From NCBI GenBank assembly GCA_000526255.1, contig JAFS01000001.1:1054001-1118000 (forward strand): a stretch of 64,000 nucleotides of DNA. The letters run 5' to 3'. The notes beneath the pieces are model-generated. The model ran no database searches and was not told the origin of the DNA. It worked only from the letters and a program-made list of their open reading frames with translations. How positions within the stretch are numbered: the first letter of the stretch is position 1; each line of letters opens with the position of its first letter. This stretch comes from Verrucomicrobia bacterium LP2A (GTDB lineage Bacteria > Verrucomicrobiota > Verrucomicrobiia > Methylacidiphilales > Methylacidiphilaceae). Shown here in pieces: positions 1-64,000 of this stretch. Position numbers and translations under genes: made by a program.

Positions 1-683
1 AGCTGATCGGAGGGCTGGTGAAGGAGGTCGGCCGGCTGGTCAATGTCTCCTCCGAGCGGCTTTCGCCCTCGATGCTGGCCACGGTCCGCTTCGCGCTCCG
101 CCAGGCGGCCGACAGCCTCCCCAACGAGGAGACCGCACTCCCCATGCTGCTCAGCTTTGCGGCCACCTTTGCGGGTATTGCGGCAGAAAACATGTCCCGC
201 GACGGCGGATGGCTCTTCCTCGAAATGGGACGGCGGCTCGAGCGCGGAGAGGCGATGGCGGAGAGCCTCGCCATCCTGTTCGACGCCCCTCCCGAGAGGC
301 TTGAGCCGGGCATGGCGCTCAGCATCGAGCTGGCCGATTCGGTCTTGAGCTACGATCTGCGCCATGCGGGCATCCTCTCCCCCGGCCCCGTGCTCTCCAT
401 GGTCCTTGCCGACCTCTTCAACCCGCGTTCGCTCGCCTTCCAGTGCGCAGCGCTGCGCGCCTGCCTCGAGGGCCTGGGCGCCGACGACGACGCGGAGACC
501 GTCCACCAGCTGCAACGGGAGGTCACCAACCTGGTCGGTGTCGCCTCCGGCCTGGGCGAGCCTCTCCAGGAGGCCGCAGCCAGGCTCCGCCTCCTCTCCG
601 ACCGGATGCACCGGCGCTTCTTCGCCCTGCTGCCCGAAGCGCACTCCCTCGAGGAAAGCGAAGTCCGCGACCCCGCGCCATGA
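1..683 (+). CDS. alpha-E (DUF403) domain protein, 5' partial
   Basis: The reading frame is open to the left edge, so the N-terminus lies outside the window; about 226 residues are present. The all-helical sequence, with motifs such as 'ENMSRDGGWLFLEMGRRLE' and 'LRHAGILSPGPVLSMVLAD', matches the alpha-E domain. That domain occurs alone or C-terminal to a circularly permuted ATP-grasp domain, and the cut-off part could be that ATP-grasp. Its stop overlaps the start of the transglutaminase gene (ATGA). The order alpha-E, transglutaminase, transglutaminase-DUF2126 is a recurrent bacterial cluster of unproven function, suspected to handle peptide or amide bonds. The family assignment is confident; the biochemical role is not known. 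Confidence 0.8.
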   Translation, partial: LIGGLVKEVGRLVNVSSERLSPSMLATVRFALRQAADSLPNEETALPMLLSFAATFAGIAAENMSRDGGWLFLEMGRRLERGEAMAESLAILFDAPPERLEPGMALSIELADSVLSYDLRHAGILSPGPVLSMVLADLFNPRSLAFQCAALRACLEGLGADDDAETVHQLQREVTNLVGVASGLGEPLQEAAARLRLLSDRMHRRFFALLPEAHSLEESEVRDPAP

Positions 684-1552
684 CCCTCTACCGGCTCCAC
701 CACACCACGGTCTACGACTACACCGAGGCAGCGGTTGTCCTGGGCACCCATTTCCTCCACCTCTTGCCGCGCGAACGCCCCGGCCAGACCGTCCTCGCCG
801 CCCGGCTCGACATCTCCCCGATTCCCGACAGCCGGCGCGACGAGGTCGATCATTTTGGCAATTTGACCACCACGGTCTCGATTACCGGAGCACACCGGGA
901 GTTCCGGGTAGTCATGAGCGCGACGGTCGAACTGAGCCAGCCGGCCCTTCCGTCCGCCACCCCCCCCTGGGAGGAGATCGCCGCCCGCAGCCTCAACGAT
1001 GTCGATCTGGTGGAGTTCTGCTTGCCGAGCGCGCTGGCGACACCCGACGGGGAGATCGCGGCCTATGCCGCCGGCAGCTTCCCCCCGGGCCGACCCATCC
1101 GGGAGGCGCTGCTCGACCTCAACGGGCGCCTCCACGCCGACATGACCTACGAGCCTGGGGCGACCGGCAGCTCCACGACCGCCTCCCAGGCGTTCGCCGG
1201 CCGCCGAGGCGTCTGCCAGGACTACGCCCATCTCATGCTCGCCTGCCTCCGTGCGCTCGGGCTTCCGGCGCGCTACGTCTCCGGCTACCTGCGCACCCAG
1301 CCGCCGCCCGGACAGGATAAGCTCCGGGGTGCGGACCAGTCTCACGCCTGGATTTCCGCGTGGGCGGGACCGGAGGCGGGCTGGATCGACCTCGACCCGA
1401 CCAACCGCCTGCTGGTCCGAGACGAGCATGTGACCCTCGCCTGGGGGCGCGACTTCCACGACGTCTCTCCCCTGCGAGGCATCATCGTGGGCGGCGGAAG
1501 CCACACGGTGCGGGTCCAGGTCGATCTCGATCCGCTCCTGCTCCCTCTTTGA
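680..1552 (+). CDS. transglutaminase-like cysteine protease family protein
   Basis: This 290-residue protein starts at the ATG that overlaps the preceding stop. It begins with the bacterial transglutaminase N-terminal beta region ('LYRLHHTTVYDYTEAA'). The papain-like core then has the catalytic Cys in 'RRGVCQDYAHLMLACLRALG', the His in 'GADQSHAWISAW' and the Asp in 'GWIDLDPTNRLL', so the triad is intact. The short C-terminal part 'HDVSPLRGIIVGGGSH' is typical of this subfamily. No signal peptide is visible, so it is probably cytoplasmic. It sits between the alpha-E gene and the larger transglutaminase-DUF2126 gene, and the three are probably co-transcribed. The substrate is unknown. Confidence 0.88.
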   Translation: MTLYRLHHTTVYDYTEAAVVLGTHFLHLLPRERPGQTVLAARLDISPIPDSRRDEVDHFGNLTTTVSITGAHREFRVVMSATVELSQPALPSATPPWEEIAARSLNDVDLVEFCLPSALATPDGEIAAYAAGSFPPGRPIREALLDLNGRLHADMTYEPGATGSSTTASQAFAGRRGVCQDYAHLMLACLRALGLPARYVSGYLRTQPPPGQDKLRGADQSHAWISAWAGPEAGWIDLDPTNRLLVRDEHVTLAWGRDFHDVSPLRGIIVGGGSHTVRVQVDLDPLLLPL

Positions 1553-1649
1553 TCGGCCAAATTGTCGTGCCGCCCCGGCGCGAGCCGAAATTCCTTTCCA
1601 AAGTCCTCCCGCCGTGCTGACTTTCTCCCGGAACCAACCAGGAGACCCC

Positions 1650-4600
1650 ATGTCGATCCACGCCGCGCTCACCCACCACACCTCCTACCGCTACGACCGC
1701 CCGGTGCTGCTAGACCCGCAGATCGTCCGGCTCCGCCCCGCCCCGCACAGCCGCACCCCGATCCTCTCCTACTCCCTGCAGGTCGCCCCCAAGCCCCATT
1801 TCCTCAACTGGCAGCAGGATCCACAGGGCAACTTCCTGGCCCGCCTGGTCTTTCCGGAGCGGGTGACCCACTTCGAGGTGACGGTCGACCTGGTCGCTGA
1901 CCTGGAGACGATCAACCCCTTCGATTTCTTCTTGGAGCCGCAGGCGGAGTCGTGGCCTTTCGCCTACGATGAGACGCTCTCCGACGAGCTGGCCCCCTTC
2001 CGGATCGTGCAGGAGCCCGGTCCACTGCTTGCCGCGCTCCTGGCCGAAACGCGACGCCGTTTCGGAGGCCCGCCGCCGCGGACGGTCGACATGCTGGTCG
2101 CGATCAACCGCACCCTCCATGAGCGGATTGCCTACGTGGTCCGCGCGGAGCCCGGCGTCTACGCCCCAGAGGAGACGCTCGCTCTGGCCCGTGGCTCCTG
2201 CCGCGACTCCGCCTGGCTACTGGTCGCCCTCCTCCGCCATCTCGGCTACGCGGCCCGCTTCGTCTCAGGCTATCTCATCCAGCTCGCCGCTGACACCAAG
2301 CCCGTCGACGGCGGCCCTGCCGGTCCGGAGGTCGACTTCACCGATCTCCATGCCTGGGCCGAAGCCTACCTGCCCGGAGCCGGATGGGTCGGGCTCGACG
2401 CCACCTCGGGGCTCTTCGCGGGCGAAGGCCATATCCCCCTGGCCGCGACCCCCTCGCCCCAATCGGCCGCCCCCGTTTCCGGCAGCTTCTCCGTCGAGGA
2501 GGGCGCCGAAAGCCACTTCACCTTCGAGATGAAGGTGCGGCGCATCTCGGAAACCCCGCGCGTCACCAAGCCCTACACCCCCCAGCAGTGGCAGGAGATC
2601 CTCGCTCGGGGTGAGGCCGTCGACGCGGCGCTCCGCGAGACCGACGTCCACCTCTCGATGGGCGGGGAGCCCACCTTCGTCTCCGCCACCGACCGCGAAG
2701 CTGCCGAATGGAGCCGCGAGGCGCTCGGGCCAACCAAGCGGATCTACGCCGGGCGGCTCCTCCGAAAGCTTTTCCCGCTCTGGGGGCCCGGGGCGGCCCT
2801 CACCTCCGGGCTGGGCAAGCAGTATCCGGGCGAGCCCCTGCCGCGCTGGGCCCTCCATGCCCACTGGAGGGCCGACGGCGAACCCGTCTGGAACAATCCC
2901 GACCTGCTCGCCTCCGATGACGATACCGATGATGCGACGGCAGCGGATGCCGAGCGGTTCGCCCAGGCGCTGGCCGAACGGCTGGGCGTACCTCCCGATC
3001 TCGTCCGCCCGGCCTACGAGGACATCCATTACTACCTCTGGCGAGAAGGGCGGCTTCCGGCGAACATCCTCGTCGAGGACGCCAAGTTGCGCGATCCGCT
3101 CGAGCGCACTCGCTTCGCCCGGATTTTCAGCCGGGGGCTCGCCGCCCCGGTCGGCTCGGTCCTTCCCCTGCGCCGATCGCTCTGCGGCGGGCGGCCCTGC
3201 TGGGAATCGGCCCGCTGGTTCTTCCGCGACGATATCCTCTTTCTCATCCCCGGCGACAGCCCGATCGGGCTCCGGCTCCCGCTCGGCAGCCTCCCTTGGG
3301 TCGAACCGGAGCGGATCGAAGAGGAGTACGAGCTCGACCCGCTCGCCCTGCGGGAACCCTTCCCTCCGCGCACAGAGACCCCGGGACCGGGACCCGAGGA
3401 GCCGGGGATCGTCCGGACCGCCCTTTGCGTCGAACCGCGCGGCGGTCGCCTCCATGTCTTCTACCCACCGCTCTACGACGCCCTCCACTGGGTCGAGATC
3501 ACTGCCGCAGTCGAGGAGACGGCCGCAGCCTTTGGCCGCAAGGTCGTGCTCGAGGGCTACCTGCCGCCCGAAGACCCGCGGCTGATCCACTTCTCCGTGA
3601 CCCCAGACCCTGGGGTGATCGAGGTCAACATCCACCCGGCAGCGAGCTGGGGCGAAATGGTGGAACGGACCCGCCAGCTCTACGAGGCGGCGCGCGAGGT
3701 CGGGCTCTCGGCCGAGAAGTTCCTGCTCGACGGCCGTCACGTCGGCACCGGCGGCGGCAACCATATGGCGATGGGAGGCCCAACGCCAGCAGAAAGCCCC
3801 TTCCTCCGCCGGCCGGACCTCTTGAAGTCGCTCCTCGGGTTCTGGCACAACCACCCTTCTCTCTCCTTCCTCTTCTCGGGCCTCTTCATCGGCCCCTCCT
3901 CCCAGCATCCCCGGGTCGATGAGGCACGGGAGGACGCGGTCAACGAGCTCGAGATCGCCTTCCGGCAGACGGGGCGGCTGGCGCAGACCCCTCCCTGGCT
4001 GGTCGACCGGCTCTTCCGGATCTTCTCGGGCCTCTTCGTCGACCCCTCCTCCCAGCATCCCCGGGTCGATGAGGCACGGGAGGACGCGGTCAACGAGCTC
4101 GAGATCGCCTTCCGGCAGACGGGGCAGCAGGCACAGACCCCTCCCTGGCTGGTTGACCGGCTCTTCCGGAACGTCCTCTGCGACATGACCGGGAACACCC
4201 ACCGGACCGAGTTCTGCATCGACAAGCTCTACTCCCCCGAGAGCGCGTCCGGACGGCAGGGTCTGGTCGAGTTCCGCGCCTTCGAGATGCCGCCCCATCC
4301 GGAGATGTCCTCGGCCCAGATACTCCTGCTCCGCTCTGCGATCGCCGCCTTCTGGAAGCAGCCCTACGAACGGAGGCTCGTCCGCTGGGGCGCCCGGCTC
4401 GACGAGTTTTTACTCCCCCACTATGCCGAGGCCGACTTCCGGGACGCTCTCGAGGAGTTGGGGGGCTACGGCTTCCCCCTCGAACCCGATTGGTTCGCTC
4501 CCCACATCGCCTTCCGCTTCCCCAAGCTTGGCGAGGTCACGGTTCGCGATCTCCAGCTCGAGCTCCGCCAGGCGCTCGAGCCCTGGCATGTGCTGGGCGA

Positions 4601-5057
4601 GGAGCCTGCCGCCGGCAGTACGGCCCGCTACGTCGACAGCTCGCTTGAGCGGCTCCAGGTCAAGGTGGACGGCTGGGTAAGTGAGCGCTATCTCCTCGCC
4701 TGCAACGGAGCCGCCCTGCCGCTTCAGCGGACCGAAACCCAAGGCCAATATGTCGCCGGGGTCCGCTACAAGGCCTGGCAGCCCTATTCGGCGCTCCATC
4801 CGACCATCCCCGCGCACGGACCGCTCGTCTTCGATGTCTACGACCGCTGGAACGGCCGGAGCCTGGGGGGCATGACCTACCATGTCGTACACCCAGGAGG
4901 GCGCGCCAACCTGGAGCTCCCGATCAACGCAAACGCCGCCGAGGCCCGCCGCCGCGTCCGCTTCTGGCCCTTCGGTCACACTCCCGGCCCATGCCCCGAG
5001 CCACAGCCCCTCCCCGGCCCCGAAGAACCGCGCACGCTCGATCTGCGGCGACGGTAG
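1650..5057 (+). CDS. transglutaminase / DUF2126 two-domain protein
   Basis: This 1135-residue protein starts at an ATG 5 nt after an AGGAG. Residues about 1-290 form a transglutaminase domain with Cys in 'ARGSCRDSAWLLVALLRHLG', His in 'DLHAWAEAYLPGAGW' and a following Asp. The rest is DUF2126, with hallmark stretches such as 'DVHLSMGGEPTFVS', 'HVGTGGGNHMAMGG' and 'NTHRTEFCIDKLYSP'. This architecture is standard for the third gene of the alpha-E/transglutaminase cluster. Residues about 741-840 are odd: a 50-residue block beginning 'FSGLF' is present twice in tandem with only a few changes, where family members normally have one. The frame is preserved, so the gene may still be expressed, but folding of the DUF2126 domain could be affected. 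Confidence 0.88.
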   Translation: MSIHAALTHHTSYRYDRPVLLDPQIVRLRPAPHSRTPILSYSLQVAPKPHFLNWQQDPQGNFLARLVFPERVTHFEVTVDLVADLETINPFDFFLEPQAESWPFAYDETLSDELAPFRIVQEPGPLLAALLAETRRRFGGPPPRTVDMLVAINRTLHERIAYVVRAEPGVYAPEETLALARGSCRDSAWLLVALLRHLGYAARFVSGYLIQLAADTKPVDGGPAGPEVDFTDLHAWAEAYLPGAGWVGLDATSGLFAGEGHIPLAATPSPQSAAPVSGSFSVEEGAESHFTFEMKVRRISETPRVTKPYTPQQWQEILARGEAVDAALRETDVHLSMGGEPTFVSATDREAAEWSREALGPTKRIYAGRLLRKLFPLWGPGAALTSGLGKQYPGEPLPRWALHAHWRADGEPVWNNPDLLASDDDTDDATAADAERFAQALAERLGVPPDLVRPAYEDIHYYLWREGRLPANILVEDAKLRDPLERTRFARIFSRGLAAPVGSVLPLRRSLCGGRPCWESARWFFRDDILFLIPGDSPIGLRLPLGSLPWVEPERIEEEYELDPLALREPFPPRTETPGPGPEEPGIVRTALCVEPRGGRLHVFYPPLYDALHWVEITAAVEETAAAFGRKVVLEGYLPPEDPRLIHFSVTPDPGVIEVNIHPAASWGEMVERTRQLYEAAREVGLSAEKFLLDGRHVGTGGGNHMAMGGPTPAESPFLRRPDLLKSLLGFWHNHPSLSFLFSGLFIGPSSQHPRVDEAREDAVNELEIAFRQTGRLAQTPPWLVDRLFRIFSGLFVDPSSQHPRVDEAREDAVNELEIAFRQTGQQAQTPPWLVDRLFRNVLCDMTGNTHRTEFCIDKLYSPESASGRQGLVEFRAFEMPPHPEMSSAQILLLRSAIAAFWKQPYERRLVRWGARLDEFLLPHYAEADFRDALEELGGYGFPLEPDWFAPHIAFRFPKLGEVTVRDLQLELRQALEPWHVLGEEPAAGSTARYVDSSLERLQVKVDGWVSERYLLACNGAALPLQRTETQGQYVAGVRYKAWQPYSALHPTIPAHGPLVFDVYDRWNGRSLGGMTYHVVHPGGRANLELPINANAAEARRRVRFWPFGHTPGPCPEPQPLPGPEEPRTLDLRRR
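3871..4170 (+). repeat. in-frame tandem duplication, 2 x 150 bp
   Basis: Two direct copies of a 150-bp unit abut at 4020/4021. They begin identically (TCTTCTCGGGCCTCTTC) and end identically (CTCTTCCGGA). The copies differ at only a handful of bases, changing IG to VD near the start and RL to QQ later. The period is exactly 50 codons, so the DUF2126 frame continues through. The near identity suggests a recent duplication, or an assembly artefact. Confidence 0.9.
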
Positions 5058-5122
5058 GGAGCAGTGAGAGCTTGGAAGGGGCAAGCCGGTCCCGCCCGGA
5101 TCGGCGGGCCGATTCCAAGCGA

Positions 5123-6115
5123 TCACCGTCCTTCCTTGGGCACAAAAAAGCAGTGCTCCCCGATGAGCCCGAGGATTTCGTTCCATGCCTGCTCCTCGCT
5201 CTCCTTTGCCGGATCGAACGTCTCCGCGGCAGCAAAGAGGCTTTCCGCGAGCTCCTTGGCATCCCGCTTGCCCTTGTAGCCGACCTCCCGGTTCTGCTCG
5301 AGGATCCGGCTCCAAGCGGAACGGACCGACTTCCAGAAGGGACCGGTCTTTCGGAGGTAGCGATCCGCAGCCGGAAAGTCGGCTCCGCTCCCCTTGCCGT
5401 AGGAAATGACGCCAAGCTCCCGGGCCAACACCGCCTCCCCCCCTTCTCCCCGGCTCACCTTGTCGTTCTCCTCCTCGAGGATCCAGCCACCTCCAAAGAC
5501 CAGCTGATGCATCACCGAGCGCAGGAGGTCGTAATCCGACCTTCGGGTGATCTCGCGCCGGGGAAGCGGCCGCCATAAGGGATGGGAGACCCATTCCGAA
5601 ATGCCTTCCGCGTGGCTCCATCGTCCATAGCCCGCATACCGGGGCGCATCGTCGACATTCCAGACCGTCTGGGTCCAGCTTCCTTCGACCTCCTTAGGAT
5701 CCAAATCAAGGGAGCTCCATCTCCCCTTCCCGGCATACTCCCAGAAGGAGCTCCTCTGGTAGTCCCAATCCTGCCTCCAGTGCTTGGTCACCGCACCCTT
5801 CGCATCTACGAGCAGGTGCTGGAGCGCGATATGCCCGCCCTTGTCCTCGAGGACGACCACCTTTTCGAACCCGCCGATCTTGTACGGAGGACGGAGCACA
5901 TACCCGGGCTTCCAGGACAAAATCTCCTCGAACCGGTAGGCGACCCGCCACTCTCCGGCCATCGACAGGATGGCCTTGCGATCTGCTTCGAACGAAGCCC
6001 CCCCGGGAACGGCAGCTGGAGGCTCCGCTGGGCGGGGAGGCACCTCCGCGCCAAATGCGGGCACTGCGGCCGCACCGACGAGAAGGAGAGCCAGGACGGA
6101 GGAAGCCCGTGCCAT
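5123..6115 (-). CDS. DUF6607 family exported protein
   Basis: This 330-residue protein has a clear N-terminal signal peptide (a hydrophobic run to about residue 22, ending 'VPAFGAE'). The mature part contains 'SMAGEWRVAYRFEE', 'GGHIALQHLLV', 'KHWRQDWDYQ' and 'VWNVDDAPRYAGYGRW'. These are characteristic of DUF6607 proteins, which have no established function. The expected location is the periplasm or outer membrane. It is transcribed away from cydAB, with about 180 bp between the two starts. The family call rests on recalled motif similarity. Confidence 0.72.
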   Translation of the reverse strand: MARASSVLALLLVGAAAVPAFGAEVPPRPAEPPAAVPGGASFEADRKAILSMAGEWRVAYRFEEILSWKPGYVLRPPYKIGGFEKVVVLEDKGGHIALQHLLVDAKGAVTKHWRQDWDYQRSSFWEYAGKGRWSSLDLDPKEVEGSWTQTVWNVDDAPRYAGYGRWSHAEGISEWVSHPLWRPLPRREITRRSDYDLLRSVMHQLVFGGGWILEEENDKVSRGEGGEAVLARELGVISYGKGSGADFPAADRYLRKTGPFWKSVRSAWSRILEQNREVGYKGKRDAKELAESLFAAAETFDPAKESEEQAWNEILGLIGEHCFFVPKEGR

Positions 6116-6294
6116 ACGATTGCGATGATACGCTCCCGCGCAAGCCAGCGCGAACCATTGGCAATCCGCCGTGGGCGGCCTTGCCTGGGCTCGCCCAAAG
6201 GAGCGCCAGCCACTTTTTCATCGCCGGGGGGTAGCCAATCTTTTAGCCTCAAAGCCGTCCTGGGATTCTCTCGGGGCCTTCGCCAGCAAGCTCC

Positions 6295-7617
6295 ATGACG
6301 CTGATCTACGACCGGCTCCAGTTCGCCTTCACGGTCAGCTTCCACTACCTCTTCCCCCAGCTGACCATGGGGCTCGCCCTCTTCTTGGCCCTCTTCCAGA
6401 CGGCGGCCATCGTAGGGAAGGACCCACTGGCCGACCGGGCGCTCCGGTTCTGGAGCAAGATCTTCGCGATCAACTTTGTCTTTGGGGTCGTGACCGGGAT
6501 CGTCATGGAGTTCGAGTTCGGCACCAACTGGTCAGGCTTTTCTCGCTTCGCCGGGGAGACGGTCGGGCAGATGTTGGCGGTCGAAGGGACCTTCGCCTTC
6601 TTCCTCGAAAGCTCCTTTCTCGGGATCCTCCTGTTCGGGCGAGAGCGGGTGGGAAAGGGCCTCCAGCTCTTGGCCGCCTGGATGGTCTTTCTCGGGACCT
6701 GGCTCTCGGGCTTCTTCATCATCGGAGCCGACGCCTGGATGCAGCATCCGGTCGGCTACACGGTGGGGCCTGATGGGGTTGCCCATCCGAGCAGCCTTTG
6801 GGCTCTGTTGTTCAACCCCTGGGCCTTGACGCAATATGCCCACAACATGGCCGCTTCGGTGGTCACCTCCTCGTTCGTAGTCGCCGCGGTCGGTGCCTTC
6901 TATCTTTTGAGCGGCATCCACCGGGAGGCGGCTTCCTACTTCCTGCGGCGGGGAGTCCTCCTGGGTCTGTTGAGCACCCTCCTGGTCATCTTCCCGACGG
7001 GGGACCGGGAGAGCCAGCAGGTCTTCGCCGCGCAGCCGACCAAGGCGGCGGCGATGGAGGGGCTCTTCCAGACCGAGAAGGGGGCCCCGCTGATCCTGAT
7101 CGGTCAGCCCAACTTGAAGTCCGAATCCTTGGACAACCCGATCTTCGTGCCCGATCTCCTGAGCTTCCTCACCTACCACCGCTTTGCGGCGGATGTCAAA
7201 GGGCTCGAAGCCTTTCCGCGAAGCGACTGGCCCGACAACATCCCCCTGGTCTACTACGCCTACCATATCATGGTCGGTCTCGGGACGGTCTTCGCCGCGA
7301 TCATGGTCGCGGCGGGGGTCATGCTCGCGGCGGGCCGGCTCGGGCAGAGCCGCTGGCTTTTGTGGACGATCCTGCTGACCGTCCCGTTTCCCTACATTGC
7401 GACCACGGCCGGCTGGATCACCGCCGAGGCCGGACGGCAGCCCTGGCTCGTCTACTCCCTCTTCCGGACCGTCCATGGCACCTCCCCGGGAGTCAACGCG
7501 GGGAATGCCCTTTTTACCTTTCTCGGCTTTCTCGGGCTCTATCTCTTCTTAGGTCTCCTCTTCGTTTTCCTGATCGGGAAGCGGATCGTCGAGGGGCCTC
7601 CGGGAGAGTCGGCGTAG
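6295..7617 (+). CDS. cydA: cytochrome bd-type ubiquinol oxidase subunit I
   Basis: This 440-residue integral membrane protein oxidises quinol and reduces O2 to water together with CydB. The N-terminus 'DRLQFAFTVSFHYLFPQLTMG' carries the conserved His that binds a high-spin haem. The quinol-oxidation loop includes 'GDRESQQVFAAQPTKAAAMEG', and the 'ITAEAGRQPW' motif is present. The protein is about 80 residues shorter than E. coli CydA because the Q-loop lacks the C-terminal insertion. That places it in the short-loop class, which includes the cyanide-insensitive oxidases (CioA). cydB follows after 9 nt. Terminal oxidases of this type support growth at low O2 or under inhibitor stress. Confidence 0.95.
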   Translation: MTLIYDRLQFAFTVSFHYLFPQLTMGLALFLALFQTAAIVGKDPLADRALRFWSKIFAINFVFGVVTGIVMEFEFGTNWSGFSRFAGETVGQMLAVEGTFAFFLESSFLGILLFGRERVGKGLQLLAAWMVFLGTWLSGFFIIGADAWMQHPVGYTVGPDGVAHPSSLWALLFNPWALTQYAHNMAASVVTSSFVVAAVGAFYLLSGIHREAASYFLRRGVLLGLLSTLLVIFPTGDRESQQVFAAQPTKAAAMEGLFQTEKGAPLILIGQPNLKSESLDNPIFVPDLLSFLTYHRFAADVKGLEAFPRSDWPDNIPLVYYAYHIMVGLGTVFAAIMVAAGVMLAAGRLGQSRWLLWTILLTVPFPYIATTAGWITAEAGRQPWLVYSLFRTVHGTSPGVNAGNALFTFLGFLGLYLFLGLLFVFLIGKRIVEGPPGESA

Positions 7618-7626
7618 GCCAATCCC

Positions 7627-8667
7627 ATGGAAACTCTCTGGTTCGTTCTCTTGGTCGTCCTCGTCGGAGGCTATGTCGTCCTCGACGGATTTGACTTCGG
7701 CATGGGAATCCTCCTCCCCTGGCTCGCGCGGACCGAAGGGGAAAAGCGGATGCTCTACCGGGCGATCGGCCCCGTCTGGGACGGCAACGAGGTCTGGCTG
7801 ATCGCAGGAGGGGGACTCCTCTTCTTCGCCTTTCCGAAGGCCTATGCCTCGGCCGCGAGCGGCTTTTACCTGGCGATCATGATCTTTCTCTGGGTGCTCA
7901 TCTTGCGGGGGATCGCGATCGAGATCCGCTCCCAGCTCACCCATCCGCTCTGGCACAGCTTCTGGGATGGGATCTTCTTCCTGGCAAGCCTGCTGGCCGC
8001 CCTCGTCCTCGGAGGGTTTCTCGGGAACCTGGTGACCGGCATTCCGATCGAGGAGAGCGGAAGCTGGTTCTTGCCGCTCTGGACCTATTTCGTCCCCTCC
8101 TCCCGCCACGGGATCTTCGACGCGCTCACCCTGCTCTTTAGCCTGCTTTCGGCGGTGAGCCTCGGCCGCCACGGGGCGACCTTCCTGATCGTAAAGACCG
8201 AGGGGGAATTCCGGGAGAGGATCCGGCAGCTCGCCCTTCAGCTGTGGAAAGCCGAAGTCGCCCTCGTCCTCCTCTCGGTCGTCCTCATGCTCTCGACCCG
8301 TCATCTCTTCCTTGCGCGGTGCGCGCACCGGCCGCTCGGCGTGGCCTTCCTCGCGCTGGCGGCTCTCTCGCTCCCCCTGGTTCTCTTCTTCCTTCGACGC
8401 CAGCGGGAGCTTCTCGCCTTCGTCTGCTCCTCGCTCTTTCTCCTTGCGGCTATCGGGGCGACGGCGGTCGGCCTCTACCCCTACCTCTTGCTCTCTTCCC
8501 TGGATCGGGCCAAGAGCCTGACCATCTTCAACGCGGCGGCCAGCACGCCCACCCTCCGGATGGGGCTCCTCTGGTTCGGGATTGGCGCCCTGCTGATCCT
8601 CGGCTACACCTTCCTTTCGTATTGGAGCTTCCGCGGGAAGGTGCGGAGCGAGGGCGAAGGCTACTGA
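7627..8667 (+). CDS. cydB: cytochrome bd-type ubiquinol oxidase subunit II
   Basis: This 346-residue polytopic membrane protein is the partner of the upstream subunit I. The N-terminus has the family signature 'YVVLDGFDFGMGILLPWL', followed by 'IGPVWDGNEVWLIAGGG'. The length is that expected for CydB. It lies 9 nt after cydA, so the two form one transcription unit. No small CydX-type gene could be recognised in the roughly 60 bases after the stop, although such peptides are short and easily missed. Confidence 0.95.
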   Translation: METLWFVLLVVLVGGYVVLDGFDFGMGILLPWLARTEGEKRMLYRAIGPVWDGNEVWLIAGGGLLFFAFPKAYASAASGFYLAIMIFLWVLILRGIAIEIRSQLTHPLWHSFWDGIFFLASLLAALVLGGFLGNLVTGIPIEESGSWFLPLWTYFVPSSRHGIFDALTLLFSLLSAVSLGRHGATFLIVKTEGEFRERIRQLALQLWKAEVALVLLSVVLMLSTRHLFLARCAHRPLGVAFLALAALSLPLVLFFLRRQRELLAFVCSSLFLLAAIGATAVGLYPYLLLSSLDRAKSLTIFNAAASTPTLRMGLLWFGIGALLILGYTFLSYWSFRGKVRSEGEGY

Positions 8668-8797
8668 GGCGACTGCCGGCCGAAGAGAGCGGCTTGGGGC
8701 GCCTTCAGCGGGAGCCGCAACGCCTTGGCGCATGGCCGTCCCCGAATCTCAGGGAATCCTGCTGCCACCGAACGACCGCTCAATCCTTTCGACGCCG

Positions 8798-8826
8798 TTG
8801 GCATCCTCTCCGGTTCGTGGTAGATT
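8798..8826 (+). promoter_or_regulatory. sigma70-type promoter for the bicupin gene
   Basis: TTGGCA (8798-8803) and TAGATT (8821-8826) are separated by exactly 17 bases. The -35 box matches consensus at 5 of 6 positions and the -10 box at 4 of 6. They lie about 115 bases before the likely ATG at 8942. This is a pattern match only. Confidence 0.4.
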
Positions 8827-8941
8827 GAGTTTTAGCTCACTCTTCTCGGGCGCCGGACGCTCCCGTCTGGAAAGGGGAGCGACCCGGGCCCGGTGGCCGG
8901 GTCACGCAGCCGAGCGGGGAATAGTCGCGGAGGATAGACCG

Positions 8942-9877
8942 ATGAATCCCGAACAGACGCAGGAGCTCCTCTCGGAGGAGACGCTTGAAAAAGAAGCGCT
9001 CCTCTTCGAATACAGCCAGGCGGCCGATCCGATCGGCTCCGGGAAGACGCCGAAAGTTCCCATCAAGCAGTTCCTTCCCGAGGCCTATCTCTTCGGAAAG
9101 ACCGTTCTGGCTTCCTTGGACCTTTCGGGCGAGCTCGGAGTTCCCTATCCGGCGACGAGCCCGAGCCTGCTCGCCGGCTTCGCCGAGATTCGCGGGGCGG
9201 AGTCCCTGGCGACCTCCCCCGATGCCACAAGCCAGCTCCTCTACGTCATCGAGGGCTCGGGCTTCACCGAGACCGAGTGGGGAGCCATCCCCTGGAGGAA
9301 GGGGGACATCCTCGTGCTTCCGGGCACGGCAGCGGTTCACCGGGCGGAGGAGGATGCCCGCTTTTACCTGGTCGACGACAGCCCGCTCCTGGCCTACCTG
9401 GGCGTGACCCGCCTCCAGGGCCGCTTTCACCCCCTCCTCTTCCGCGGGGAATCGATCCGCGAGGCGCTCGCTAAGGCGCAGGCCGACCCGGAAGCGGCCC
9501 GGAGGAGCCGGGTGAGCGTGCTCCTGGCCAACCGGCAGTTCCCGCAGACCCTGACCGTGACGCACTGCTTGTGGGCCATGTTCGGGATCATCCTTCCGGG
9601 GACGCGGCAAAAGCCCCACCGCCACCAGTCGGTTGCCCTCGACTTCGTGGTCGAGGGGAGGCCGGGCGTCTACACCCGGGTCGGAGGGGAGCTCGAAGCC
9701 GACGGATCGATCCGGGCGCCGGCGCGCATCGACTGGGTGAGCAGCTCCGCCTTCGTCACCCCTCCGGGCTACTGGCATGAGCATGTGAACGAGTCGGACG
9801 GGCCCGCCTATATCCTGCCGATCCAGGATGCGGGGCTCCACACCTACCTCCGGACGCTCGACATCCGGTTTACCTAA
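8942..9877 (+). CDS. bicupin (gentisate-dioxygenase-like) protein
   Basis: The ATG at 8942 is chosen because GGAGG (8929-8933) precedes it at good spacing; the frame stays open about 70 codons further upstream. The 311-residue product has two cupin barrels. The first is around 'SQLLYVIEGSGFTETEWG' and 'WRKGDILVLPG'. The second carries the metal-binding-type motif 'KPHRHQSVALDFVVEG', with a later His in 'PPGYWHEHVNES'. The layout resembles gentisate 1,2-dioxygenase relatives, but the first barrel lacks an obvious His pair. The substrate cannot be assigned. No aromatic-degradation genes are adjacent. Confidence 0.75.
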   Translation: MNPEQTQELLSEETLEKEALLFEYSQAADPIGSGKTPKVPIKQFLPEAYLFGKTVLASLDLSGELGVPYPATSPSLLAGFAEIRGAESLATSPDATSQLLYVIEGSGFTETEWGAIPWRKGDILVLPGTAAVHRAEEDARFYLVDDSPLLAYLGVTRLQGRFHPLLFRGESIREALAKAQADPEAARRSRVSVLLANRQFPQTLTVTHCLWAMFGIILPGTRQKPHRHQSVALDFVVEGRPGVYTRVGGELEADGSIRAPARIDWVSSSAFVTPPGYWHEHVNESDGPAYILPIQDAGLHTYLRTLDIRFT

Positions 9878-9948
9878 GCTCAGGCCGGGCCGCGGAACGC
9901 CATCCGCGCCTCACAGAGCCAGACCGAGCCGTTCCCGCCTGCACAGCC

Positions 9949-10491
9949 TCAGCGAGCGGAATCGCTCGCGCCCTTCGGCGCTTCGGCGCCGATTGCGGAG
10001 GGCACCTTCTCGACCGATGCGGCGATCCCATTTTCGTCGTACCCAACCCGGTAGAGCGTGAGCTTGCTCTTGTGAATGAGAATCCTCGCCTCCCGGCTGG
10101 CGAGCGAGATACCCGCGGTGAAGACCGCCGTGGCAATGGTCGCAGCGCCGATCTGCGGCTCCCGATACTTGGATCCATCGGGATAGAAAGCATAGACATC
10201 CTCGCACGCCGAGCCGTTCCCCTGCGTGGCGTTCGGGGGACCAAGGACGGCGTGGATCCGCTGGCGCGAGATCCCCGTGTGAAGGACCGCCGGGTCATAC
10301 CGGATCGACTGGTCCTTGTCGGACATCTTCTGCCGCACCTGACCCAGCCGCCCGCGGACCCGGCCCAGAATCCCACCCGACTCCGAGTCACCGGCGTCGG
10401 AAGATTGCGCGAAGGCGGCCAGTGCTCCGGCCCAGAGGAGCGCCAGCGTGGCCAGGACGGGCCAGCTGCTGCCGAGGAGGGGGAAGCGCAT
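9949..10491 (-). CDS. exported BamE/SmpA-like small protein
   Basis: The start at 10491 gives a 180-residue product opening with a hydrophobic signal peptide ('LATLALLWAGALAAFAQ'); the frame is open upstream, but only this start yields one. The mature segment 'TGISRQRIHAVLGPPN', followed by 'DVYAFYPDG', resembles the SmpA/OmlA (BamE) fold, in which an 'x-G-M-T-x-x-x-V' helix precedes a strand pair. A hydrophobic Ala/Ile-rich patch ('AATIATAVFTAGISLA') interrupts the fold. No lipobox Cys is visible, so it is probably periplasmic rather than a lipoprotein. It is divergent from the serine hydrolase gene. The fold assignment is tentative. Confidence 0.55.
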   Translation of the reverse strand: MRFPLLGSSWPVLATLALLWAGALAAFAQSSDAGDSESGGILGRVRGRLGQVRQKMSDKDQSIRYDPAVLHTGISRQRIHAVLGPPNATQGNGSACEDVYAFYPDGSKYREPQIGAATIATAVFTAGISLASREARILIHKSKLTLYRVGYDENGIAASVEKVPSAIGAEAPKGASDSAR

Positions 10492-10594
10492 GCCCGATGC
10501 TAAGATCGGGAGATCGCTCCGAGCGAGGAAGAAATGGTCGACCGGGTGCGAACGGTCTACGATCGCCCTCACAAGCTTCCCGGGGAGGATCACC

Positions 10595-11722
10595 ATGGAC
10601 CGCCGTCGGTTTTTGCGGCTGGTCAGCCTGGCCGCCATCGCATCCCGCGCCCCCACCGTTGCCGTAGAGGCATCCGGCGGGGAGGCTGGCGGTCTCGACG
10701 CATCCCTGACCCGACTCCTCACGGAAGTGATGGATCGGGCGGAGATTCCGGGAGCGATCGTCGGAGTGTGGCAGGGTGCCGCTCGGCTCTACCATCGCGC
10801 GCTCGGCGTCCGCCATCTCGCGACCGGCGCTCCCATGGAGAAAGGCCTCTCCCTGTGCATCGGCAGCGAAACGAAGACCTTCACCGTCACGGCCCTGTTG
10901 CAGCTGGCCGATCGGAAGAGGCTCTCTCTCGATGATCCGATCGCACAATATCTCCCGAAGGTGCCCAACGGAGAGAAGATCACCTTGCGCCACCTGGCGG
11001 CCATGCGGAGCGGCCTGCCCTGCTACACGAAGAACACGCAGTGGCAGGCGATCTGGATCGAGCAGCCCTGCCGAGAGTGGGCTCCGGAAGAGCTGCTCCG
11101 CTATGCCTTCGCCCAGGACCTGCTCTTCCCGCCGGGAGAAAGGTACTACTATTCCAACACCAATGCCATTCTCCTGGGCCGAGTCGTGGAGCTCGTGAGC
11201 GGCAGATCGCTGGCGGACTCTCTGGCCAGGCAGATTCTACGACCCTGCCATCTGAGCCACTCCTCTCTTCCGCAAGGCGCGGAGATTCGTTCCCCTCACG
11301 CCGACGGCTATACGAAGCGGATGGCGACGGGGGAGAGGATCAATGCGACGCACTGGAACCGCTCCTGGGCATGGGCCGCGGGGGCGCTGATCTCCCATGC
11401 GGAGGATCTGCGGCGCTGGGCCGCGATCGCGGCCCAGGGAACGCTGCTGAGCAAGGCGACCCAAGAGGAACGGCTGCGATTCCTCCCGACCGACGATCCC
11501 AAGGTGGAATATGGCCTCGGTCTCTTTCGGGTCAATGGCTGGATCGGGCATAATGGTTCGCTGCCCGGTTACCAGAGCGTGGTGATCTATCTCCCGGAGA
11601 AGGATCTCACCTTGGTGGTGCTGGTCAACTCCGACATTCCGCAGGGAAACGACCTGCCCAGCACACTCTTGGCCTACACCGTGACGAAATGGATCACGCC
11701 CCAGAATCTCTATCAACTTTGA
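10595..11722 (+). CDS. class C beta-lactamase-like serine hydrolase
   Basis: This 375-residue protein starts at an ATG preceded by GGGGAGG. Its N-terminus 'MDRRRFLRLVSLAAIASRAP' looks like a Tat signal, so export in folded form is likely. The penicillin-binding/beta-lactamase fold motifs are present: the nucleophile SxxK as 'GSETKTFTV', the YxN motif as 'YYYSNTNAILLG', and a C-terminal 'IGHNGSLPGYQS' replacing the KTG box (HxG type). These features fit D-aminopeptidase or esterase members better than true beta-lactamases. The C-terminal end overlaps the converging DUF1828 gene by 10 bases. Confidence 0.88.
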   Translation: MDRRRFLRLVSLAAIASRAPTVAVEASGGEAGGLDASLTRLLTEVMDRAEIPGAIVGVWQGAARLYHRALGVRHLATGAPMEKGLSLCIGSETKTFTVTALLQLADRKRLSLDDPIAQYLPKVPNGEKITLRHLAAMRSGLPCYTKNTQWQAIWIEQPCREWAPEELLRYAFAQDLLFPPGERYYYSNTNAILLGRVVELVSGRSLADSLARQILRPCHLSHSSLPQGAEIRSPHADGYTKRMATGERINATHWNRSWAWAAGALISHAEDLRRWAAIAAQGTLLSKATQEERLRFLPTDDPKVEYGLGLFRVNGWIGHNGSLPGYQSVVIYLPEKDLTLVVLVNSDIPQGNDLPSTLLAYTVTKWITPQNLYQL

Positions 11723-12162
11723 AGGGGAACCCGGCCCCCTTCTGCCGGGCAATGGGCCTCGTGCCGGTAAGCCAGGTGAGCGATCGCCACCAACGCCTCG
11801 CCGAAGAGGTGCACGTCAAGCCCGCCCAAGGGCAGCCGAATCCGGCGCTGCAATTCGAAGCCATCCTGCTTCAGCTCGAAGGCCTCCAGACGCGACTGCA
11901 ACAGCTCGCCCGTCTGCCCGCCTTCCCAGTTGACCCGTTGATCCTGCAGCCAGCCCAGTGTGCGCCCTTGATCGGTGAGGATCGCTTGGTCTCGAGAGAC
12001 CGGTTCGACAAAGAGCTGAACTTGCCATCCGTCCGGATAGAGAAGGGGAAGCGCCAGGGCGAGGCCTTCGCCCGTCTCGACGATCTCCGTCTGCTCCGTC
12101 CAGAATTGAAACAACGCCTCGCGGCACGCATCCTCGCTCAGCAACTTTTCGGTCGTTTTCAT
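11713..12162 (-). CDS. DUF1828 domain protein
   Basis: This 149-residue protein starts at an ATG preceded on its strand by GGAGGAG. The central region 'LALALPLLYPDGWQVQLFVEP', followed by 'ILTDQGRTLGWLQDQRVNW', matches the DUF1828 pattern (two strands, then a 'sD.G.tl' motif). This domain of unknown function is often encoded near mobile or toxin-antitoxin genes. The usual DUF1829 partner domain is absent. There is no signal peptide and there are no membrane segments. It converges on the serine hydrolase gene. Confidence 0.65.
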   Translation of the reverse strand: MKTTEKLLSEDACREALFQFWTEQTEIVETGEGLALALPLLYPDGWQVQLFVEPVSRDQAILTDQGRTLGWLQDQRVNWEGGQTGELLQSRLEAFELKQDGFELQRRIRLPLGGLDVHLFGEALVAIAHLAYRHEAHCPAEGGRVPLQS

Positions 12163-12464
12163 AACAGCTCCTCCACGGGATATGGAATGTTCCAATGAAG
12201 ACAGACTTTTGGGAAGAAGTCTTGCCAGTCGATCGGCGCAAGGCTTTCTCATCGCTGATGCTGGTTTTGGCGGCCGTCTCGATCGGGTAAGTGGGGATCG
12301 ATCAGGTTTTCCTGCCATCCCTTCGGAATCTGCTCCCGATAGAATCGTCTTCTCCCCGTCGCCGAGTCGCCAATGCCGCGGACTCGTTCTTCCGCCAGAA
12401 GCAATGCGGCCTCGCAAGTCGATCGGCTCGTCGAGCTCCCGCAAAGCCTTGAGGGACCCCGCGA
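12163..12464. other. 302-bp gap without a recognisable gene
   Basis: The stretch lies between the DUF1828 gene start and the SDR gene end, both on the minus strand. Open frames cross it, but their translations are Ser/Arg/Pro-rich and resemble no family. No RNA gene or clear hairpin terminator was seen. Confidence 0.5.
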
Positions 12465-13253
12465 CTATTGGCTCCCCAAGCGCTCTGCGATGTACTGGAG
12501 CACGGCGGTCGAGGTCGGCTGGCCGCCGTCGACGCCAATCACCTGACCCGTGATCCAGGACGCGCCATCCGAGCAGAGGAAGGCCACGACCTCGGCAATC
12601 TTCTCTGGCTGTCCCAGGCCGCCGAGCGGGGCGACCGCGGCGCACCGCCGGAGGAGATCGGGCGGGAAGGTCTCCACCGCCATCGCCGTCTGAGTCGTGC
12701 CGGGAGCGACCGCATTGACGGTGATCCCACGGGGGCCGAGCTCGATCGCGTGGCTCCGGGTGAGCGACTCGACCGCAGCCTTGGTCGCGGCATAGACCGA
12801 GCCTCCGGGCGAAGGAAGGCGGCCCGCAATCGAGCTCAGGTTGACGATCCGCCCGTGTTGGCTCCGGCTCAAAAGCACAAACTCCTTCGTCGCAAAGAAG
12901 AGCGAGCCGATGTTGAGGGCGAGGAGCCGGAGGACGGACTGCTCCTCGAGATCCTCGATGGCACCCCCGTCGCCCGCAGCGGCGTTGTTGACCAGGATGT
13001 CCAGGGCGCCGAACTCCGAGAAAGCAGCCCGCACCACGTCCCGGGCACCCGCAGCCGACGAGAGATCGCCCTGCACGGCGGCAGCTTTCCCTCCGTTCCG
13101 CTCGATCTCCCGGGCGATCTCCTCCGCCGCTCGGGTGGTCCGGTTCGCATGGAGGACGACCCAGGCACCTGCCTCGGCCAGCTTCCGTGCAATCGCCGCC
13201 CCGATGCCCCGCGAGGAACCGGTCACGAGCGCGGTTCTTCCGTTCAAGCTCAT
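12465..13253 (-). CDS. SDR family NAD(P)-dependent oxidoreductase
   Basis: This 262-residue classical short-chain dehydrogenase has the coenzyme motif 'TGSSRGIG' at residues 11-18, the 'NNAA' motif, the catalytic Ser in 'NLSSIAG' and 'YAATK' with the catalytic Tyr and Lys. The C-terminal 'ITGQVIGVDGG' is typical. It resembles 3-oxoacyl-ACP reductase or glucose dehydrogenase relatives, but the substrate is unknown. It is transcribed divergently from the MarR gene, with about 135 bp between the starts. The operator-like palindrome in this gap could regulate both directions, suggesting a place in the quinone/electrophile response. Confidence 0.88.
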   Translation of the reverse strand: MSLNGRTALVTGSSRGIGAAIARKLAEAGAWVVLHANRTTRAAEEIAREIERNGGKAAAVQGDLSSAAGARDVVRAAFSEFGALDILVNNAAAGDGGAIEDLEEQSVLRLLALNIGSLFFATKEFVLLSRSQHGRIVNLSSIAGRLPSPGGSVYAATKAAVESLTRSHAIELGPRGITVNAVAPGTTQTAMAVETFPPDLLRRCAAVAPLGGLGQPEKIAEVVAFLCSDGASWITGQVIGVDGGQPTSTAVLQYIAERLGSQ

Positions 13254-13332
13254 GGGACGATCCTACCGATGCGCAGGCGGATCTTCGAGCCTTCGGGCTC
13301 CGCCGTCGCCGAAACCCATGGGGAAGGTCCGC

Positions 13333-13361
13333 TTGACAGAAAGGCGGGATCTTTTTATTTT
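13333..13361 (+). promoter_or_regulatory. near-consensus sigma70 promoter for the marR cluster
   Basis: A perfect -35 box TTGACA (13333-13338) is followed after 17 bases by TATTTT (13356-13361). The start point would fall near 13368, about 20 bases before the MarR ATG. The whole patch is AT-rich against a GC-rich background. Confidence 0.7.
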
Positions 13362-13363
13362 GA

Positions 13364-13385
13364 TTTGAAATCATTTTAATTCAAA
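13364..13385. promoter_or_regulatory. 22-bp palindromic MarR-type operator
   Basis: TTTGAA at 13364-13369 is mirrored by TTCAAA at 13380-13385. Eight of eleven base pairs across the dyad are symmetric. The site covers the predicted transcription start and ends 4 bases before the marR ATG, the position expected for autorepression. Confidence 0.65.
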
Positions 13386-13389
13386 CGAT

Positions 13390-13884
13390 ATGCCGACCCA
13401 CTACCAAGGTCCGCTTCCCGAGGTCCGGGCGCTCAACTGCTACATCAAGCTGACTCGCGCCTCGGAGAGGCTCGCTGCGGCCTTGCGCGGCCCCCTCTCC
13501 CGCGAGGGGCTGACCACGGGACAGCTTGGCGTTCTCGAAGCGCTCCTCCACATCGGCCCGATGAACGAGCGGGAGCTCGGCCGCAAGCTGTTGCGGAGCG
13601 GAGGCAACGTCACGGTCGTCGTCGACAACTTGGAGCGCCGCGGTCTGGTTGGACGCGCCAGGAACCCGGAGGACCGCCGCTGCGTGACGGTCACCCTCAC
13701 CCGGGAAGGGCGGCGCTTGATCCGGCGGGTCTTTCCCGGTCATGCGGTGAGGATCACCGCGGCCTTGAGCGTCTTGAGCCCGGAGGAGCAGACGGCTCTG
13801 GGCCGGCTCTGCCGGAAGATCGGGCGGGGCGCGGAGGAAGGAAACGCCCTGGGCGAGCCCGTACCGACTCTCGAAAACCAATAA
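13390..13884 (+). CDS. MarR family transcriptional regulator
   Basis: This 164-residue winged-helix repressor has its recognition region at about residues 55-100 ('MNERELGRKLLRSGGNVTVVV', then 'LERRGLVGRARNPEDRR'), with the wing 'RCVTVTLTREGRRLI'. The ATG follows the operator palindrome directly with no Shine-Dalgarno sequence, so the mRNA leader is probably very short. Downstream genes wrbA, pirin and the hydroquinone reductase run in the same direction with 20-45 bp gaps. This suggests a repressor that senses quinones or other electrophiles, comparable to MhqR/OhrR-type members. Only one Cys is visible (in the wing region), so a thiol switch is possible but unproven. Confidence 0.85.
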   Translation: MPTHYQGPLPEVRALNCYIKLTRASERLAAALRGPLSREGLTTGQLGVLEALLHIGPMNERELGRKLLRSGGNVTVVVDNLERRGLVGRARNPEDRRCVTVTLTREGRRLIRRVFPGHAVRITAALSVLSPEEQTALGRLCRKIGRGAEEGNALGEPVPTLENQ

Positions 13885-13905
13885 CCCGAAACAGGAGGAT
13901 CCCCT

Positions 13906-14529
13906 ATGGCAACCAAGGTGCTCGTTGTCTTCTACAGCATGTATGGACATGTCTCTGCGCTCGCCGAGGCGATCGCTGCTGGTGTCCGCGAGGTTCCCGA
14001 CGCCGAGGTCGAGCTCCGGCAGGTTGCAGAGCTCGTGCCCGAAGCCGTCCTGGAACGGAGCGGGGCCAAGGCGGCCCGGCAGGCATTCGCCCATGTCCCG
14101 GCCGCCCGGGTCGACGAGCTGGCCGAGGCCGACGCGATCCTCTTTGGGACGCCGACCCGTTTCGGCAACATGGCGGCTCAGATGCGCAACTTCCTCGATC
14201 AGACCGGGGAGCTCTGGGTGAAGGGGGCGCTCGTCGGGAAGGTGGGGAGCGTCTTTGTCAGCACGGCCAGCCAGCACGGTGGCCAGGAGACGACGATCAC
14301 GAGCTTCCACACCACCCTGCTCCACCACGGGATGGTGATCGTGGGGGTCCCCTACACCGTGCCGGCACTCACCAACATGACCGAGATCACCGGAGGAACT
14401 CCCTACGGCGCATCGACGCTGGCGGGCATTGATGGCTCCCGCCGGCTTTCGGAGAACGAGCGGGAGATCGCCCGCTTCCAAGGCCGCCATGTGGCGGAGA
14501 TCGCCAAGCGCCTCAAGGGCGGGAGCTAA
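13906..14529 (+). CDS. wrbA: NAD(P)H:quinone oxidoreductase, WrbA type
   Basis: This 207-residue flavodoxin-like enzyme would reduce quinones by two electrons and so avoid semiquinone radicals. The FMN loop appears as '[20 protein letters not shown]', then '[20 protein letters not shown]' and '[20 protein letters not shown]', all WrbA hallmarks. The end, '[18 protein letters not shown]', is also typical. AGGAGG precedes the ATG. It lies 21 bp after marR and 26 bp before the pirin gene, forming an obvious operon. Confidence 0.95.
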
Positions 14530-14555
14530 GGCCGGAGCTTAAACAAGGAGGGAGT

Positions 14556-15254
14556 ATGCTGACCATCCGGAAGAGCGAAGAGCGCGGGAGGACCGAGCTC
14601 GACTGGCTCGAGAGCCGCCACACCTTCTCCTTCGACCGGTATGTCGATCCGTCCTGGATGGGGTTTTCGGTGCTGCGGGTGATCAACGACGACCGGATCG
14701 CCGCCGGGGCCGGCTTTCCGACCCATCCCCATCGCGAGATGGAGATCTTCACCTGGGTGCTTTCGGGAAACCTCGAGCACCGGGACAGCCTCGGCCATGG
14801 CTCGATCCTCCGGCCCGGGGAGGCGCAGCGGATGACCGCGGGACGAGGGGTCGCGCACAGCGAGCACAATCCCTCACCGCGCGAGCCGCTCCACCTCCTG
14901 CAAATCTGGCTCCTTCCCGCTCGCCGGGGACTCGACCCCGGCTACGAGCAGAAGCCGTTCCCCGAGAAGGAGCGGCAGGGGCGGCTGCAGCTCCTGGTCT
15001 CGCCCGACAGGGCGGAGGGTTCCATCCGGATCCATCAGGACGCCCGCATCTACGCAGGCCTTTTTGGCGCAGGTGAGTCCTGGGAAGAGAAGATCGAGCC
15101 CGGGCGGAGAGCCTGGCTCCAGGTGGCGCGCGGCGCCGTGCGGGCGAACGGCCATGAGCTTTGGGAGGGCGATGGCGCCGCCCTTGCGGAGGAGAAGACG
15201 ATCCGGATCGAGGGTGTGACCGCGGCGGAGCTCCTTGTCTTCGATCTTCCTTGA
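14556..15254 (+). CDS. pirin family protein (YhhW/YhaK type)
   Basis: This 232-residue bicupin has the N-terminal metal site expected of pirins: 'FPTHPHREMEIFTWVLSG', 'GHGSILRPGEAQRMTAGRG' and 'VAHSEHNPS' supply the His and Glu ligands. Bacterial homologues such as YhhW act as quercetinase-like dioxygenases. The C-terminal cupin lacks metal ligands, as is normal. A GGAGG lies just before the start. Clustering with wrbA and a hydroquinone reductase fits a role in aromatic or quinone detoxification. Confidence 0.92.
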   Translation: MLTIRKSEERGRTELDWLESRHTFSFDRYVDPSWMGFSVLRVINDDRIAAGAGFPTHPHREMEIFTWVLSGNLEHRDSLGHGSILRPGEAQRMTAGRGVAHSEHNPSPREPLHLLQIWLLPARRGLDPGYEQKPFPEKERQGRLQLLVSPDRAEGSIRIHQDARIYAGLFGAGESWEEKIEPGRRAWLQVARGAVRANGHELWEGDGAALAEEKTIRIEGVTAAELLVFDLP

Positions 15255-15296
15255 GGCATCAGGAACCATTCGCGTTTTCGGAAGGAAGGGATAGGT

Positions 15297-16310
15297 TTGC
15301 TCGAGATGGTCCTCCGAGCGCAATTTCCCGACGAGCAGTCGGACGAAGGCGCCTTCGTCCGGCAGGGCGATGCGTTCCGCGGCTGGGTGAGCGCCGACGG
15401 GAGCTCCGGGTTCCCCGCCGAAGCGGGGCGCTACCATCTCTATGTCTCCCGAGCCTGTCCCTGGGCCCACCGGACCATCCTCGGACGGAAGCTCAAGCGG
15501 CTGGAAGGGGTCATCGGGATGACTATCGTCGACCCGATCCGCGATGAGCGGGGTTGGGCCTTCCGGGAGGTGCCGGGAGCCTCAGCCGATCCAATCCACG
15601 GATTCCGGTTCCTCAGCGAGGCCTATCTCGCCACCGACCCAGCCTACCGGGGCCGCGTCACCGTTCCGGTGCTCTGGGACACCCGGACCCGGCGCATCGT
15701 GAGCAACTCGGATGACGACATCCTGCGGATGTTCTCGCTCTGCTTCGGCGCCTGGGCGGATCCCTCGGTCGACCTCTATCCCAACGGCCTCCGGAAGGAG
15801 ATCGATGCGCTCAACGACTGGCTCTACGAACGGATCAACGACGGGGTCTACCGCGCGGGCTTTGCCACGAGCCAGAGAGTCTACGAGGCGGCGGTCCGCC
15901 TCCTCTTCGACTCCTTGGATGCGCTCGAGAAGCGGCTTGCCACGACCCGCTACCTCTTTGGGCCAAAGCCGGTCGAAAGCGACCTGCGGCTCTTTGTCAC
16001 CCTCGTCCGCTTCGACGCGGTCTACCACGGCCACTTCAAGTGCAACCTCCGCCGGATCGTCGACTATCCGAACCTCTCGGGCTACCTGCAGGACCTCTAC
16101 CAGTGGGACGGAGTCGCCGAGACCGTCGACTTCGATCAGATCAAGCGCCACTACTACATCACGCACGACGACATCAACCCGACGCGCATCGTTCCTCTCG
16201 GGCCCATCCAGGATCTCAGGGCGCGCCACGGCAGGGAAGCGGTGGGGGGCCGCCCTAGCCAACCAGGTTGCGCGGCGAATCGCTCCGTGCCCGCCGCTCG
16301 TCCGAAATAG
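15297..16310 (+). CDS. glutathionyl-hydroquinone reductase (YqjG/ECM4 family)
   Basis: This 337-residue omega-class-like glutathione transferase reduces glutathionyl-hydroquinones. The diagnostic thioredoxin-fold motif is 'SRACPWAHRTILGRKLK', with catalytic Cys in CPWAH. The body 'VTVPVLWDTRTRRIVSNSDDD' and the C-terminal helical domain 'RFDAVYHGHFKCNLRRI' are standard. The TTG at 15297 follows GAAGGAAGGG at good spacing; an ATG at 15306 is the alternative. The product extends about 15 residues beyond the usual end with low-similarity sequence. It is the last gene of the MarR cluster. Confidence 0.92.
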   Translation: MLEMVLRAQFPDEQSDEGAFVRQGDAFRGWVSADGSSGFPAEAGRYHLYVSRACPWAHRTILGRKLKRLEGVIGMTIVDPIRDERGWAFREVPGASADPIHGFRFLSEAYLATDPAYRGRVTVPVLWDTRTRRIVSNSDDDILRMFSLCFGAWADPSVDLYPNGLRKEIDALNDWLYERINDGVYRAGFATSQRVYEAAVRLLFDSLDALEKRLATTRYLFGPKPVESDLRLFVTLVRFDAVYHGHFKCNLRRIVDYPNLSGYLQDLYQWDGVAETVDFDQIKRHYYITHDDINPTRIVPLGPIQDLRARHGREAVGGRPSQPGCAANRSVPAARPK

Positions 16311-16312
16311 GC

Positions 16313-16541
16313 CCGGAGACGGTCCGCTGGCCAGACGCAGGCATCATTCTCGATCGAAACGCCCATCCCGTACGTTCCGTGGCCAGTCGATCTCGAGGGC
16401 GAGCTCGGGCGAGCCGTTTGGCGCGCGCTTGGTGAGGATCTGGAACGTATGCCAGGAGGCCCAGCGCATCGTGGCGAAGACCGACTCGATGCATGGGAAA
16501 GGGACATCCGCATGGAAGAGGTCGGATAGGGAGTTAACTGC
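16313..16541 (-). pseudogene. remnant of DUF5131 (phage Gp37/Gp68-like) gene
   Basis: On the minus strand, 'NSLSDLFHADVPFPCIESVF' and then 'HTFQILTKRA' match the middle of DUF5131 proteins. The expected next motif, 'MGVSIENDACVWPADRLR', appears in another frame at 16366-16313. The segment between is short and frameshifted. Both the N-terminal part and the C-terminal end are missing. This is a decayed gene fragment of probable phage or mobile origin, wedged against the 3' end of the hydroquinone reductase gene. Confidence 0.6.
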
Positions 16542-16718
16542 AGCGGCTCGCAGCGCCGTCTTGAGCGCAAAACAGCAAAAGGGATGCGGCCAGCCCTCGT
16601 CCTTGATCATCCCTGCCCACGACGAGTGGACCAAGCGCGTATAACGGGCAGGGAACGGGCCCGTTGCGTCGCCGCGGTTTGGGGAAAACACGCGCTCGAA
16701 TTACGCGGCGCTGGGGAC

Positions 16719-17456
16719 TCAGAGCCGTATCTTTTCCGCGACCCGGCCCAAAAGACGCTCGAACAGGCCAACACGCCGCCTCATCCTCCGTAAGTTATCC
16801 AGAGCCACCTGGAAATGTGGATTGATCTCCAGCGCCATGCGGAAGGAGTTTTCCGCGTCGCTGTATTCGCCCATGTTCTTTTGCGCAACCCCCAGCCCAT
16901 TCCAGGCGACCGCGTTTCCCTGGGCCATGGAGATCGCCCGGAAATAGGCGTTCTTGGCTTCGCCGTACCGGCCGAGATCCGACCAGACGCTGCCGAACAA
17001 CCCCCAGATCCAGCCATCTTGTCCCCCCAGGCGCCTTGCCTCTTCAAGGCATTCCAGCGCCGCGTGCTTTTGGTCGAGCCGCCGGTACAGAATCGCGAGG
17101 TTCGCCCAGGCGGTTGCGGATTCCGGCATGAAGGCTCTGGCGATTTCGCACGCATGCATCGCCTTCGTCCTCCGGTCGAGGCAGGCGTTCGCCCGCGCGG
17201 CCTCTATCCAGGCGACGGCATACTCACGATCCAACGCCAGAGCCTGATGGGCGCAATCCAAAGCCTCCTTGTGATGCCCGAGGTTATTGTAGGCCAGGGC
17301 AAGATTTCCCCATACGACGGCGTTGCGCAGCCCATGCCGTATAGCCGTCCTGCCGATCTCGGCGGCGTCGCTGTAGTGCGCACGCTCGCCCGTGAGGTTG
17401 CCCGCGCGGATGGCTGAAGACGCCCGGGCGTTCAGATCCGGATAATCGTCGGACAT
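16719..17456 (-). CDS. tetratricopeptide repeat protein
   Basis: This 245-residue protein is built of about six TPR units from residue 20 onward, for example 'NAVVWGNLALAYNNLGHHKE', 'SATAWANLAILYRRLDQKHA' and 'NAVAWNGLGVAQKNMGEYSD'. It has no signal peptide and no membrane segment, so it is probably a cytoplasmic scaffold. The C-terminal tail is basic ('RRMRRRVGLFERLLGR'). No partner can be inferred from the neighbours, which are a gene fragment and an unannotated stretch. Confidence 0.8.
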   Translation of the reverse strand: MSDDYPDLNARASSAIRAGNLTGERAHYSDAAEIGRTAIRHGLRNAVVWGNLALAYNNLGHHKEALDCAHQALALDREYAVAWIEAARANACLDRRTKAMHACEIARAFMPESATAWANLAILYRRLDQKHAALECLEEARRLGGQDGWIWGLFGSVWSDLGRYGEAKNAYFRAISMAQGNAVAWNGLGVAQKNMGEYSDAENSFRMALEINPHFQVALDNLRRMRRRVGLFERLLGRVAEKIRL

Positions 17457-17944
17457 CTTCCGCTACCCTCGAGAGGTCGCATAGGCGAAGCCTGCGCGGC
17501 TTGGCAGCGTGGCCCTTTTCCGTTCCCAGAAACGGACTCAAACCTGCTTACGCCTGAGCGAGCGCGTCCTTTTCGCCACGGTTTTGGACCGGGAGATCCC
17601 AAGATTGCCCTGGCCGCCTCGTTCTCCGGTTGACCCGCGTGATCGCAGCGGGCAGACGGCGGACCATCCGGCTGCGCTCCCGCTTCCCGTTCACCTCCCC
17701 GGAATGGCGGTTCCCGGAGTCGCCTCCGCACCGATGAATGGGGTTCTGCGCTGGAGAACATCCTTCGCGGGCAGCTCCGGCGCAGCCTCAAGGATCGGAA
17801 CGCTCCACCTCCGGAAGACAACGACAGTGCGATCGGGTGACCCTATCCTTATCCCGGATCGGCGGAGGGGCTGCCGCATCGCCGCCCATTCGATTGCCAG
17901 TTCAAGAAGCGGGGTGGACCCGTCATCGATGGCAAGCCACAGCC
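17457..17944. other. 488-bp gap without a recognisable gene
   Basis: Several overlapping open frames exist, but their translations are Ser/Arg/Pro-rich and match no family pattern. No tRNA-like fold, IS end or clear terminator was seen. Confidence 0.45.
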
Positions 17945-18460
17945 CTACTGGTTGACCGGCTTTTCGAGCAATGCAGGCAGGGAGGATGCCAAATTGACGT
18001 CGACAAGAAGGTTAAGGCGATTCTCCAACTGGTAGAATTTGGCGACCGCCTGAGCGGGAAGCTTGGCGCTGAACTCCTTGAAATACTTCTTCATCACGTC
18101 GAGACGGCGCTGCTCGAAGGAGAACATGCGCGTAACCATGTCCTTTGCTTGTACGTCGGTCAGGGTGTCGTATTTGGCGGCGTAGTCCTTCACGAGCGCG
18201 ATGCGCTCGTCGTTCACCTTCGACATGTCGGCGGCAAATCGGTTGTAGATCGGCCAGAAGGCTTCGGACTCCTTTGGCGTGAACTTCATGGTCTCCCCGA
18301 TAATAGCGACCTTGTCGGCGTGTAGGTCAGCGCGCAAGGATTCAATGGCCGAGTTCACATCCGGCTGCGACGCTTCGCCGGTGGGCTGCGCGTGAATGGT
18401 TGAGGGCAGGATGAGAGAAGCGGCGAGCGCTGCTAAGAGGATTTGTTTGGGCGTTTTCAA
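17945..18460 (-). CDS. exported helical protein of unknown function
   Basis: This 171-residue protein has a signal peptide (to 'LILPSTIHAQ', about residue 25). The mature part is charged and mostly helical: 'MKFTPKESEAFWPIYNRFAA', 'VNDERIALVKDYAAKYDTLT', 'EQRRLDVMKKYFKEFSAKLP'. The layout recalls periplasmic Spy/CpxP-like (LTXXQ) proteins, but no LTxxQ motif is present, so the family is left open. AGGAAAT lies before the start. It is likely expressed alone; the next gene is divergent. Confidence 0.7.
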   Translation of the reverse strand: MKTPKQILLAALAASLILPSTIHAQPTGEASQPDVNSAIESLRADLHADKVAIIGETMKFTPKESEAFWPIYNRFAADMSKVNDERIALVKDYAAKYDTLTDVQAKDMVTRMFSFEQRRLDVMKKYFKEFSAKLPAQAVAKFYQLENRLNLLVDVNLASSLPALLEKPVNQ

Positions 18461-18645
18461 GATTTCCTTCCACCCTCCGCAGGTTTACGTACGGATCAGA
18501 TTGTCTTTGCGGGCGAACCTTAAAGAGAATCTTAAAGGCCGTCAATCGGTATCTCGCATTCTCCACACGGGCCTCGGTTCCATCATTCCGGGCCCCGGGC
18601 TTTGGATCGGATTTGCGGGAACCGGGTCGCTTGTGCGATTTTCAG

Positions 18646-19191
18646 ATGAAGGCGATGAACAACGATGCGAAAGCGGTTGCCGCGCTGCTGGTCCTCTCCG
18701 GATGGGTCTTGCTCATTGTCGCGACAGCTTCCGCGTTCTCGGTCGGCGCATCCCTTTGGCTCACGCTCCCTCACGCCTCTTTGGCCGATGCGCTGCGGAC
18801 CCTGCCCTGGCGAGATGCCCTATGGGCTCTTCTGGCCGGGGGGGCGTGGCTCGGCTTGCGCAAGCTGCGCCTGCGGATCGAGGCGCGGATCTCGGCTGAG
18901 CCGGAGCGGCGGAACCCGGAAGCGATGGAGGCGCGTCTGAGAAGCGGCCGCATCTACCAATGGTTCCTCATCATCGTGACCTCCGTGATTGTCCTGACGG
19001 CATGGAGCCTCAACGGCGCTCTGGCCGCAAGCCGCGAGCAATTCAATACGGCGCTGCTCTGGCTTCTCGGGGCTCAAGCCCTCTTAACCGCTGGAACCTT
19101 CGCATTCTTCGCCTACGGCGTGGATATCCGCCAGCTCCTTCGCCGCAGGACGAGCCAAGGCAGGAACGAATCGAGCGGCGAAGATGACTAG
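18646..19191 (+). CDS. small polytopic membrane protein of unknown function
   Basis: This 181-residue protein has four predicted transmembrane stretches: around residues 10-32, 48-62, 98-118 and 130-150. A charged cytoplasmic loop 'LRKLRLRIEARISAEPERR' follows the second. It ends in a hydrophilic tail rich in Ser, Asn and Asp. No family motif is recognised. The start is uncertain: ATG codons at 18646 and 18655 are both plausible and neither has a strong ribosome-binding site. Confidence 0.6.
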   Translation: MKAMNNDAKAVAALLVLSGWVLLIVATASAFSVGASLWLTLPHASLADALRTLPWRDALWALLAGGAWLGLRKLRLRIEARISAEPERRNPEAMEARLRSGRIYQWFLIIVTSVIVLTAWSLNGALAASREQFNTALLWLLGAQALLTAGTFAFFAYGVDIRQLLRRRTSQGRNESSGEDD

Positions 19192-19513
19192 GCCGCCTAC
19201 GGCGGTAAGGGTCCTGGGTGATCGGGTCGAGGCCGTGCGCGGGCGGCACTCGAGCGGCCACCGTGAGCCTCGAGCGCCTTCGTGGGCCGTAGTCTCGACC
19301 GGAGAGGTCATCGGAACGGCGTACCAGATTGGTCACTGCCGGAAGGGCAAGCTCCGAGACTGAGCCGCCCTCGAGCCACCCGCAAGACTGGCGCCTGGGG
19401 AATTCAGCGATTGGCGGCCGAAAGGAGAAATCCTGACGGGGCAGAGGACCGGAAGGCAGGAGGAATCGCAGCCTGTCGCTCCCGTGACATCGCCAGGAGG
19501 GAAGGAAGTCTGC
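19192..19513. other. 322-bp gap before the permease gene
   Basis: No gene is recognised. The stretch is strongly GC-rich. It opens with GGCCGCCTACGGCGG, a small potential hairpin just after the membrane-protein stop, which has no following T-run. AGGAGG occurs at 19457 and again at 19495, the latter serving the permease. Confidence 0.4.
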
Positions 19514-20290
19514 TTGAATGGACACTTGTGGCTGGCCGCTGGCTTGGCTCTGCTTTCCTTTGTCTCGGGCATGCTCGGAATGGGTGTGGGACTTCTCGCT
19601 CTTCCCTTTCTCGGACTCTTCTTTTCCGACTTGGTCAATCAGGTGCAGCCGCTCAGCCTCCTTCTCAACGGTGTTACGGCGGGAAGCTCGCTCATCGGCT
19701 TTGCGCGAAGCGGCCTTGTGGCATGGAGACCCGGCATCCTCTTGGCGTTGACAACGGCACTCGTCTCCCCCTTGGGCGTCGTCGTCGCCCAGCGGATCAA
19801 CCCGATCGCTCTTTGGAGCCTTTTTTTCCTCGCCTCCCTCTACCTGGCCTATCGGCTCCTTTTCTCGCAAAAGCGCGGGAGATCGTCCGAGAACAGTCGA
19901 TCGACGGGCGAGCTGGGCACGGGCGCCGGCTTACTCCTTGCCCTAGCCTTGTCGCTGCCGGCCGCCTTCATTGGCGGCATGCTCGGCGTCGGGCCGGGCG
20001 CCATTCTGATGCCCCTGCTGATCCTGATGGGCTTCGAGGCAAGATCGGTCGCCGCTATGAACTCGCTCGTCGTGATCCCCTCTTCCTTTTCCGCACTCCT
20101 CACGCACGGGGCGACGGCTCGCATCGATCTCTCCCTGGCCGGCTCCCTTTCGCTCATCGGGGCCATTGCTGCCCTTCTCGGTGCTCGACTCACCGCCCGT
20201 CGCGTCTCCGGTCGACAGCTGGAGCAGCTGCTCGGCCTTCTGATCCTCCTCTTGGCCTCGGGCAAGTTCGCTCGCCTGCTTTCCCGCTGA
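19514..20290 (+). CDS. TauE/SafE family (sulfite exporter-like) permease
   Basis: This 258-residue inner-membrane protein has about eight hydrophobic segments. The two half-repeat signatures are visible: 'SGMLGMGVGLLALPFLGLFF' in the first half and 'GGMLGVGPGAILMPLLILMG' in the second, each a glycine-rich re-entrant motif of this family. Members export sulfite, sulfonates or related anions; the substrate here is unknown. The TTG at 19514 is preferred because AGGAGG lies 13 bases upstream. A GTG at 19484 would add ten residues. Confidence 0.85.
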   Translation: MNGHLWLAAGLALLSFVSGMLGMGVGLLALPFLGLFFSDLVNQVQPLSLLLNGVTAGSSLIGFARSGLVAWRPGILLALTTALVSPLGVVVAQRINPIALWSLFFLASLYLAYRLLFSQKRGRSSENSRSTGELGTGAGLLLALALSLPAAFIGGMLGVGPGAILMPLLILMGFEARSVAAMNSLVVIPSSFSALLTHGATARIDLSLAGSLSLIGAIAALLGARLTARRVSGRQLEQLLGLLILLLASGKFARLLSR

Positions 20291-20405
20291 GCAAGCAAAT
20301 GGGCAACAAGAAGAATCTCCTCTCCGCTTCGTCGAGCGGGCGGTAGCGCAGCTCTTCGGTTTCCTGGCGAACCAAGGAACGGCGCGCGCTGCCTCTCCGG
20401 GACGC

Positions 20406-21119
20406 CTACTTCTCCGGTGCGAACTCGAGGAAGTACTGGTAGGGGAGGAAGTCGTACTCCTTCACGACGCGATAGCCGGCCTGCCGGAACTCCTCCTTGG
20501 CTTCCTCCTCCAGGATTCGATGCGCGGGGGGCGGACCGACAGGCGAATTCGGCTTGAAGTCGATCAGGACGATCCTCCCCTCGGGCTTGAGAGCGCCTGA
20601 GAGCTTCCGGAGATATTCGATCCGGTTGTCGACGTGGTGGAGAACCACGCAAAAAAAGATCCGGTCGACCGATTGGGGCTCGAGATCGGCGCTGCCCGGC
20701 TTGACCAGGCGAACCGTCACGTTCTTGAGACCCTTCTCCTTGACCTCCTTTCTCAAGTAGTCGGCCATCGCGGGCTCGGAGTCGATCGCGTAGACCTTCC
20801 CTTCCGCTCCCACCGCCTGGGAAAACCTCCGGGTGAAATAGCCCGTTCCCGCGCCGATGTCGGCCACCACGGACCCCGGCTTCAGGTTGAGAGCCTCGAT
20901 CACCCGATCGGGCTCCTGCCACTTGTCCCTCTCCTTCGATTCAAAGAGCCGGGCATACTTCCCCACGTCATGAAAGCTGTGGTGATAGCCATGCATCGCC
21001 TTCGGCTCGGTCGCCGGAGCCTCCGACTCCTGTCCATAGAGGATCGTGCCACTCCCCAGCAGAAGAAAGGCGGCCAATCGGATGAGCGGCTGACGCATCG
21101 TCGGGAAGAGATCAGTCAT
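20406..21119 (-). CDS. exported class I SAM-dependent methyltransferase
   Basis: The start at 21119 follows AAGGAG; the frame stays open a little further upstream. The 237-residue product begins with a signal-like segment ('LIRLAAFLLLGSGTILYGQE'), unusual for a methyltransferase and implying periplasmic or membrane attachment. The SAM site is 'VVADIGAGTGYFTRRFS', followed by 'VYAIDSEPAMADYL', 'RIFFCVVLHHVDN' and 'LKPEGRIVLIDFKP', the UbiE/Methyltransf_25 pattern. The first about 130 codons are duplicated nearly identically 1770 bp away. Relatives with this exported layout are found in several environmental phyla; the substrate is unknown. Confidence 0.8.
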   Translation of the reverse strand: MTDLFPTMRQPLIRLAAFLLLGSGTILYGQESEAPATEPKAMHGYHHSFHDVGKYARLFESKERDKWQEPDRVIEALNLKPGSVVADIGAGTGYFTRRFSQAVGAEGKVYAIDSEPAMADYLRKEVKEKGLKNVTVRLVKPGSADLEPQSVDRIFFCVVLHHVDNRIEYLRKLSGALKPEGRIVLIDFKPNSPVGPPPAHRILEEEAKEEFRQAGYRVVKEYDFLPYQYFLEFAPEK

Positions 21120-21534
21120 CGGGGAAAGCTCCTTGTAGTAGGTTTTCAGGACGAGAAGCCGATAAGACATGGCGCAGTTCGGGCGGCGGAGCCCGTCGTG
21201 TCATGACAAGCATGGACGCCCTCGCTCGCCCGCTCAAGAAAGTTTTTTCATCGGGCCGAAAGCCATTGCCTATTGCGAAGCGTCGCTCCCCGCGCCGGAG
21301 GGACGCATCCGGATCCGAGCCGCCCCGAGCGCCGGCAGATGCGCACGCAGTGCGCTCTCGACGGCCGAGGAGACTCGCTCCGCCTCCTGGAGGGTGGCAC
21401 GGCCATCCATCGCCACGTCGATCTCGGCCGCGAGCCTGTGGCCCAGCCAGCGGGCCCGCACCTCGAGCAGCCGGTGAACGGGGACCGCGTGCCCGGCGGC
21501 ATGGCGAATGGCCTCGACCACTTCCGGCTCGACC
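20726..21534 (-). repeat. 809-bp direct repeat, copy A
   Basis: This segment matches 22496-23304 at a constant offset of 1770 bases with only a few mismatches. It covers the 5' half of the methyltransferase gene, the intergenic spacer and the 3' end of a CDF transporter gene. Identity stops abruptly at both ends. Confidence 0.9.
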
Positions 21535-21536
21535 AT
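21270..21536 (-). CDS. stand-alone CDF C-terminal domain (deletion derivative)
   Basis: This 88-residue open frame is the cytosolic C-terminal domain of the complete CDF exporter encoded at 23040-24056. The initiator ATG is joined directly and in frame to the codon for 'VEPEVVEAIRHAAGHAVPVH', and the end '...GAGSDASQ' is identical. All transmembrane helices are missing. About 75 bases upstream of the ATG still resemble the leader of the full gene, including the GGAGAAAGCCTCAA stretch. The result could be a soluble metal-sensing dimer domain, or simply a deletion relic that happens to be in frame. Expression is unknown. Confidence 0.6.
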   Translation of the reverse strand: MVEPEVVEAIRHAAGHAVPVHRLLEVRARWLGHRLAAEIDVAMDGRATLQEAERVSSAVESALRAHLPALGAARIRMRPSGAGSDASQ

Positions 21537-21670
21537 CGCCGCGATCCTCATCGGCCGCCAAGAGAGGAGAAAGCCTCAACGATCAAGCCCCCAGGAAAAC
21601 CCGGAGGTTGACCCGCCGAATGGCTTAGGATACGTAAAGAGCCGATCTTTCTCTTACCAAAGGAACCCCG

Positions 21671-22447
21671 ATGTCCGGAAAACACAGCATCCAAGGCAAG
21701 GTGGCGTTAGTTGCCGGCGGAGCGAAGAACCTCGGCAGCCTCATCGCACGCGATTTAGCCGAACAGGGGGCCAAGGCGGTGGTCATTCACTACCGGAGCG
21801 CCGCTGACAAGTTGCACGCCGAGACGACCGTCGCCGCGATCGAGAAGGCGGGGGCCAAGGCGCTGGCACTCTCCGGGGATTTGACGTCTGCGGATGTGCT
21901 GGCCCAGCTCTTCGGCGACGCGGTTGCGGCCTTCGGCCGGCCCGACATCGCAATCAACACGGTCGGCAAGGTGCTCAAGAAGCCGATTCTCGAGACGAGC
22001 GAAGCCGAGTTCGATGAGATGAATGCCGTCAACGCGAAAACGGCCTTCTTCTTCCTCAAGGAGGCGGGCAAGCATCTCAACGACCACGGCAAGGTCTGCA
22101 CGCTCGTCACCTCTCTTTTGGGGGCTTTTACCCCCTTCTATGCCTCCTATGCCGGCACCAAGGCGCCGGTCGAACACTTCACCCGGGCGGCCGCCAAGGA
22201 GTTCGGCGTCCGAGGGATCTCGGTGACGGCGATCGGGCCGGGCCCGATGGACACGCCCTTCTTCTATGGTCAGGAGAGTCCTGAAGCGGTGGCTTACCAT
22301 AAGACGGCGGCGGCGTTGTCTCCGTTCACCAAGTCCGGCTTGACCCACATCGAGGATGTGGTCCCCTTCATCCGGTTTCTGGTCTCCGAAGGCTGGTGGA
22401 TCACCGGCCAGACCATCCTGATCAACGGCGGCTATACGACGAAGTAG
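21671..22447 (+). CDS. SDR family oxidoreductase
   Basis: This 258-residue short-chain dehydrogenase has the coenzyme loop 'AGGAKNLGSLIARDLAEQGA', 'INTVGKVLKKP' in place of the NNAG motif, Ser in 'LVTSLLGAFTP' and the catalytic 'YAGTK'. The end 'ITGQTILINGGYTTK' is typical. The changed NAG motif and the 'GGAKNLG' start resemble a subgroup of 3-ketoacyl-ACP reductase-like enzymes. It lies between the two copies of the 809-bp repeat and in the opposite orientation to the methyltransferase and CDF genes, so it may have come in with the rearrangement. Confidence 0.87.
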   Translation: MSGKHSIQGKVALVAGGAKNLGSLIARDLAEQGAKAVVIHYRSAADKLHAETTVAAIEKAGAKALALSGDLTSADVLAQLFGDAVAAFGRPDIAINTVGKVLKKPILETSEAEFDEMNAVNAKTAFFFLKEAGKHLNDHGKVCTLVTSLLGAFTPFYASYAGTKAPVEHFTRAAAKEFGVRGISVTAIGPGPMDTPFFYGQESPEAVAYHKTAAALSPFTKSGLTHIEDVVPFIRFLVSEGWWITGQTILINGGYTTK

Positions 22448-22495
22448 CAGATCGCCAAAGCGGAAGAGGCGCGCCGTAGTCCTGGTCAGCCACCC

Positions 22496-22889
22496 TGAGA
22501 CTCTTCTCCTTGACCTCCTTTCTCAAGTAGTCGGCCATCGCGGGCTCGGAGTCGATCGCGTAGACCTTCCCTTCCGCTCCCACCGCCTGGGAAAACCTCC
22601 GGGTGAAATAGCCCGTTCCCGCGCCGATGTCGGCCACCACGGACCCCGGCTTCAGGTTGAGAGCCTCGATCACCCGATCGGGCTCCTGCCACTTGTCCCT
22701 CTCCTTCGATTCAAAGAGCCGGGCATACTTCCCCACGTCATGAAAGCTGTGGTGATAGCCATGCATCGCCTTCGGCTCGGTCGCCGGAGCCTCCGACTCC
22801 TGTCTATAGAGGGTCGTGCCACTCCCCAGCAGAAGAAAGGCGGCCCATCGGATGAGCGGCTGACGCATCGTCGGGAAGAGATCAGTCAT
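22496..22889 (-). pseudogene. 3'-truncated copy of the exported methyltransferase
   Basis: This copy is nearly identical to the first 130 codons of the gene at 20406-21119, from the start and signal segment through 'VYAIDSEPAMADYLRKEVKE'. Homology then ends at 22496 and unrelated residues follow. The SAM-binding N-terminal half is present, but motifs II and III and the C-terminal half are missing, so the product could not be active. It lies downstream of the intact CDF gene. Confidence 0.85.
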
Positions 22890-23304
22890 CGGGGAAAGCT
22901 CCTTGTAGTAGGTTTTCAGGACGAGAAGCCGATGGGACATGGCGCAGTTCGGGCGGCGGAGCCCGTCGTGTCATGACAAGCATGGACGCCCTCGCTCGCC
23001 CGCTCAAGAAAGTTTTTTCATCGGGCCGAAAGCCATTGCCTATTGCGAAGCGTCGCTCCCCGCGCCGGAGGGACGCATCCGGATCCGAGCCGCCCCGAGC
23101 GCCGGCAGATGCGCACGCAGTGCGCTCTCGACGGCCGAGGAGACTCGCTCCGCCTCCTGGAGGGTGGCACGGCCATCCATCGCCACGTCGATCTCGGCCG
23201 CGAGCCTGTGGCCCAGCCAGCGGGCCCGCACCTCGAGCAGCCGGTGAACGGGGACCGCGTGCCCGGCGGCATGGCGAATGGCCTCGACCACTTCCGGCTC
23301 GACC
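22496..23304 (-). repeat. 809-bp direct repeat, copy B
   Basis: This is the partner of 20726-21534. Visible differences include TCTATAGAGGGTC versus TCCATAGAGGATC and GATGGGAC versus GATAAGAC. Here the CDF part continues into the full transporter gene, and the methyltransferase part is cut off. Confidence 0.9.
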
Positions 23305-24056
23305 CCGTCGAGCATCCGCAGAAAGACCGTCCTGGCCGACTGCCAGACGATGCCCAGGATCGCGGCGGTGATCCCGAGGCCGATGATCGGGTCAGCGAGC
23401 GGGAAGCCGAGCCGGGCACCGATCACGCCCAGAACCACGGCCAGGCTCGTCAGTCCGTCAGTGCGGGCATGATAGCCGTCGGCGATCAGCGCAGCGCTCT
23501 GGATCCGCCGGCCCACCCGGATCCGGTAGAGCGCGACAAGCTCGTTGCCGAGAAAGCCGGCCACGCCCGCAGCAGCCACCCAGCCGAGGAGAGCCACCGG
23601 CTGCGGGTGAACGAGCCGATGGGCCGCCTCATAGCCGGAGACCAGGGCGCTGAAGAGAATGATGGCGACGATCGCCAGCCCCGCCAGGTCCTCGACCCGG
23701 CCGAGGCCGTAGGAGAAGCGTGCCGTCGGCTTCCGCTGGGCCAGGCGGAAGGCGACCCCGAGCGGGAGCGCGGTCGCCGCGTCGCCGATGTTATGGATCG
23801 CATCGGCGAGCAGCGCCACGCTGCCCGAAAGGAGAACGATCCCGAATTGCACCGCAGCGGTAAGCAGAAGGATGAAAAAGGATCGTTGGACGGCCTGGAG
23901 CCCTTGTTGATTCGCCGCGATCGCGGGATCAAGGACCCCATGAGCGTGGCCATGGCGGTGGTTCGTTGCGCAACGCGGTGCTTCAGGAGGATCTCCCGCT
24001 TCCGAGAAATGCTCGAGCGGCCGGGGCGGCAAGGCGGAGGGGGTGAGCTCGCCCAT
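23040..24056 (-). CDS. cation diffusion facilitator family metal exporter
   Basis: This 338-residue CDF transporter probably exports Zn2+ or a related divalent cation in exchange for protons. A His-rich N-terminal segment ('NHRHGHAHG') precedes six transmembrane helices. The two metal-site motifs are intact: 'LADAIHNIGDA' in helix 2 (HxxxD) and 'DGYHARTDG' in helix 5 (HxxxD), the Zn/Cd pattern. The cytoplasmic C-terminal domain starts near 'VEPEVVEA'. That last domain also exists as a separate copy at 21270-21536. A metal regulator was not seen nearby. Confidence 0.93.
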   Translation of the reverse strand: MGELTPSALPPRPLEHFSEAGDPPEAPRCATNHRHGHAHGVLDPAIAANQQGLQAVQRSFFILLLTAAVQFGIVLLSGSVALLADAIHNIGDAATALPLGVAFRLAQRKPTARFSYGLGRVEDLAGLAIVAIILFSALVSGYEAAHRLVHPQPVALLGWVAAAGVAGFLGNELVALYRIRVGRRIQSAALIADGYHARTDGLTSLAVVLGVIGARLGFPLADPIIGLGITAAILGIVWQSARTVFLRMLDGVEPEVVEAIRHAAGHAVPVHRLLEVRARWLGHRLAAEIDVAMDGRATLQEAERVSSAVESALRAHLPALGAARIRMRPSGAGSDASQ

Positions 24057-24284
24057 CGCCGCAATCCTAATCGACCTCCAAGCGCGGAGAAAGCCTCAAG
24101 GAGCGGGTCTTCCGGAAAACCCGGAGGTAGATAGGGGTCGTTCCCTGCCGGAGAGAGGCCCTCCAATCCCGTCAAGCCTGGGCGCGGATGCCTCCCGGGG
24201 CATTTTCTGAAACTTCGGAGGAAACATTGATCCCGCCAGCTGGATTGGATCTAAAGATAGCAACCGAACCATCCTCCTTCATCT

Positions 24285-24953
24285 ATGAAAGCCACCATCG
24301 AGATCCCGGACGACCTCTACCGGAAGATCCAGGTCAAGAGTGGCGCTCTTGGCAAGCCGCTCCAGGAATTGACGATCAACCTCCTCGAGCAGTGGCTCAG
24401 CGAAAAGGAAAAGCGCTTCCAGGAATTGACGCAAGCCGGGCTCGATTCTCGGCTTCCTGCCGTGGACGAGGCGATTCAAGCTGCCCCTTCCGTAATCCTC
24501 AGAAGAGCAAGGAGCGAGGATGTCCCCGCTCTTGTCCCTCTCCTCCAAAGCCTTTTTTCCCAAGAAGAGGAATTTGCGCCAAACGGCGCACTCCAGGAGC
24601 GGGGCTTGCGCGCGATCCTCTCCGATCCGCGGCTCGGAGACGTCTTGCTCGCCGAGGAAGATGGACGAGCGATCGGGATGGTGAGCCTTCTCTACACGGT
24701 TTCCACCGCCCTCGGAGCTCCCGTCGCCATCCTGGAAGACATGGTCGTCGATCCCTCTCGGCGGGGAGCCGGGATCGGCAGCGCCATTCTCGCCCGGGCG
24801 CTTCGGCTCTGCCGGGAACGGGGATGCGCCCGGGTGACCCTGCTCACCGACGCCCGAAACACAGGAGCCCAGAGATTCTATGAGAAGGCCGGATTCGCCC
24901 AGTCGGTGATGATTCCGTTGCGACTGATCCTGCGAGAAGAAGCGCGGTCTTGA
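24285..24953 (+). CDS. ribbon-helix-helix-like / GNAT acetyltransferase fusion
   Basis: This 222-residue protein joins two parts. Residues 1-45 ('MKATIEIPDDLYRKIQVKSG', then 'LQELTINLLEQWLSEKEKR') look like an Arc/MetJ-type ribbon-helix-helix segment as found in antitoxins: a beta strand followed by two helices. Residues about 70-222 form a GNAT domain with 'VILRRARSEDVPALVPLL', 'ILEDMVVDPSRRGAGIGSAI' (acetyl-CoA loop, R-G-A-G-I-G) and 'NTGAQRFYEKAGF'. In TacA/TacT-type modules these two activities are separate genes. Here they are one chain, so the N-terminus could autoregulate or direct the enzyme. The acceptor is unknown. Confidence 0.8.
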   Translation: MKATIEIPDDLYRKIQVKSGALGKPLQELTINLLEQWLSEKEKRFQELTQAGLDSRLPAVDEAIQAAPSVILRRARSEDVPALVPLLQSLFSQEEEFAPNGALQERGLRAILSDPRLGDVLLAEEDGRAIGMVSLLYTVSTALGAPVAILEDMVVDPSRRGAGIGSAILARALRLCRERGCARVTLLTDARNTGAQRFYEKAGFAQSVMIPLRLILREEARS

Positions 24954-25159
24954 ACGAGCCGGCTTGGGCCGCTCCTGCGGCTTCGGACGGGGCGGCACGC
25001 CTTCTCGCGCACCGCCCCTCCAAAGGAAAGCGCGAAACTTCCGGAGCCCCTTGATCAAGGCTCCTTGTCGTGCATCATCGCCTCTTCCTTCGCTGCTTCT
25101 TCGGCGTGTGCCTGGGCGTTCTTGCTATGCCGTTCCTCAAACCATAGACAACCATTCCC

Positions 25160-26790
25160 CTACCAGGGAAGGTCGTCGATGACGTCGGCCGAACAGTTCT
25201 GCCGACGGTTCGCGTGCCGGGATTCCGCCGGCAATGCCCAGGTGGCGCCCAATGCCCGCGTTTCCGGGAGCAAAGGCGCGGGCGGCTCTCGCAAGCCTCC
25301 CGACCGGGCATGCGCTGCCTGCGCCGCTTTGAGCCTCCTCCGAACCTCCGACCAGAACGACCACACATGCTTCGCCCGATTCCTCGCGGGTAGGGCAAAG
25401 GTGAGGTGGCCGCCCTTGCGGGCCGGCGCGGGCGACCTCCCGCACGGCCGGACGCTCGGAGAGGCCCAAGCCTCTCCTGGCCACAACATAGGCCGCGCCC
25501 TGGTGAGAGCTGATGCCGTGACGACGCGCGTGGTTCACCGCGCCCATCACGGAAGTATAGGCCGGATCGACTTCGATCCCCTCGACTCCGGCTCGAAAAC
25601 AGGCCGCCTTGGGCAGGGAAATGGTCTTGGAGTAGCAAAACGACGAGATCTTCCTGGCGGCGGATGGACTCGCCACCTCAAGCTCAGTCCTCCTTTTCTT
25701 CAGATCCAGCCGCTCAAGGACCAGGGGAAGACCACGCTCCCGTGCCATCTCCACAATCATCCTCGCTGCGTCGCCGATGATCGCCTTGGCTTGATCTTCG
25801 GTCTTGCCGTAGAGGTTGAGATCCACCCGAAGGGCCCGCAGCAGGTTGCCGAACCGGTCCGTCTCCGCCACGGCCAGATGGTCGTGATTGATGTCGATCC
25901 CAACCGCTCCCGCCAGACGGCTTGTCGCAACGGGAACCGGCTTGGCCAGGGCGCTCGCGAAGACCCGCCAGCCCTTCCGGTCCCTCACAAAGCGGTAGCT
26001 TACAGCGACGCCGTCTCGTCTCCAGGCTGGCTTGCCGCCCTTGGTTTGCGACAGAACGATCCGGCTCGCGGCAAGCGCCTGAAGAATCTCCTCCTGGCCA
26101 TAGGCGAATCGCACGCCGGGAATGACCAGAAGCTTGCCATCCGAGGCCAGCGCATCGGGAAGACGCAGGCGCAGCGTGACACTGCCGTCTTCCTCGACCG
26201 AAGCCTGGCAGGACTGGTTGCCCGCGGTCTCGTCCTTCGAGCCGATCACGAAGAACTGGGCGCTCCGTGCGGATTGCCAATCCTTTTTCCACTCCGCATG
26301 GCTGGCGTAGCCGTTCTCCTTGAGGGCAAACTGCTTGCGGAACAGGCGGCGGGAGCCGAAGCAGAGGCGGACGCGCCCCGAGTCCCGGTCGGCGATCCGT
26401 GCCGCAAGCCTGGCGCGAAGGCTCCCAAGCCGCCGCTTCTTCTGATGAAGCTTCTCCGAGCCTGGCTCCCTCCCCGAGAGAATGCGGACGACGCTTTCGG
26501 CTCTCTGGATGCGGGATTCGGCCTCGGCGATCCACTCCGGAAGCCGCTCCCGGATCGAGGCGATCTTGCCCTCAAGGCCCACGCGAATCGCGTGGAACTG
26601 CCGGGCGGTGATCCCAAAGCGCCGCAGGAACTCGCGCTTGAGATCGCCCATCGGAATCCCCACCCGCATCCTGGCAAAGAGTGCCCGCTTGGGCTTGCCC
26701 GTAGTGATCCGCATAGGCGTCCAGAGCCGCGACCTGCTCTGCCGCCAGCCTCAAGCGCGTCTGATAGGTGAAGACCGGACGATCCCTCAT
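25160..26790 (-). pseudogene. tnpB: IS607-type TnpB, disrupted by frameshifts
   Basis: Starting at the ATG at 26790 ('MRDRPVFTYQTRLRLAAEQ'), the frame breaks near 26695 and resumes as 'KRALFARMRVGIPMGDLKRE'. It continues through a RuvC-like core: 'AVGIDINHDHLAVAETDRFG' (first Asp), 'LPLVLERLDLKKRR' (Glu), and 'HARRHGISSHQGAAYVVARR'. A second break near 25430 shifts the tail, which continues in another frame as 'KGGHLTFALPARNRAKHVW' to about 25160. This is the zinc-finger-less TnpB group that accompanies serine-recombinase IS607 elements. With at least two frameshifts it is probably inactive. Confidence 0.75.
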
Positions 26791-26799
26791 GGAGAGCCT

Positions 26800-27183
26800 C
26801 GAGCGCCTTCCTCGCCCGCATCCGCTGGTCCCGATGCTCGACCAGAATGACGCCGACCTTCGGATCGCGCAAGAGCCGCAAGAGCCCCTGCCGGGGCGGT
26901 TCACCCCGGAGCCGACGTCCCTGACCGCATCGACGATCGGCAACCGCTTGGCGAGCGCCCACTCCGTCAGCCGCGCCAACTGCCTGTCCAGATCCGTCTT
27001 CTGGTCGGCGCTGGAGACGCGCGCGTAGAGGGCAACTCCGCCGGGCTGCCTCTCCTCCGCATGCACGATCACCGTCCCGGTCGGCAACTGCTCGACCGGC
27101 ACCGGCATCTTCCCGTCCTTCCCCATCCGCCAAGCCGTCTTGGAGCCAATCCCCTGCCGCCTCGCCCAGATGCTCAGCTTCAT
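26800..27183 (-). pseudogene. tnpA: IS607-type serine recombinase TnpA, truncated
   Basis: The N-terminal MerR-like helix-turn-helix ('MKLSIWARRQGIGSKTAWRM') and the start of the resolvase domain with the catalytic Ser ('VALYARVSSADQKTDLDRQL') are readable. The frame breaks near 26893, after 'DVGSGVNR', and continues in another frame as 'GLLRLLRDPKVGVILVEHRD'. The C-terminal part of the recombinase is missing, and the sequence runs directly into the tnpB start. The element is a relic that could not transpose on its own. Confidence 0.75.
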
Positions 27184-27215
27184 AGGAAAAGAATGCCATG
27201 CAACGTGAGTTATGT

Positions 27216-28649
27216 CTATTGATTAGTCAACTGTTGGCAACCCATGGGCGATATGCGCATGATGCCCCGACTCCGCATGCTCTCCTTTGCGGTGGTGCTC
27301 CGCTGCTTTCCTGTGGTGCGTGGCCGCATGCTCATGATGCATGGCGGCCTTCTCGTGATGCTCGGCAATCGTTTGACATCCTCCCCGGTGTAAAGTCCGG
27401 AGATTCCTACGGCGCTCAATCCGGGCTTGAACCGGAATGAGCCGCTTCGGCGGGTTCCTGCTGCTGGCGACTCGGTGCCGCTCATTTCACAGGCGATCCG
27501 GGCGTGTCCCGCCCTTAGAACATTGATCGCGCCGACCACGTCGGCGTTTTCCTCAAAACCGCACTCCACACACTCGAACCTGGCTTGCGTCTGCCGATTG
27601 TCCGCCGACCCATGGCCGCAACACGGACAGGTCCGGCTCGTGTTCCGCGGCGGCACGACAACAAGCCAGCCGCCTCTCCACTCCATCTTGTACTCCAGCT
27701 GCCGCCGGAACTCGGACCATCCCTGGTCGAGAATCGACTTGTTCAGGCCAGACTTGGCCCGAACATTCCTTCCCGGATTCTCAACCGTGCCAGACGCCGA
27801 CTGGGACATGCTCCCCACCTGCAGGTCCTCCATGAACACGATCGCGTGGTTCTTGCTGATCGTGGTCGTAGCCTTGTGCAGGTAGTCGCGCCGAGCGTTG
27901 CCAATGCAACAATGAATCCTCTCAACTCGTGCTCTCGCCTTCTTCCAGTTATTGCTGCATTTCACCTTGCGGCTCATCGACTGCTGCGCTTTGCGCAACG
28001 CCGCCTCATGCCGCCTGAAACTCTTGAGCGGCGCATAGAACGTGCCATCCGAAAGCGTGGCGAAACGGGCGATGCCCATGTCGATGCCGACCGCCTCACC
28101 CTGCGGGATGGGCTGCGCCACTTCCCGCTCGGTCTGGATGCTCACACGCCACCTGCCGCCCGACAGCCTCACCGTGACGCTCTTCACTTCTCCCAACACG
28201 TCCCGGCTGGTGCGATAGCGCAACCAGCCGAGCTTCGGCAGAAAGACGCGGCTGTTGTCCTGGTCGAGCTTGATCTGCTTCGGATCGGGATAGCGGAAGC
28301 TCGCGGACCAGCTCTTCTTCTTGAAGCGCGGGAAGTCGGCGCGTTTGGCGAAGAAGTTGGCGTAGGCCCGCTCCAGATCCTTGAGCGTCTGTTGCAAGGG
28401 ATGAACAGGCGCATCGGCCAGCCATGCCGCGACACGCCCGCTCGGCAACGGAGATCCGTTGCGCCAGCCGGTAAGCAGCTTGCAGAGCCCGGCGTAGCCA
28501 AGCCTCTTCTCACCCTGCTCGTGACGCCTCTTCTGCAACGCCAGCGCCTCGTTGAACACGAAGCGGCATGCTCCGGCAAAACGACGCATCCGCCGCTCCT
28601 GGCGGCCATCCGGCCTGAGCTCAAACTTGAACGCTTGGAGCCGCCGCAT
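27216..28649 (-). CDS. tnpB: IS200/IS605-type TnpB RNA-guided nuclease, no TnpA partner
   Basis: This 477-residue protein starts at the ATG at 28649 (a TTG at 28658 is possible). The RuvC-like nuclease residues are intact: Asp in 'AVGIDMGIARFATLSDG', Glu in 'VFMEDLQVGSMS' and Asp in 'ENADVVGAINVLRAG'. The zinc finger has both Cys pairs ('TCPCCGHGSADN' and 'FECVECGFEE'). TnpB normally ends near residue 400-430. Here the frame reads through the element's right-end hairpin and adds about 45 residues of unlikely sequence. No Y1 transposase TnpA is adjacent, so the element would depend on one in trans. Confidence 0.88.
   Translation of the reverse strand: MRRLQAFKFELRPDGRQERRMRRFAGACRFVFNEALALQKRRHEQGEKRLGYAGLCKLLTGWRNGSPLPSGRVAAWLADAPVHPLQQTLKDLERAYANFFAKRADFPRFKKKSWSASFRYPDPKQIKLDQDNSRVFLPKLGWLRYRTSRDVLGEVKSVTVRLSGGRWRVSIQTEREVAQPIPQGEAVGIDMGIARFATLSDGTFYAPLKSFRRHEAALRKAQQSMSRKVKCSNNWKKARARVERIHCCIGNARRDYLHKATTTISKNHAIVFMEDLQVGSMSQSASGTVENPGRNVRAKSGLNKSILDQGWSEFRRQLEYKMEWRGGWLVVVPPRNTSRTCPCCGHGSADNRQTQARFECVECGFEENADVVGAINVLRAGHARIACEMSGTESPAAGTRRSGSFRFKPGLSAVGISGLYTGEDVKRLPSITRRPPCIMSMRPRTTGKQRSTTAKESMRSRGIMRISPMGCQQLTNQ
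27371..27410 (-). ncRNA. right-end hairpin / omegaRNA 3' region of the TnpB element
   Basis: On the minus strand the sequence reads GGAATCTCCGGACTTTACACC followed by GGGGAGGATGTCAAAC. It forms the C-TCCGG/CCGG-GGAG stem with an ACTTTACA loop that is typical of IS200/IS605 right ends. The TCAA at the end is the usual cleavage-site type. In TnpB elements this end also forms the guide-RNA scaffold. Confidence 0.55.
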
Positions 28650-28797
28650 TGTGCTCAATCATACGGGCGTATTATGATCGATGCAAACGTCCATTTTGGT
28701 CTCCGTGGAATGTCCAGTGACGAGTCCATCCAGCAACAGACACCCAGCCAAAGCCAAGGACGACCGCGATCGGCATAGGGGGCGGCAGTGAGCCGCG

Positions 28798-28841
28798 CCC
28801 CTGCCACACCACCTGGCATGCGGGTCCGCACCAGGCGGTTC
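28798..28841 (-). ncRNA. group II intron domain V
   Basis: The minus strand reads GAACCGCCTGGTGCGGACCC and then GCATGCCAGGTGGTGTGG. It folds as CCGCCTGG paired to CCAGGTGG, with an inner GCGG/CCGC helix, the compact catalytic hairpin of bacterial group II introns. It lies downstream of the maturase stop, as expected. Confidence 0.7.
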
Positions 28842-28853
28842 GAGAAGTTGAGG

Positions 28854-30224
28854 TCATGTGAGTCGAGGTACTCCAAGTTCGTCGAAGTATTTGACGGTGA
28901 GGACGCGATTCAAGCCCGCTTCGCTGTGGCCCCACCAGTGCCCGGCACCACCTGCGATTTGCGCTGCCAACTCATGATTCGCCCCCAGCGCCCTGAGCCG
29001 ACTGTAAACAGTCCTCCCGGTGCGCCAGTGCTTGAGCTGGATCGCGCGGAGTCGGTGCCTTGTCCATGAATCCAGGTCTTTAAACGCCTGAGGGGTTTGC
29101 GCGATCCGGAAGTAAGACTTCCATCCCGGCAGATATTCCCGCATCTGCTCTGCGATCTGCACCATGCCTTTGCCACCAACCCGTCGTGTGATGAGCCGTA
29201 TACGTTGTTTGAACGTGTCGAGCGCCTTAGGCGCGACGGCAATCTTGACCGTGCCCTTGGTCCACCGCCGTAGGCCGTAGCCAAGGAAGTTGCGGCCAAA
29301 GACCGGTCCCACTTCGGTTTTCTTCTCGTTCACCACCAGATGGAGCTTTGCATTTAGCTTTCTCGGCAATGCCAGCACCCGCTCGCCAGCCTTCTGACTG
29401 CGCACGTAAACGTTGCAGTCATCGGCATCACGCGCAAAGCGATGACCCCGCCGTTGCAGGTCTTGCTCCACTTCGTCCAACAGCACATTGGCCAGGAGCG
29501 GTGAGAGGGGGCCGCCTTGCGGCGTCCCTTCTGATCTGTCCATCACCACGCCACCCGGCATGATCCCTGCCTGCAAGTAGAGCCGAATCAGCCGCAGAAC
29601 GGCCTTATCGGCAATGCGCTTGGCAAGCCGGTCCATGAGGATGTCGTGATTGACCCGATCAAAGAACTTCTCCCAATCCACATCGACCACCACCTGAAAA
29701 CCTTCCTGCACATATAGCTGGGCTTGAAGCACCGCGTCATGTGCACTCCGGCCAGGGCGAAAGCCATGGCTGAATTCAGAGAATGTCGGATCCATCAACG
29801 GCTGCAAAACTTGCAGCAAGGCCTGTTGAATCAGCCGATCCATGACCGTCGGTATCCCCAATTCACGCATGCCGCCTGTCGGTTTTGGAATTTCAACGCG
29901 GCGCACAGCCTGAGGCTGATACTTTCCGGCGATGAGTTCCTTGCGAACCTGCGGCCAACGTTCCTTGAGGTGTTCGGCGGTCTGCTCAATCGTCAGTCCA
30001 TCGACGCCTGCACTACCCTTATTGGCTTTGACGCGTTTCCACGCCGCAGCCATGTTCTCACGCGATAGGACTTGCGTTAGCAAATCGTCTCGCCCCAAGC
30101 CTTCTTGTTGTTGACGCGCCGGGCGTGCTTCATCACGAGCCACATCGACACGGGCTTCATTCGCGCCAACAGTGTCCCGCCCTGGTTGTCCAGGCTTCTG
30201 ATGCGATGCACTTCCAAGCGTCAT
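28854..30224 (-). CDS. ltrA: group II intron reverse transcriptase/maturase with altered YADD box
   Basis: This 456-residue intron-encoded protein has RT blocks 'GSAGVDGLTIEQTAEHLKE', 'IPKPTGGMRELGIPTVMDRL', 'EFSHGFRPGRSAHDAVLQA' and 'SEGTPQGGPLSPLLANVLLD'. These are followed by the maturase (X) domain 'YLPGWKSYFRIAQTPQAF'. There is no HNH endonuclease domain. The catalytic YADD box reads DADD ('HRFARDADDCNVYVRS'), a TAT-to-GAT change. The two catalytic Asp residues remain, but the Tyr that contacts incoming dNTP is lost, which should weaken or abolish reverse transcription. Splicing activity could survive. Confidence 0.9.
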   Translation of the reverse strand: MTLGSASHQKPGQPGRDTVGANEARVDVARDEARPARQQQEGLGRDDLLTQVLSRENMAAAWKRVKANKGSAGVDGLTIEQTAEHLKERWPQVRKELIAGKYQPQAVRRVEIPKPTGGMRELGIPTVMDRLIQQALLQVLQPLMDPTFSEFSHGFRPGRSAHDAVLQAQLYVQEGFQVVVDVDWEKFFDRVNHDILMDRLAKRIADKAVLRLIRLYLQAGIMPGGVVMDRSEGTPQGGPLSPLLANVLLDEVEQDLQRRGHRFARDADDCNVYVRSQKAGERVLALPRKLNAKLHLVVNEKKTEVGPVFGRNFLGYGLRRWTKGTVKIAVAPKALDTFKQRIRLITRRVGGKGMVQIAEQMREYLPGWKSYFRIAQTPQAFKDLDSWTRHRLRAIQLKHWRTGRTVYSRLRALGANHELAAQIAGGAGHWWGHSEAGLNRVLTVKYFDELGVPRLT

Positions 30225-30705
30225 AACTTCCAGCTCTCCTTCTCGTTTGGCCCTTCGCCGGTTGCCCGGCTACTACGGCCTCTGCTGACTTCTCGCCCCG
30301 GCTTGCGCCGTCACCCTTTCAGGCATCAGGCGAGATCTCCCCAGGTAAGAACGCGATCCTTCCCCGCACAACCGCCAGATCTACGCGATTTCACATTGAC
30401 CACGAAAGCTTCGCAGTGATAGGCCTGCTCGCCTTGCCCAGTCGCGCCTCATATCCAGTTCTTGTCCATCGGCTCGCGGGTTCATTCCATGCTTCCTTCC
30501 CACGCTCGGTCACCCTCACGCAGTTGCACTTCCTTTCGTTCGCTGTGGCCAGCTCACGGGAGGACTTTCACCTCCAAGATCGCGCCCATGCTGGGCGCAC
30601 CTAGCCTTCCCCGCCCTGAACGGCGAGGCTTGTCGCGCTCCCGGTCAAACGGAAAGCGCTTCGCCGGGAAGCCTCGAGCCTGCGCGCGGATGGAGCTTTC
30701 CCCTA

Positions 30706-30921
30706 TCATTTCGGTCTTGGAAACCGCGAGACGAGAATCGTCCCTCCGAAAGGCGCGGCTTGCTTGAGAAAGCGATTGATGTTCTGGCCTTCGATGTGCT
30801 TAAAACAGGCAATCTTGCTCTCCTCTAGAAGGCTGACAACGTAGAATTCAGGGAATTGCGTCGAATGGGAATCACCGAAAAGCGTCCCATCCCGAATCAG
30901 GGCCCCGCGCCAATGAGACAT
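30706..30921 (-). CDS. possible small ORF or gene fragment (SGNH-like)
   Basis: This 71-residue frame contains 'GTLFGDSHSTQFPEFYVVSL', which recalls the GDSH nucleophile block of SGNH hydrolases. It then runs 'FLKQAAPFGGTILVSRF'. Composition is protein-like, unlike the shadow frames nearby. It is too short for a complete enzyme, so it may be the remains of an acyltransferase-type gene cut by the intron or TnpB insertions. It overlaps the start of the plus-strand gene at 30913. Support is weak. Confidence 0.25.
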   Translation of the reverse strand: MSHWRGALIRDGTLFGDSHSTQFPEFYVVSLLEESKIACFKHIEGQNINRFLKQAAPFGGTILVSRFPRPK

Positions 30922-31155
30922 CTTCGCTTTTCGCAAACCGGGCTGCTTTTCGCCGGCCTGATTCTCTTTCTCCACGGCGCGGAGGCGAGCGGAGAAACGA
31001 TGCTCGTGAAGACCTCGAAGGGCTACCGGCTGTCGATCCTCCCGGCGATGGGTGCGGAGAAGGTCGAGCGCAAGCCGCAGGAAGCCAAAGGAAAGGTCCG
31101 GATCGAAGCCCTGAAGGAGACGGTCTACGGCAAAGCCGAGGCGCCCCAGAAGTAG
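30913..31155 (+). CDS. small exported protein of unknown function
   Basis: This 80-residue product has a signal peptide ('MRHLRFSQTGLLFAGLILFL', ending around 'GAEASG'). The mature part is basic and hydrophilic ('KTSKGYRLSILPAMGAEKVE'). No Shine-Dalgarno sequence is evident, and an upstream in-frame ATG at 30856 would hide the signal, so the start is chosen on the signal peptide alone. No family is recognised. Confidence 0.45.
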   Translation: MRHLRFSQTGLLFAGLILFLHGAEASGETMLVKTSKGYRLSILPAMGAEKVERKPQEAKGKVRIEALKETVYGKAEAPQK

Positions 31156-31338
31156 CGCCGACCGTTGATGCCCGCCAGAGTAAGAATGCGGCTCGGATCC
31201 AGGGCACAGCCTCCCCAAAGCGGGCGAACGGCTTCGCAGGCCACCGGAGAGAGCTTTAGCTTCCCATCCAAACGGCTCTTGTTGCCAGCCACCCGGATCT
31301 GTGCCATCCGGTCCGTGGGATGCGCCTGGGGGATCTGC

Positions 31339-32319
31339 TCAGGGAGCGGGTGCGACGAGCTTTTGAGCGAGCTCCTTGCCCATTGCGGGATCGATCTCGC
31401 CAACCTTTTGGCTCGCTTCGACCATCTTTTCTTTCTGGCCCGTTGCCTTGTACAGCGTAGCGAGATTGTACCAAGCCGCTCCATAATCGGGCTTGAGATG
31501 CACCGCCTTCCGGGTCGCGGCAATCGCTGCATCGTACTTCTTCAATTCCGCATAGGCGCAACCGAGGTTGCCCCAGGCCTCCGGAAGATCGGAGCGGAGC
31601 TGTGTCGCTTTTTCCAAGGCCGTGACCGCCTCTTGGTGCCGCCCAAGCTCCACATAGGCCGCACCGAGGTCTGACCAGGCCCTGCCGAAGTCCTCCTTTT
31701 GCGCTACGGCCGTCTTCAGGGCATCGACCGCTTCCGAGTATTGGCCGAGGTAGGCATAGCAGGTCCCCAAGTTGCACCACGCCTTGGCGAACTCCCGCTT
31801 TTTCTGGATCGCTTCCCGGTAGGCCCGGATGGCCTCGTGATACTGGTTCAACTTCTCGTAGGAGAGACCGAGGAAAAACCAGCTGGCCGCCTCGTTCGGG
31901 TAGGCGCTGGTCCATTTCCGGGAGAGATCGAGCAGCTGCCTCCACTCCTTCTTATTTTCCAGGGCGATCGCGCGCTCGAAGTAGGGCAGCTCCGGATCCT
32001 CGCCCCCTTGCGTGCCGTGCAGCCCCTTGATATCCGATTGGCGAAAGTGACTCTCCGACATCTCCTCGATGGGGACGGCGACATCCCGAATGCCCGAGCT
32101 CTCGGATAGGACCTGGTCCCCGACCGGCGAGGAAGAAAAAGCCACTCGACCTTCGCCCGCGGTCGATGCCCCGACCGAAACAGGAAGCAGCCCGAGTCCC
32201 GCCGCGAGGCAGAGGAGGAAGGGAAAGCCAAACGCCCGTTCGCTTTCCCGGCGGCCGCTCCTCCTGCTCCCGGAGGATGACCCGCAGTAACCAAGGAGAT
32301 CCCGGCAAAGAGCTTTCAT
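31339..32319 (-). CDS. exported TPR repeat protein
   Basis: The start at 32319 gives 326 residues with a signal-like hydrophobic stretch at about residues 32-50 ('FGFPFLLCLAAGLGLLPVSV') behind an unusually long basic N-region. From residue about 110 to 315 there are five to six TPR units, such as 'AASWFFLGLSYEKLNQYHEA', 'AKAWCNLGTCYAYLGQYSEA' and 'GAAWYNLATLYKATGQKEK'. It is probably a periplasmic protein-interaction scaffold. The TPR consensus is very regular, so the fold is certain; the role is not. Confidence 0.8.
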   Translation of the reverse strand: MKALCRDLLGYCGSSSGSRRSGRRESERAFGFPFLLCLAAGLGLLPVSVGASTAGEGRVAFSSSPVGDQVLSESSGIRDVAVPIEEMSESHFRQSDIKGLHGTQGGEDPELPYFERAIALENKKEWRQLLDLSRKWTSAYPNEAASWFFLGLSYEKLNQYHEAIRAYREAIQKKREFAKAWCNLGTCYAYLGQYSEAVDALKTAVAQKEDFGRAWSDLGAAYVELGRHQEAVTALEKATQLRSDLPEAWGNLGCAYAELKKYDAAIAATRKAVHLKPDYGAAWYNLATLYKATGQKEKMVEASQKVGEIDPAMGKELAQKLVAPAP

Positions 32320-32658
32320 GGGAAGAAGCGCCGCTAGATGATTTCTTGGAGGCAATTCCATCTGTGGATGATCGTTCGTTCCCTGGGAGTATGGCCGGAG
32401 GGAGCCTTTTTGCCAAAAGAATAAGCGTAAGCCCGGATGTTTTTTGCCAAGCTGCGCGAAGAGTGGGCGGACCGGGAGCGGGCGGCCGGTGGGTGCACTC
32501 CAGGATGCACCTTAAGGGGAGCGCGGAAGGGCGACGGGAATCGAACCGCCGAACGATGATCGGCGCGAAACGGCGCGAGCACGGCCAAAGAGGTTGCCGT
32601 TTTCCCGGCATGGCGGCATAAGGGTGGGGCAAAGGCATTTTACGACCTCCTGCCGCTG
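32320..32658. other. 339-bp gap without a recognisable gene
   Basis: The stretch contains a short direct repeat (TTTTTGCCAA near 32408 and again near 32440). It also has a segment near 32530 that superficially resembles a T-arm (GGTTCGATTCCC on the minus strand), but no acceptor stem can be paired. Otherwise it is featureless. Confidence 0.4.
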
Positions 32659-33108
32659 ATGGCCCTCTTCTTCCTCGATCTCACCCAGCGCCCGCCACGC
32701 AGCCCACGGCTGCGCCTGGGAGGCCACGTCTGCCTCCCTCGCCTGCTCGACAAGGGGCGAGCCCAGCTCGCCGGCAAGGCGGGCGACTACCGGTACAACT
32801 GCCCGCTCGATCAGCGCTGGTTTGCCTTTACCGGCCTCTCGGCCGATGCCCTTCTCGCCGAGATGGCCAAGGAACGGAGCGATGGCGAGCTATTGGCCTG
32901 GATCGTCACAAACGCACCTCTCCACCGCGACCCATGGGAAATCGCCTCCTGGTCGGCCTTCATGGAGGCCCGCGCTCCCGGGGACGCCGAATCGCACCAG
33001 ATCTTCGCGGAAAAGATCCAAAAGCTCGCCCCGAATCGGGAAGATGTCGTCAGCTGGTTCGACCTCCTCGACCTGGACGACTACGTCTCCTTCGGCGGAA
33101 AGGCCTAG
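32659..33108 (+). CDS. DUF5069 domain protein
   Basis: This 149-residue protein begins with the DUF5069 signature 'DLTQRPPRSPRLRLGGHVCL'. It continues with 'PRLLDKGRAQLAGKAGDYRY' and 'NCPLDQRWFAFTGLSADAL'. It is soluble with no signal peptide. The family is common in Verrucomicrobia and Planctomycetes and has no assigned function. Its TAG stop coincides with the stop of the converging VOC-Nudix gene. Confidence 0.82.
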   Translation: MALFFLDLTQRPPRSPRLRLGGHVCLPRLLDKGRAQLAGKAGDYRYNCPLDQRWFAFTGLSADALLAEMAKERSDGELLAWIVTNAPLHRDPWEIASWSAFMEARAPGDAESHQIFAEKIQKLAPNREDVVSWFDLLDLDDYVSFGGKA

Positions 33109-34085
33109 CCGGCCAGCCGAGCGAGAAGTCGACTCACGAGATCTGCGTTCGGCCCCGCCTCGATCCCCGGATGAGGAGATGCGAGCTTCTCCTCGAGGAG
33201 CCGGCAGGCCGCCAGGATGATCTCCCGATGATCGAAGGCCAGTGGCGGCAGGTCGGGCAGAGGAAACCAACGGACCGCAGCCGCATCGCTGCCGGCGGCG
33301 GCATCGACCGAAGCCGGATCGGCCCAGGCCGCATGGGCGACGCTGACGACGGGTCCGCGCGGATCGCGCCCGGATTTTCCGAAGACCCCGACCTCCCAGA
33401 GTGTGAGCCCGGCGACCCCCGTCTCCTCGAACAGCTCCCGGGCCGCGGCCTGGCGCGGCTCCTCCCCCGCCTCGACGAAGCCTCCCGGCAACGCCCAGCA
33501 GCCCGCATAGGGGGGATTCTTCCGCTCGACCAGAAGGACGGAGATCTCCGCTTGGCGGACGCCGAGCACAACGGCATCAGCGGTCAGGGCAAAACGTGCG
33601 ATGTCGGCCCGAAGGCCGGGAGGCGAAGCCGCCGCGCCCTTCACCCCTCCCTCGGGAACCGAAGGCTTCTGCTCCTCGGTCCGAAAGACAATCCCCTCTT
33701 TCTGGATCTCCCGGTAGGGCAGCAGCCAGACGAGAGACTCGTCATGGAGGTCGACGACCTGGATCCGATTTCCCCATGGGTCGCGAAAATCGCAGCGAAA
33801 ACCAGGAATGAGCGAAAGGCCATACTTCCGGGTGATCTTCTCTCGGACCTCCGCGATCTGCGCCTCGTCCCGGACGAGGAGCCCGAAATGGCGCTCCGAG
33901 CCGCTCCGGAGCTCGGGCACCACGAAAAGGGCGAGGAACTGGTGCTCCCCGAGCGCAAAGAAGGCATCGCCCTCGCCTTGGTCGAGCAGCTCCAGTCCAA
34001 AGACATCCCGGTAGAAGGCGATCGCCTCCTCGCGGCTCCCCACCTCGATCGCGACATGGTTGCACCCATAGACCCGAACGCTCAT
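33105..34085 (-). CDS. VOC (glyoxalase-like) / Nudix hydrolase fusion
   Basis: This 326-residue protein has two domains. Residues 1-120 form a vicinal-oxygen-chelate domain ('GCNHVAIEVGSREEAIAFYR', 'DVFGLELLDQGEGDAFFALG', 'DPWGNRIQVVDLHD'). Residues about 165-320 form a Nudix hydrolase with the complete Nudix box 'GGFVEAGEEPRQAAARELFE', followed by ETGV. The Nudix half looks like an ADP-ribose or nucleotide-sugar pyrophosphatase or Nudix-type regulator ('RFALTADAVVLGVRQAEISV'). No frameshift or stop lies between the domains. A VOC-Nudix single chain is uncommon; the pairing suggests repair or detoxification of a damaged metabolite. Confidence 0.85.
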   Translation of the reverse strand: MSVRVYGCNHVAIEVGSREEAIAFYRDVFGLELLDQGEGDAFFALGEHQFLALFVVPELRSGSERHFGLLVRDEAQIAEVREKITRKYGLSLIPGFRCDFRDPWGNRIQVVDLHDESLVWLLPYREIQKEGIVFRTEEQKPSVPEGGVKGAAASPPGLRADIARFALTADAVVLGVRQAEISVLLVERKNPPYAGCWALPGGFVEAGEEPRQAAARELFEETGVAGLTLWEVGVFGKSGRDPRGPVVSVAHAAWADPASVDAAAGSDAAAVRWFPLPDLPPLAFDHREIILAACRLLEEKLASPHPGIEAGPNADLVSRLLARLAG

Positions 34086-34140
34086 GGGACAATTTTCCGC
34101 AAGCGGGCTGCGAAGCGCAATCCCATTCGCGACGCCTCTC

Positions 34141-34596
34141 TTACTCCGGGCACGCGCGGCTCGAGCGAAGCCAGAAGGTGACCGGGCCCGCATTGATCAG
34201 CGCAACGTCCATTTCGGCGCCGAAGATTCCGCTCGCCACCCGTCCGTGGCGCTCGCGCGCCCGCTCGACCAAGTAGGTGAAGAGCGCCCGTCCGACCTCC
34301 GGAGCGGCGGCGGGGGAGAAGCTCGGGCGGTTTCCCTTCCGGGTATCGGCGGCGAGCGTAAATTGAGGAACGAGGAGCAGACCGCCCTGGGTCTCGCAGA
34401 GAGAGCGGCCCATCCGTCCGGCTTCGTCGGGAAAGATCCGGTAACCGAGCATCCGCTCCAGGAGCTTCTCCGCCGCCGCCTCCCGGTCTTCCCGCTCGAC
34501 GGCGACGAACCCGAGGAGCCCCGTTCCGATCTCGGCGACCGGCTGCCCGGCCACAAGGACGCGGGCCTCCCGCACCCGCTGAATCAGCGCAATCAT
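34141..34596 (-). CDS. dtd: D-aminoacyl-tRNA deacylase
   Basis: This 151-residue enzyme hydrolyses D-aminoacyl-tRNA and glycyl-tRNA(Ala), proofreading chirality. The start 'MIALIQRVREARVLVAGQPV' is canonical. The active-site motifs are 'PQFTLAADTRKGNRPSF' (usually SQFTL) and the cross-subunit 'ALINAGPVTFWL' (NxGPVT). The Ser-to-Pro change before QFTL is a small departure from the consensus. The gene stands alone, downstream of the VOC-Nudix promoter region. Confidence 0.92.
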   Translation of the reverse strand: MIALIQRVREARVLVAGQPVAEIGTGLLGFVAVEREDREAAAEKLLERMLGYRIFPDEAGRMGRSLCETQGGLLLVPQFTLAADTRKGNRPSFSPAAAPEVGRALFTYLVERARERHGRVASGIFGAEMDVALINAGPVTFWLRSSRACPE

Positions 34597-34800
34597 TCCC
34601 TCTCCTCCCGCTCCGGACTCGAAACTCGGGCCCGACGCATCCTGGCCCACTTCCCACCGGAAACCGAAGGAGAATTGCCAGGAATTAAGCTTGCCAGCAA
34701 TCCGCTTCGGACGTAGACGAAGAGAATCGGTTCAATCGCCTCAAGCCTAGGAATGCTCCGAAGTCGTTGGACCACAAATCTCTTCAAGGAGGGAAACGAC

Positions 34801-35025
34801 ATGAAGGATCGTGGCATTGCGCTCCTGACGGCAGCCGCCTTCGCCGGCCTACTGGCGGGATCGGCCCTGCGGGCCAGCGGAGCGGATCTCACCACCGAAT
34901 CGGGCAGCGCGCACGCCCAGATGACGGCGGAAAAGGGAAGCTGCGGACAGTGCAGCGGCAAGAAAGAGAAGAAGTCGAAGAAGAAGAAAAAGAGCAAAGA
35001 GGGAGAAGAGGGCGCGCCGCAGTAG
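34801..35025 (+). CDS. bufferin-like precursor peptide, Lys-rich, single CGQC
   Basis: This 74-residue product starts at an ATG with an excellent AAGGAGGG. Residues 1-27 form a signal peptide ('GIALLTAAAFAGLLAGSALR'). The mature peptide is very hydrophilic and carries two Cys in 'GSCGQCSGKKEKKSKKKKK' (C48, C51) and an acidic end. A strong terminator follows. Then come a DUF692 and a DUF2063 gene, the enzyme pair that modifies Cys residues in bufferins and, as MbnB/MbnC, in methanobactin. This makes it the likely substrate. Known bufferin precursors have several Cys or EGKCG repeats; this one has a single CxxC and a poly-Lys tail, so it would be a divergent type. Confidence 0.65.
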   Translation: MKDRGIALLTAAAFAGLLAGSALRASGADLTTESGSAHAQMTAEKGSCGQCSGKKEKKSKKKKKSKEGEEGAPQ

Positions 35026-35062
35026 GTGCTCCATCGGCTCGCCGCTCGAGGTTTCGTCATGC

Positions 35063-35097
35063 GAAGGCAGGCGGGTTGAGTCGCCTGCCTTCTTTCT
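35063..35097 (+). terminator. intrinsic terminator between precursor and enzyme genes
   Basis: GAAGGCAGGCG (35063-35073) pairs perfectly with CGCCTGCCTTC (35082-35092) across an 8-base loop, and TTTCT follows. Placed after the precursor gene, it should limit read-through so that peptide mRNA exceeds enzyme mRNA, a usual arrangement in RiPP operons. Confidence 0.75.
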
Positions 35098-35125
35098 CCC
35101 CGACGGAGCCCTCTCCCCAGCCGGC

Positions 35126-35983
35126 ATGCCTCTCTGCCGCTTCAACGCCTACTCCCGATACGGCATCGGCGTCGGCCTCCGTCTGCCCCACTACGATCAC
35201 ATCCTGCGGGAGAAGCCGGTCGTCGACTGGTTTGAGCTCCTCTCCGAGAATTTCTTGTCCGAGGGCGGGAGGCAGCGGGTCGTGCTCGACCAGATCCTCG
35301 AGCAATACCGCGTCGTTCTCCATGGCCTCGGGCTCTATTTCGGCTCCGCAGGCCCCCTCGACCGGGACCACCTCCGAAAGATCAAGGCGCTCGTTCGCCG
35401 GACGGAGACTCCCTGGTTCTCGGACCATCTCTGCTGGGGGAGTGCGGACGGACGCTATAGCCACGACCTCCTTCCCCTCCCGTTTACGATGGCGACCGCC
35501 CGTCATACCGCGGCCAAGATCCGCCAGGCCGCAGACTTCCTGGAGGTTCCCCTCTCCGTGGAGAACATCAGCAGCTACATGGAGCTGAGAGCGTCCACCA
35601 TGACCGAATGGGAGTTCCTCTCCGAGGTCGCGGAACAGGCCGATTGCGGGATCTTGCTCGATGTCAACAATATCTACGTCGTAAGCCAAAACCAGGGCTT
35701 CGATCCCTACACCTACCTCGACCAGCTCCCGCGCGATCGCGTCGCCCAGATTCATATCGGAGGCCATAGCCGCCTCTCGACCCACCTTCTCGACACCCAC
35801 GATCAGCCGGTCGCCGATCCGGTCTGGAAGCTCTACGCCCATGCGATCGCCCGATTCGGTTTCACTCCCACCCTTCTCGAGTGGGACGACCGCATCCCCC
35901 CTTTCGAAGAAGTCCATCGTGAAGCCCACAAAGCCGACCGCTTCCTCGCCTCTCTCGCCCCGACCCCTGCCCCGGGCGGATAG
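35126..35983 (+). CDS. bufB: DUF692 (MbnB/BufB-like) multinuclear iron enzyme
   Basis: This 285-residue TIM-barrel protein retains the metal-ligand stations of the DUF692 family: Glu in 'DWFELLSENF', His in 'VVLHGLGLYFGSA', 'WFSDHLCWGS', Glu in 'LSVENISSYM', Asp in 'GILLDVNNIYVV', His in 'QIHIGGHS' and 'LLDTHDQPV', and Glu in 'TLLEWDD'. Family members use an iron cluster and O2 to convert precursor Cys into oxazolone/thioamide or thiooxazole groups. The DUF2063 gene overlaps its 3' end. The likely substrate is the CGQC peptide encoded just upstream. Confidence 0.9.
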   Translation: MPLCRFNAYSRYGIGVGLRLPHYDHILREKPVVDWFELLSENFLSEGGRQRVVLDQILEQYRVVLHGLGLYFGSAGPLDRDHLRKIKALVRRTETPWFSDHLCWGSADGRYSHDLLPLPFTMATARHTAAKIRQAADFLEVPLSVENISSYMELRASTMTEWEFLSEVAEQADCGILLDVNNIYVVSQNQGFDPYTYLDQLPRDRVAQIHIGGHSRLSTHLLDTHDQPVADPVWKLYAHAIARFGFTPTLLEWDDRIPPFEEVHREAHKADRFLASLAPTPAPGG

Positions 35984-36824
35984 CCTCGAGGAGCTCCGCG
36001 AGCTCCAGCGCCTCCTCTTCTCCTGCATCACGAGGCCGCTCGGCCCGGGAGATCGGGTGCAAGGAGAACGCAATCCAGACGAAAACCTGGTTGCCCTGGC
36101 GGCGCGGCTCATCCGTCCCTCGGACCGGCTCGCCCCCTTCGATCGGCTCGAGATCTACCATCGCCAATACTGGCTCCGACTCCGCGAGGCCCTCTCCGAG
36201 GACTATCCGGCCCTGGAGAGCCTGCTCGGCGCCCAGCGCTTCCGCGAGCTCGCCCACGCCTACCTTCTCCACCATCCCCCCCGCTCCCCGATGCTTCCGG
36301 AGATCGGCTCCCGGCTCCCCCGCTTCCTCCGCGAGGAGCCCGATTGGGCGGCTCCCCTCCCGCACCGGCTCGTCGTCGACCTCGCCCGATTCGAATGGGC
36401 CAAGGTCTCGGCCTTCCATGCCCCGGAAGATCCGCTTCCTCGCCGGGAGGAGATGACCACGCCAGAGATCCGTCTCTTTCTCCAGCCCCACCTGAGCCTC
36501 CTCGATCTCCGCTACCCGGTCGAAGCAGAGAACCCGGAGGCGCTCTCCCCCACCTCCGCGCCCCTCCCCGAGCCCCGCCGGGTCGTCGTCCACCGGCAAG
36601 GGGCAACCGTCTACCACAAGCTTCTCCCGCGCGAGGCGTTCTTCCTGCTGGGCTCCTTCGCCAAGGGGCTTTCGCTCCTCCAGGCCTGCGAGCGGACGGC
36701 CGGGAGGTTCCCTGGCCTCGCTCCGGAACGCTTCCGGGAATGGCTCCAGGAATGGTCTTCGCTCGGCTGGCTGGCGACCTCTCCCTCCCCCCGGAGCCGG
36801 CCGCGGGCCTCCAAGACTTCTTGA
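35919..36824 (+). CDS. bufC: DUF2063 (MbnC/BufC-like) putative DNA-binding/partner protein
   Basis: This roughly 300-residue protein carries the DUF2063 N-terminal helical domain ('LEELRELQRLLFSCITRP', 'FDRLEIYHRQYWLRLREALS', 'DYPALESLLGAQRFRELAHA'). A less conserved C-terminal domain follows. In bufferin and methanobactin systems this protein binds the DUF692 enzyme and the precursor leader. It overlaps the DUF692 gene; the GTG at 35919 is a guess, since the frame is open from 35841. Tight translational coupling with the enzyme is expected. Confidence 0.82.
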   Translation: MKPTKPTASSPLSPRPLPRADSLEELRELQRLLFSCITRPLGPGDRVQGERNPDENLVALAARLIRPSDRLAPFDRLEIYHRQYWLRLREALSEDYPALESLLGAQRFRELAHAYLLHHPPRSPMLPEIGSRLPRFLREEPDWAAPLPHRLVVDLARFEWAKVSAFHAPEDPLPRREEMTTPEIRLFLQPHLSLLDLRYPVEAENPEALSPTSAPLPEPRRVVVHRQGATVYHKLLPREAFFLLGSFAKGLSLLQACERTAGRFPGLAPERFREWLQEWSSLGWLATSPSPRSRPRASKTS

Positions 36825-36877
36825 CCTTTGCGGTCTTGTCGGATTTGGTTTGGCTGCCGCACGGCGCCCAACCCGCT

Positions 36878-37411
36878 ATGGAACTTCCTGAGACTGCTCT
36901 GCCCCGCTGGGAATTTGGTCGGGGAACGGTGCAGAAGGCCCTTCTCCGCTTTTTCCGGATCGCGGTCGCCGTGGCCTTCAACCTGATCATTCTCCTGCTT
37001 CTCTTCGGCTTGGGCGTCGAAATCGTCCGGAGCATCTGGGAGCTCGCTCCGTCTCTGGTCGGAGCCGCCCCGGCCTGGAGCTTCCGGAACGTGGTCGGGC
37101 GAACGCTTTCGCTCGTGGTGCTCCTCGAGCTCCTGCGTGCCTTCGTCGAGTACTTCCAGTTCGACCGGATTCGGCTCCATGTACTCCTGGAGGCGGCGGC
37201 GGCCTTCGTCCTGCGGGAGCTGATGCTCTCGCTCTTCGACGAGAAGATCTCCGGAATCAACGTTCTGATCTGGAGCGTCGCGGTGGTCGTCCTCGTCCTG
37301 GGGCGGACGGTGGCGCTCCTTTCCCCCCCGCTCCTCGGCGCCGCGCCGAAGCGGACGCTCCCGGGAACGCACCCGGAGGAACCGGGGGAAAAGCGGCAGC
37401 CGGCGAACTAG
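36878..37411 (+). CDS. PsiE-like membrane protein
   Basis: This 177-residue protein has four transmembrane helices (around residues 28-50, 70-95, 112-128 and 138-155). Typical PsiE stretches are 'LSLVVLLELLRAFVEYFQ' and 'LHVLLEAAAAFVLRELML'. PsiE is a phosphate-starvation-inducible inner-membrane protein of unknown role. It lies 53 bp after the DUF2063 gene. Bufferin operons usually end with a DoxX-type membrane protein, so this protein might take that place, or might be unrelated. Its stop overlaps the converging hypE stop by 4 bases. Confidence 0.75.
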   Translation: MELPETALPRWEFGRGTVQKALLRFFRIAVAVAFNLIILLLLFGLGVEIVRSIWELAPSLVGAAPAWSFRNVVGRTLSLVVLLELLRAFVEYFQFDRIRLHVLLEAAAAFVLRELMLSLFDEKISGINVLIWSVAVVVLVLGRTVALLSPPLLGAAPKRTLPGTHPEEPGEKRQPAN

Positions 37412-38445
37412 CAGATCCGCGGGAGTTGCTCCCCGGGGAGAAGCGGGAGCGGGCGCCTGCCGCCGATCGCGCTTCGCAGGAGCGTCTTGCCCGGATGCTC
37501 GCCCGCCACCCAACCGATCGCGGCGGCCTGCGGCCATCCGCTCTGCTGGATCTCGAGCAGCGCTTCTTCGGCGATCTCGGGCGCCACGACCGCAACGAAG
37601 CGCCCTTCGCAGGCCACATAGAGGGGATCGAGCCCCAGGAGCTCGCAAGCGGAGCCGACCTCCTCTCCCACGGGAATGAGCGCTTCCTCGACCTCGATGC
37701 CCTTGCCCCCCTGCTGAGCCGCCTCGGCCAGCACGGTTGCGACTCCGCCCCGGGTCGCATCCCGCAGAAAGTGGATTTGGGTTCCGAACCGGTCGAGCAG
37801 CCGGAGCACGGTCCGATGCAGAGGGGCGGTGTCGCTCTCGATCGCCGATTCGAAGGAGAGTCCTTCGCGCACCGAGAGGATCGCCACCCCATGGTCCCCC
37901 ACCGGCCCATTGAGCAGGATCCGGTCGCCCACCTCCATCCTCCGGGCCGAAATCGCGGCCTCGGGATGGAGATCGCCCACCCCGGTCGTGTGGAGGAAGA
38001 TCCGGTCGCCCTTGCCCCGCTCGACGACCTTGGTGTCCCCGGTCACGATCGCCACCGAGCAGTCGTTGGCCGCCTGGCGGATCGAGCAGAGCACCTTCCA
38101 GAGCTCGGCGATCGGAAGCCCTTCTTCCAGGATCAGGCCGAGGGCCAGATAACGGGGCCGGGCCCCGCACATCGCCAGATCGTTGACCGTCCCGTGAACG
38201 GCGAGCGTTCCGATGTCCCCGCCCGGAAAGAAAAGGGGAGAGACGACGAAGCTGTCGGTCGTGATCGCGATTCGGCCTGCCGTAGAAACGATCGCCCCGT
38301 CATGCTGCTCGGCCAGCGCGGGATGGGAGAAGAGTCCAAAAACGGGCTCGAGGAGCTTTTGCATCAGCATCCCCCCGCTCCCATGGCCGAGCTGGATCTC
38401 CGAGAAGTCGAGCTTTGGGAGAGGGCAGGAGAACGCGGGATTCAT
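37408..38445 (-). CDS. hypE: hydrogenase expression/formation protein HypE
   Basis: This 345-residue enzyme dehydrates the carbamoyl group placed on its C-terminal Cys by HypF, yielding the thiocyanate that supplies CN ligands to the NiFe site. The N-terminus 'IQLGHGSGGMLMQKLLEPVF' and ATP-binding parts 'TDSFVVSPLFFPGGDIG' and 'HGTVNDLAMCGARPRYLAL' are standard. The chain ends in '...LPRIC', with the required terminal Cys. The start overlaps the hypD stop by 4 bases (ATGA), so translation is coupled. Confidence 0.97.
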   Translation of the reverse strand: MNPAFSCPLPKLDFSEIQLGHGSGGMLMQKLLEPVFGLFSHPALAEQHDGAIVSTAGRIAITTDSFVVSPLFFPGGDIGTLAVHGTVNDLAMCGARPRYLALGLILEEGLPIAELWKVLCSIRQAANDCSVAIVTGDTKVVERGKGDRIFLHTTGVGDLHPEAAISARRMEVGDRILLNGPVGDHGVAILSVREGLSFESAIESDTAPLHRTVLRLLDRFGTQIHFLRDATRGGVATVLAEAAQQGGKGIEVEEALIPVGEEVGSACELLGLDPLYVACEGRFVAVVAPEIAEEALLEIQQSGWPQAAAIGWVAGEHPGKTLLRSAIGGRRPLPLLPGEQLPRIC

Positions 38446-39566
38446 GGGGCAGAGGCTACGGATTCTTTGGTCTCGGCGCCCGAGGCGAACCCGGCAAAAT
38501 GGAAGTAGGCGGCGCAGGCGCCCTCCGAGGAAACCATCGGCGCTCCCTTGGGGGCGATCGGAGTGCACTTCGTGCCGAAGAGCGGACATTGGGGCGGCTT
38601 GAGGATCCCCTTGAGGATCTTTCCCGCCTGGCACTCCCCCGCTTCCTCGCTCTTTTCCGGATCGAGAGCAAACTTGACGCGCGCGTCGAAGGCCTTCCAC
38701 TCGGAGCGCAGGTCGAGTCCGCTCCCCGGAATCGTTCCGATCCCCCTCCACTCCCGGTCGACTCGCGCGAAGATCCTCGTGAGCAGGGCACGCGCCTCCG
38801 GATTCCCCTCCCGCCGGACGACGCGACCATAGGCGTTTTTCGCCTCCGCCCTTCCCTCTTCCAGAAGAATGACCAGCTCGAGAATCCCTTGGAGAAGGTC
38901 GAGTGGCTCAAAGCCCGTCACCACGATCGGGATCCGGTGGCGCGCCGCCAAAGCCTCGTACTCCTCGCAGCCCATCACCGTACAGACATGGCCCGCGGCC
39001 AAGAAGCCGTCGATCCGGCAGTCGGGATCGGTCAAGAGCGCCTCCATGGCGGGCGGGACGAGCACATGGGCCGAAAGCAGAGAAAAGTTCCGCAGCCCCT
39101 CCCGGGCCGCATGGGCGACCGCCAAGCCGTTGGCGGGGGCCGTCGTCTCAAAGCCGACCGCAAAGAAGACGACCTCTCTTCCGGGGTTCTCCCGGGCGAT
39201 CCGAACCGCCTCGAGCGGAGAGTAGAGCATCCGGACATCGGCTCCGCCGGCCTTGGCTTCCCGGAGGCTCTTCCGCGACCCGGGTACCCGCAGCATATCC
39301 CCGTAGGAGCAGAGGACAACTCCGCGCTCCGCGAGCGCCACCGCCTGGTCGATCAGCCGACGGGGCGTGACGCAGACGGGGCAGCCCGGTCCATGGACGA
39401 GCGTGATCGCCTGGGGGAGGAGGGAGGGGATCCCATACTTGACCAGGTTGTGGGTCTGGCCCCCGCAGACCTCCATGATCCGCCACGAACGGGTGATCCG
39501 GGCTTCGATCTTCCCCAGCAGCCGGAGAACGAGCTCGGGATCGCGATACTCGGAGAGCAGCTTCAT
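38442..39566 (-). CDS. hypD: hydrogenase maturation protein HypD
   Basis: This 374-residue iron-sulfur scaffold, with HypC, assembles Fe(CN)2CO. Key motifs are all present: 'IMEVCGGQTHNLVKYGI', 'VHGPGCPVCVTP', 'FFAVGFETTAPANGLA' and 'AGHVCTVMGCEEYE'. The C-terminal cluster Cys residues follow ('GECQAGKILKGILKPPQC', 'FGTKCTP', 'EGACAAYF'). It overlaps hypC upstream and hypE downstream by 4 bases each. Confidence 0.97.
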   Translation of the reverse strand: MKLLSEYRDPELVLRLLGKIEARITRSWRIMEVCGGQTHNLVKYGIPSLLPQAITLVHGPGCPVCVTPRRLIDQAVALAERGVVLCSYGDMLRVPGSRKSLREAKAGGADVRMLYSPLEAVRIARENPGREVVFFAVGFETTAPANGLAVAHAAREGLRNFSLLSAHVLVPPAMEALLTDPDCRIDGFLAAGHVCTVMGCEEYEALAARHRIPIVVTGFEPLDLLQGILELVILLEEGRAEAKNAYGRVVRREGNPEARALLTRIFARVDREWRGIGTIPGSGLDLRSEWKAFDARVKFALDPEKSEEAGECQAGKILKGILKPPQCPLFGTKCTPIAPKGAPMVSSEGACAAYFHFAGFASGAETKESVASAP

Positions 39567-39859
39567 GGCGATCGCTCTTCTCCCGCTCCGGCAGCGGTCG
39601 GAGCCGCAGCCTCTGCCCCGAGCTCCTCGAGCTCCCCCATCTCCCGAAGCAGGGCGAAGGTCTTCTCCGCCTCGTCCGCATCGACCCGGGCGATCGCCAG
39701 CCCCACGTGGACCAGGACATAATCGCCCACCTGCGCCTCCGGCAGCAGCTCGAGGTTGATCTCCTTGACCACCCCGCCAAAGCTCGCCCTTCCCATCCGG
39801 AAGCCGTCCGGAAAGGGGGTGTAGATCTCCTTCAATTCCCCAGGAATCGCCAAGCACAT
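39563..39859 (-). CDS. hypC: hydrogenase assembly chaperone HypC
   Basis: This 98-residue chaperone begins 'MCLAIPGELKEI', whose Cys2 carries the Fe(CN)2CO unit after Met removal. It also has the family's OB-like body 'ASFGGVVKEINLELLPEAQV', then 'GDYVLVHVGLAIARVD'. The Ala/Glu-rich tail after residue 75 is slightly longer than usual. It is translationally coupled to hypD, and hypF lies 3 bases upstream. Confidence 0.96.
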   Translation of the reverse strand: MCLAIPGELKEIYTPFPDGFRMGRASFGGVVKEINLELLPEAQVGDYVLVHVGLAIARVDADEAEKTFALLREMGELEELGAEAAAPTAAGAGEERSP

Positions 39860-39862
39860 CGC

Positions 39863-42241
39863 CTAACTCCCTTCCTTTTGGAGCGCCGGGAGCGCCACCA
39901 TTCGCCCCGCCGGCACCCGGTTGTCCTCTTTGAGCTCTCCGTTCGCCCAGGCCGAGGCGATCATCTGGCCGAAGGAGACGCTCTCGTCGTTGGGCGAAAG
40001 GTCCCGGCCACTATAGACCGAGAACCGCTCTCCCCACAAAGCCTCGATCAGGTCGACCAGAAGGCCGTTCTGGAAGACCCCCCCGGCGAGCGCCAGCTTC
40101 TGGCCGCCCACCGATTCGGCGACCCGCCCCGCAAGCTCGGCGAGCGAACGATGGAAGCGGAAGGCGATCTCCTCTGGGGGAGTGCCGCGAGCCAGATCCC
40201 CAGCGATCCCTGCGCGCAGGCCCTCGAGGCTCACCACCCCTCCGGAGAGGAGCGGCAGCGGGTAGGGTTGCTCCTCCCTCCACCTCGCCACTCCACCGAG
40301 CGATCGCGCATAGCCAAGGGCCTTCGTCTCGAGCCGGCCCGCCGCCTCGCCCTCGTAGGAGGCGCGGTCGCAGAGGCCCAGGAGGCTGGCCACCCCGTCG
40401 AAGAGCCGACCGACGCTCGTCGTCCGAAAAAACCGGCCTTGTGCGAGAAGGCCCTGGTAGATCGGCCACTCGGCTGGCCGGAACCTTGCCTCCAACCGCT
40501 CCCGCATGGACGCGCAGGAGCCCCAGAGGGCGAGTGCCGAGAGGCGCGGCTCCCGGATCGCCTTCTCGCCCAGGAGCAGCGGAAACTCCTCCAGATGGGC
40601 CATCCGTTCCATCTGCCCTTCCCTCCAGAGGAAAAACTCGCCTCCCCAGATCGTCCCATCCTCGCCCAGCCCGGTCCCGTCCCAGACCGCGCCCAGAACC
40701 GGCTGCCGTTCCCAAAGGAGGGAGTGCTCCGCCAAGACCGCCCAGAAATGGGCCCGATGGTGTTGCACCCTCTCCACGGGGAGCCCCCGCTCCCGCGCGC
40801 GGGCGAGGCCCTCCTCGACCGAGGCGTAGCCAGGATGGAGATCGACCACGATCCGCCGGGGCTCGAACGCGAGCAGCCGACAGAGATGGGCGACCTGCCG
40901 CCGGAAGTTCTCCTGCGCCTCCCAGCTCTCGAGATCCCCCAGGTCCTGGGAGAGAGAGAGGTTCCCTTGGTGGGCCAGGGTGACGGTCGCCTTCCGCTGC
41001 GCCCCCATCGCGAGGATGGCCGCGTCCGGAGCGACCGCGAAGCCCCCGGGCAGGTAGAGTGGGGCAAAGCCTCGGGCGCGGCGCAGGAAAATGGGCTTGG
41101 CCAAAAAAGGAGAAAGCCGGACCACCGAATCATCCAGGGCGCTCTCGATCCCCCGGTTGTGGCTCAAGACCGCATCGACGACGCTCCCCAGGGAACCCAG
41201 GAGCTCCTCCTCGGTCGCCAGGATCGGGGACTCCGAGAGGTTCGCGCTCGTCGCCACGACCGGACCCCTCAGCCGGTCGAGAAGCAGGGCAGGCAGCGGA
41301 GCCGAGGGGAGCATGATGCCCAGGGTCTCCTCTGCCGGAGCGACTCCGGCGGCAATCCGGCTGGGCCCCTCCCTTCGACTGAGGATTACAATCGGCTTCT
41401 CGCGGCGAAGGAGCCACCGCTCCTCTTCCGGGCCGACCCGGGCTTCCCTCCGGGCCGCCGCGAGGTCAGGAAAGAGGAGCGCAAAGGGCTTCGAGGGCCT
41501 CCGCTTCCGCCGGCGCAGCTCGGCGACCGCCCGCGGATCGGTCGCGTCGACCAGCAGCAGGTAGCCCCCGACTCCCTTGAGGGCGACGATCTCCCCCCGT
41601 CCGATCCGCTGCGCCGCCTCCTCGATCGCCCCGCTTCCGGAGGCCAGCGGCGTCCCCTGCGGATCGAGCAGCTCGACCCTGACCCCGCAAGAGGGGCAGG
41701 AGTTGGTCTGGGAGTGGAAGCGCCGGTCGGCGGGGTCTCCATATTCCCGGGCGCATTCCGGACACATCCGGAAGGGCTCCATCGTCGTCCGCTCCCGGTC
41801 GTAGGGCAGCCCGCGGAGGATCGAGTAGCGGGGGCCGCATTCGGTGCAGGTGATGAAGGGATAGTGGAAGCGGCGGTTCCCCGGGTCGTTCATCTCCTGC
41901 CGGCAGCGCTCGCAGAGGTCGAGATCGGGAAGGAGCAGGACCGTCGCCCTCCCGACCCGGCGACTCTCTCGGACCACGAACCCACCATCCTCGCCCAAGG
42001 GCGCCTCCCCGATCTCGGCCCGGGTCACCACGGCGATCGGCGGATAGTCCCGGAGCAGGGCTGCGCAAAAGCGATCGAGCGCCTCGACCTCCCCCTCCAC
42101 CCGGATGTCGACCCCGTCGAGGCCGTTGCTCACCCAGCCTGCCAGCCCCGACTCCCGCGCCAGCCGGTAGACGAAGGGGCGGAAGCCGACTCCCTGAACC
42201 TTGCCGTCCAGATGGATCCGCCGCGCCGCCCGGGAGGTCAC
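39863..42241 (-). CDS. hypF: carbamoyltransferase HypF
   Basis: This 792-residue enzyme transfers a carbamoyl group from carbamoyl phosphate to HypE. The domains in order are an acylphosphatase domain ('GKVQGVGFRPFVYRLA'), a double zinc finger ('LCERCRQEM', 'ITCTECGPRY', 'RMCPECAREY', 'NSCPSCGVRV'), a YrdC-like domain ('IVALKGVGGYLLLVDATD') and a Kae1-like carbamoyltransferase ('VDLHPGYASVEEG', 'HHRAHFWAVLAEH', 'GAVWDGTGLGEDGTIWGG', 'LALAGGVFQNGLLV'). The GTG at 42241 is chosen because GGGAGGG precedes it and it lies right after the transporter stop. Confidence 0.96.
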   Translation of the reverse strand: MTSRAARRIHLDGKVQGVGFRPFVYRLARESGLAGWVSNGLDGVDIRVEGEVEALDRFCAALLRDYPPIAVVTRAEIGEAPLGEDGGFVVRESRRVGRATVLLLPDLDLCERCRQEMNDPGNRRFHYPFITCTECGPRYSILRGLPYDRERTTMEPFRMCPECAREYGDPADRRFHSQTNSCPSCGVRVELLDPQGTPLASGSGAIEEAAQRIGRGEIVALKGVGGYLLLVDATDPRAVAELRRRKRRPSKPFALLFPDLAAARREARVGPEEERWLLRREKPIVILSRREGPSRIAAGVAPAEETLGIMLPSAPLPALLLDRLRGPVVATSANLSESPILATEEELLGSLGSVVDAVLSHNRGIESALDDSVVRLSPFLAKPIFLRRARGFAPLYLPGGFAVAPDAAILAMGAQRKATVTLAHQGNLSLSQDLGDLESWEAQENFRRQVAHLCRLLAFEPRRIVVDLHPGYASVEEGLARARERGLPVERVQHHRAHFWAVLAEHSLLWERQPVLGAVWDGTGLGEDGTIWGGEFFLWREGQMERMAHLEEFPLLLGEKAIREPRLSALALWGSCASMRERLEARFRPAEWPIYQGLLAQGRFFRTTSVGRLFDGVASLLGLCDRASYEGEAAGRLETKALGYARSLGGVARWREEQPYPLPLLSGGVVSLEGLRAGIAGDLARGTPPEEIAFRFHRSLAELAGRVAESVGGQKLALAGGVFQNGLLVDLIEALWGERFSVYSGRDLSPNDESVSFGQMIASAWANGELKEDNRVPAGRMVALPALQKEGS

Positions 42242-42242
42242 C

Positions 42243-42911
42243 CTAGATCCCTCCCGTCCAGAGCCAGAAGACGCCGATCCCGATGGCAAAAGCCCCGGTC
42301 GCCAGGCGGGCGGCACGAAAGCCGCGACTCCCGCGTGCGGCGGGAAGGAGCACCCATCTGCCCAGCACCCAGGAAAAGAGCGCCATCCCGAGGATCGCCC
42401 CCAGCCCAAAACCGGCGATGTATCCCGCGGCCGCCACCCCATTCGGCAGGGCGAGCACCGGGAGGGCGGCGAGAAAATGGTGGCTGCCCGCCACGCCGTG
42501 GAGGAGCCCGATGCCAAGCGGGGCATGGGAGTGCCGGTGCGCCCCGCCCGCTTCCCGGTCGGAAGAGAGCGTTCCCTTCGGCTGAGCGACGGGAAAGGGG
42601 ATCTGGCTCCGGAGAGCGCGCCGACAGGACCAGAGGCCGATTGCCACGAGCACGACGCCGACCAGCCGCTCGCCCCAGTGCGCGAGGGGTGCCGTCGGCA
42701 AGGCGTCCCGCAGCCAGAAGACGAGCAGGCTCAGGATCCAGACTCCGCCGCTGTGCCCGAGCCCCCAGGAAAGTCCCACCCGCCAGGCATCGCTCCGCCT
42801 CTCGATCGAGAGCGGCGCGATCGCCGCCAGGTGATCCGGTCCGGTGAGCGCATGCACGACTCCGGCAATGACGCCCGCGCCCGTAGCGGCGGCAACCAGC
42901 GAGTCGACCAT
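42243..42911 (-). CDS. NiCoT/UreH-like nickel transporter
   Basis: This 222-residue membrane protein has about six hydrophobic helices. The nickel-permease signature HX4DH occurs as 'VVHALTGPDHLAAIAPL' in the first helix. A second His-rich site, 'LLHGVAGSHHFLAALPVL', follows a cytoplasmic His-containing loop ('GGAHRHSHAPLG'). It sits between hypB and hypF within one operon, so supply of Ni2+ for the hydrogenase is the natural role. An AGGAG lies directly against the ATG, unusually close; another start nearby is possible. Confidence 0.85.
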   Translation of the reverse strand: MVDSLVAAATGAGVIAGVVHALTGPDHLAAIAPLSIERRSDAWRVGLSWGLGHSGGVWILSLLVFWLRDALPTAPLAHWGERLVGVVLVAIGLWSCRRALRSQIPFPVAQPKGTLSSDREAGGAHRHSHAPLGIGLLHGVAGSHHFLAALPVLALPNGVAAAGYIAGFGLGAILGMALFSWVLGRWVLLPAARGSRGFRAARLATGAFAIGIGVFWLWTGGI

Positions 42912-42927
42912 CTCCTTTTCGTCCCTG

Positions 42928-43695
42928 CTAACGAGCGACCGGCTCTTCCATCGGGTACGAGGCCTTCGCGCGATGCCACCCCTCCTCCACCCAGTGGAGC
43001 CACTCCTCGAGCCCCTCCCCCGTCTTTGCCGAGAGCAGCAGCGGGTCGAGGCCGGGCCGGAGCCGATGGGCGAACTCGACACACTGGTCTACGGAAAAAT
43101 CGACATAGGGCAGGAGATCCGCCTTCGAGAGGAGGAGAAGGTCGGCTCCATGGAAGGCTTCGGGATACTTGCGGGGCTTGTCCTCCCCTTCGGTCACCGA
43201 GAGGATCACCACCCGCTTCCCCTCCCCCAGGTCGAAGAGAGCCGGGCAGATCAGGTTGCCCACATTCTCGATCCAGAGGATCCCCCGCACCGGGAGCGGG
43301 AGATCTTCGAGCGCGTGGCCCACCCCATGGGCATCGAGGTGGCAGCTCTTGCCCGTCTGAATCTGCCGGACCGAAACGCCCGTGGTGCGGATCCGCTCGG
43401 CGTCGAGCTCGGTCTGCTGATCCCCTTCGATGACCGCCATCGGGATCTTCTCCCGAAGCGCCTCGAGAGTGCGCACCAGAAGGGTCGTCTTGCCCGAGCC
43501 GGGGCTCGAGATCAGGTTTACCGCGAAGATGCCGTTCCGGCGGAAGACCTCGCGATTCTGGCGGGCGAAGGCGGCGTTGGCTTCGAGCAGGTCGGCCTCG
43601 AGGTCGATCCGCCTCCCGCCCCCCGACCCGTGGTGATGGTCGTGCGCATGGGCATGTTCGTGTCCTTCTCCTCCGCATCCGCAAGTGGCGCACAT
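42928..43695 (-). CDS. hypB: hydrogenase nickel incorporation GTPase HypB
   Basis: This 255-residue GTPase opens with 'MCATCGCGGEGHEHAHAHD', containing the high-affinity CxxCGC nickel site and a His-rich nickel-storage stretch. The G1 P-loop is 'LISSPGSGKTTLLVRT'. The metal site in the G domain includes 'SCHLDAHGVGHAL', and 'LLLLSKADLLPYVD' supplies G4. It works with HypA to insert Ni. The start is supported by a GGAAAGGA sequence upstream on its strand. Confidence 0.96.
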   Translation of the reverse strand: MCATCGCGGEGHEHAHAHDHHHGSGGGRRIDLEADLLEANAAFARQNREVFRRNGIFAVNLISSPGSGKTTLLVRTLEALREKIPMAVIEGDQQTELDAERIRTTGVSVRQIQTGKSCHLDAHGVGHALEDLPLPVRGILWIENVGNLICPALFDLGEGKRVVILSVTEGEDKPRKYPEAFHGADLLLLSKADLLPYVDFSVDQCVEFAHRLRPGLDPLLLSAKTGEGLEEWLHWVEEGWHRAKASYPMEEPVAR

Positions 43696-43747
43696 CGCGT
43701 TCTTTCCTTTCCTCTTTCCTTTCCTTTGGGCCACCCCTCGCTCCGGC

Positions 43748-44089
43748 TCAATCGACCTCGATCTCTCCGAGACGGAGCCCGATGTCCTCCTCGAGCATCA
43801 GCCGATAGCTCCCGCAACGCGGGCAGGCTTGCGCAAGCTTCTCCACCTTTCCTTCGTAGGAGCAGTCGAGGCAGGCCGCCTGGGCCGGGACCGGCCGGAT
43901 CTCGAGAAGCGCCCCTTCGGCCAGGGTGCCGCGGGAGGCGACCCCGAACGAGAAGACCATGACCTCCGGCTCCACCATCGCCCGGGGCCCCACGCGCAGC
44001 TCGATCCGGCGGACGCTCCGGTAGTGGTGCTGCTCGGCCTGCTCCTGGAGAATCGCGAGAATCGATCGACAGAGCGAGAGCTCGTGCAT
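43748..44089 (-). CDS. hypA: hydrogenase nickel metallochaperone HypA
   Basis: This 113-residue chaperone has the invariant start 'MHELSLCRSILAILQEQA', whose His2 binds nickel. Its zinc site comprises 'ACLDCSYEG' and 'ACPRCGSYR'. It is the first gene of the leftward maturation operon. Its start faces that of hupS across 211 bp, which must carry both promoters. Confidence 0.96.
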   Translation of the reverse strand: MHELSLCRSILAILQEQAEQHHYRSVRRIELRVGPRAMVEPEVMVFSFGVASRGTLAEGALLEIRPVPAQAACLDCSYEGKVEKLAQACPRCGSYRLMLEEDIGLRLGEIEVD

Positions 44090-44300
44090 CCGTGTCCCTT
44101 TCCCTTCCCGGAGAGCGCCGCCTCGTGTCCGACGCATGTCAGTACAGCTTCGCTCCGATCCGCTCCGGCGTCAGCAGAAAAAGCGCCCGGGCCTTCGCCA
44201 CCAGGTCTGCTTCCGCGTCATCTCCTGCAATCGCTTGTTTTGGGTTGCCTTCGTCGTCATGACAACACTAGGATGGGGGCGAGGAGTGCGGAGGGTGCCT

Positions 44301-45548
44301 ATGCGAGTCTTCGGGAGAGGCGAAGGGGGGGGTTCGGCCGACGGAATCGGGGCGAGGACCGAGTCCGAATACGAAGCGCTCCGCCGCCGCTGCGAAGAGC
44401 GCCTCCGGGCGCTCGAGGCTGCCGAGCCGCTCCAGCAGGTTCATCTCCCCTCCCTCCTGCGGAGCGAGGGCATGAGCCGGCGCACCTTCCTCAAGTGGGC
44501 CTCGGCGACGACGGCTCTTCTCTTCCTGCCCGCCAGCTTCGAGAAGCTCGTGGCCCGTGCAGCGGCGGTCATGAACCGGGTGCCGGTCATCTGGGTCGAA
44601 TACCAGGATTGCGCGGGCAACTCGGAGGCGATCCTGCGGGCAGACGGCCCGACGATCGACGAGCTTCTCCTGGACGTGATCTCCCTCGAATACCACGAGA
44701 CCCTGATGACCCCGTCGGGCTTCCAGGCCGAGGCCCAGCTTGAGGATGCCCTTCAGGCATTCCGGGGGAAGTATATCCTGATCGTCGAAGGGTCGATTCC
44801 GACCGAAGACGGCTTCGGGTTCAACGGCCCGCGCGGGGAGAGCTTCCTCGAGAACCTCAAGCGGCTCTCCCGGGATGCCCTGGCTATCATCGCCGTGGGG
44901 AGCTGCGCCTCCTATGGCGGCATCCCCGCCGCCTATCCCAACCCGACCAAGGCGATGGGCGTCTGGGACATCGTCAAGGGAAAGCCGATCGTCAACATCC
45001 CCGCCTGCCCGATGAACCCCGCCAACCTGATCGGGGTCCTCCTCCACTATGTCCTGACCGGCACGCTCCCCGAGCTCGACTACCTCCTCCGGCCCAAGTT
45101 CGCCTTCGGCTACCGCATCCATGACAACTGCGAGCGGCGCGCTCACTTCGACGCGGGCGAATATGTGGAGCAGTGGGGAGATGAGGGCGCCCGGAACAAC
45201 TTCTGCCTCTACAAGATGGGCTGCAAAGGCCCGATGACCTTCAACAACTGCTCGATCATCCGCTACAACGACGGGACCAACTGGCCGATCGGGGTCGGCC
45301 GGGGATGCATCGGCTGCTCGGAGCCCGGCTTTTGGGACAAGTATGCGTACGAGCGTCCGATGGCTGGAGCCAACATTCCGGTTCCCGGCCTCTGGAACTT
45401 GGGCATCGAGCGGAGCGTCGACCTTCTCGGCGTGGGCCTCTTGACCGCAGCCGGGGCCGGCATCGCGATCCACGCCTTCCTGAGCGCCAAATATGGGAAG
45501 AAATCGGACGAAGGCGCGCCCGGTGCCCCTCCCAAGGAGAAGTCATGA
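44301..45548 (+). CDS. hupS: [NiFe] uptake hydrogenase small subunit with atypical proximal-cluster motif
   Basis: This 415-residue precursor of the electron-transfer subunit has a Tat motif, 'GMSRRTFLKWASATTALLF', about 57 residues from the start at 44301 (GGAGGG upstream), a long N-region. Medial and distal cluster ligands are intact ('RIHDNCERRAHFDAG', 'FCLYKMGCKGP', 'FNNCSIIRYND', 'GRGCIGCSEPGFWDK'). The proximal site usually reads ECTGCSE or, in O2-tolerant group 1d, ECTCCSE. Here it is 'YQDCAGNSEAILRA': the second Cys is Asn. The other two proximal Cys are present ('VGSCASYGG', 'IPACPMNPANL'). A C-terminal membrane helix (about residues 375-395) contacts the cytochrome b. Confidence 0.95.
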   Translation: MRVFGRGEGGGSADGIGARTESEYEALRRRCEERLRALEAAEPLQQVHLPSLLRSEGMSRRTFLKWASATTALLFLPASFEKLVARAAAVMNRVPVIWVEYQDCAGNSEAILRADGPTIDELLLDVISLEYHETLMTPSGFQAEAQLEDALQAFRGKYILIVEGSIPTEDGFGFNGPRGESFLENLKRLSRDALAIIAVGSCASYGGIPAAYPNPTKAMGVWDIVKGKPIVNIPACPMNPANLIGVLLHYVLTGTLPELDYLLRPKFAFGYRIHDNCERRAHFDAGEYVEQWGDEGARNNFCLYKMGCKGPMTFNNCSIIRYNDGTNWPIGVGRGCIGCSEPGFWDKYAYERPMAGANIPVPGLWNLGIERSVDLLGVGLLTAAGAGIAIHAFLSAKYGKKSDEGAPGAPPKEKS

Positions 45549-47245
45549 GCAAGCGCATCGTCGTCGACCCGATCACCCGCATTGAAGGCCACCTCCGGAT
45601 CGAGGCGCTGCTCGACGACACCAACACGATCCAGGATGCCTACGCCTCGGGAACGATGTTCCGCGGGATCGAGACGATTCTCCAGGGCCGCGATCCCCGG
45701 GATGCCGGGCTCCTGGCGATGCGGATCTGCGGCGTCTGCACCGGGGTCCACTACTGGACGAGCATCCGAGCGGTCGAGGACGCCTTCGGAGTCCGCGTCC
45801 CGAACAACGCCCGGCTGGTCCGCAACCTGATCGCGGGCTCCCTCTACCTCCACGACCATCCGGTCCACTTCTACCATCTCCATGCGCTCGACTGGGTCGA
45901 TGTCTTGTCGGCCCTCAAGGCCGATCCGAAGAAGGCGGTCGATGTCGCCTACCAGTTCACCGACACGCCCTGGAACGCGAGTGTCGAGCACTACCGGAAG
46001 GTGCAGCAGCGGCTCGGTGGCTTTGCCGCGCAAGGGCGCCTGGGGATCTTTGCCGGCGGCTACTGGGGCAATCCGAGCTACCGCTTCTCGCCGGAGGAGA
46101 ATCTCGTCGCCCTCTCCCACTATCTCGATGCGCTGGCGATGCAGCGCGGTGCCGCCAAGATGATGGCGATCTTCGGCGGAAAGAACCCCCACCCGCAGTC
46201 GATCGTCGTCGGCGGGGTCACCTGCGTCCAGGACATTGAGAACCCGAGCCGGATCTCCCTCTTCCAGACCCTGCTCGAGGAGCAGCACCGCTTCATTCGG
46301 CAAGCCTACCTCCCGGATATCCTGATGGCCGCCCATGCCTACCGCGAGGAGGGCCTGGCCGGTATCGGGTCGGGCCTCAAGTCCTACCTGGCCTACGGCT
46401 TCTTCGACATGGACAACGAGGGTCCCGGCCGGGGCAAGACCCTCTACCCGAGCGGGATGGTGCTGGGAGGCGATCTCTCGAAGGTCTACGATTTCGATCC
46501 GGCGAAGGTCACCGAGGATCTCCTCCACTCCTGGTACCAGGGGAGCGACGGCCTCCACCCCTACGTTGGCGTCACCCATCCCGCCTTCAGCGGCCTGCGG
46601 AAGGAAGGGGAGGTCGCCTATCTCGACACGGAAGGCAAGTATAGCTGGATCAAGGCGCCGACCTACGATGGCAATCGCGTCGAGACCGGTCCCCTCGCCC
46701 GCTTGATCGTCGGCTATGCGCGAGGCGACACGCGGATCCGGGAGGCGGTCGACGGGGTGCTCCAGCGCGGGGGCCTGCCCGCCACCGTCCTCTTCAGCAC
46801 GCTCGGCCGGACGGCGGCGCGGGCGATCGAGACCGATCTGATTGCCGATGCGATGGCCGGCTGGGCGCAAGAGCTCGCGAAGAACACGGCAGCCGGGGAC
46901 CTCTTGACCTGGACCCCCTTCGATTTTGCAAAGGTCTCCCGGGAGGCGCAAGGCTGCGGCCTATCCGAGGCCCCCAGAGGAGCGCTCGGCCACTGGGTCA
47001 AGATCCGGGAGGGGAAGATCGAGAACTACCAGGCGGTCGTCCCGACCACCTGGAATGCCTCCCCCCGCGATCGCCAGGGGAGAAGGGGAGCCTACGAGGA
47101 GGCGCTCCTCGGCACTCGGCTCGCCAACGCCGACCAGCCCCTGGAGATCCTCCGGACCATCCACAGCTTCGACCCCTGCCTCGCCTGCTCGGTCCACCTG
47201 GTCGACTTTCGCGGGAGAGATCTGGGTACCTGGCGGGTTCTTTGA
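45545..47245 (+). CDS. hupL: [NiFe] uptake hydrogenase large subunit
   Basis: This 566-residue catalytic subunit oxidises H2 at the NiFe(CN)2CO site. The N-terminal metal motif is 'RICGVCTGVHYWTSIRAVED' and the C-terminal one 'SFDPCLACSVHLVDF', supplying the four Cys ligands. The 15 residues after the last His ('LVDFRGRDLGTWRVL') form the peptide removed by the maturation protease. Body motifs 'FGGKNPHPQSIVVGG' and 'GLSEAPRGALGHWVKI' and the length fit group 1 membrane-bound enzymes. The ATG overlaps the hupS stop (ATGA). Confidence 0.97.
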   Translation: MSKRIVVDPITRIEGHLRIEALLDDTNTIQDAYASGTMFRGIETILQGRDPRDAGLLAMRICGVCTGVHYWTSIRAVEDAFGVRVPNNARLVRNLIAGSLYLHDHPVHFYHLHALDWVDVLSALKADPKKAVDVAYQFTDTPWNASVEHYRKVQQRLGGFAAQGRLGIFAGGYWGNPSYRFSPEENLVALSHYLDALAMQRGAAKMMAIFGGKNPHPQSIVVGGVTCVQDIENPSRISLFQTLLEEQHRFIRQAYLPDILMAAHAYREEGLAGIGSGLKSYLAYGFFDMDNEGPGRGKTLYPSGMVLGGDLSKVYDFDPAKVTEDLLHSWYQGSDGLHPYVGVTHPAFSGLRKEGEVAYLDTEGKYSWIKAPTYDGNRVETGPLARLIVGYARGDTRIREAVDGVLQRGGLPATVLFSTLGRTAARAIETDLIADAMAGWAQELAKNTAAGDLLTWTPFDFAKVSREAQGCGLSEAPRGALGHWVKIREGKIENYQAVVPTTWNASPRDRQGRRGAYEEALLGTRLANADQPLEILRTIHSFDPCLACSVHLVDFRGRDLGTWRVL

Positions 47246-47273
47246 GAAGGAGGGCGTTCCGGAGGATGATGCG

Positions 47274-48002
47274 ATGAACGGAGAAGCGAGCGGGACGATC
47301 GTCCGGGTGACCCGGATGCCGAAGAGCTGGCGGATCTTCCACTGGGTCAACTTCCTCGCGGTGTTCGCGGCGGTCGTCACGGGGATCTACATCGCCCGCC
47401 CCTACTACCAGGCGATGATCGCCGAGCCGGCGGTCCGGAAGTTCGTGATGGGATGGAATCGGGCGATCCACCTCTATGCGGCGATCACGATCGATGTCCT
47501 CTGCGTCGTCTCCTTCTACCTCTATTTCCTGAGCCGCTTCGAGCGACCGGTCCGCAAGCTCCTGCCGACCAGAGAGCATGGCCGGGAGTTCTTCGAGGTG
47601 CTGGCGAACTTCTTCACCTTCAACCGGAGGAAGCGCTTCGATTCGGCCGAGCTCGATACCTTCAACGCCGCCTGGTTCACCCTGCTCCATCTCCTCCTCC
47701 TCTTCCAGCTCTTCACCGGCCTCCAGCTCTACGTCTACAGCCTGGAGAGCGGCTTGAGCTCGGTCGGTGGCTGGTGGCCCTGGCTCATGCACATGGCGAC
47801 GGATTGGACCTACTGGGCCTTCGGCGGCCGGATGGGAGTGCGCTGGGTTCACCACTTCACGATGTACCTGCTCCTGGCCTGGATCGCCTTCCACGTCTAC
47901 TATGAGATCTGGCGAACTGTCTATTGGCGCGAAGGCGACATCGCCATCGCCTTCGGTGGCGAGAAGATCGCACGCCGGCTCCCGGGAACGGCCGCCGAGT
48001 AA
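47274..48002 (+). CDS. hupC: Ni/Fe-hydrogenase b-type cytochrome subunit
   Basis: This 242-residue di-haem cytochrome b has four transmembrane helices and anchors the hydrogenase, passing electrons to quinone. Haem-ligand His residues are visible in 'RIFHWVNFLAVFAAVVTG', 'WNRAIHLYAAITIDVLC', 'WVHHFTMYLLLAWIAFHVYY' and neighbouring segments. GGAGG (47261-47265) precedes the ATG. It follows hupL by 28 bases, the usual HupC/HyaC position. Confidence 0.94.
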   Translation: MNGEASGTIVRVTRMPKSWRIFHWVNFLAVFAAVVTGIYIARPYYQAMIAEPAVRKFVMGWNRAIHLYAAITIDVLCVVSFYLYFLSRFERPVRKLLPTREHGREFFEVLANFFTFNRRKRFDSAELDTFNAAWFTLLHLLLLFQLFTGLQLYVYSLESGLSSVGGWWPWLMHMATDWTYWAFGGRMGVRWVHHFTMYLLLAWIAFHVYYEIWRTVYWREGDIAIAFGGEKIARRLPGTAAE

Positions 48003-48009
48003 CCTGGCC

Positions 48010-48528
48010 GTGATCGGCTTGGGGAACGTGATCCTGCGCGACGAGGGACTGGGCGTGCTGGCCACCTGGGTTCTGGAAGCCAATTACGCCTTTGCTCCGG
48101 AAGTCCGCTTCTTCGACGGCGGGGTCCTGGGACTCGATCTCGTCTCCGAGTTCGAGCTCCATGCGCAGATCCTTGTCCTCGATGCGATCGCGAGCCTCGA
48201 CCCGCCGGGCACGATCTACCGCTTTCCGGGCGAAGCGCTCTGGAAGCGGGAAGGCCCGGCGAGAACCGCACACGAGGTCGATCTCCTTGATGTGCTCAAG
48301 GTCGCCAGCCTCCTCGGCCCGGTCCCCGACCTGGTTCTCCTCGGCATGGTCCCCGCCGAGGTCGGCGGACCCGCGCTCGGCCTCTCCCCCGCCATCGAAA
48401 AGCCCTTTGCCCGCTTCCTGAGCCGGGTGCTCCGGGAAATGCGGAGCCTCGGGATCCGCATCCGGAAAAGGGCCGACACCTCCCTCCCCGAGATCCTCGA
48501 AGCCAAGATGCGGATCTGGCGGCCATGA
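48010..48528 (+). CDS. hupD: hydrogenase maturation endopeptidase
   Basis: This roughly 172-residue protease removes the C-terminal peptide of HupL after nickel insertion. Nickel-sensing ligands are visible: Glu in 'LGNVILRDEGLGVLATW', Asp in 'ILVLDAIASLDPPG' and His in 'RTAHEVDLLDVLKVASLLG'. The GTG at 48010 gives a start directly at the first strand ('VIGLGN'), a little short of the usual N-terminus, so the true start may lie upstream overlapping hupC. It is followed by an overlapping gene of unknown function. Confidence 0.92.
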   Translation: MIGLGNVILRDEGLGVLATWVLEANYAFAPEVRFFDGGVLGLDLVSEFELHAQILVLDAIASLDPPGTIYRFPGEALWKREGPARTAHEVDLLDVLKVASLLGPVPDLVLLGMVPAEVGGPALGLSPAIEKPFARFLSRVLREMRSLGIRIRKRADTSLPEILEAKMRIWRP

Positions 48529-49289
48529 GCGGCTCCTCGGCCCTCCTTCTCCTTCGGCTCGACCGGCTCGATCCGGAGAGCGGCCTCTTCGCCTCCTTTC
48601 CCGCCCAGCCCCGCGTCCCCCTGCTCCGCTTTGCTCCACTCCCCACCCATGGCGCTCGCATCCTGGAAGCGATCGCCGCCCTCGATGAAAACGCGGCACG
48701 GCTCCTGCTCCACTTCCGGAAACGCTTCCCGACGATCTACGAGGCGGTCGAAGCGATCGGCCACGGCCTCCCGGAGGGTGAGGAGGGGAGCCTCTTCTTC
48801 TTTCTCTCGGTCTGCAGCATCGCTCTCCAGGTCGAAGAGGCGGATATTCAGGAAGCTGCCTCGCTCCCCTCCGGCCTGCAGATCGACTATGCCCTCGTGG
48901 CCCAAGGGGAGCGCTGGTGGATCGACACCCGGACGACCCTCCGCAGCCTCTGGAGCTACAAGCTGGCCGAGGTCCCGGGCGCGGTTCTCCTCTTCTCGCT
49001 CTTCGAATCCCTCGGCCAGGTGGTGGGAGCCTTTGCGGGCCGCTGCGGCGATCTGTTGCAGACCCAAGCGCTCCGGCTCTCGGGAGATCTCGCGGCCCAC
49101 CCGTTTCTCCGCACGGGCCTCCGTCGCGGGCTCCCCCGGAAGTTTGCGATCGAGGAGGCGCCGACGATCGGCATTTCCGCTTCGGACGGGCTCAATGCTT
49201 CCGGGCCAGGGACCGGGAACTTCGACCCCGTTTCTCCTCCGGCCGCTCCCGCGGCGGGAGAAAGAGGGCCAGGCCGAGCAGAAGGCTAA
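48525..49289 (+). CDS. unknown protein in hydrogenase operon
   Basis: This 254-residue soluble protein starts at an ATG overlapping the hupD stop (ATGA), so it belongs to the hydrogenase operon. No family is recognised. Visible features are an N-terminal 'LLLLRLDRLDPESGLFASFP', a middle helical part ('AARLLLHFRKRFPTIYEAVE'), a Trp-rich patch 'GERWWIDTRTTLRSLWSYK', and a region 'ALRLSGDLAAHPFLRTGLRR' that faintly recalls a Kae1/HypF-like loop. The end is low-complexity Pro/Ala/Gly. It could be a maturation or assembly factor specific to this enzyme. Confidence 0.6.
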   Translation: MSGSSALLLLRLDRLDPESGLFASFPAQPRVPLLRFAPLPTHGARILEAIAALDENAARLLLHFRKRFPTIYEAVEAIGHGLPEGEEGSLFFFLSVCSIALQVEEADIQEAASLPSGLQIDYALVAQGERWWIDTRTTLRSLWSYKLAEVPGAVLLFSLFESLGQVVGAFAGRCGDLLQTQALRLSGDLAAHPFLRTGLRRGLPRKFAIEEAPTIGISASDGLNASGPGTGNFDPVSPPAAPAAGERGPGRAEG

Positions 49290-49978
49290 GAACGATCAAG
49301 GCCATCATCTTTCTTCTCCTCGTTTTGCTCCCACACTTCGGGCTTCACGAGCGCCCGCTCGAGCGCCCGAAAGACCACTCCGAACAGCTGAGGCGCACCC
49401 AGAAGGCCCATCATCGCCGTTGCCAGGAGCGCCGCTCCATCCGCGGGCGCAATCTCGGGGCGAAAGGCCCCCTCCTCCGCCCCCTTCCGCAGCATCGCCT
49501 CGAGGTCGCTTCTCCACTCGGCCAAGAGCCGCTGAAGGATCCGGGCGATCGCCGGACAGCGGCGGGCGCGGTGGATGAGCTCCTGCATGACGAGCAAGAG
49601 CCTCCGCTCCTTGGCCCAGTAAAAGTCGCCGTCGGCAAACTCCTGCCGGAGCCGAGCCAGTCCCGGGTTCCGCGCCCGGGGCGGCCCCGGCGCATGAAGC
49701 GTCCGAAAGCGCTCCCCCAAGTAGTCCGCCAGGCCCTCGATCAGCTTTTCCTTGGTCGCGAAGTAGTAGTGGAGGGTGGCGACATTGACGCCCGCCTGCT
49801 CGGCGACCCGCCGGGTCCGAAGCCCTTCGAAGCCGTGCTCGACCAGCACCGTGATCGTGGCCTCGATGAGCTGGCTCCTCCGGTCGGAGGGGACCCTCCG
49901 GCGTGACCGCGTCGGTCCCTCCCTTTCCTTCTCCGCCTCTACCGTCTGGCGAGCCTTCACCGTTTCGCTAGCCGCCAT
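49286..49978 (-). CDS. TetR/AcrR family transcriptional regulator
   Basis: This 230-residue regulator has a long basic N-terminal arm. The TetR helix-turn-helix is at residues about 33-80 ('RRSQLIEATITVLVEHGFEG', 'VAEQAGVNVATLHYYFATKE'). The C-terminal helical domain ('LLLVMQELIHRARRCPAIAR') follows the AcrR/TetR_C layout. It converges on the hydrogenase operon's last gene, overlapping by 4 bases. Its target cannot be inferred; its own promoter lies against the IS1380 element. Confidence 0.88.
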   Translation of the reverse strand: MAASETVKARQTVEAEKEREGPTRSRRRVPSDRRSQLIEATITVLVEHGFEGLRTRRVAEQAGVNVATLHYYFATKEKLIEGLADYLGERFRTLHAPGPPRARNPGLARLRQEFADGDFYWAKERRLLLVMQELIHRARRCPAIARILQRLLAEWRSDLEAMLRKGAEEGAFRPEIAPADGAALLATAMMGLLGAPQLFGVVFRALERALVKPEVWEQNEEKKDDGLDRS

Positions 49979-49982
49979 TTCT

Positions 49983-51617
49983 CACCAACGCGAGCTTTCG
50001 CGCAAGAAAGGAAGGGCCGAGTCGATTGCGAGGATGTTCGGCGAGGAAAGGGTCTTCGTGAGTGGGGATGGAGCAAGATTTTTGCTCGATTTGGCTTAAT
50101 GCGAGCTCTGTAAAGGGCAAAAATCCGCTTTGGGAACAAGGCTCCGCCCGATGGGAGGCTCTACTGCAGGGGGAAGCGCTCTGGTTTTCAGGGATGCTCA
50201 GCAACGCAGCATCTGGAAGACGTGGGTGAAGAGGTGCTTCCAAGGATAGGCGCTGCTCATCGACAAGAGGACGCGTCGGACGCTGACACGGACCAGCGTG
50301 CCGATCTTGACGAGCTTGAGCCGGAGGGTGTCGACCTGGGCGTTGGCCCACTCCGTTCCTTGCAGAGCCAGCCGTCGCAGCGCTTCGACCAGGGCATAGG
50401 CCAAAGCCGAAAAGTAGAGGCGAAGCTGATTGCTGGCCATTTGCGCGGTCGAGAGGCGCTCGGCAAAGAGGTAGAGCTGTTCCTTGATCCGATTCTCCAT
50501 CTCTCCGCGCGCGCAGTAGAGCTTCTCGTAGAGGGCCTGGGCGGGCCACTCCTCGGTGGAGAGAGAGGTGACGACAAAGCGCGGATTCTTTCCTTTCTCC
50601 AAGTACTCAGCTTTGGAGACCACTCGGCGCTCCCTCGACCAGCTACTCAAGGTGCGATAGGCAAACTCGGAAAAGACGCGAGCCGGTTTGCCCGTGGACT
50701 CGTGCAGACGACGGGCCTGCTTCATCGACGCCTCAATGGGTCGGCACAAGCGCTCGTTGCGAATCAGGCCGAAGAGGAAGTCGACCTGATTGGCTTCGCA
50801 CCAGGCCATGATCTCTTCCCGGCAGAAGCCCGAGTCGGCCCGGAGCACGATCTTGACCTCGGGCCAATGGGTGCGGAGTTGTCCCACGATCCGGATGATC
50901 TCGGCAAGGGATCCCTCCGCCGCATCCTGGTTCGATGGCCGAAGCCGCACGCCGAGGAGCTGATCTTCGGCGAAGATGTAGAGCGGCAAATAACAATACG
51001 CATCATAATAGCCATGGAAGAAGCGCTCGGGCTGATGGCCGTAAAGAGGGATGTCGGTCGCATCCAGATCGAGCACCACCTCCTTGGGAGCCTGGGGATG
51101 CGATTCAAGGTAGAGATCGACCAACAGCCGGTCGATCGCTTCGGCCGAGTAGTCGATCTTGTGGTAGCGTTCGCTTCGACCTACCAGTTCCAGGCGGTTG
51201 AGCGTACTCTTGCCCGCCAGATCCGCTTCCAGATCCCTTTTACCGCTTAGGAGAGCCACCAAAGGATCGGTACGCAGCTGCTCGTGGTCATTGAGATCCT
51301 CGTAGCCCAGCGCAATCCCGAAGATGCGCTGCGCTAGCATCTCCCGCACCCGATGCACAATGCGCCCCGGATGGCGTCGATCCCGGAAGCAACGCTCCAG
51401 CCGTCTTAACAACCCGATCTTCCGATCCGCTTCTCGTAAGAGGATCGCGCCCCCATCACTCGAAACCCGACCCGCGGTAAATCCCGCTTCCACCCGACGC
51501 GAAAAATGGGCTGTAAATCCAAAAGTCTCTTGGCTACACTCTGTCATCGAAGGCCGCTTTCCTTCCTGGTTGTAATTACGTATCGTTCACGCACTTTATA
51601 CCAGGGAAAGGCGGCCT
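49983..51617 (-). mobile_element. IS1380-family insertion element
   Basis: The element covers the transposase and the flanking non-coding sequence that is also found in the decayed copy near 59.8-60.6 kb (GCAAGAAAGGAAGG and GGGGAAGCGCTCTG on the low side). On the high side, GGCCGCTTTCCTTCCTGGT (51550) is mirrored by ACCAGGGAAAGGCGGCC (51600), an inverted repeat around the likely promoter or end. The exact terminal repeats and target duplication could not be resolved. Confidence 0.6.
50198..51547 (-). CDS. IS1380 family transposase
   Basis: This 449-residue DDE transposase has catalytic blocks 'EVVLDLDATDIPLYGHQPE' (first Asp), 'IVLRADSGFCREEIMAWCE' (second Asp) and 'YCARGEMENRIKEQLYLFAE' (Glu, in the usual YxxRxxxExxIKE form). 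The N-terminus 'SRRVEAGFTAGRVSSDGGAI' is typical of the family. The gene is full length and has no interruptions, so it is potentially active. A second, heavily decayed copy lies at about 59.8-60.6 kb. Confidence 0.93.
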   Translation of the reverse strand: MTECSQETFGFTAHFSRRVEAGFTAGRVSSDGGAILLREADRKIGLLRRLERCFRDRRHPGRIVHRVREMLAQRIFGIALGYEDLNDHEQLRTDPLVALLSGKRDLEADLAGKSTLNRLELVGRSERYHKIDYSAEAIDRLLVDLYLESHPQAPKEVVLDLDATDIPLYGHQPERFFHGYYDAYCYLPLYIFAEDQLLGVRLRPSNQDAAEGSLAEIIRIVGQLRTHWPEVKIVLRADSGFCREEIMAWCEANQVDFLFGLIRNERLCRPIEASMKQARRLHESTGKPARVFSEFAYRTLSSWSRERRVVSKAEYLEKGKNPRFVVTSLSTEEWPAQALYEKLYCARGEMENRIKEQLYLFAERLSTAQMASNQLRLYFSALAYALVEALRRLALQGTEWANAQVDTLRLKLVKIGTLVRVSVRRVLLSMSSAYPWKHLFTHVFQMLRC

Positions 51618-51680
51618 TTCCTATGCTCTTTTGCAGGCTTTTTGCTTCCCGTTTTGGTCGGCCTTCGTGAGAAATGGCGG

Positions 51681-52715
51681 CTAGTCTGTCCCGCGGGAGG
51701 CGACGAGCAGCGGGGAGTGGGAACTAATCTCGAAGGATTCCACCTTGGGGAATCCCACCTCGGCCAGCCACTCGGCATACTCTTCCGCCGAGAGGATCCC
51801 TCCCCCCTCCGTGTTGAGAAACTTCCGCAGCAGCACGAAGAGCACCGGGTCGAGCGGCCCCGTCCGGTCCCGGTTGGGAAGAAACTCGAGGATTGCGATC
51901 CTCCCCTCTGGCCGGAGCGCCTTGGCCACCCGTCCGAGGAGCTTGCGTGAGTTTCCTTCTCCCTCGCTATGGAGGATGTGAGCCAGGATCGCCAAGTCGT
52001 AATGGGCCTCGGGCAGGACCACCTCCTGGACGTTACCCGGAAGATATTCGTACCGCCCGGCCAATCCGTGGCGCTCCCCATAGCGCCGGGTGTAGGCGAG
52101 CACGCCGGGAAAATCGACCGCGGTAATCCTGGCCTCGGGATCGGCGTCCGCGACGGCAAGGCTCCAGACTCCCGATCCGCAGGCCAGGTCGAGCACCCGC
52201 AGGCCTCGATGGCCAGTACCCGCTCCGAGCGCCCGCGCGGCCGCAATCGCCGGAGTTCGGTTGACGACGTGGAGGAAGCGGATCAGCACCGGGAAAAACT
52301 CCTCGGCCCGCTTCTGGCGCTCGACCGGCGCAGCCGGCTCTTCCGGCCCTCCCTTTTTCACGGGTTCGGTGAGATCGTCCCGGGTTTTGTCCAGGATGGA
52401 GTCCCAGAGCAGATAGCCTAGGTAATCAGGGCTTCCCGGCAGCAAGAGCGCCACGGCGATCGGCAGGAGCCGGTAGGAGTCCTTCTCCTTCCCGAGAAAC
52501 CCCATGTGCGTCAGGTTGTCGAGGAGCAGATGGGTCCGGTAAACGCTCGCCCCGAGCGCACCAGCGACTCGCTCCGCAGGAGCGGCCTTCTTGGCGAGCT
52601 GGGGGAAGACGCCGAGATCGACCGCGTCCCGAAGGATCGGCAAGGAGTGGCGGCTGTGCAAGCAAAAGAGAAAGGGAGCGACATCGAAGTCGAGGGAGAG
52701 CTTGCGTGAGTCCAT
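51681..52715 (-). CDS. O-methyltransferase-like SAM-dependent methyltransferase, copy 1
   Basis: This 344-residue two-domain protein starts at the ATG at 52715. The N-terminal winged-helix dimerisation domain ('VDLGVFPQLAKKAAPAERVA', 'HLLLDNLTHMGFLGKEKDSY') is of the plant-type O-methyltransferase kind. The SAM site is 'LRVLDLACGSGVWSLAVADA', followed by 'EARITAVDFPGVLAYTRRYG', 'LPGNVQEVVLPEAHYDLAIL' and 'ALRPEGRIAILEFLPNRDR'. It is a near-identical tandem paralogue of the next gene. The substrate is unknown; related enzymes methylate small aromatic or polyketide-like compounds. Confidence 0.88.
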   Translation of the reverse strand: MDSRKLSLDFDVAPFLFCLHSRHSLPILRDAVDLGVFPQLAKKAAPAERVAGALGASVYRTHLLLDNLTHMGFLGKEKDSYRLLPIAVALLLPGSPDYLGYLLWDSILDKTRDDLTEPVKKGGPEEPAAPVERQKRAEEFFPVLIRFLHVVNRTPAIAAARALGAGTGHRGLRVLDLACGSGVWSLAVADADPEARITAVDFPGVLAYTRRYGERHGLAGRYEYLPGNVQEVVLPEAHYDLAILAHILHSEGEGNSRKLLGRVAKALRPEGRIAILEFLPNRDRTGPLDPVLFVLLRKFLNTEGGGILSAEEYAEWLAEVGFPKVESFEISSHSPLLVASRGTD

Positions 52716-52783
52716 GAATTCCTCTGATTGGTGATTGACTGCCGGAGCCTGGGCCGGCCCAAGCGTTGGCTTGCACCGTTTCG

Positions 52784-53815
52784 CTAGTCTGTCCCGCGGG
52801 AGGCGACGAGCAGCGGGGAGTGGGAACCAATCTCGAAGGATTCCACCTTGGGGAATCCCACCTCGGCCAGCCACTCGGCATACTCTTCCGCCGAGAAGAT
52901 CCCTCCCTCCTCCGTGTTGAGGAACATCCGCAGCCCAAAGAGCACCGGGTCGAGCGGCCCCGTCCGCTCTCGGTTGGGGAGAAACTCGAGGATTGCGATC
53001 CTCCCCCCTGGCCGCAGCGCCTTGGCCACCCGCCCGAGGAGCTTGCGCGACTTTCCTTCCCCCTCGCTGTGAAGGATGTGACCCAGGATCGCCAGGTCGT
53101 AGTGGGCCTCGGGCAGGACCACCTCCTGGACGTTACCCGGAAGATATTCGTACCGCCCGGCCAATCCGTGGCGCTCCCCATAGCGCCGGGTGTAGGCGAG
53201 CACGCCGGGAAAATCGACCGCGGTAATCCTGGCCTCGGGATCGGCGTCCGCGACGGCAAGGCTCCAGACTCCCGATCCGCAGGCCAGGTCGAGCACCCGC
53301 AGGCCTCGATGGCCAGTACCCGCTCCAAGCGCCCGCGCGGCCGCAATCGCCGGAGTCCGGTTGACGACGTGGAGGAAGCGGATCAGCACCGGGAAAAACT
53401 CCTCGGCCCGCTTCTGGCGCTCGACCGGCTCGGCCGGCTCTTCCAGCCCTCCCTTTCTCACCGCCTCGGTGAGATGATCCCACGTCTCGTCCAGGATGGA
53501 GCCTTGGACCAGGTCGCCCAGGTAATCGGGGCTTCCCGGCACCAAGAGCGCTTGGGCGATCAGCAGGAGCCGGTAGGAGCCCTTCTCCTTCCCGAGAAGC
53601 CCCAGGGCCGTCAGGCCATCGAGAAGCAGACGGGTCCCACGCACGCTTACCCTGAGCGCACCGGCGACTCGCTCCGCAGGAGCGGCCTCCTTCGCGAGCT
53701 GGGGGAAGACGCCGAGCTCGACCGCGGCCCGCACGATCCGCGAGCCCCGGACGCTGTCCAGGCAAAAGAGAAAGGGAGCGACATCGAAGTCGAGGGAGAG
53801 CTTGCGTGCATCCAT
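52784..53815 (-). CDS. O-methyltransferase-like SAM-dependent methyltransferase, copy 2
   Basis: This 343-residue paralogue of the gene at 51681-52715 starts 'MDARKLSLDFDVAPFLFCLD'. The SAM-binding half ('LRVLDLACGSGVWSLAVADA', 'GRIAILEFLPNRERTGPLDP') is almost unchanged. Differences cluster in residues 20-120, the dimerisation and substrate-contact region ('VRGSRIVRAAVELGVFPQLA', 'RGTRLLLDGLTALGLLGKEK'). It lies upstream of copy 1 on the same strand with a 68-bp gap, so the two may be co-transcribed. Confidence 0.88.
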   Translation of the reverse strand: MDARKLSLDFDVAPFLFCLDSVRGSRIVRAAVELGVFPQLAKEAAPAERVAGALRVSVRGTRLLLDGLTALGLLGKEKGSYRLLLIAQALLVPGSPDYLGDLVQGSILDETWDHLTEAVRKGGLEEPAEPVERQKRAEEFFPVLIRFLHVVNRTPAIAAARALGAGTGHRGLRVLDLACGSGVWSLAVADADPEARITAVDFPGVLAYTRRYGERHGLAGRYEYLPGNVQEVVLPEAHYDLAILGHILHSEGEGKSRKLLGRVAKALRPGGRIAILEFLPNRERTGPLDPVLFGLRMFLNTEEGGIFSAEEYAEWLAEVGFPKVESFEIGSHSPLLVASRGTD

Positions 53816-54126
53816 GAATTCCTCTGGTTGGTTGTGATGGACTGCGGGAGCCTGGTCCGGCCCAAGCGTTGGCTACGAATGAATCAACTGATTAGTCCAG
53901 TTGCGGGAGATTGTCAACCTACCTTCGGTGCTCCAGAGGTGAGAGCCTCTCCTTCGTCCGCAGGCGACACCGAGACCGAGGCTCCGGTTGCGTTCGCACG
54001 GGCTTGCTCCCCCAGAGGAAAATGGCCCCTCTCTGCTTCTCGGGAAAGCCGCTGGCCCAGCAGGGCTGCCAGAGGGAAGCAACCGTAAGACAGCTTGTAT
54101 CGATGATGGGGAAGGCTCTGCCAGAG

Positions 54127-54199
<73 letters not shown>

Positions 54200-54567
54200 A
54201 AGACAGCGTCCTAGTTTGGTCGGGGGGGAGGCTTGAGGCAAGAGGAAAAGATGCTTCGCTCTTCTTCTCCGGAGACGATGATGCCGTGCGGTCGATCGGC
54301 CTTTGTCCGAAGATGCTTACACAGCAGGCTTGACCCTCGCGCGGAGATTGCGATAATTTGAATCCCACCGATTGGCCCGCCACAGCCCAAGAGACTCTTG
54401 CCGCAGTGCTGGACCGACGTGCAACGGGTGAGAGCGTGAACGGAAAGCGAAAGCCTGTGGGCTGACAGACATGGCGAGGGCAGACGATGGCTCGCGGATT
54501 CCCGAAGGGTCAGTAGAGGACCTAACAATATCTTGTAATTGGCTTAAACATCGAAGGAGTTATTCAC
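54200..54567. other. 368-bp gap upstream of the RuBisCO gene
   Basis: No gene is recognised here, and no cbbR-type regulator precedes cbbM. The last 50 bases are AT-rich (AACAATATCTTGTAATTGGC) and probably carry the cbbM promoter. AAGGAG (54554-54559) is a good ribosome-binding site 8 bases before its ATG. Confidence 0.5.
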
Positions 54568-55965
54568 ATGGCTTATGATCAGTCCCACCGCTACAGCAAT
54601 TTAAAGCTGGAGGAAGCGAAGCTCATTGCTGCGGGCAACCATGTCCTCTGCGCCTACCGGATCCAGCCGAAACCCGGCCACGGCTTCCTGGCGACGGCGG
54701 CGCACGTCGCTGCAGAATCTTCCACAGGAACCAATGTGGAGGTGAGCACGACCGACGACTTCACCCGTGGCGTGGATGCTCTGGTCTACTCCGTCGATGA
54801 GCAGGCCTTCGGTGACGGCGACGGCTTGATCAAGATTGCCTTTCCGCTGGGGCTCTTCGATCGCAACCTCACCGATGGACGCATGATGCTCTCCCAGTTC
54901 ACGAGCCTCATCATCGGCAACAACCAGGGCATGGCCGACTTCGTCGGCTTGCGTCTTCTCGATGTCTACGTGCCTCCCAAAGCCTTGACTCTTTTCGACG
55001 GTCCGGCGGTCAACATCCGAGAGCTCTGGCGCATCCTCGGGCGAGCTTCCGTCGACGGCGGCTTTCTGGTGGGAACGATCATCAAGCCCAAGCTGGGCCT
55101 GCGTCCCAAGCCCTTTGCCGATGCCGCCTACGACTTTTGGCTGGGTGGAGATTTCATCAAGAATGACGAGCCCCAGGGCAATCAGCCCTTCTGTCCGATG
55201 CGGGAGGTCGTTCCCCTCATGGCCGACGCCATGCGCCGCGCCCAGGACAAGACAGGCGAGGCCAAGTTGTTCTCGGCCAACATCACGGCGGATGATCCCC
55301 GGGAAATCATCGCTCGCGGGGAGTATATCCTCGAGACTTTCGGCAACGAGGCGAATCACGTGGCCTTCCTGGTGGATGGCTTTGTCGCCGGACCGGCCGG
55401 TGTCGCCACGGTCCGCCGTCACTTCCCGAGCACCTTCCTGCATTACCACCGGGCCGGCCACGGAGCCATCACCTCGGGGGTCAACCCGCGCGGCTATTCG
55501 ACCTTCGTCCACATCAAGCTCTCCCGGCTCCTGGGTGCATCGGGCATCCACGTCGGCACCATGGGCTACGGCAAGATGGAAGGGGGCAAGGAAGACCGCG
55601 CCATCGCTTACATGATCGAGCAGGACAGCGCCGCTGGTCCCTATTTCCATCAGGAGTGGCATGGCATGAGGGCGACGACGCCGATCATCTCCGGTGGAAT
55701 GAACGCGGTCCGGGCCCCGGGCTTCTTTGATAACCTGGGCCACGGCAATCTCATCATGACGGCGGGTGGCGGCTGCTATGGGCATGTCGATGGTCCGGCT
55801 GCTGGAGCCAGATCCTTGCGGCAGGCCTACGAGTGCTGGAAGGCCAAGGCCGACCCGCTGGAGTGGGCCCAGTCCCATCGGGAGTTTGCCCGGGCTTTCG
55901 AGAGCTTTCCTCACGACGCCGATGCCCTCTACCCGCAGTGGCGCAAGGTGCTCAAGGTTGGTTGA
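54568..55965 (+). CDS. cbbM: ribulose-bisphosphate carboxylase, form II
   Basis: This 465-residue enzyme fixes CO2 onto ribulose 1,5-bisphosphate. It is form II (Rhodospirillum CbbM type), with '[20 protein letters not shown]' near the start. Catalytic Lys173 lies in '[15 protein letters not shown]', and the carbamylated Lys198 in '[17 protein letters not shown]'. '[10 protein letters not shown]', the loop 6 Lys in '[13 protein letters not shown]' and '[15 protein letters not shown]' complete the site. Length and termini match form II; there is no small subunit and no activase gene next to it. No other Calvin-cycle gene lies in the window, so the gene stands alone and may be acquired. Confidence 0.97.
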
Positions 55966-56219
55966 TCCCAGAGCCTCCGTCGGCTGATCTCCCGCTGCCT
56001 GCCAGTCCAAGGGATCGGACGACCACGACGGGGCCCCGGGGCGGCCGCGCGAAGAGCGGGAGCCGCTCCGGGAGAAGAGCCTGAACCAAGGCGATCCGTG
56101 GGCAGCGAGGGGAACCCAGCGGATCGCCTCGTGGCGGCAAAGCGGCTTGCGCCCCCTTCGATTCGAGTCGTAGGGCGGAGGCACCCCGGCGAACCCTTCC
56201 CGCGGGTCCGGGAGATCGT

Positions 56220-58958
56220 CTACGGCAACCGGGACGAGGAAGGAGCGGGCTCCGGATATTCGCCGAGCTGGTGGATCAGCTTGGCGACCAGCGCCGTCCA
56301 TCCGGCCTGATGGGATGCTCCCAGTCCCGCTCCGGTGTCGCCGTGAAAATACTCGAAGAAGAGCGGGCAGTCGGTCCAGGCGGGATCTTCCCCAAAGATC
56401 GGCCAGTTGCCGAAGACCGGGCGCCTGCCGTTCCCATCTCGCGTAAAGATCGAGACCAGCCTTCGGCTGATTTCCTGGGAGACCTCCCAGAGGTTCATGA
56501 GGCGACCCGAGCCCGTCGGGCATTCGACCCGGAACTCCTCCCCGTAGTAGTGGTGGTATTTCTGGAGCGACTCGATCAAGAGGAAGTTGATGGGGAACCA
56601 GATCGGGCCCCGCCAGTTCGAGTTGCCGCCAAACCGGTGGAGAAGGGATGCTCCCGGAGCATAGTCCAGCCGATAGAGCCTCCCGTCGATCCGCAGCTCG
56701 AGGGGATGGTCCTCGTGGAACTTTGACACCGAGCGGATCCCGAAAGGGCTCAGGAACTCCCGCTCATCGAGCATCACCCGGAGCAGCGAACGGAGCTGCT
56801 CCTTGCTCACGAGCGAGAGGAGGATCTCGCCGGCCGCCCGCCCGCTCTCCTTGTCCCCGGAAGGGGTCGTCGCGTGGAGGGGGACGATCTCCTTCTCGAG
56901 TGCGGGATGCGTGCGAAGAAACCAGCGGATCCGCTCCCGGACGCGGCCATCCTGGGCCTGGAAGAGGCTCTTGGGCACCGACCCCACCGCGAAGATCGGC
57001 ATGATCCCCTGGAGGGAGCGGGCCTTGAGGGGAAGAAAGCGACCGGACGGGAGCCGGAGGACGTCGTAGTAGAAACGATCCTCCGGATCCCAGAGCCGCT
57101 CGCGGAGCGCCTCCGGCAGGGAGCAGACATGGTTGAGCGCCGCGGCGATGTTGCCGAAGTGGAGGAAGAACTCGGTCACGATGCCCTCGAAGGCCGGGTC
57201 CTCGCGGGCGAGCTCGATGGCAATCTCCATCATGTTGATCGTGAACAGCCCCATCCAGCTCGAGGCGTCGACCTGGTACATGGTCGAGCCGGGCGGAACC
57301 GCGCTCCGATCGAAGAGCCCGATGTTGTCGAGGCCGAGGAATCCTCCCTGGAAGAGATCGTTGCCATCCGCATCCTTCCGATTGAGCCACCAGGTGAAGA
57401 AGAGGAGGCAGCGATGGAAGATCCGGACGAGGAAGGCCCGGTCCCCCTTGCCGGTGTTCTTCCGCTCGATCTCGTAGATCCGCCAGGCGGCCCAGGCATG
57501 GACCGGCGGGTTGACCTCGGAAAAGGACCACTCGCAGGCGGGGATCTGGCCGTCCGGGTGCATGTACCACTCGCTCGCCAGCAGAAGGAGCTGCTTCTTG
57601 GCATCCTCCGGATCGACCATCGCGAGCACCACCGCCTGAAAGCAGAGATCCCAGCTCGCAAACCAGGGAAACTCCCACTTGTCTGGCATCGTCAGGACCT
57701 CGTGGGCATAGAAATGGCGCCAGCGGGCGTTCGGCAGCCGATAGCGGGAGGCGGGAGGGGGCGGAAAGGCCCGATCCCCTTCGAGCCATTGCGAGACCAC
57801 ATAGTGGTAGAACTGCTTGTTCCAGAGCAGGCCCGCGAACGCCTGCCGCTCGATCCGGTGCAGCTCCTCGGATTGCCCGGGCACTTGCTTCCGCGCGTAA
57901 AACTCTTCGGCCTCGGAGAGGCCGCGCGCGAGGATCGCTTCGAGATCCCGGCTCCACTCCTCCGCGGGAAAGCACCGGCTCGAGAGCCGCAGCAGGATCT
58001 CCCGGCTCTCCCCAGGCCCGAGCAAGAGCGGATAGTGGATGGCCGCCTTGGTTCCTTCCCGGAGGGGGTTGACCGTCGGAAGCCCATGGATCAGGGAGTC
58101 GTGGATCCCATCCTTGGGATAGGGAGTCGTGTTCTCTCCCCACCCGAACCGCCGCCGGTTGGTCTCGTTCTCGACGAAGAGCAGCTCCGGGGCGGAGGGA
58201 TGATAGAGCCTCATCGGGTCAAGCTCGGGATGCTCCGCCGCGATCCACCCGGAGGCGGCATCGGAAGGTCCACCCGCACGCAGCATCGGCTTCCGCGATC
58301 CCGGGTTCCAGGACCAGGTGTTGCGGAACCAGAGCGTGGGAAGGACGTGCAGGTGCGCCGAGGCGGGGCTCCGGTTCGTCACCCGGATCCGAATCGCCAT
58401 ATCGGTCGGCCCCTCCTTCGCATATTCGACCCAGACATCAAAATAGGCTCCATCGTCGAAGATCCCGGTGTCCAGCAGCTCGTATTCCGGAAGGTGGAGG
58501 TCGGCCTTGCGCTGCCGGTTTTCCGCAAGGAGGTCGTCATAGGGGAACGCCCGCTGCGGATACTTGTAGAGGAACTTGAGGTAACTATGGGTCGGCGTGG
58601 CCTCCAGCGGAAAGTAGTACTCCTTGACGTCCTCCCCATGATTCCCCTCGGTGTTGCTCAAGCCGAAGAGGCGCTCCTTGAGGATCGGATCGACCCCGTT
58701 CCAGAGGGCCAGGGCGAAGCAGAGGCGGCAGCCCTCGTCGCAGATCCCCCCCAGGCCGTCTTCCCCCCACCGGTAGGCCCGGGAGCGGGCATGATCGTGG
58801 GGGAAGAAGGACCACGCATCCCCATTCGGGCTGTAGTCCTCTCGCACCGTCCCCCACTGCCGGTCGCTCAGGTAGGGTCCCCACAAGCGCCAGGGAGTGC
58901 TCCCCTCGGCCGCTTCCCGCAGCCTCTGCTCTTCCCGACTCATCGCCGCACACATCAT
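56220..58958 (-). CDS. GH63-like glycoside hydrolase (MGH1-like family)
   Basis: This roughly 912-residue cytoplasmic protein starts at an ATG that overlaps the stop of the ROK kinase gene (ATGA). The N-terminal beta domain includes 'TPWRLWGPYLSDRQWGTVRE', 'WRWGEDGLGGICD'-like sequence and 'NTEGNHGEDVKEYYFPLEAT'. The (alpha/alpha)6 barrel follows, with 'WEFPWFASWDLCFQAVVLAM', 'WSFSEVNPPVHAWAAWRIYE', 'QGGFLGLDNIGLFDRS' and 'NWRGPIWFPINFLLIESLQK'. Homologues are annotated as glucosidase or mannosylglycerate-type hydrolases. Coupling with a sugar kinase suggests release and phosphorylation of glucose from a compatible solute or storage glycan. Confidence 0.85.
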   Translation of the reverse strand: MMCAAMSREEQRLREAAEGSTPWRLWGPYLSDRQWGTVREDYSPNGDAWSFFPHDHARSRAYRWGEDGLGGICDEGCRLCFALALWNGVDPILKERLFGLSNTEGNHGEDVKEYYFPLEATPTHSYLKFLYKYPQRAFPYDDLLAENRQRKADLHLPEYELLDTGIFDDGAYFDVWVEYAKEGPTDMAIRIRVTNRSPASAHLHVLPTLWFRNTWSWNPGSRKPMLRAGGPSDAASGWIAAEHPELDPMRLYHPSAPELLFVENETNRRRFGWGENTTPYPKDGIHDSLIHGLPTVNPLREGTKAAIHYPLLLGPGESREILLRLSSRCFPAEEWSRDLEAILARGLSEAEEFYARKQVPGQSEELHRIERQAFAGLLWNKQFYHYVVSQWLEGDRAFPPPPASRYRLPNARWRHFYAHEVLTMPDKWEFPWFASWDLCFQAVVLAMVDPEDAKKQLLLLASEWYMHPDGQIPACEWSFSEVNPPVHAWAAWRIYEIERKNTGKGDRAFLVRIFHRCLLFFTWWLNRKDADGNDLFQGGFLGLDNIGLFDRSAVPPGSTMYQVDASSWMGLFTINMMEIAIELAREDPAFEGIVTEFFLHFGNIAAALNHVCSLPEALRERLWDPEDRFYYDVLRLPSGRFLPLKARSLQGIMPIFAVGSVPKSLFQAQDGRVRERIRWFLRTHPALEKEIVPLHATTPSGDKESGRAAGEILLSLVSKEQLRSLLRVMLDEREFLSPFGIRSVSKFHEDHPLELRIDGRLYRLDYAPGASLLHRFGGNSNWRGPIWFPINFLLIESLQKYHHYYGEEFRVECPTGSGRLMNLWEVSQEISRRLVSIFTRDGNGRRPVFGNWPIFGEDPAWTDCPLFFEYFHGDTGAGLGASHQAGWTALVAKLIHQLGEYPEPAPSSSRLP

Positions 58959-59752
58959 GGCGCCGCAGTCCGGGCTTCGCCTCCCGGTGGCTCTATCTTC
59001 TTCCCGCACAGCTCCCTGGGCATCCCCTCCCAGAGGCGGAGGCCGCCCGAAAAGGCGAGCGAGTTCTCGCCCGGGAAGCAGTGCGGAGGAAGCTTCTTGA
59101 GCAGCCGGCCATTCCCTCCCCCCAGGACCACGTAGTCCGCCTGCACGATGTAGCGGAGCAAGCTCACCACAGAGCGGACGTGGGCGCGCCATTTCCGGTG
59201 GCCGAGCCGCTCGAGGCCCGCCTCCCCCACATAGTCCTCGACCGTTCTCCCCTTGCGGTAGGGAACCGCCTCGAGCTGAAGCGGTTGGAGCACTCCTTCG
59301 ATGATCAAGGCCGAGCCCAGGCCCGTGCCCAAGCCCAAGAAGAGCATGTCCCCACCCCGGTAGCTCCCCAGGGCCTGCATCGCGGCGTCGTTGACGATCC
59401 GGACCGGAAGCCCAAAGCCTTTCTCGAAATCGAACGAGGTCCAGCCGGGGCCGAGGTGGCGAGGCTCCTCCGCCGGCCTCCCCTCGCAGACGGGACCCGG
59501 GTAGCCGATCGCCACACGGGAGTAGCTCCCATCCGGGGTGAGCCGGCGCACCTCGCGCACCAGCATCGCCGGCGTGAACTCGGGCCCGGTTGGAATCTCC
59601 AGGGGAGAGGGATGGCCCGAGGCATAGACCTTGACATGATGGCCGCCCACGTCGAGAACGAGCGTCTTCCCCGGCTGGCTCTCCAACCCTTTCCCCAGCG
59701 GCTTGCTCTCCTTTTTCTTCGACAAGGCCTTCCCCTTCCTTCCGGATGGCAC
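58955..59752 (-). CDS. ROK-family sugar kinase (polyphosphate-glucokinase-like)
   Basis: This 265-residue protein carries ASKHA-fold motifs: the phosphate loop 'TLVLDVGGHHVKVYASG', the adenosine-side loop 'MLFLGLGTGLGSALIIEG' and 'LPVRIVNDAAMQALGSYRG', whose Asn-Asp marks the catalytic Asp. The zinc motif of typical ROK repressors is absent, and the size fits single-domain glucokinases of the polyphosphate/ATP type. A basic 25-residue N-terminal tail precedes the fold. It overlaps the glycosidase gene downstream by 4 bases, so the two are translated together. Confidence 0.82.
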   Translation of the reverse strand: MPSGRKGKALSKKKESKPLGKGLESQPGKTLVLDVGGHHVKVYASGHPSPLEIPTGPEFTPAMLVREVRRLTPDGSYSRVAIGYPGPVCEGRPAEEPRHLGPGWTSFDFEKGFGLPVRIVNDAAMQALGSYRGGDMLFLGLGTGLGSALIIEGVLQPLQLEAVPYRKGRTVEDYVGEAGLERLGHRKWRAHVRSVVSLLRYIVQADYVVLGGGNGRLLKKLPPHCFPGENSLAFSGGLRLWEGMPRELCGKKIEPPGGEARTAAP

Positions 59753-59799
59753 GACATTCTACCGCCCCCAGGAGCGGCGGCAAGAAAGACCATTCCGCT

Positions 59800-60640
59800 C
59801 TGTCACCAGCGCGGGGTTTCCCGCGAGAAAGGAAGGCTCGAGGGGAGGCTCTGCCGAAGGGGAAGCGCTCTGCCTTTCCGGGAGGCTCCCCAACGCAGCA
59901 TCGGGAAGAGGTGGTGAAGCGCGGCTTCCCAGGATCGGCGCTGCTCATCAACAAGAGGACGCGGCGGACGCGGACCGCGACCAGCGTGCCGATCGGATCA
60001 GCGTGCGCCGGAGGGTGTCGCCCTGGGCCAGGGCCCCTCCGTTCCTTTCCGGGCCAGCCGCCGGAGCGCTGCAAGCCGGGTGTCGGCCAAAGCGAATGGC
60101 TGGCGAATGACGCGGTCGAGACGCAATTGGCAAACTCGGTAAAGACGCCGAGCCGGGCTGCCCGTTGACCCATGGAGACGATGGGCTTGCTCCATCGATG
60201 CCTCACTGGTCCGGCACAAGCGCTCATTGCGCGCCCGACCAAAGGGGAAGTCGACCCGATTGGCTGCGCAGCAGGTCATGATCTCTCCCCGGCAGAAGCC
60301 CCGAGTCGGCGCGGAGCACGATCTTGGCCTCGGTCCAATCGGTACGGGTTGGCTCCACGATCCGGAGGATCTCGGCAAGGGATCCCGCCGCTGCGTCCTG
60401 GCTCGATGGACGCCGCACACACCGAGGAGCGGATCTTCGACGAAGATGCGCCGCACCCGCATCTGCCGTACCCGATGCACCCTCGACCCGGATGGCGTCG
60501 ATCCCGGAAGCAGCGCTCCAGCCGTCTTCACGAACCGATCTTCCGATCGGCTTCTCGTAAGAGGATCGCGCCCCCACCGCTCGAGACCCGCCCCGCGACA
60601 CCCCCCTTCCCCCCGACGCGAAAGATGGGTGTAAGCCCAA
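59800..60640 (-). pseudogene. decayed IS1380 family transposase copy
   Basis: Several blocks match the intact element at 49983-51617. One is the 3' flank and C-terminal codons (GAGGCTCTGCCGAAGGGGAA, GCTGCTCATCAACAAGAGGA). Another is the middle with the second catalytic Asp region (CATGATCTCTCCCCGGCAGA). The third is the N-terminal part (GCAGCGCTCCAGCCGTCTTC, CTCGTAAGAGGATCGCGCCC). Large deletions and frameshifts separate the blocks, so no functional transposase remains. It borders the AbiE/caspase-helicase locus. Confidence 0.8.
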
Positions 60641-60891
60641 AAGTAGCCACGAGCCTGCCGATGCGGCAGGCGCAGAGCAGAGCCCAACAGCAACCCGTGG
60701 GTTGTTCGCAGCCCCCGTTCGGTGCGGTCAAACCAGAGGTACGAGCGCCTACCGAGAGTGCTTGCTTCCTCAGCTGTCCTGCAAAGCCGCCGTTATGTGG
60801 CAAGATTCACTGTGCAGTAAATATTGTTTCCTACTTGAATATTTAACATAGATATGATGTTTTCTCCGTAGGGAGGAAGGGGGGTGAGCCA

Positions 60892-61974
60892 ATGCAGGCT
60901 GAGCGAGATCTAGTTGAAAGCGTTGTGGAGACCCTCCGCAGCCTGCCCCAAGCTCACGCCGAACCCGGCCCATGCAAGCGGGCCGCCGAACAGGACCGCG
61001 GCCATGACGCGCGCATCGATCTGCACCTAGGCGGCCAATCCGTGAGCCTCCGGATCGCGACCAAGCGCGCCGTTTATCCCCGGGATGTGCGCGAGCTCAT
61101 TTGGCAGCTCCGTCGCCGCGTGGATCATGCGCCACAAGGGAGGGCCAAGGAACAGCGCCTGCCTCTCATCGTCGCGAGATTCCTCTCGCCGGGCGCAAAG
61201 GAGCTGCTTCGTGAGGCGCAGGTAGGATATTTTGACAGCGGAGGAAGCTTATATCTCCCCGGAAGGGGCGCCTACGTCTACATCGAAAAGCCGCCACCCA
61301 AGCCAGCCGCGAAGGCGCTGCGGTCATTGTTCTCCGGCCGCCGGTCACAGGTTCTCCACGCGCTCCTTCTTCGACCCCGCAGATGGGTAAACGTCAAAGA
61401 GCTCGCTGAGCGGTCCCAAGCATCGCCTGCAACCGTCTCAGAGGTCATGGCCGAGCTTGAGCGGTTCGATTGGCTGGAGACGCGAGGACAGGGACCCAAT
61501 AAGGAGCGCCTCCTTCGAGAACCTGGCGCCTTGTTGGATGCGTGGTCAAAGCAGCTTGGGTTGGCTCGGCCGCCCGCGCTTCGACGGTACTACGTGCCAG
61601 CGGTCAAGCCGAACGATCTGCCGGAACGGCTCGATCGGGCATTCGAGCCGCATCAGGTGGCCTACGCCATCACGCATGAAGCGGCGGCGCAACGCTACGC
61701 GCCCTTCCTCTCCGGTGTGTCGCAGGTTCGTTGTCGCTTGATGCCAGGGCGGCCGGAGGAAGAGGCGCTTGGTGCCCTCGACGCGCGGGCCGTCTCCGAG
61801 GGGGCAAATCTCGCAGTCATCGAGGTCCACTCATCGGGGGAGCTGCTCTTTCGGGAGAAGGTCGATGGAGCGTGGCTCGCCAGCCCAATCCAAGTCTACC
61901 TCGACCTTGTGCACAGTGAAGGTCGCGCAAAAGAAATGGCCGAGCACTTGCGCCACGAGAGGATCGGATTCTGA
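60892..61974 (+). CDS. AbiEi-like antitoxin/regulator with winged helix
   Basis: This 360-residue protein has an N-terminal region with 'RLPLIVARFLSPGAKELLRE', then 'GYFDSGGSLYLPGRGAYVYI', the pattern found in type IV antitoxin (AbiEi) family proteins. A central winged helix-turn-helix follows ('VNVKELAERSQASPATVSEV', 'MAELERFDWLETRGQG'). The C-terminal half is unassigned. GGGAGGAAGG lies 11 bases before the ATG, within an AT-rich leader that contrasts with the GC-rich region. The next gene overlaps its stop by 1 base, as in AbiEi/AbiEii pairs. It probably represses its operon and restrains the nucleotidyltransferase. Confidence 0.72.
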   Translation: MQAERDLVESVVETLRSLPQAHAEPGPCKRAAEQDRGHDARIDLHLGGQSVSLRIATKRAVYPRDVRELIWQLRRRVDHAPQGRAKEQRLPLIVARFLSPGAKELLREAQVGYFDSGGSLYLPGRGAYVYIEKPPPKPAAKALRSLFSGRRSQVLHALLLRPRRWVNVKELAERSQASPATVSEVMAELERFDWLETRGQGPNKERLLREPGALLDAWSKQLGLARPPALRRYYVPAVKPNDLPERLDRAFEPHQVAYAITHEAAAQRYAPFLSGVSQVRCRLMPGRPEEEALGALDARAVSEGANLAVIEVHSSGELLFREKVDGAWLASPIQVYLDLVHSEGRAKEMAEHLRHERIGF

Positions 61975-62870
61975 TGGCCAAGCCCGCCACCCTCGGCGGA
62001 TACGCCGACGCCTACACGCTCGATTGCGAACGGGTCCTCTTGACGCTCCTTCGTGGCCTCGGGCCGTGGAAGAACTCTGTCTTCCTGGTCGGCGGGCTGA
62101 CGCCGAGATATCTCGTCAAGGCGCGGCCCCCGGAAGTCCCGCTGCACGCCGGCACGCAGGACGTCGACATCGTCATCGACCTCCAGATCCTCGCGGACAC
62201 CGGAGCCTACCAGACGCTCGAGGATAACCTTCGGAGGCTCGGGTTTGAGAGAGCGACCAACGATAAGGGGCAGAAGCTCTCCTGGCGTTGGCAGACGCGC
62301 ACGGAGCACGGCGCCCTGATGATTCTGGAATTGCTGGCCGATGCCCCCGAGATTGCCGGCGGCAAGGTGCAGCCCTTGCCGACCGCAGGTACGATCTCCG
62401 CCCTGAACATTCCTCACTCGTCGATTGTTTTCGACCTGCATCAGTCCACTGAGGTCCAAGCCGAGCTTCTCGGTGGCGCTGGCGTTACGACTGAGATCGT
62501 CCGGCATGCCAATCTCGTCAGCTTCACCTGCCTGAAAGCATTGGCATTTGATCAGCGGTTCGAGCGGAAGGATGCGCACGACCTGATCTACTGCATCGAG
62601 CACGCCCCGGAGGGGCTAGACGCCGCCGCAGCAGCGTTCCGGGAGGCTCTGGCTGGCAAGCATGGCGTGGTGCTGGCCGACACGCTTGCGATTCTTCGGC
62701 GTAGGTTCTGCTCGGATGAAAAGGTTGAGGGCTTCCGCAAAGACGGGCCGGTTGCCGTCGCCCTCTTCGAGCAAGGCGAAGATCTCAAGCTCCGCGAAGC
62801 GCGTGCCCTCCGGCAACGTGAAACAAGCGATCTGGTTGCTCGCTTGCTCTCCCTGATTGTAAGAGGGTAA
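61974..62870 (+). CDS. AbiEii-like nucleotidyltransferase
   Basis: This 298-residue protein has an N-terminal nucleotidyltransferase core: 'FLVGGLTPRYLVKARPPEVP', then 'GTQDVDIVIDLQIL'. The GG/D-x-D arrangement resembles AbiEii/AbiGii toxins and related minimal nucleotidyltransferases. A second element, 'MILELLADAPEIAGGKVQPL', and a helical C-terminal half with 'FTCLKALAFDQRFERKDAHD', 'LIYCIEHAPEG' fit that family (the 'K...R...KD..DL' motif). It overlaps the regulator gene by 1 base and is followed 1 base later by the caspase-helicase gene. The three probably form one operon. Confidence 0.72.
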   Translation: MAKPATLGGYADAYTLDCERVLLTLLRGLGPWKNSVFLVGGLTPRYLVKARPPEVPLHAGTQDVDIVIDLQILADTGAYQTLEDNLRRLGFERATNDKGQKLSWRWQTRTEHGALMILELLADAPEIAGGKVQPLPTAGTISALNIPHSSIVFDLHQSTEVQAELLGGAGVTTEIVRHANLVSFTCLKALAFDQRFERKDAHDLIYCIEHAPEGLDAAAAAFREALAGKHGVVLADTLAILRRRFCSDEKVEGFRKDGPVAVALFEQGEDLKLREARALRQRETSDLVARLLSLIVRG

Positions 62871-62871
62871 G

Positions 62872-64000
62872 ATGGCGACGAGCGCAGTCTTCGTTGGTGT
62901 CAACAAGCACCGCGATCCTTCGATTCCGGAACTTGGCGGTGCGCGCCGCGACGCCACAGCTCTCTGGGCCCTGTTCACCGATACGATCGAAGGCCTTTCG
63001 GCACGCCTCCTCGTCGACGAACGAGCGACGCATGCTGAAGTATCCGCAGCTATCCTCGGTACGCTTGATGCGGCACGAGAGGACGATGTCGTCGTCGTCA
63101 GCTTCGCGGGTCACGGCTCGCCGGACGGCAGCTTGATCCTGTTTGATACCGATGCCGCCGACTTGGCTGGCACCGCGCTGCCGATGGCCGCTTTAGCCGA
63201 CGCCTTCAAGGGGACGAAAGCTCGGGCGCTACTGTGCATCCTGGACTGCAGCTTCAGCGGACGGGCGCCAGCGCGCGTCCTTGAGAGGGAAGTACAATCG
63301 AGGAATGCCTTCCCGCTGGCTGGGGCATACGGTGAAGGCCGGATCCTCCTGGCCGCCTGCGCGACGACCGAATCGGCGTGGGAACAGCCTGGAACCGGAC
63401 ACGGCCTTCTCACCTATGCGACGATCGAAACGCTAACGCGGAGCGCCGGCGAGACAGTGAGCTTTCCCGAGGTGGCTGAGGAGATTATTCGCTTTGCCCG
63501 GGTCGAGGCTGAGCGGATCGGCGTGACTCAAACGCCCGTCTTTCTCGGCAGCGTACAGGGCGGCCTCGTGCTCCCTGCGCTGAGGCGGGGTGAGAACTTC
63601 GCCGCTGCCTTCCCTGCGATCGCGGTCCCGCAGATGTCCGGGTCGTTCATCGACCTGGCCGAGCATGGTTTCCCGCGGGAGATCGTCGATCAATGGGTCG
63701 AGAACTTCCCGCACGGGCTGAACCAACTGCAGCTAAAGGCCGTGAATGATCATGGCGTCCTTGACGGAAAGTCGTTGCTCGTGGTGGCGCCGACGAGCTC
63801 AGGCAAGACTCTAATCGGCGAACTGGCCGCAATCCGGGCGGTGACCGCCGGCAAGAAAGCCGTGTTCCTTCTGCCGTACCGAGCGCTCGTGAACGAGAAG
63901 TTCGAAGATTTCAGCGCGCGTTTCGCACCCGCCGGCTTGCGAGTCGTGCGGTGCAGCGGTGATGCGTCCGATGGTGCGGCTCCCGTCCTCAGCGGACGGT
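62872..64000 (+). CDS. caspase-like protease / DEAD-type helicase fusion, 3' partial
   Basis: The frame is open from the ATG at 62872 to the window edge (376 codons seen). Residues 1-235 form a peptidase C14 (caspase/metacaspase) domain: 'VFVGVNKHRDPSIPELGGAR', His81 in 'VVVSFAGHGSPDG' and Cys126 in 'LCILDCSFSGRAP' form the dyad. From about residue 265 a superfamily 2 helicase begins: 'FPHGLNQLQLKAV' is a Q-type motif, 'VVAPTSSGKTLIGELAA' is Walker A (Lys312), and 'VFLLPYRALVNEKFEDF' is motif Ia, in the style of Ski2/HelY enzymes. DEAD-box and later motifs lie beyond the edge. A nucleic-acid sensor joined to a suicide protease is the natural inference. Confidence 0.85.
   Translation, partial: MATSAVFVGVNKHRDPSIPELGGARRDATALWALFTDTIEGLSARLLVDERATHAEVSAAILGTLDAAREDDVVVVSFAGHGSPDGSLILFDTDAADLAGTALPMAALADAFKGTKARALLCILDCSFSGRAPARVLEREVQSRNAFPLAGAYGEGRILLAACATTESAWEQPGTGHGLLTYATIETLTRSAGETVSFPEVAEEIIRFARVEAERIGVTQTPVFLGSVQGGLVLPALRRGENFAAAFPAIAVPQMSGSFIDLAEHGFPREIVDQWVENFPHGLNQLQLKAVNDHGVLDGKSLLVVAPTSSGKTLIGELAAIRAVTAGKKAVFLLPYRALVNEKFEDFSARFAPAGLRVVRCSGDASDGAAPVLSGR

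Follow-up and report, generated by a model that had tools for sequence, protein, structure and literature searches.

The window analyzed here, a stretch of DNA of 64,000 nucleotides, contains a locus in which genes for a precursor peptide, an MNIO enzyme and a DUF2063 protein follow each other on one strand, an order of the bufABC type. The features of the locus are the following:

34785..34800, plus strand: ribosome-binding site of the precursor gene (CAAGGAGGGAAACGAC), with AGGAGG 5' of the ATG
34801..35025, plus strand: bufA-like precursor gene encoding 74 aa (MKDRGIALLTAAAFAGLLAGSALRASGADLTTESGSAHAQMTAEKGSCGQCSGKKEKKSKKKKKSKEGEEGAPQ) with a signal peptide, a CxxC motif and a Lys-rich tail
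35063..35092, plus strand: hairpin with a 12-bp stem and a 6-nt loop, then a T-rich tail (folding, terminator scan and conservation)
35126..35983, plus strand: MNIO (DUF692) of the BufB family, 285 aa, with intact catalytic residues and Asp255 after the catalytic Asp254
35841..36824, plus strand: open frame of the DUF2063 partner (BufC / PME type 1), overlapping the MNIO gene
36878..37411, plus strand: small membrane protein of the PsiE family (Pfam PF06146, 33.5 bits over 23.9)

In the genus, 7/7 genomes have the precursor, MNIO and DUF2063 genes side by side. Every genus member whose locus reaches far enough also has the PsiE-family gene downstream, and this gene is possibly co-transcribed with the RiPP locus. 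Among the annotated neighbors we saw neither a copper-responsive regulator nor DoxX nor a copper gene, and the genes adjoining the locus included no identified uptake receptor or transporter. Beside it, at window positions 37408-47245, are hydrogenase maturation genes on the minus strand (AIRS-domain HypE-like, HypD and HypF) and after these, on the plus strand, genes for the small and large subunits of a NiFe hydrogenase. A minus-strand ORF at 33105-34193 encodes glyoxalase and NUDIX domains fused in one protein, and a group II intron reverse transcriptase/maturase (RVT_1 and GIIM) is encoded at 28854-30224, also on the minus strand. The host belongs to Methylacidimicrobium, a genus including Methylacidimicrobium cyclopophantes and M. 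tartarophylax, and its genome carries two pmoA genes. It is therefore a verrucomicrobial methanotroph, an acidophilic one, as the preliminary description had considered.

The sequence AAGGAGG(A/G)AAAC 5' of the precursor ATG is kept in most genus members. Judged by eye, a Sec-type signal peptide spans approximately residues 1-28 with cleavage after SGA; on inspection the N-terminus consists of MKDR, a hydrophobic core and ASGA. A Sec signal on the precursor is a trait of bufferin-type loci. The precursor gene is found upstream of the MNIO gene in all seven Methylacidimicrobium genomes (82-93% identity), and a diverged version takes this position in four of the five genomes of the sister genus Methylacidiphilum. 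The value of omega (Nei-Gojobori) was 0.08-0.21 in distant genus pairs; two near-identical pairs gave 0.38-0.49, resting on just 7-8 changes. Because the ORF occupies the same place in all seven genus members and omega is low in the distant pairs, it is a real gene under purifying selection and not a chance ORF. The ORF itself, the domain scores and the conservation thus confirm the proposed 74-residue exported peptide in front of DUF692 and DUF2063 genes, and the objection that it might lack conservation beside these genes in related genomes failed.

Both Cys residues of the precursor are invariant in the seven genus members, each of which has a total of two, and each Cys precedes a small or polar residue. 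The residues between them vary (CGQC, CNQC, CSQC or CSHC), and what is conserved is therefore CxxC with Ser-(Gly/Ser)-Lys-Lys behind it. The CGQC motif pointed out earlier indeed occurs once in the window peptide, but the genus conserves CxxC only. Similarly, the strongly cationic end noted before is real as a local Lys run, whereas the net charge of the mature peptide is just ca. +4 (11 Lys, 6 Glu, 1 Asp).

Domain searches with the precursor against Pfam and NCBIfam returned noise only, the matches to DUF2275 (E 0.1) and HPE1_fam_CxxC (16.7 bits vs 45) being dropped as low-complexity matches. Weak matches of the precursor elsewhere in the genomes of the family, all with E > 0.01 and some interrupted by stops, were set aside as Lys/Ala-rich chance matches. 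At the locus no match to NF050166 (BufA2) was obtained in any of 13 family genomes. DUF2282 (BufA1) and EGKCG repeats are absent from the precursor, and its two Cys compare with four conserved Cys in BufA1 and 6 or 12 in BufA2. Cys-Lys sites number zero in the Methylacidimicrobium precursors and two in those of Methylacidiphilum. A peptide without a domain match of its own and with a low-complexity poly-Lys tail could be an unrelated cationic exported protein that lies beside the enzymes by chance. We regard this as highly implausible: the gene is strictly upstream of MNIO in 7/7 genus genomes and, counting the sister version, in 11/11 MNIO-bearing family genomes, and its signal-peptide pattern (a hydrophobic AALAGL-type core) and Cys/Lys core resemble those of other Verrucomicrobiota precursors in the same position.

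The MNIO gene starts 100 nt downstream of the precursor gene. Its product scored 349.5 bits with the Pfam model MbnB_TglH_ChrH and 335.8 bits with the NCBIfam model MNIO_BufB (NF050167), over the cut-off of 310, and matched PDB 3bww with an E of 7e-59. With the methanobactin MbnB model (TIGR04159) it reached 36.5 bits, far under the cut-off of 325, on which score a methanobactin identity of the locus was rejected. The kinship to methanobactin proposed before, by way of MbnB and MbnC, is distant. We know of no methanobactin in the verrucomicrobial methanotroph lineage. Nine MNIO residues, likely the catalytic and metal-ligand residues (H66, H101, E146, D179, H210, D223, H225, E252 and D254), are invariant in 134/134 relatives. 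The seven Methylacidimicrobium enzymes share substitutions at otherwise nearly fixed positions, e.g. I38L, I39L, Y120F and A212G. Omega of the MNIO gene in the genus was 0.09-0.18, which places this gene under purifying selection as well, and the DUF2063 gene evolves faster (0.25-0.42; both Nei-Gojobori).

The start codon of the DUF2063 gene is uncertain, with a GTG near 35919 as a possible start. The protein scored 72.5 bits with Pfam PF09836 (cut-off 27.2) and 70.5 bits with the NCBIfam HvfC equivalog (NF050145), under its cut-off of 142; HMMER found no solved structure resembling it. The gene lies downstream of MNIO in all 11 MNIO-bearing family genomes. With the MNIO over the BufB cut-off and its partner over the Pfam cut-off, the assignment as a bufABC-type RiPP locus holds. 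The 2.47-Mb genome encodes no MNIO other than the enzyme of the locus, and a search with the BufA2 model found no BufA2-like precursor elsewhere in it. This leaves the peptide next door as the one substrate in sight.

The hairpin between the precursor and MNIO genes folds with -24.1 kcal/mol (z -2.64), is detected by the terminator scan and occurs in one copy in the genome. In all seven genus genomes it forms a conserved island within an otherwise diverged intergenic region. The stem barely varies among these genomes and displays no covariation or compensatory changes, so its support comes from sequence conservation, energy and uniqueness only. No such hairpin is present in the Methylacidiphilum spacer of 54-65 nt. 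We interpret the element as a putative partial terminator or attenuator that probably sets the ratio of precursor to enzymes.

For the origin of the peptide, upstream regions were taken from ca. 130 related MNIOs, mostly of Verrucomicrobiota and Acidobacteriota. A small Sec-type peptide occupies the same place in nearly all of these loci, and most have six Cys with a CKGKNSCKGKGGCKSGDNGCKGKNSCKGKGGC-type core. Outside the family, the nearest enzymes in Verrucomicrobiota and Acidobacteriota lie behind 6-Cys BufA2 or "Cys-Lys" precursors (CKGKNSCKGKGGC), representatives of which gave 49 and 36 bits with Cu_RiPP_BufA2 (E 5e-13 and 5e-9), under the 60-bit cut-off. At the same locus the Methylacidiphilum precursor contains SCKGKQSCKGKKKSKKGE and FAEMSCKGKQSCKGKKKSKKGEE and, in most genomes, a C-terminal Cys pair, and the window precursor contains AEKGSCGQCSGKKEKKSKKKKKSKEGEE. 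The loci thus form a graded series from 6-Cys BufA2-type precursors via Methylacidiphilum (SCKGKQSCKGKKK) to Methylacidimicrobium (SCGQCSGKKEKK). In an MNIO tree (quick method, midpoint root) the two methanotroph genera group together (SH-aLRT 88), nested in a clade (96) whose other members have BufA2-type cores. The preliminary description regarded the peptide as a distinct precursor class; the graded loci and the nested enzyme tree argue against a separate class of unknown origin. The simplest reading of these sequences is a reduced, lineage-specific precursor of the bufferin-2 (captophorin) type that arose by stepwise reduction within the Methylacidiphilaceae. Starting from a 6-Cys ancestor, four Cys would have disappeared along with every Cys-Lys site, and the Lys-rich tail would have been acquired. 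One further locus (L124), on a MAG contig labelled 'Methylacidimicrobium fagopyrum', has an 8-Cys BufA2-type precursor and an MNIO that groups with Limisphaerales-like MAGs; it probably stems from a mislabelled or mixed bin.

Captophorin MNIOs have been grouped by the residue after the catalytic Asp, with Phe in Lys-Cys enzymes and Asp in Cys-Lys enzymes; in models of the latter this Asp touches the Lys of the substrate (PMC12668002, PMC13097082). The window MNIO carries the Cys-Lys signature, Asp255. Among 121 loci with an identifiable precursor, Asp occupies this position in 102, and 95 of these have at least one Cys-Lys in the precursor. The remaining seven lack Cys-Lys altogether, and they are precisely the Methylacidimicrobium loci, all seven of them. 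Enzyme and peptide are therefore out of step in this genus, in which Asp255 was retained and every Cys-Lys was lost. In another family of the class (f10), enzymes with Gly at this position are paired with Cys-Pro repeat precursors (4/4), which fits the published idea of residue specificity.

Other precursors were encountered in the same comparison. Those of the f10 loci L071, L072, L074 and L076 contain 3-5 copies of the repeat DDCPGKDKEKKEE with one Cys-Pro each; the one case searched, L074, gave no convincing NCBIfam match, and these peptides look like a separate Cys-Pro precursor class. Loci L064, L065 and L082 of family f7, from the same order, have precursors with CSGKDGCPAKKEK repeats (Cys-Ser / Cys-Pro) some 280-440 bp upstream of MNIO, and the L064 and L065 enzymes have Ala at the Asp255 position. 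At L078-L081 long precursors of 144-258 aa adjoin MNIOs of 48-52% identity. Their twin-Arg-like N-termini (SRRSFGRF, SRRDFIKTF, SRRKFIGSL and SRRRFLKTI) suggest that some MNIO substrates may use Tat instead of Sec export.

The loss of all Cys-Lys sites next to a retained Asp255 raises the possibility that the peptide is no longer modified, its CxxC thiols and Lys tail being sufficient, and that MNIO and DUF2063 are kept for another substrate or are decaying. The faster evolution of DUF2063 would be in line with this, as would the missing MNIO homologues in one Methylacidiphilum genome (G009) and in a genome of genus g3 (G012), both of which lack the precursor likewise. Against it, the MNIO has an omega of 0.09-0.18 with all catalytic residues intact, no second precursor was found in the genome, and the three genes occur together in 7/7 genomes; we consider it unlikely.

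What the sequence itself shows is the order of the genes, their conservation and the selection on them, the undamaged catalytic residues, the ancestry and the hairpin. We favor a reduced bufferin-2-type locus with a probability of about two in three, for which we infer the modification chemistry, copper binding and regulation, the excess-copper role and the terminator function. In this mechanism the hairpin terminator between bufA and bufB would pass some transcripts only, giving precursor in excess over the enzymes. The MNIO-DUF2063 complex would recognize the signal-peptide region of the precursor and, still in the cytoplasm, oxidize at least one Cys of the CxxC, and perhaps both, to 5-thiooxazole; Sec would then export the modified peptide. 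For bufferins, Cys modification by MNIO-DUF2063 in the cytoplasm, a recognition sequence that includes the signal region, and Sec export followed by copper chelation in the periplasm have been described (PMC12452194). By this analogy the most likely product is a peptide of the periplasm that carries no more than two 5-thiooxazoles and binds Cu(I). Each peptide would hold about one copper at most, and its role would be to buffer excess copper in this acidophilic methanotroph. Excess-copper buffering is taken as the default role since an excess of copper is what known loci for 5-thiooxazole peptides react to (PMC13097082).

Speaking against the bufferin-2 reading, the precursor matches no BufA2 model and has no Cys-Lys site though Asp255 is kept, two Cys are few for a metal buffer, the DUF2063 protein stays under the HvfC equivalog cut-off, and the annotated neighbors include no copper regulator, DoxX or copper gene. 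The locus might instead have been re-purposed for copper supply, with a two-heterocycle peptide forming one methanobactin-like mononuclear Cu(I) site that serves pMMO and not buffering. The two pmoA genes would suit such a role, as would the exactly two Cys, invariant in 7/7 and each before a small or polar residue (C-G/N/S and C-S). Growth of the related Methylacidiphilum kamchatkense ceases when copper is missing (PMC6688271), and methanobactin has no occurrence in a review of verrucomicrobial methanotrophs. Copper supply is nevertheless quite improbable given that the enzyme is BufB and not MbnB (335.8 vs 36.5 bits), that the known 5-thiooxazole loci show a response to copper excess (PMC13097082) and that neither an uptake receptor nor a transporter gene was identified beside the locus. 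We find it distinctly improbable that methanotrophic Verrucomicrobia shrank a bufferin-2 precursor into a two-Cys CxxC metallophore of their own, in which the MNIO with the Cys-Lys signature would modify Cys-Gly/Asn/Ser and Cys-Ser to create one methanobactin-like Cu(I) site of two heterocycles tied to pMMO supply.

Small ORFs that lie upstream of MNIOs and encode a signal peptide and 1-18 Cys have been tabulated by the hundred (PMC12452194, Table S2), and the window peptide or a relative may be among them; the main text of that paper has no mention of Verrucomicrobia or Lys-rich precursors. Our literature search found no papers combining 'verrucomicrob', 'MNIO' and 'precursor', and the review of verrucomicrobial methanotrophs mentions no copper-handling peptide. 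If modified, the peptide with its two Cys would be among the smallest bufferin substrates and a copper-handling peptide for verrucomicrobial methanotrophs, whose pMMO appears copper-dependent. It would also offer a natural way to probe which features the substrate site of the MNIO recognizes, as the presumed Lys-contact residue persists in the enzyme and the substrate has lost the Lys behind Cys. The Methylacidiphilum and Methylacidimicrobium versions offer a ready-made series for swap experiments.

Among known systems, the locus resembles bufferin 2 / BufA2 (Buf_6/12Cys; 'Cys-Lys' captophorins; NF050166) in the order bufA-bufB-bufC, the Sec-type signal peptide, an MNIO that exceeds the BufB cut-off and whose catalytic Asp is followed by a second Asp, and the Lys/Gly-rich Cys core in the precursors of its neighbors in the enzyme tree. 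It differs in having just two Cys, compared with 6 or 12, in lacking any Cys-Lys dipeptide, in its Lys-rich tail, in a precursor that misses the BufA2 model, and in that no DoxX was seen at the locus. With the Buf_EGKCG group (oxazolin, fontiphorin and gonophorin; Lys-Cys captophorins) it shares the enzyme superfamily, the DUF2063 partner and, in the window species, a Gly after the first Cys, but it lacks EGKCG repeats, its specificity residue is Asp and not Phe, and the first substrate-site Arg is followed by Leu20 and not Arg. Methanobactin (MbnABC) has in common with it an MNIO enzyme, two Cys before small residues and a methanotroph host, whereas the window MNIO scores 36.5 vs 325 on MbnB, the precursor has a signal peptide and the partner is DUF2063 (PME type 1). 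Adjamnio-7 also combines a CxxC precursor with an adjoining MNIO, but its precursors have no signal peptides and its MNIO belongs to another cluster (PMC12452194). The Methylacidiphilum bufA-like peptide (L009-L012) has the same locus and family and a Lys tail, but two Cys-Lys sites are still present in it, mostly together with a pair of Cys at the C-terminus, and its intergenic region is shorter and has no hairpin.
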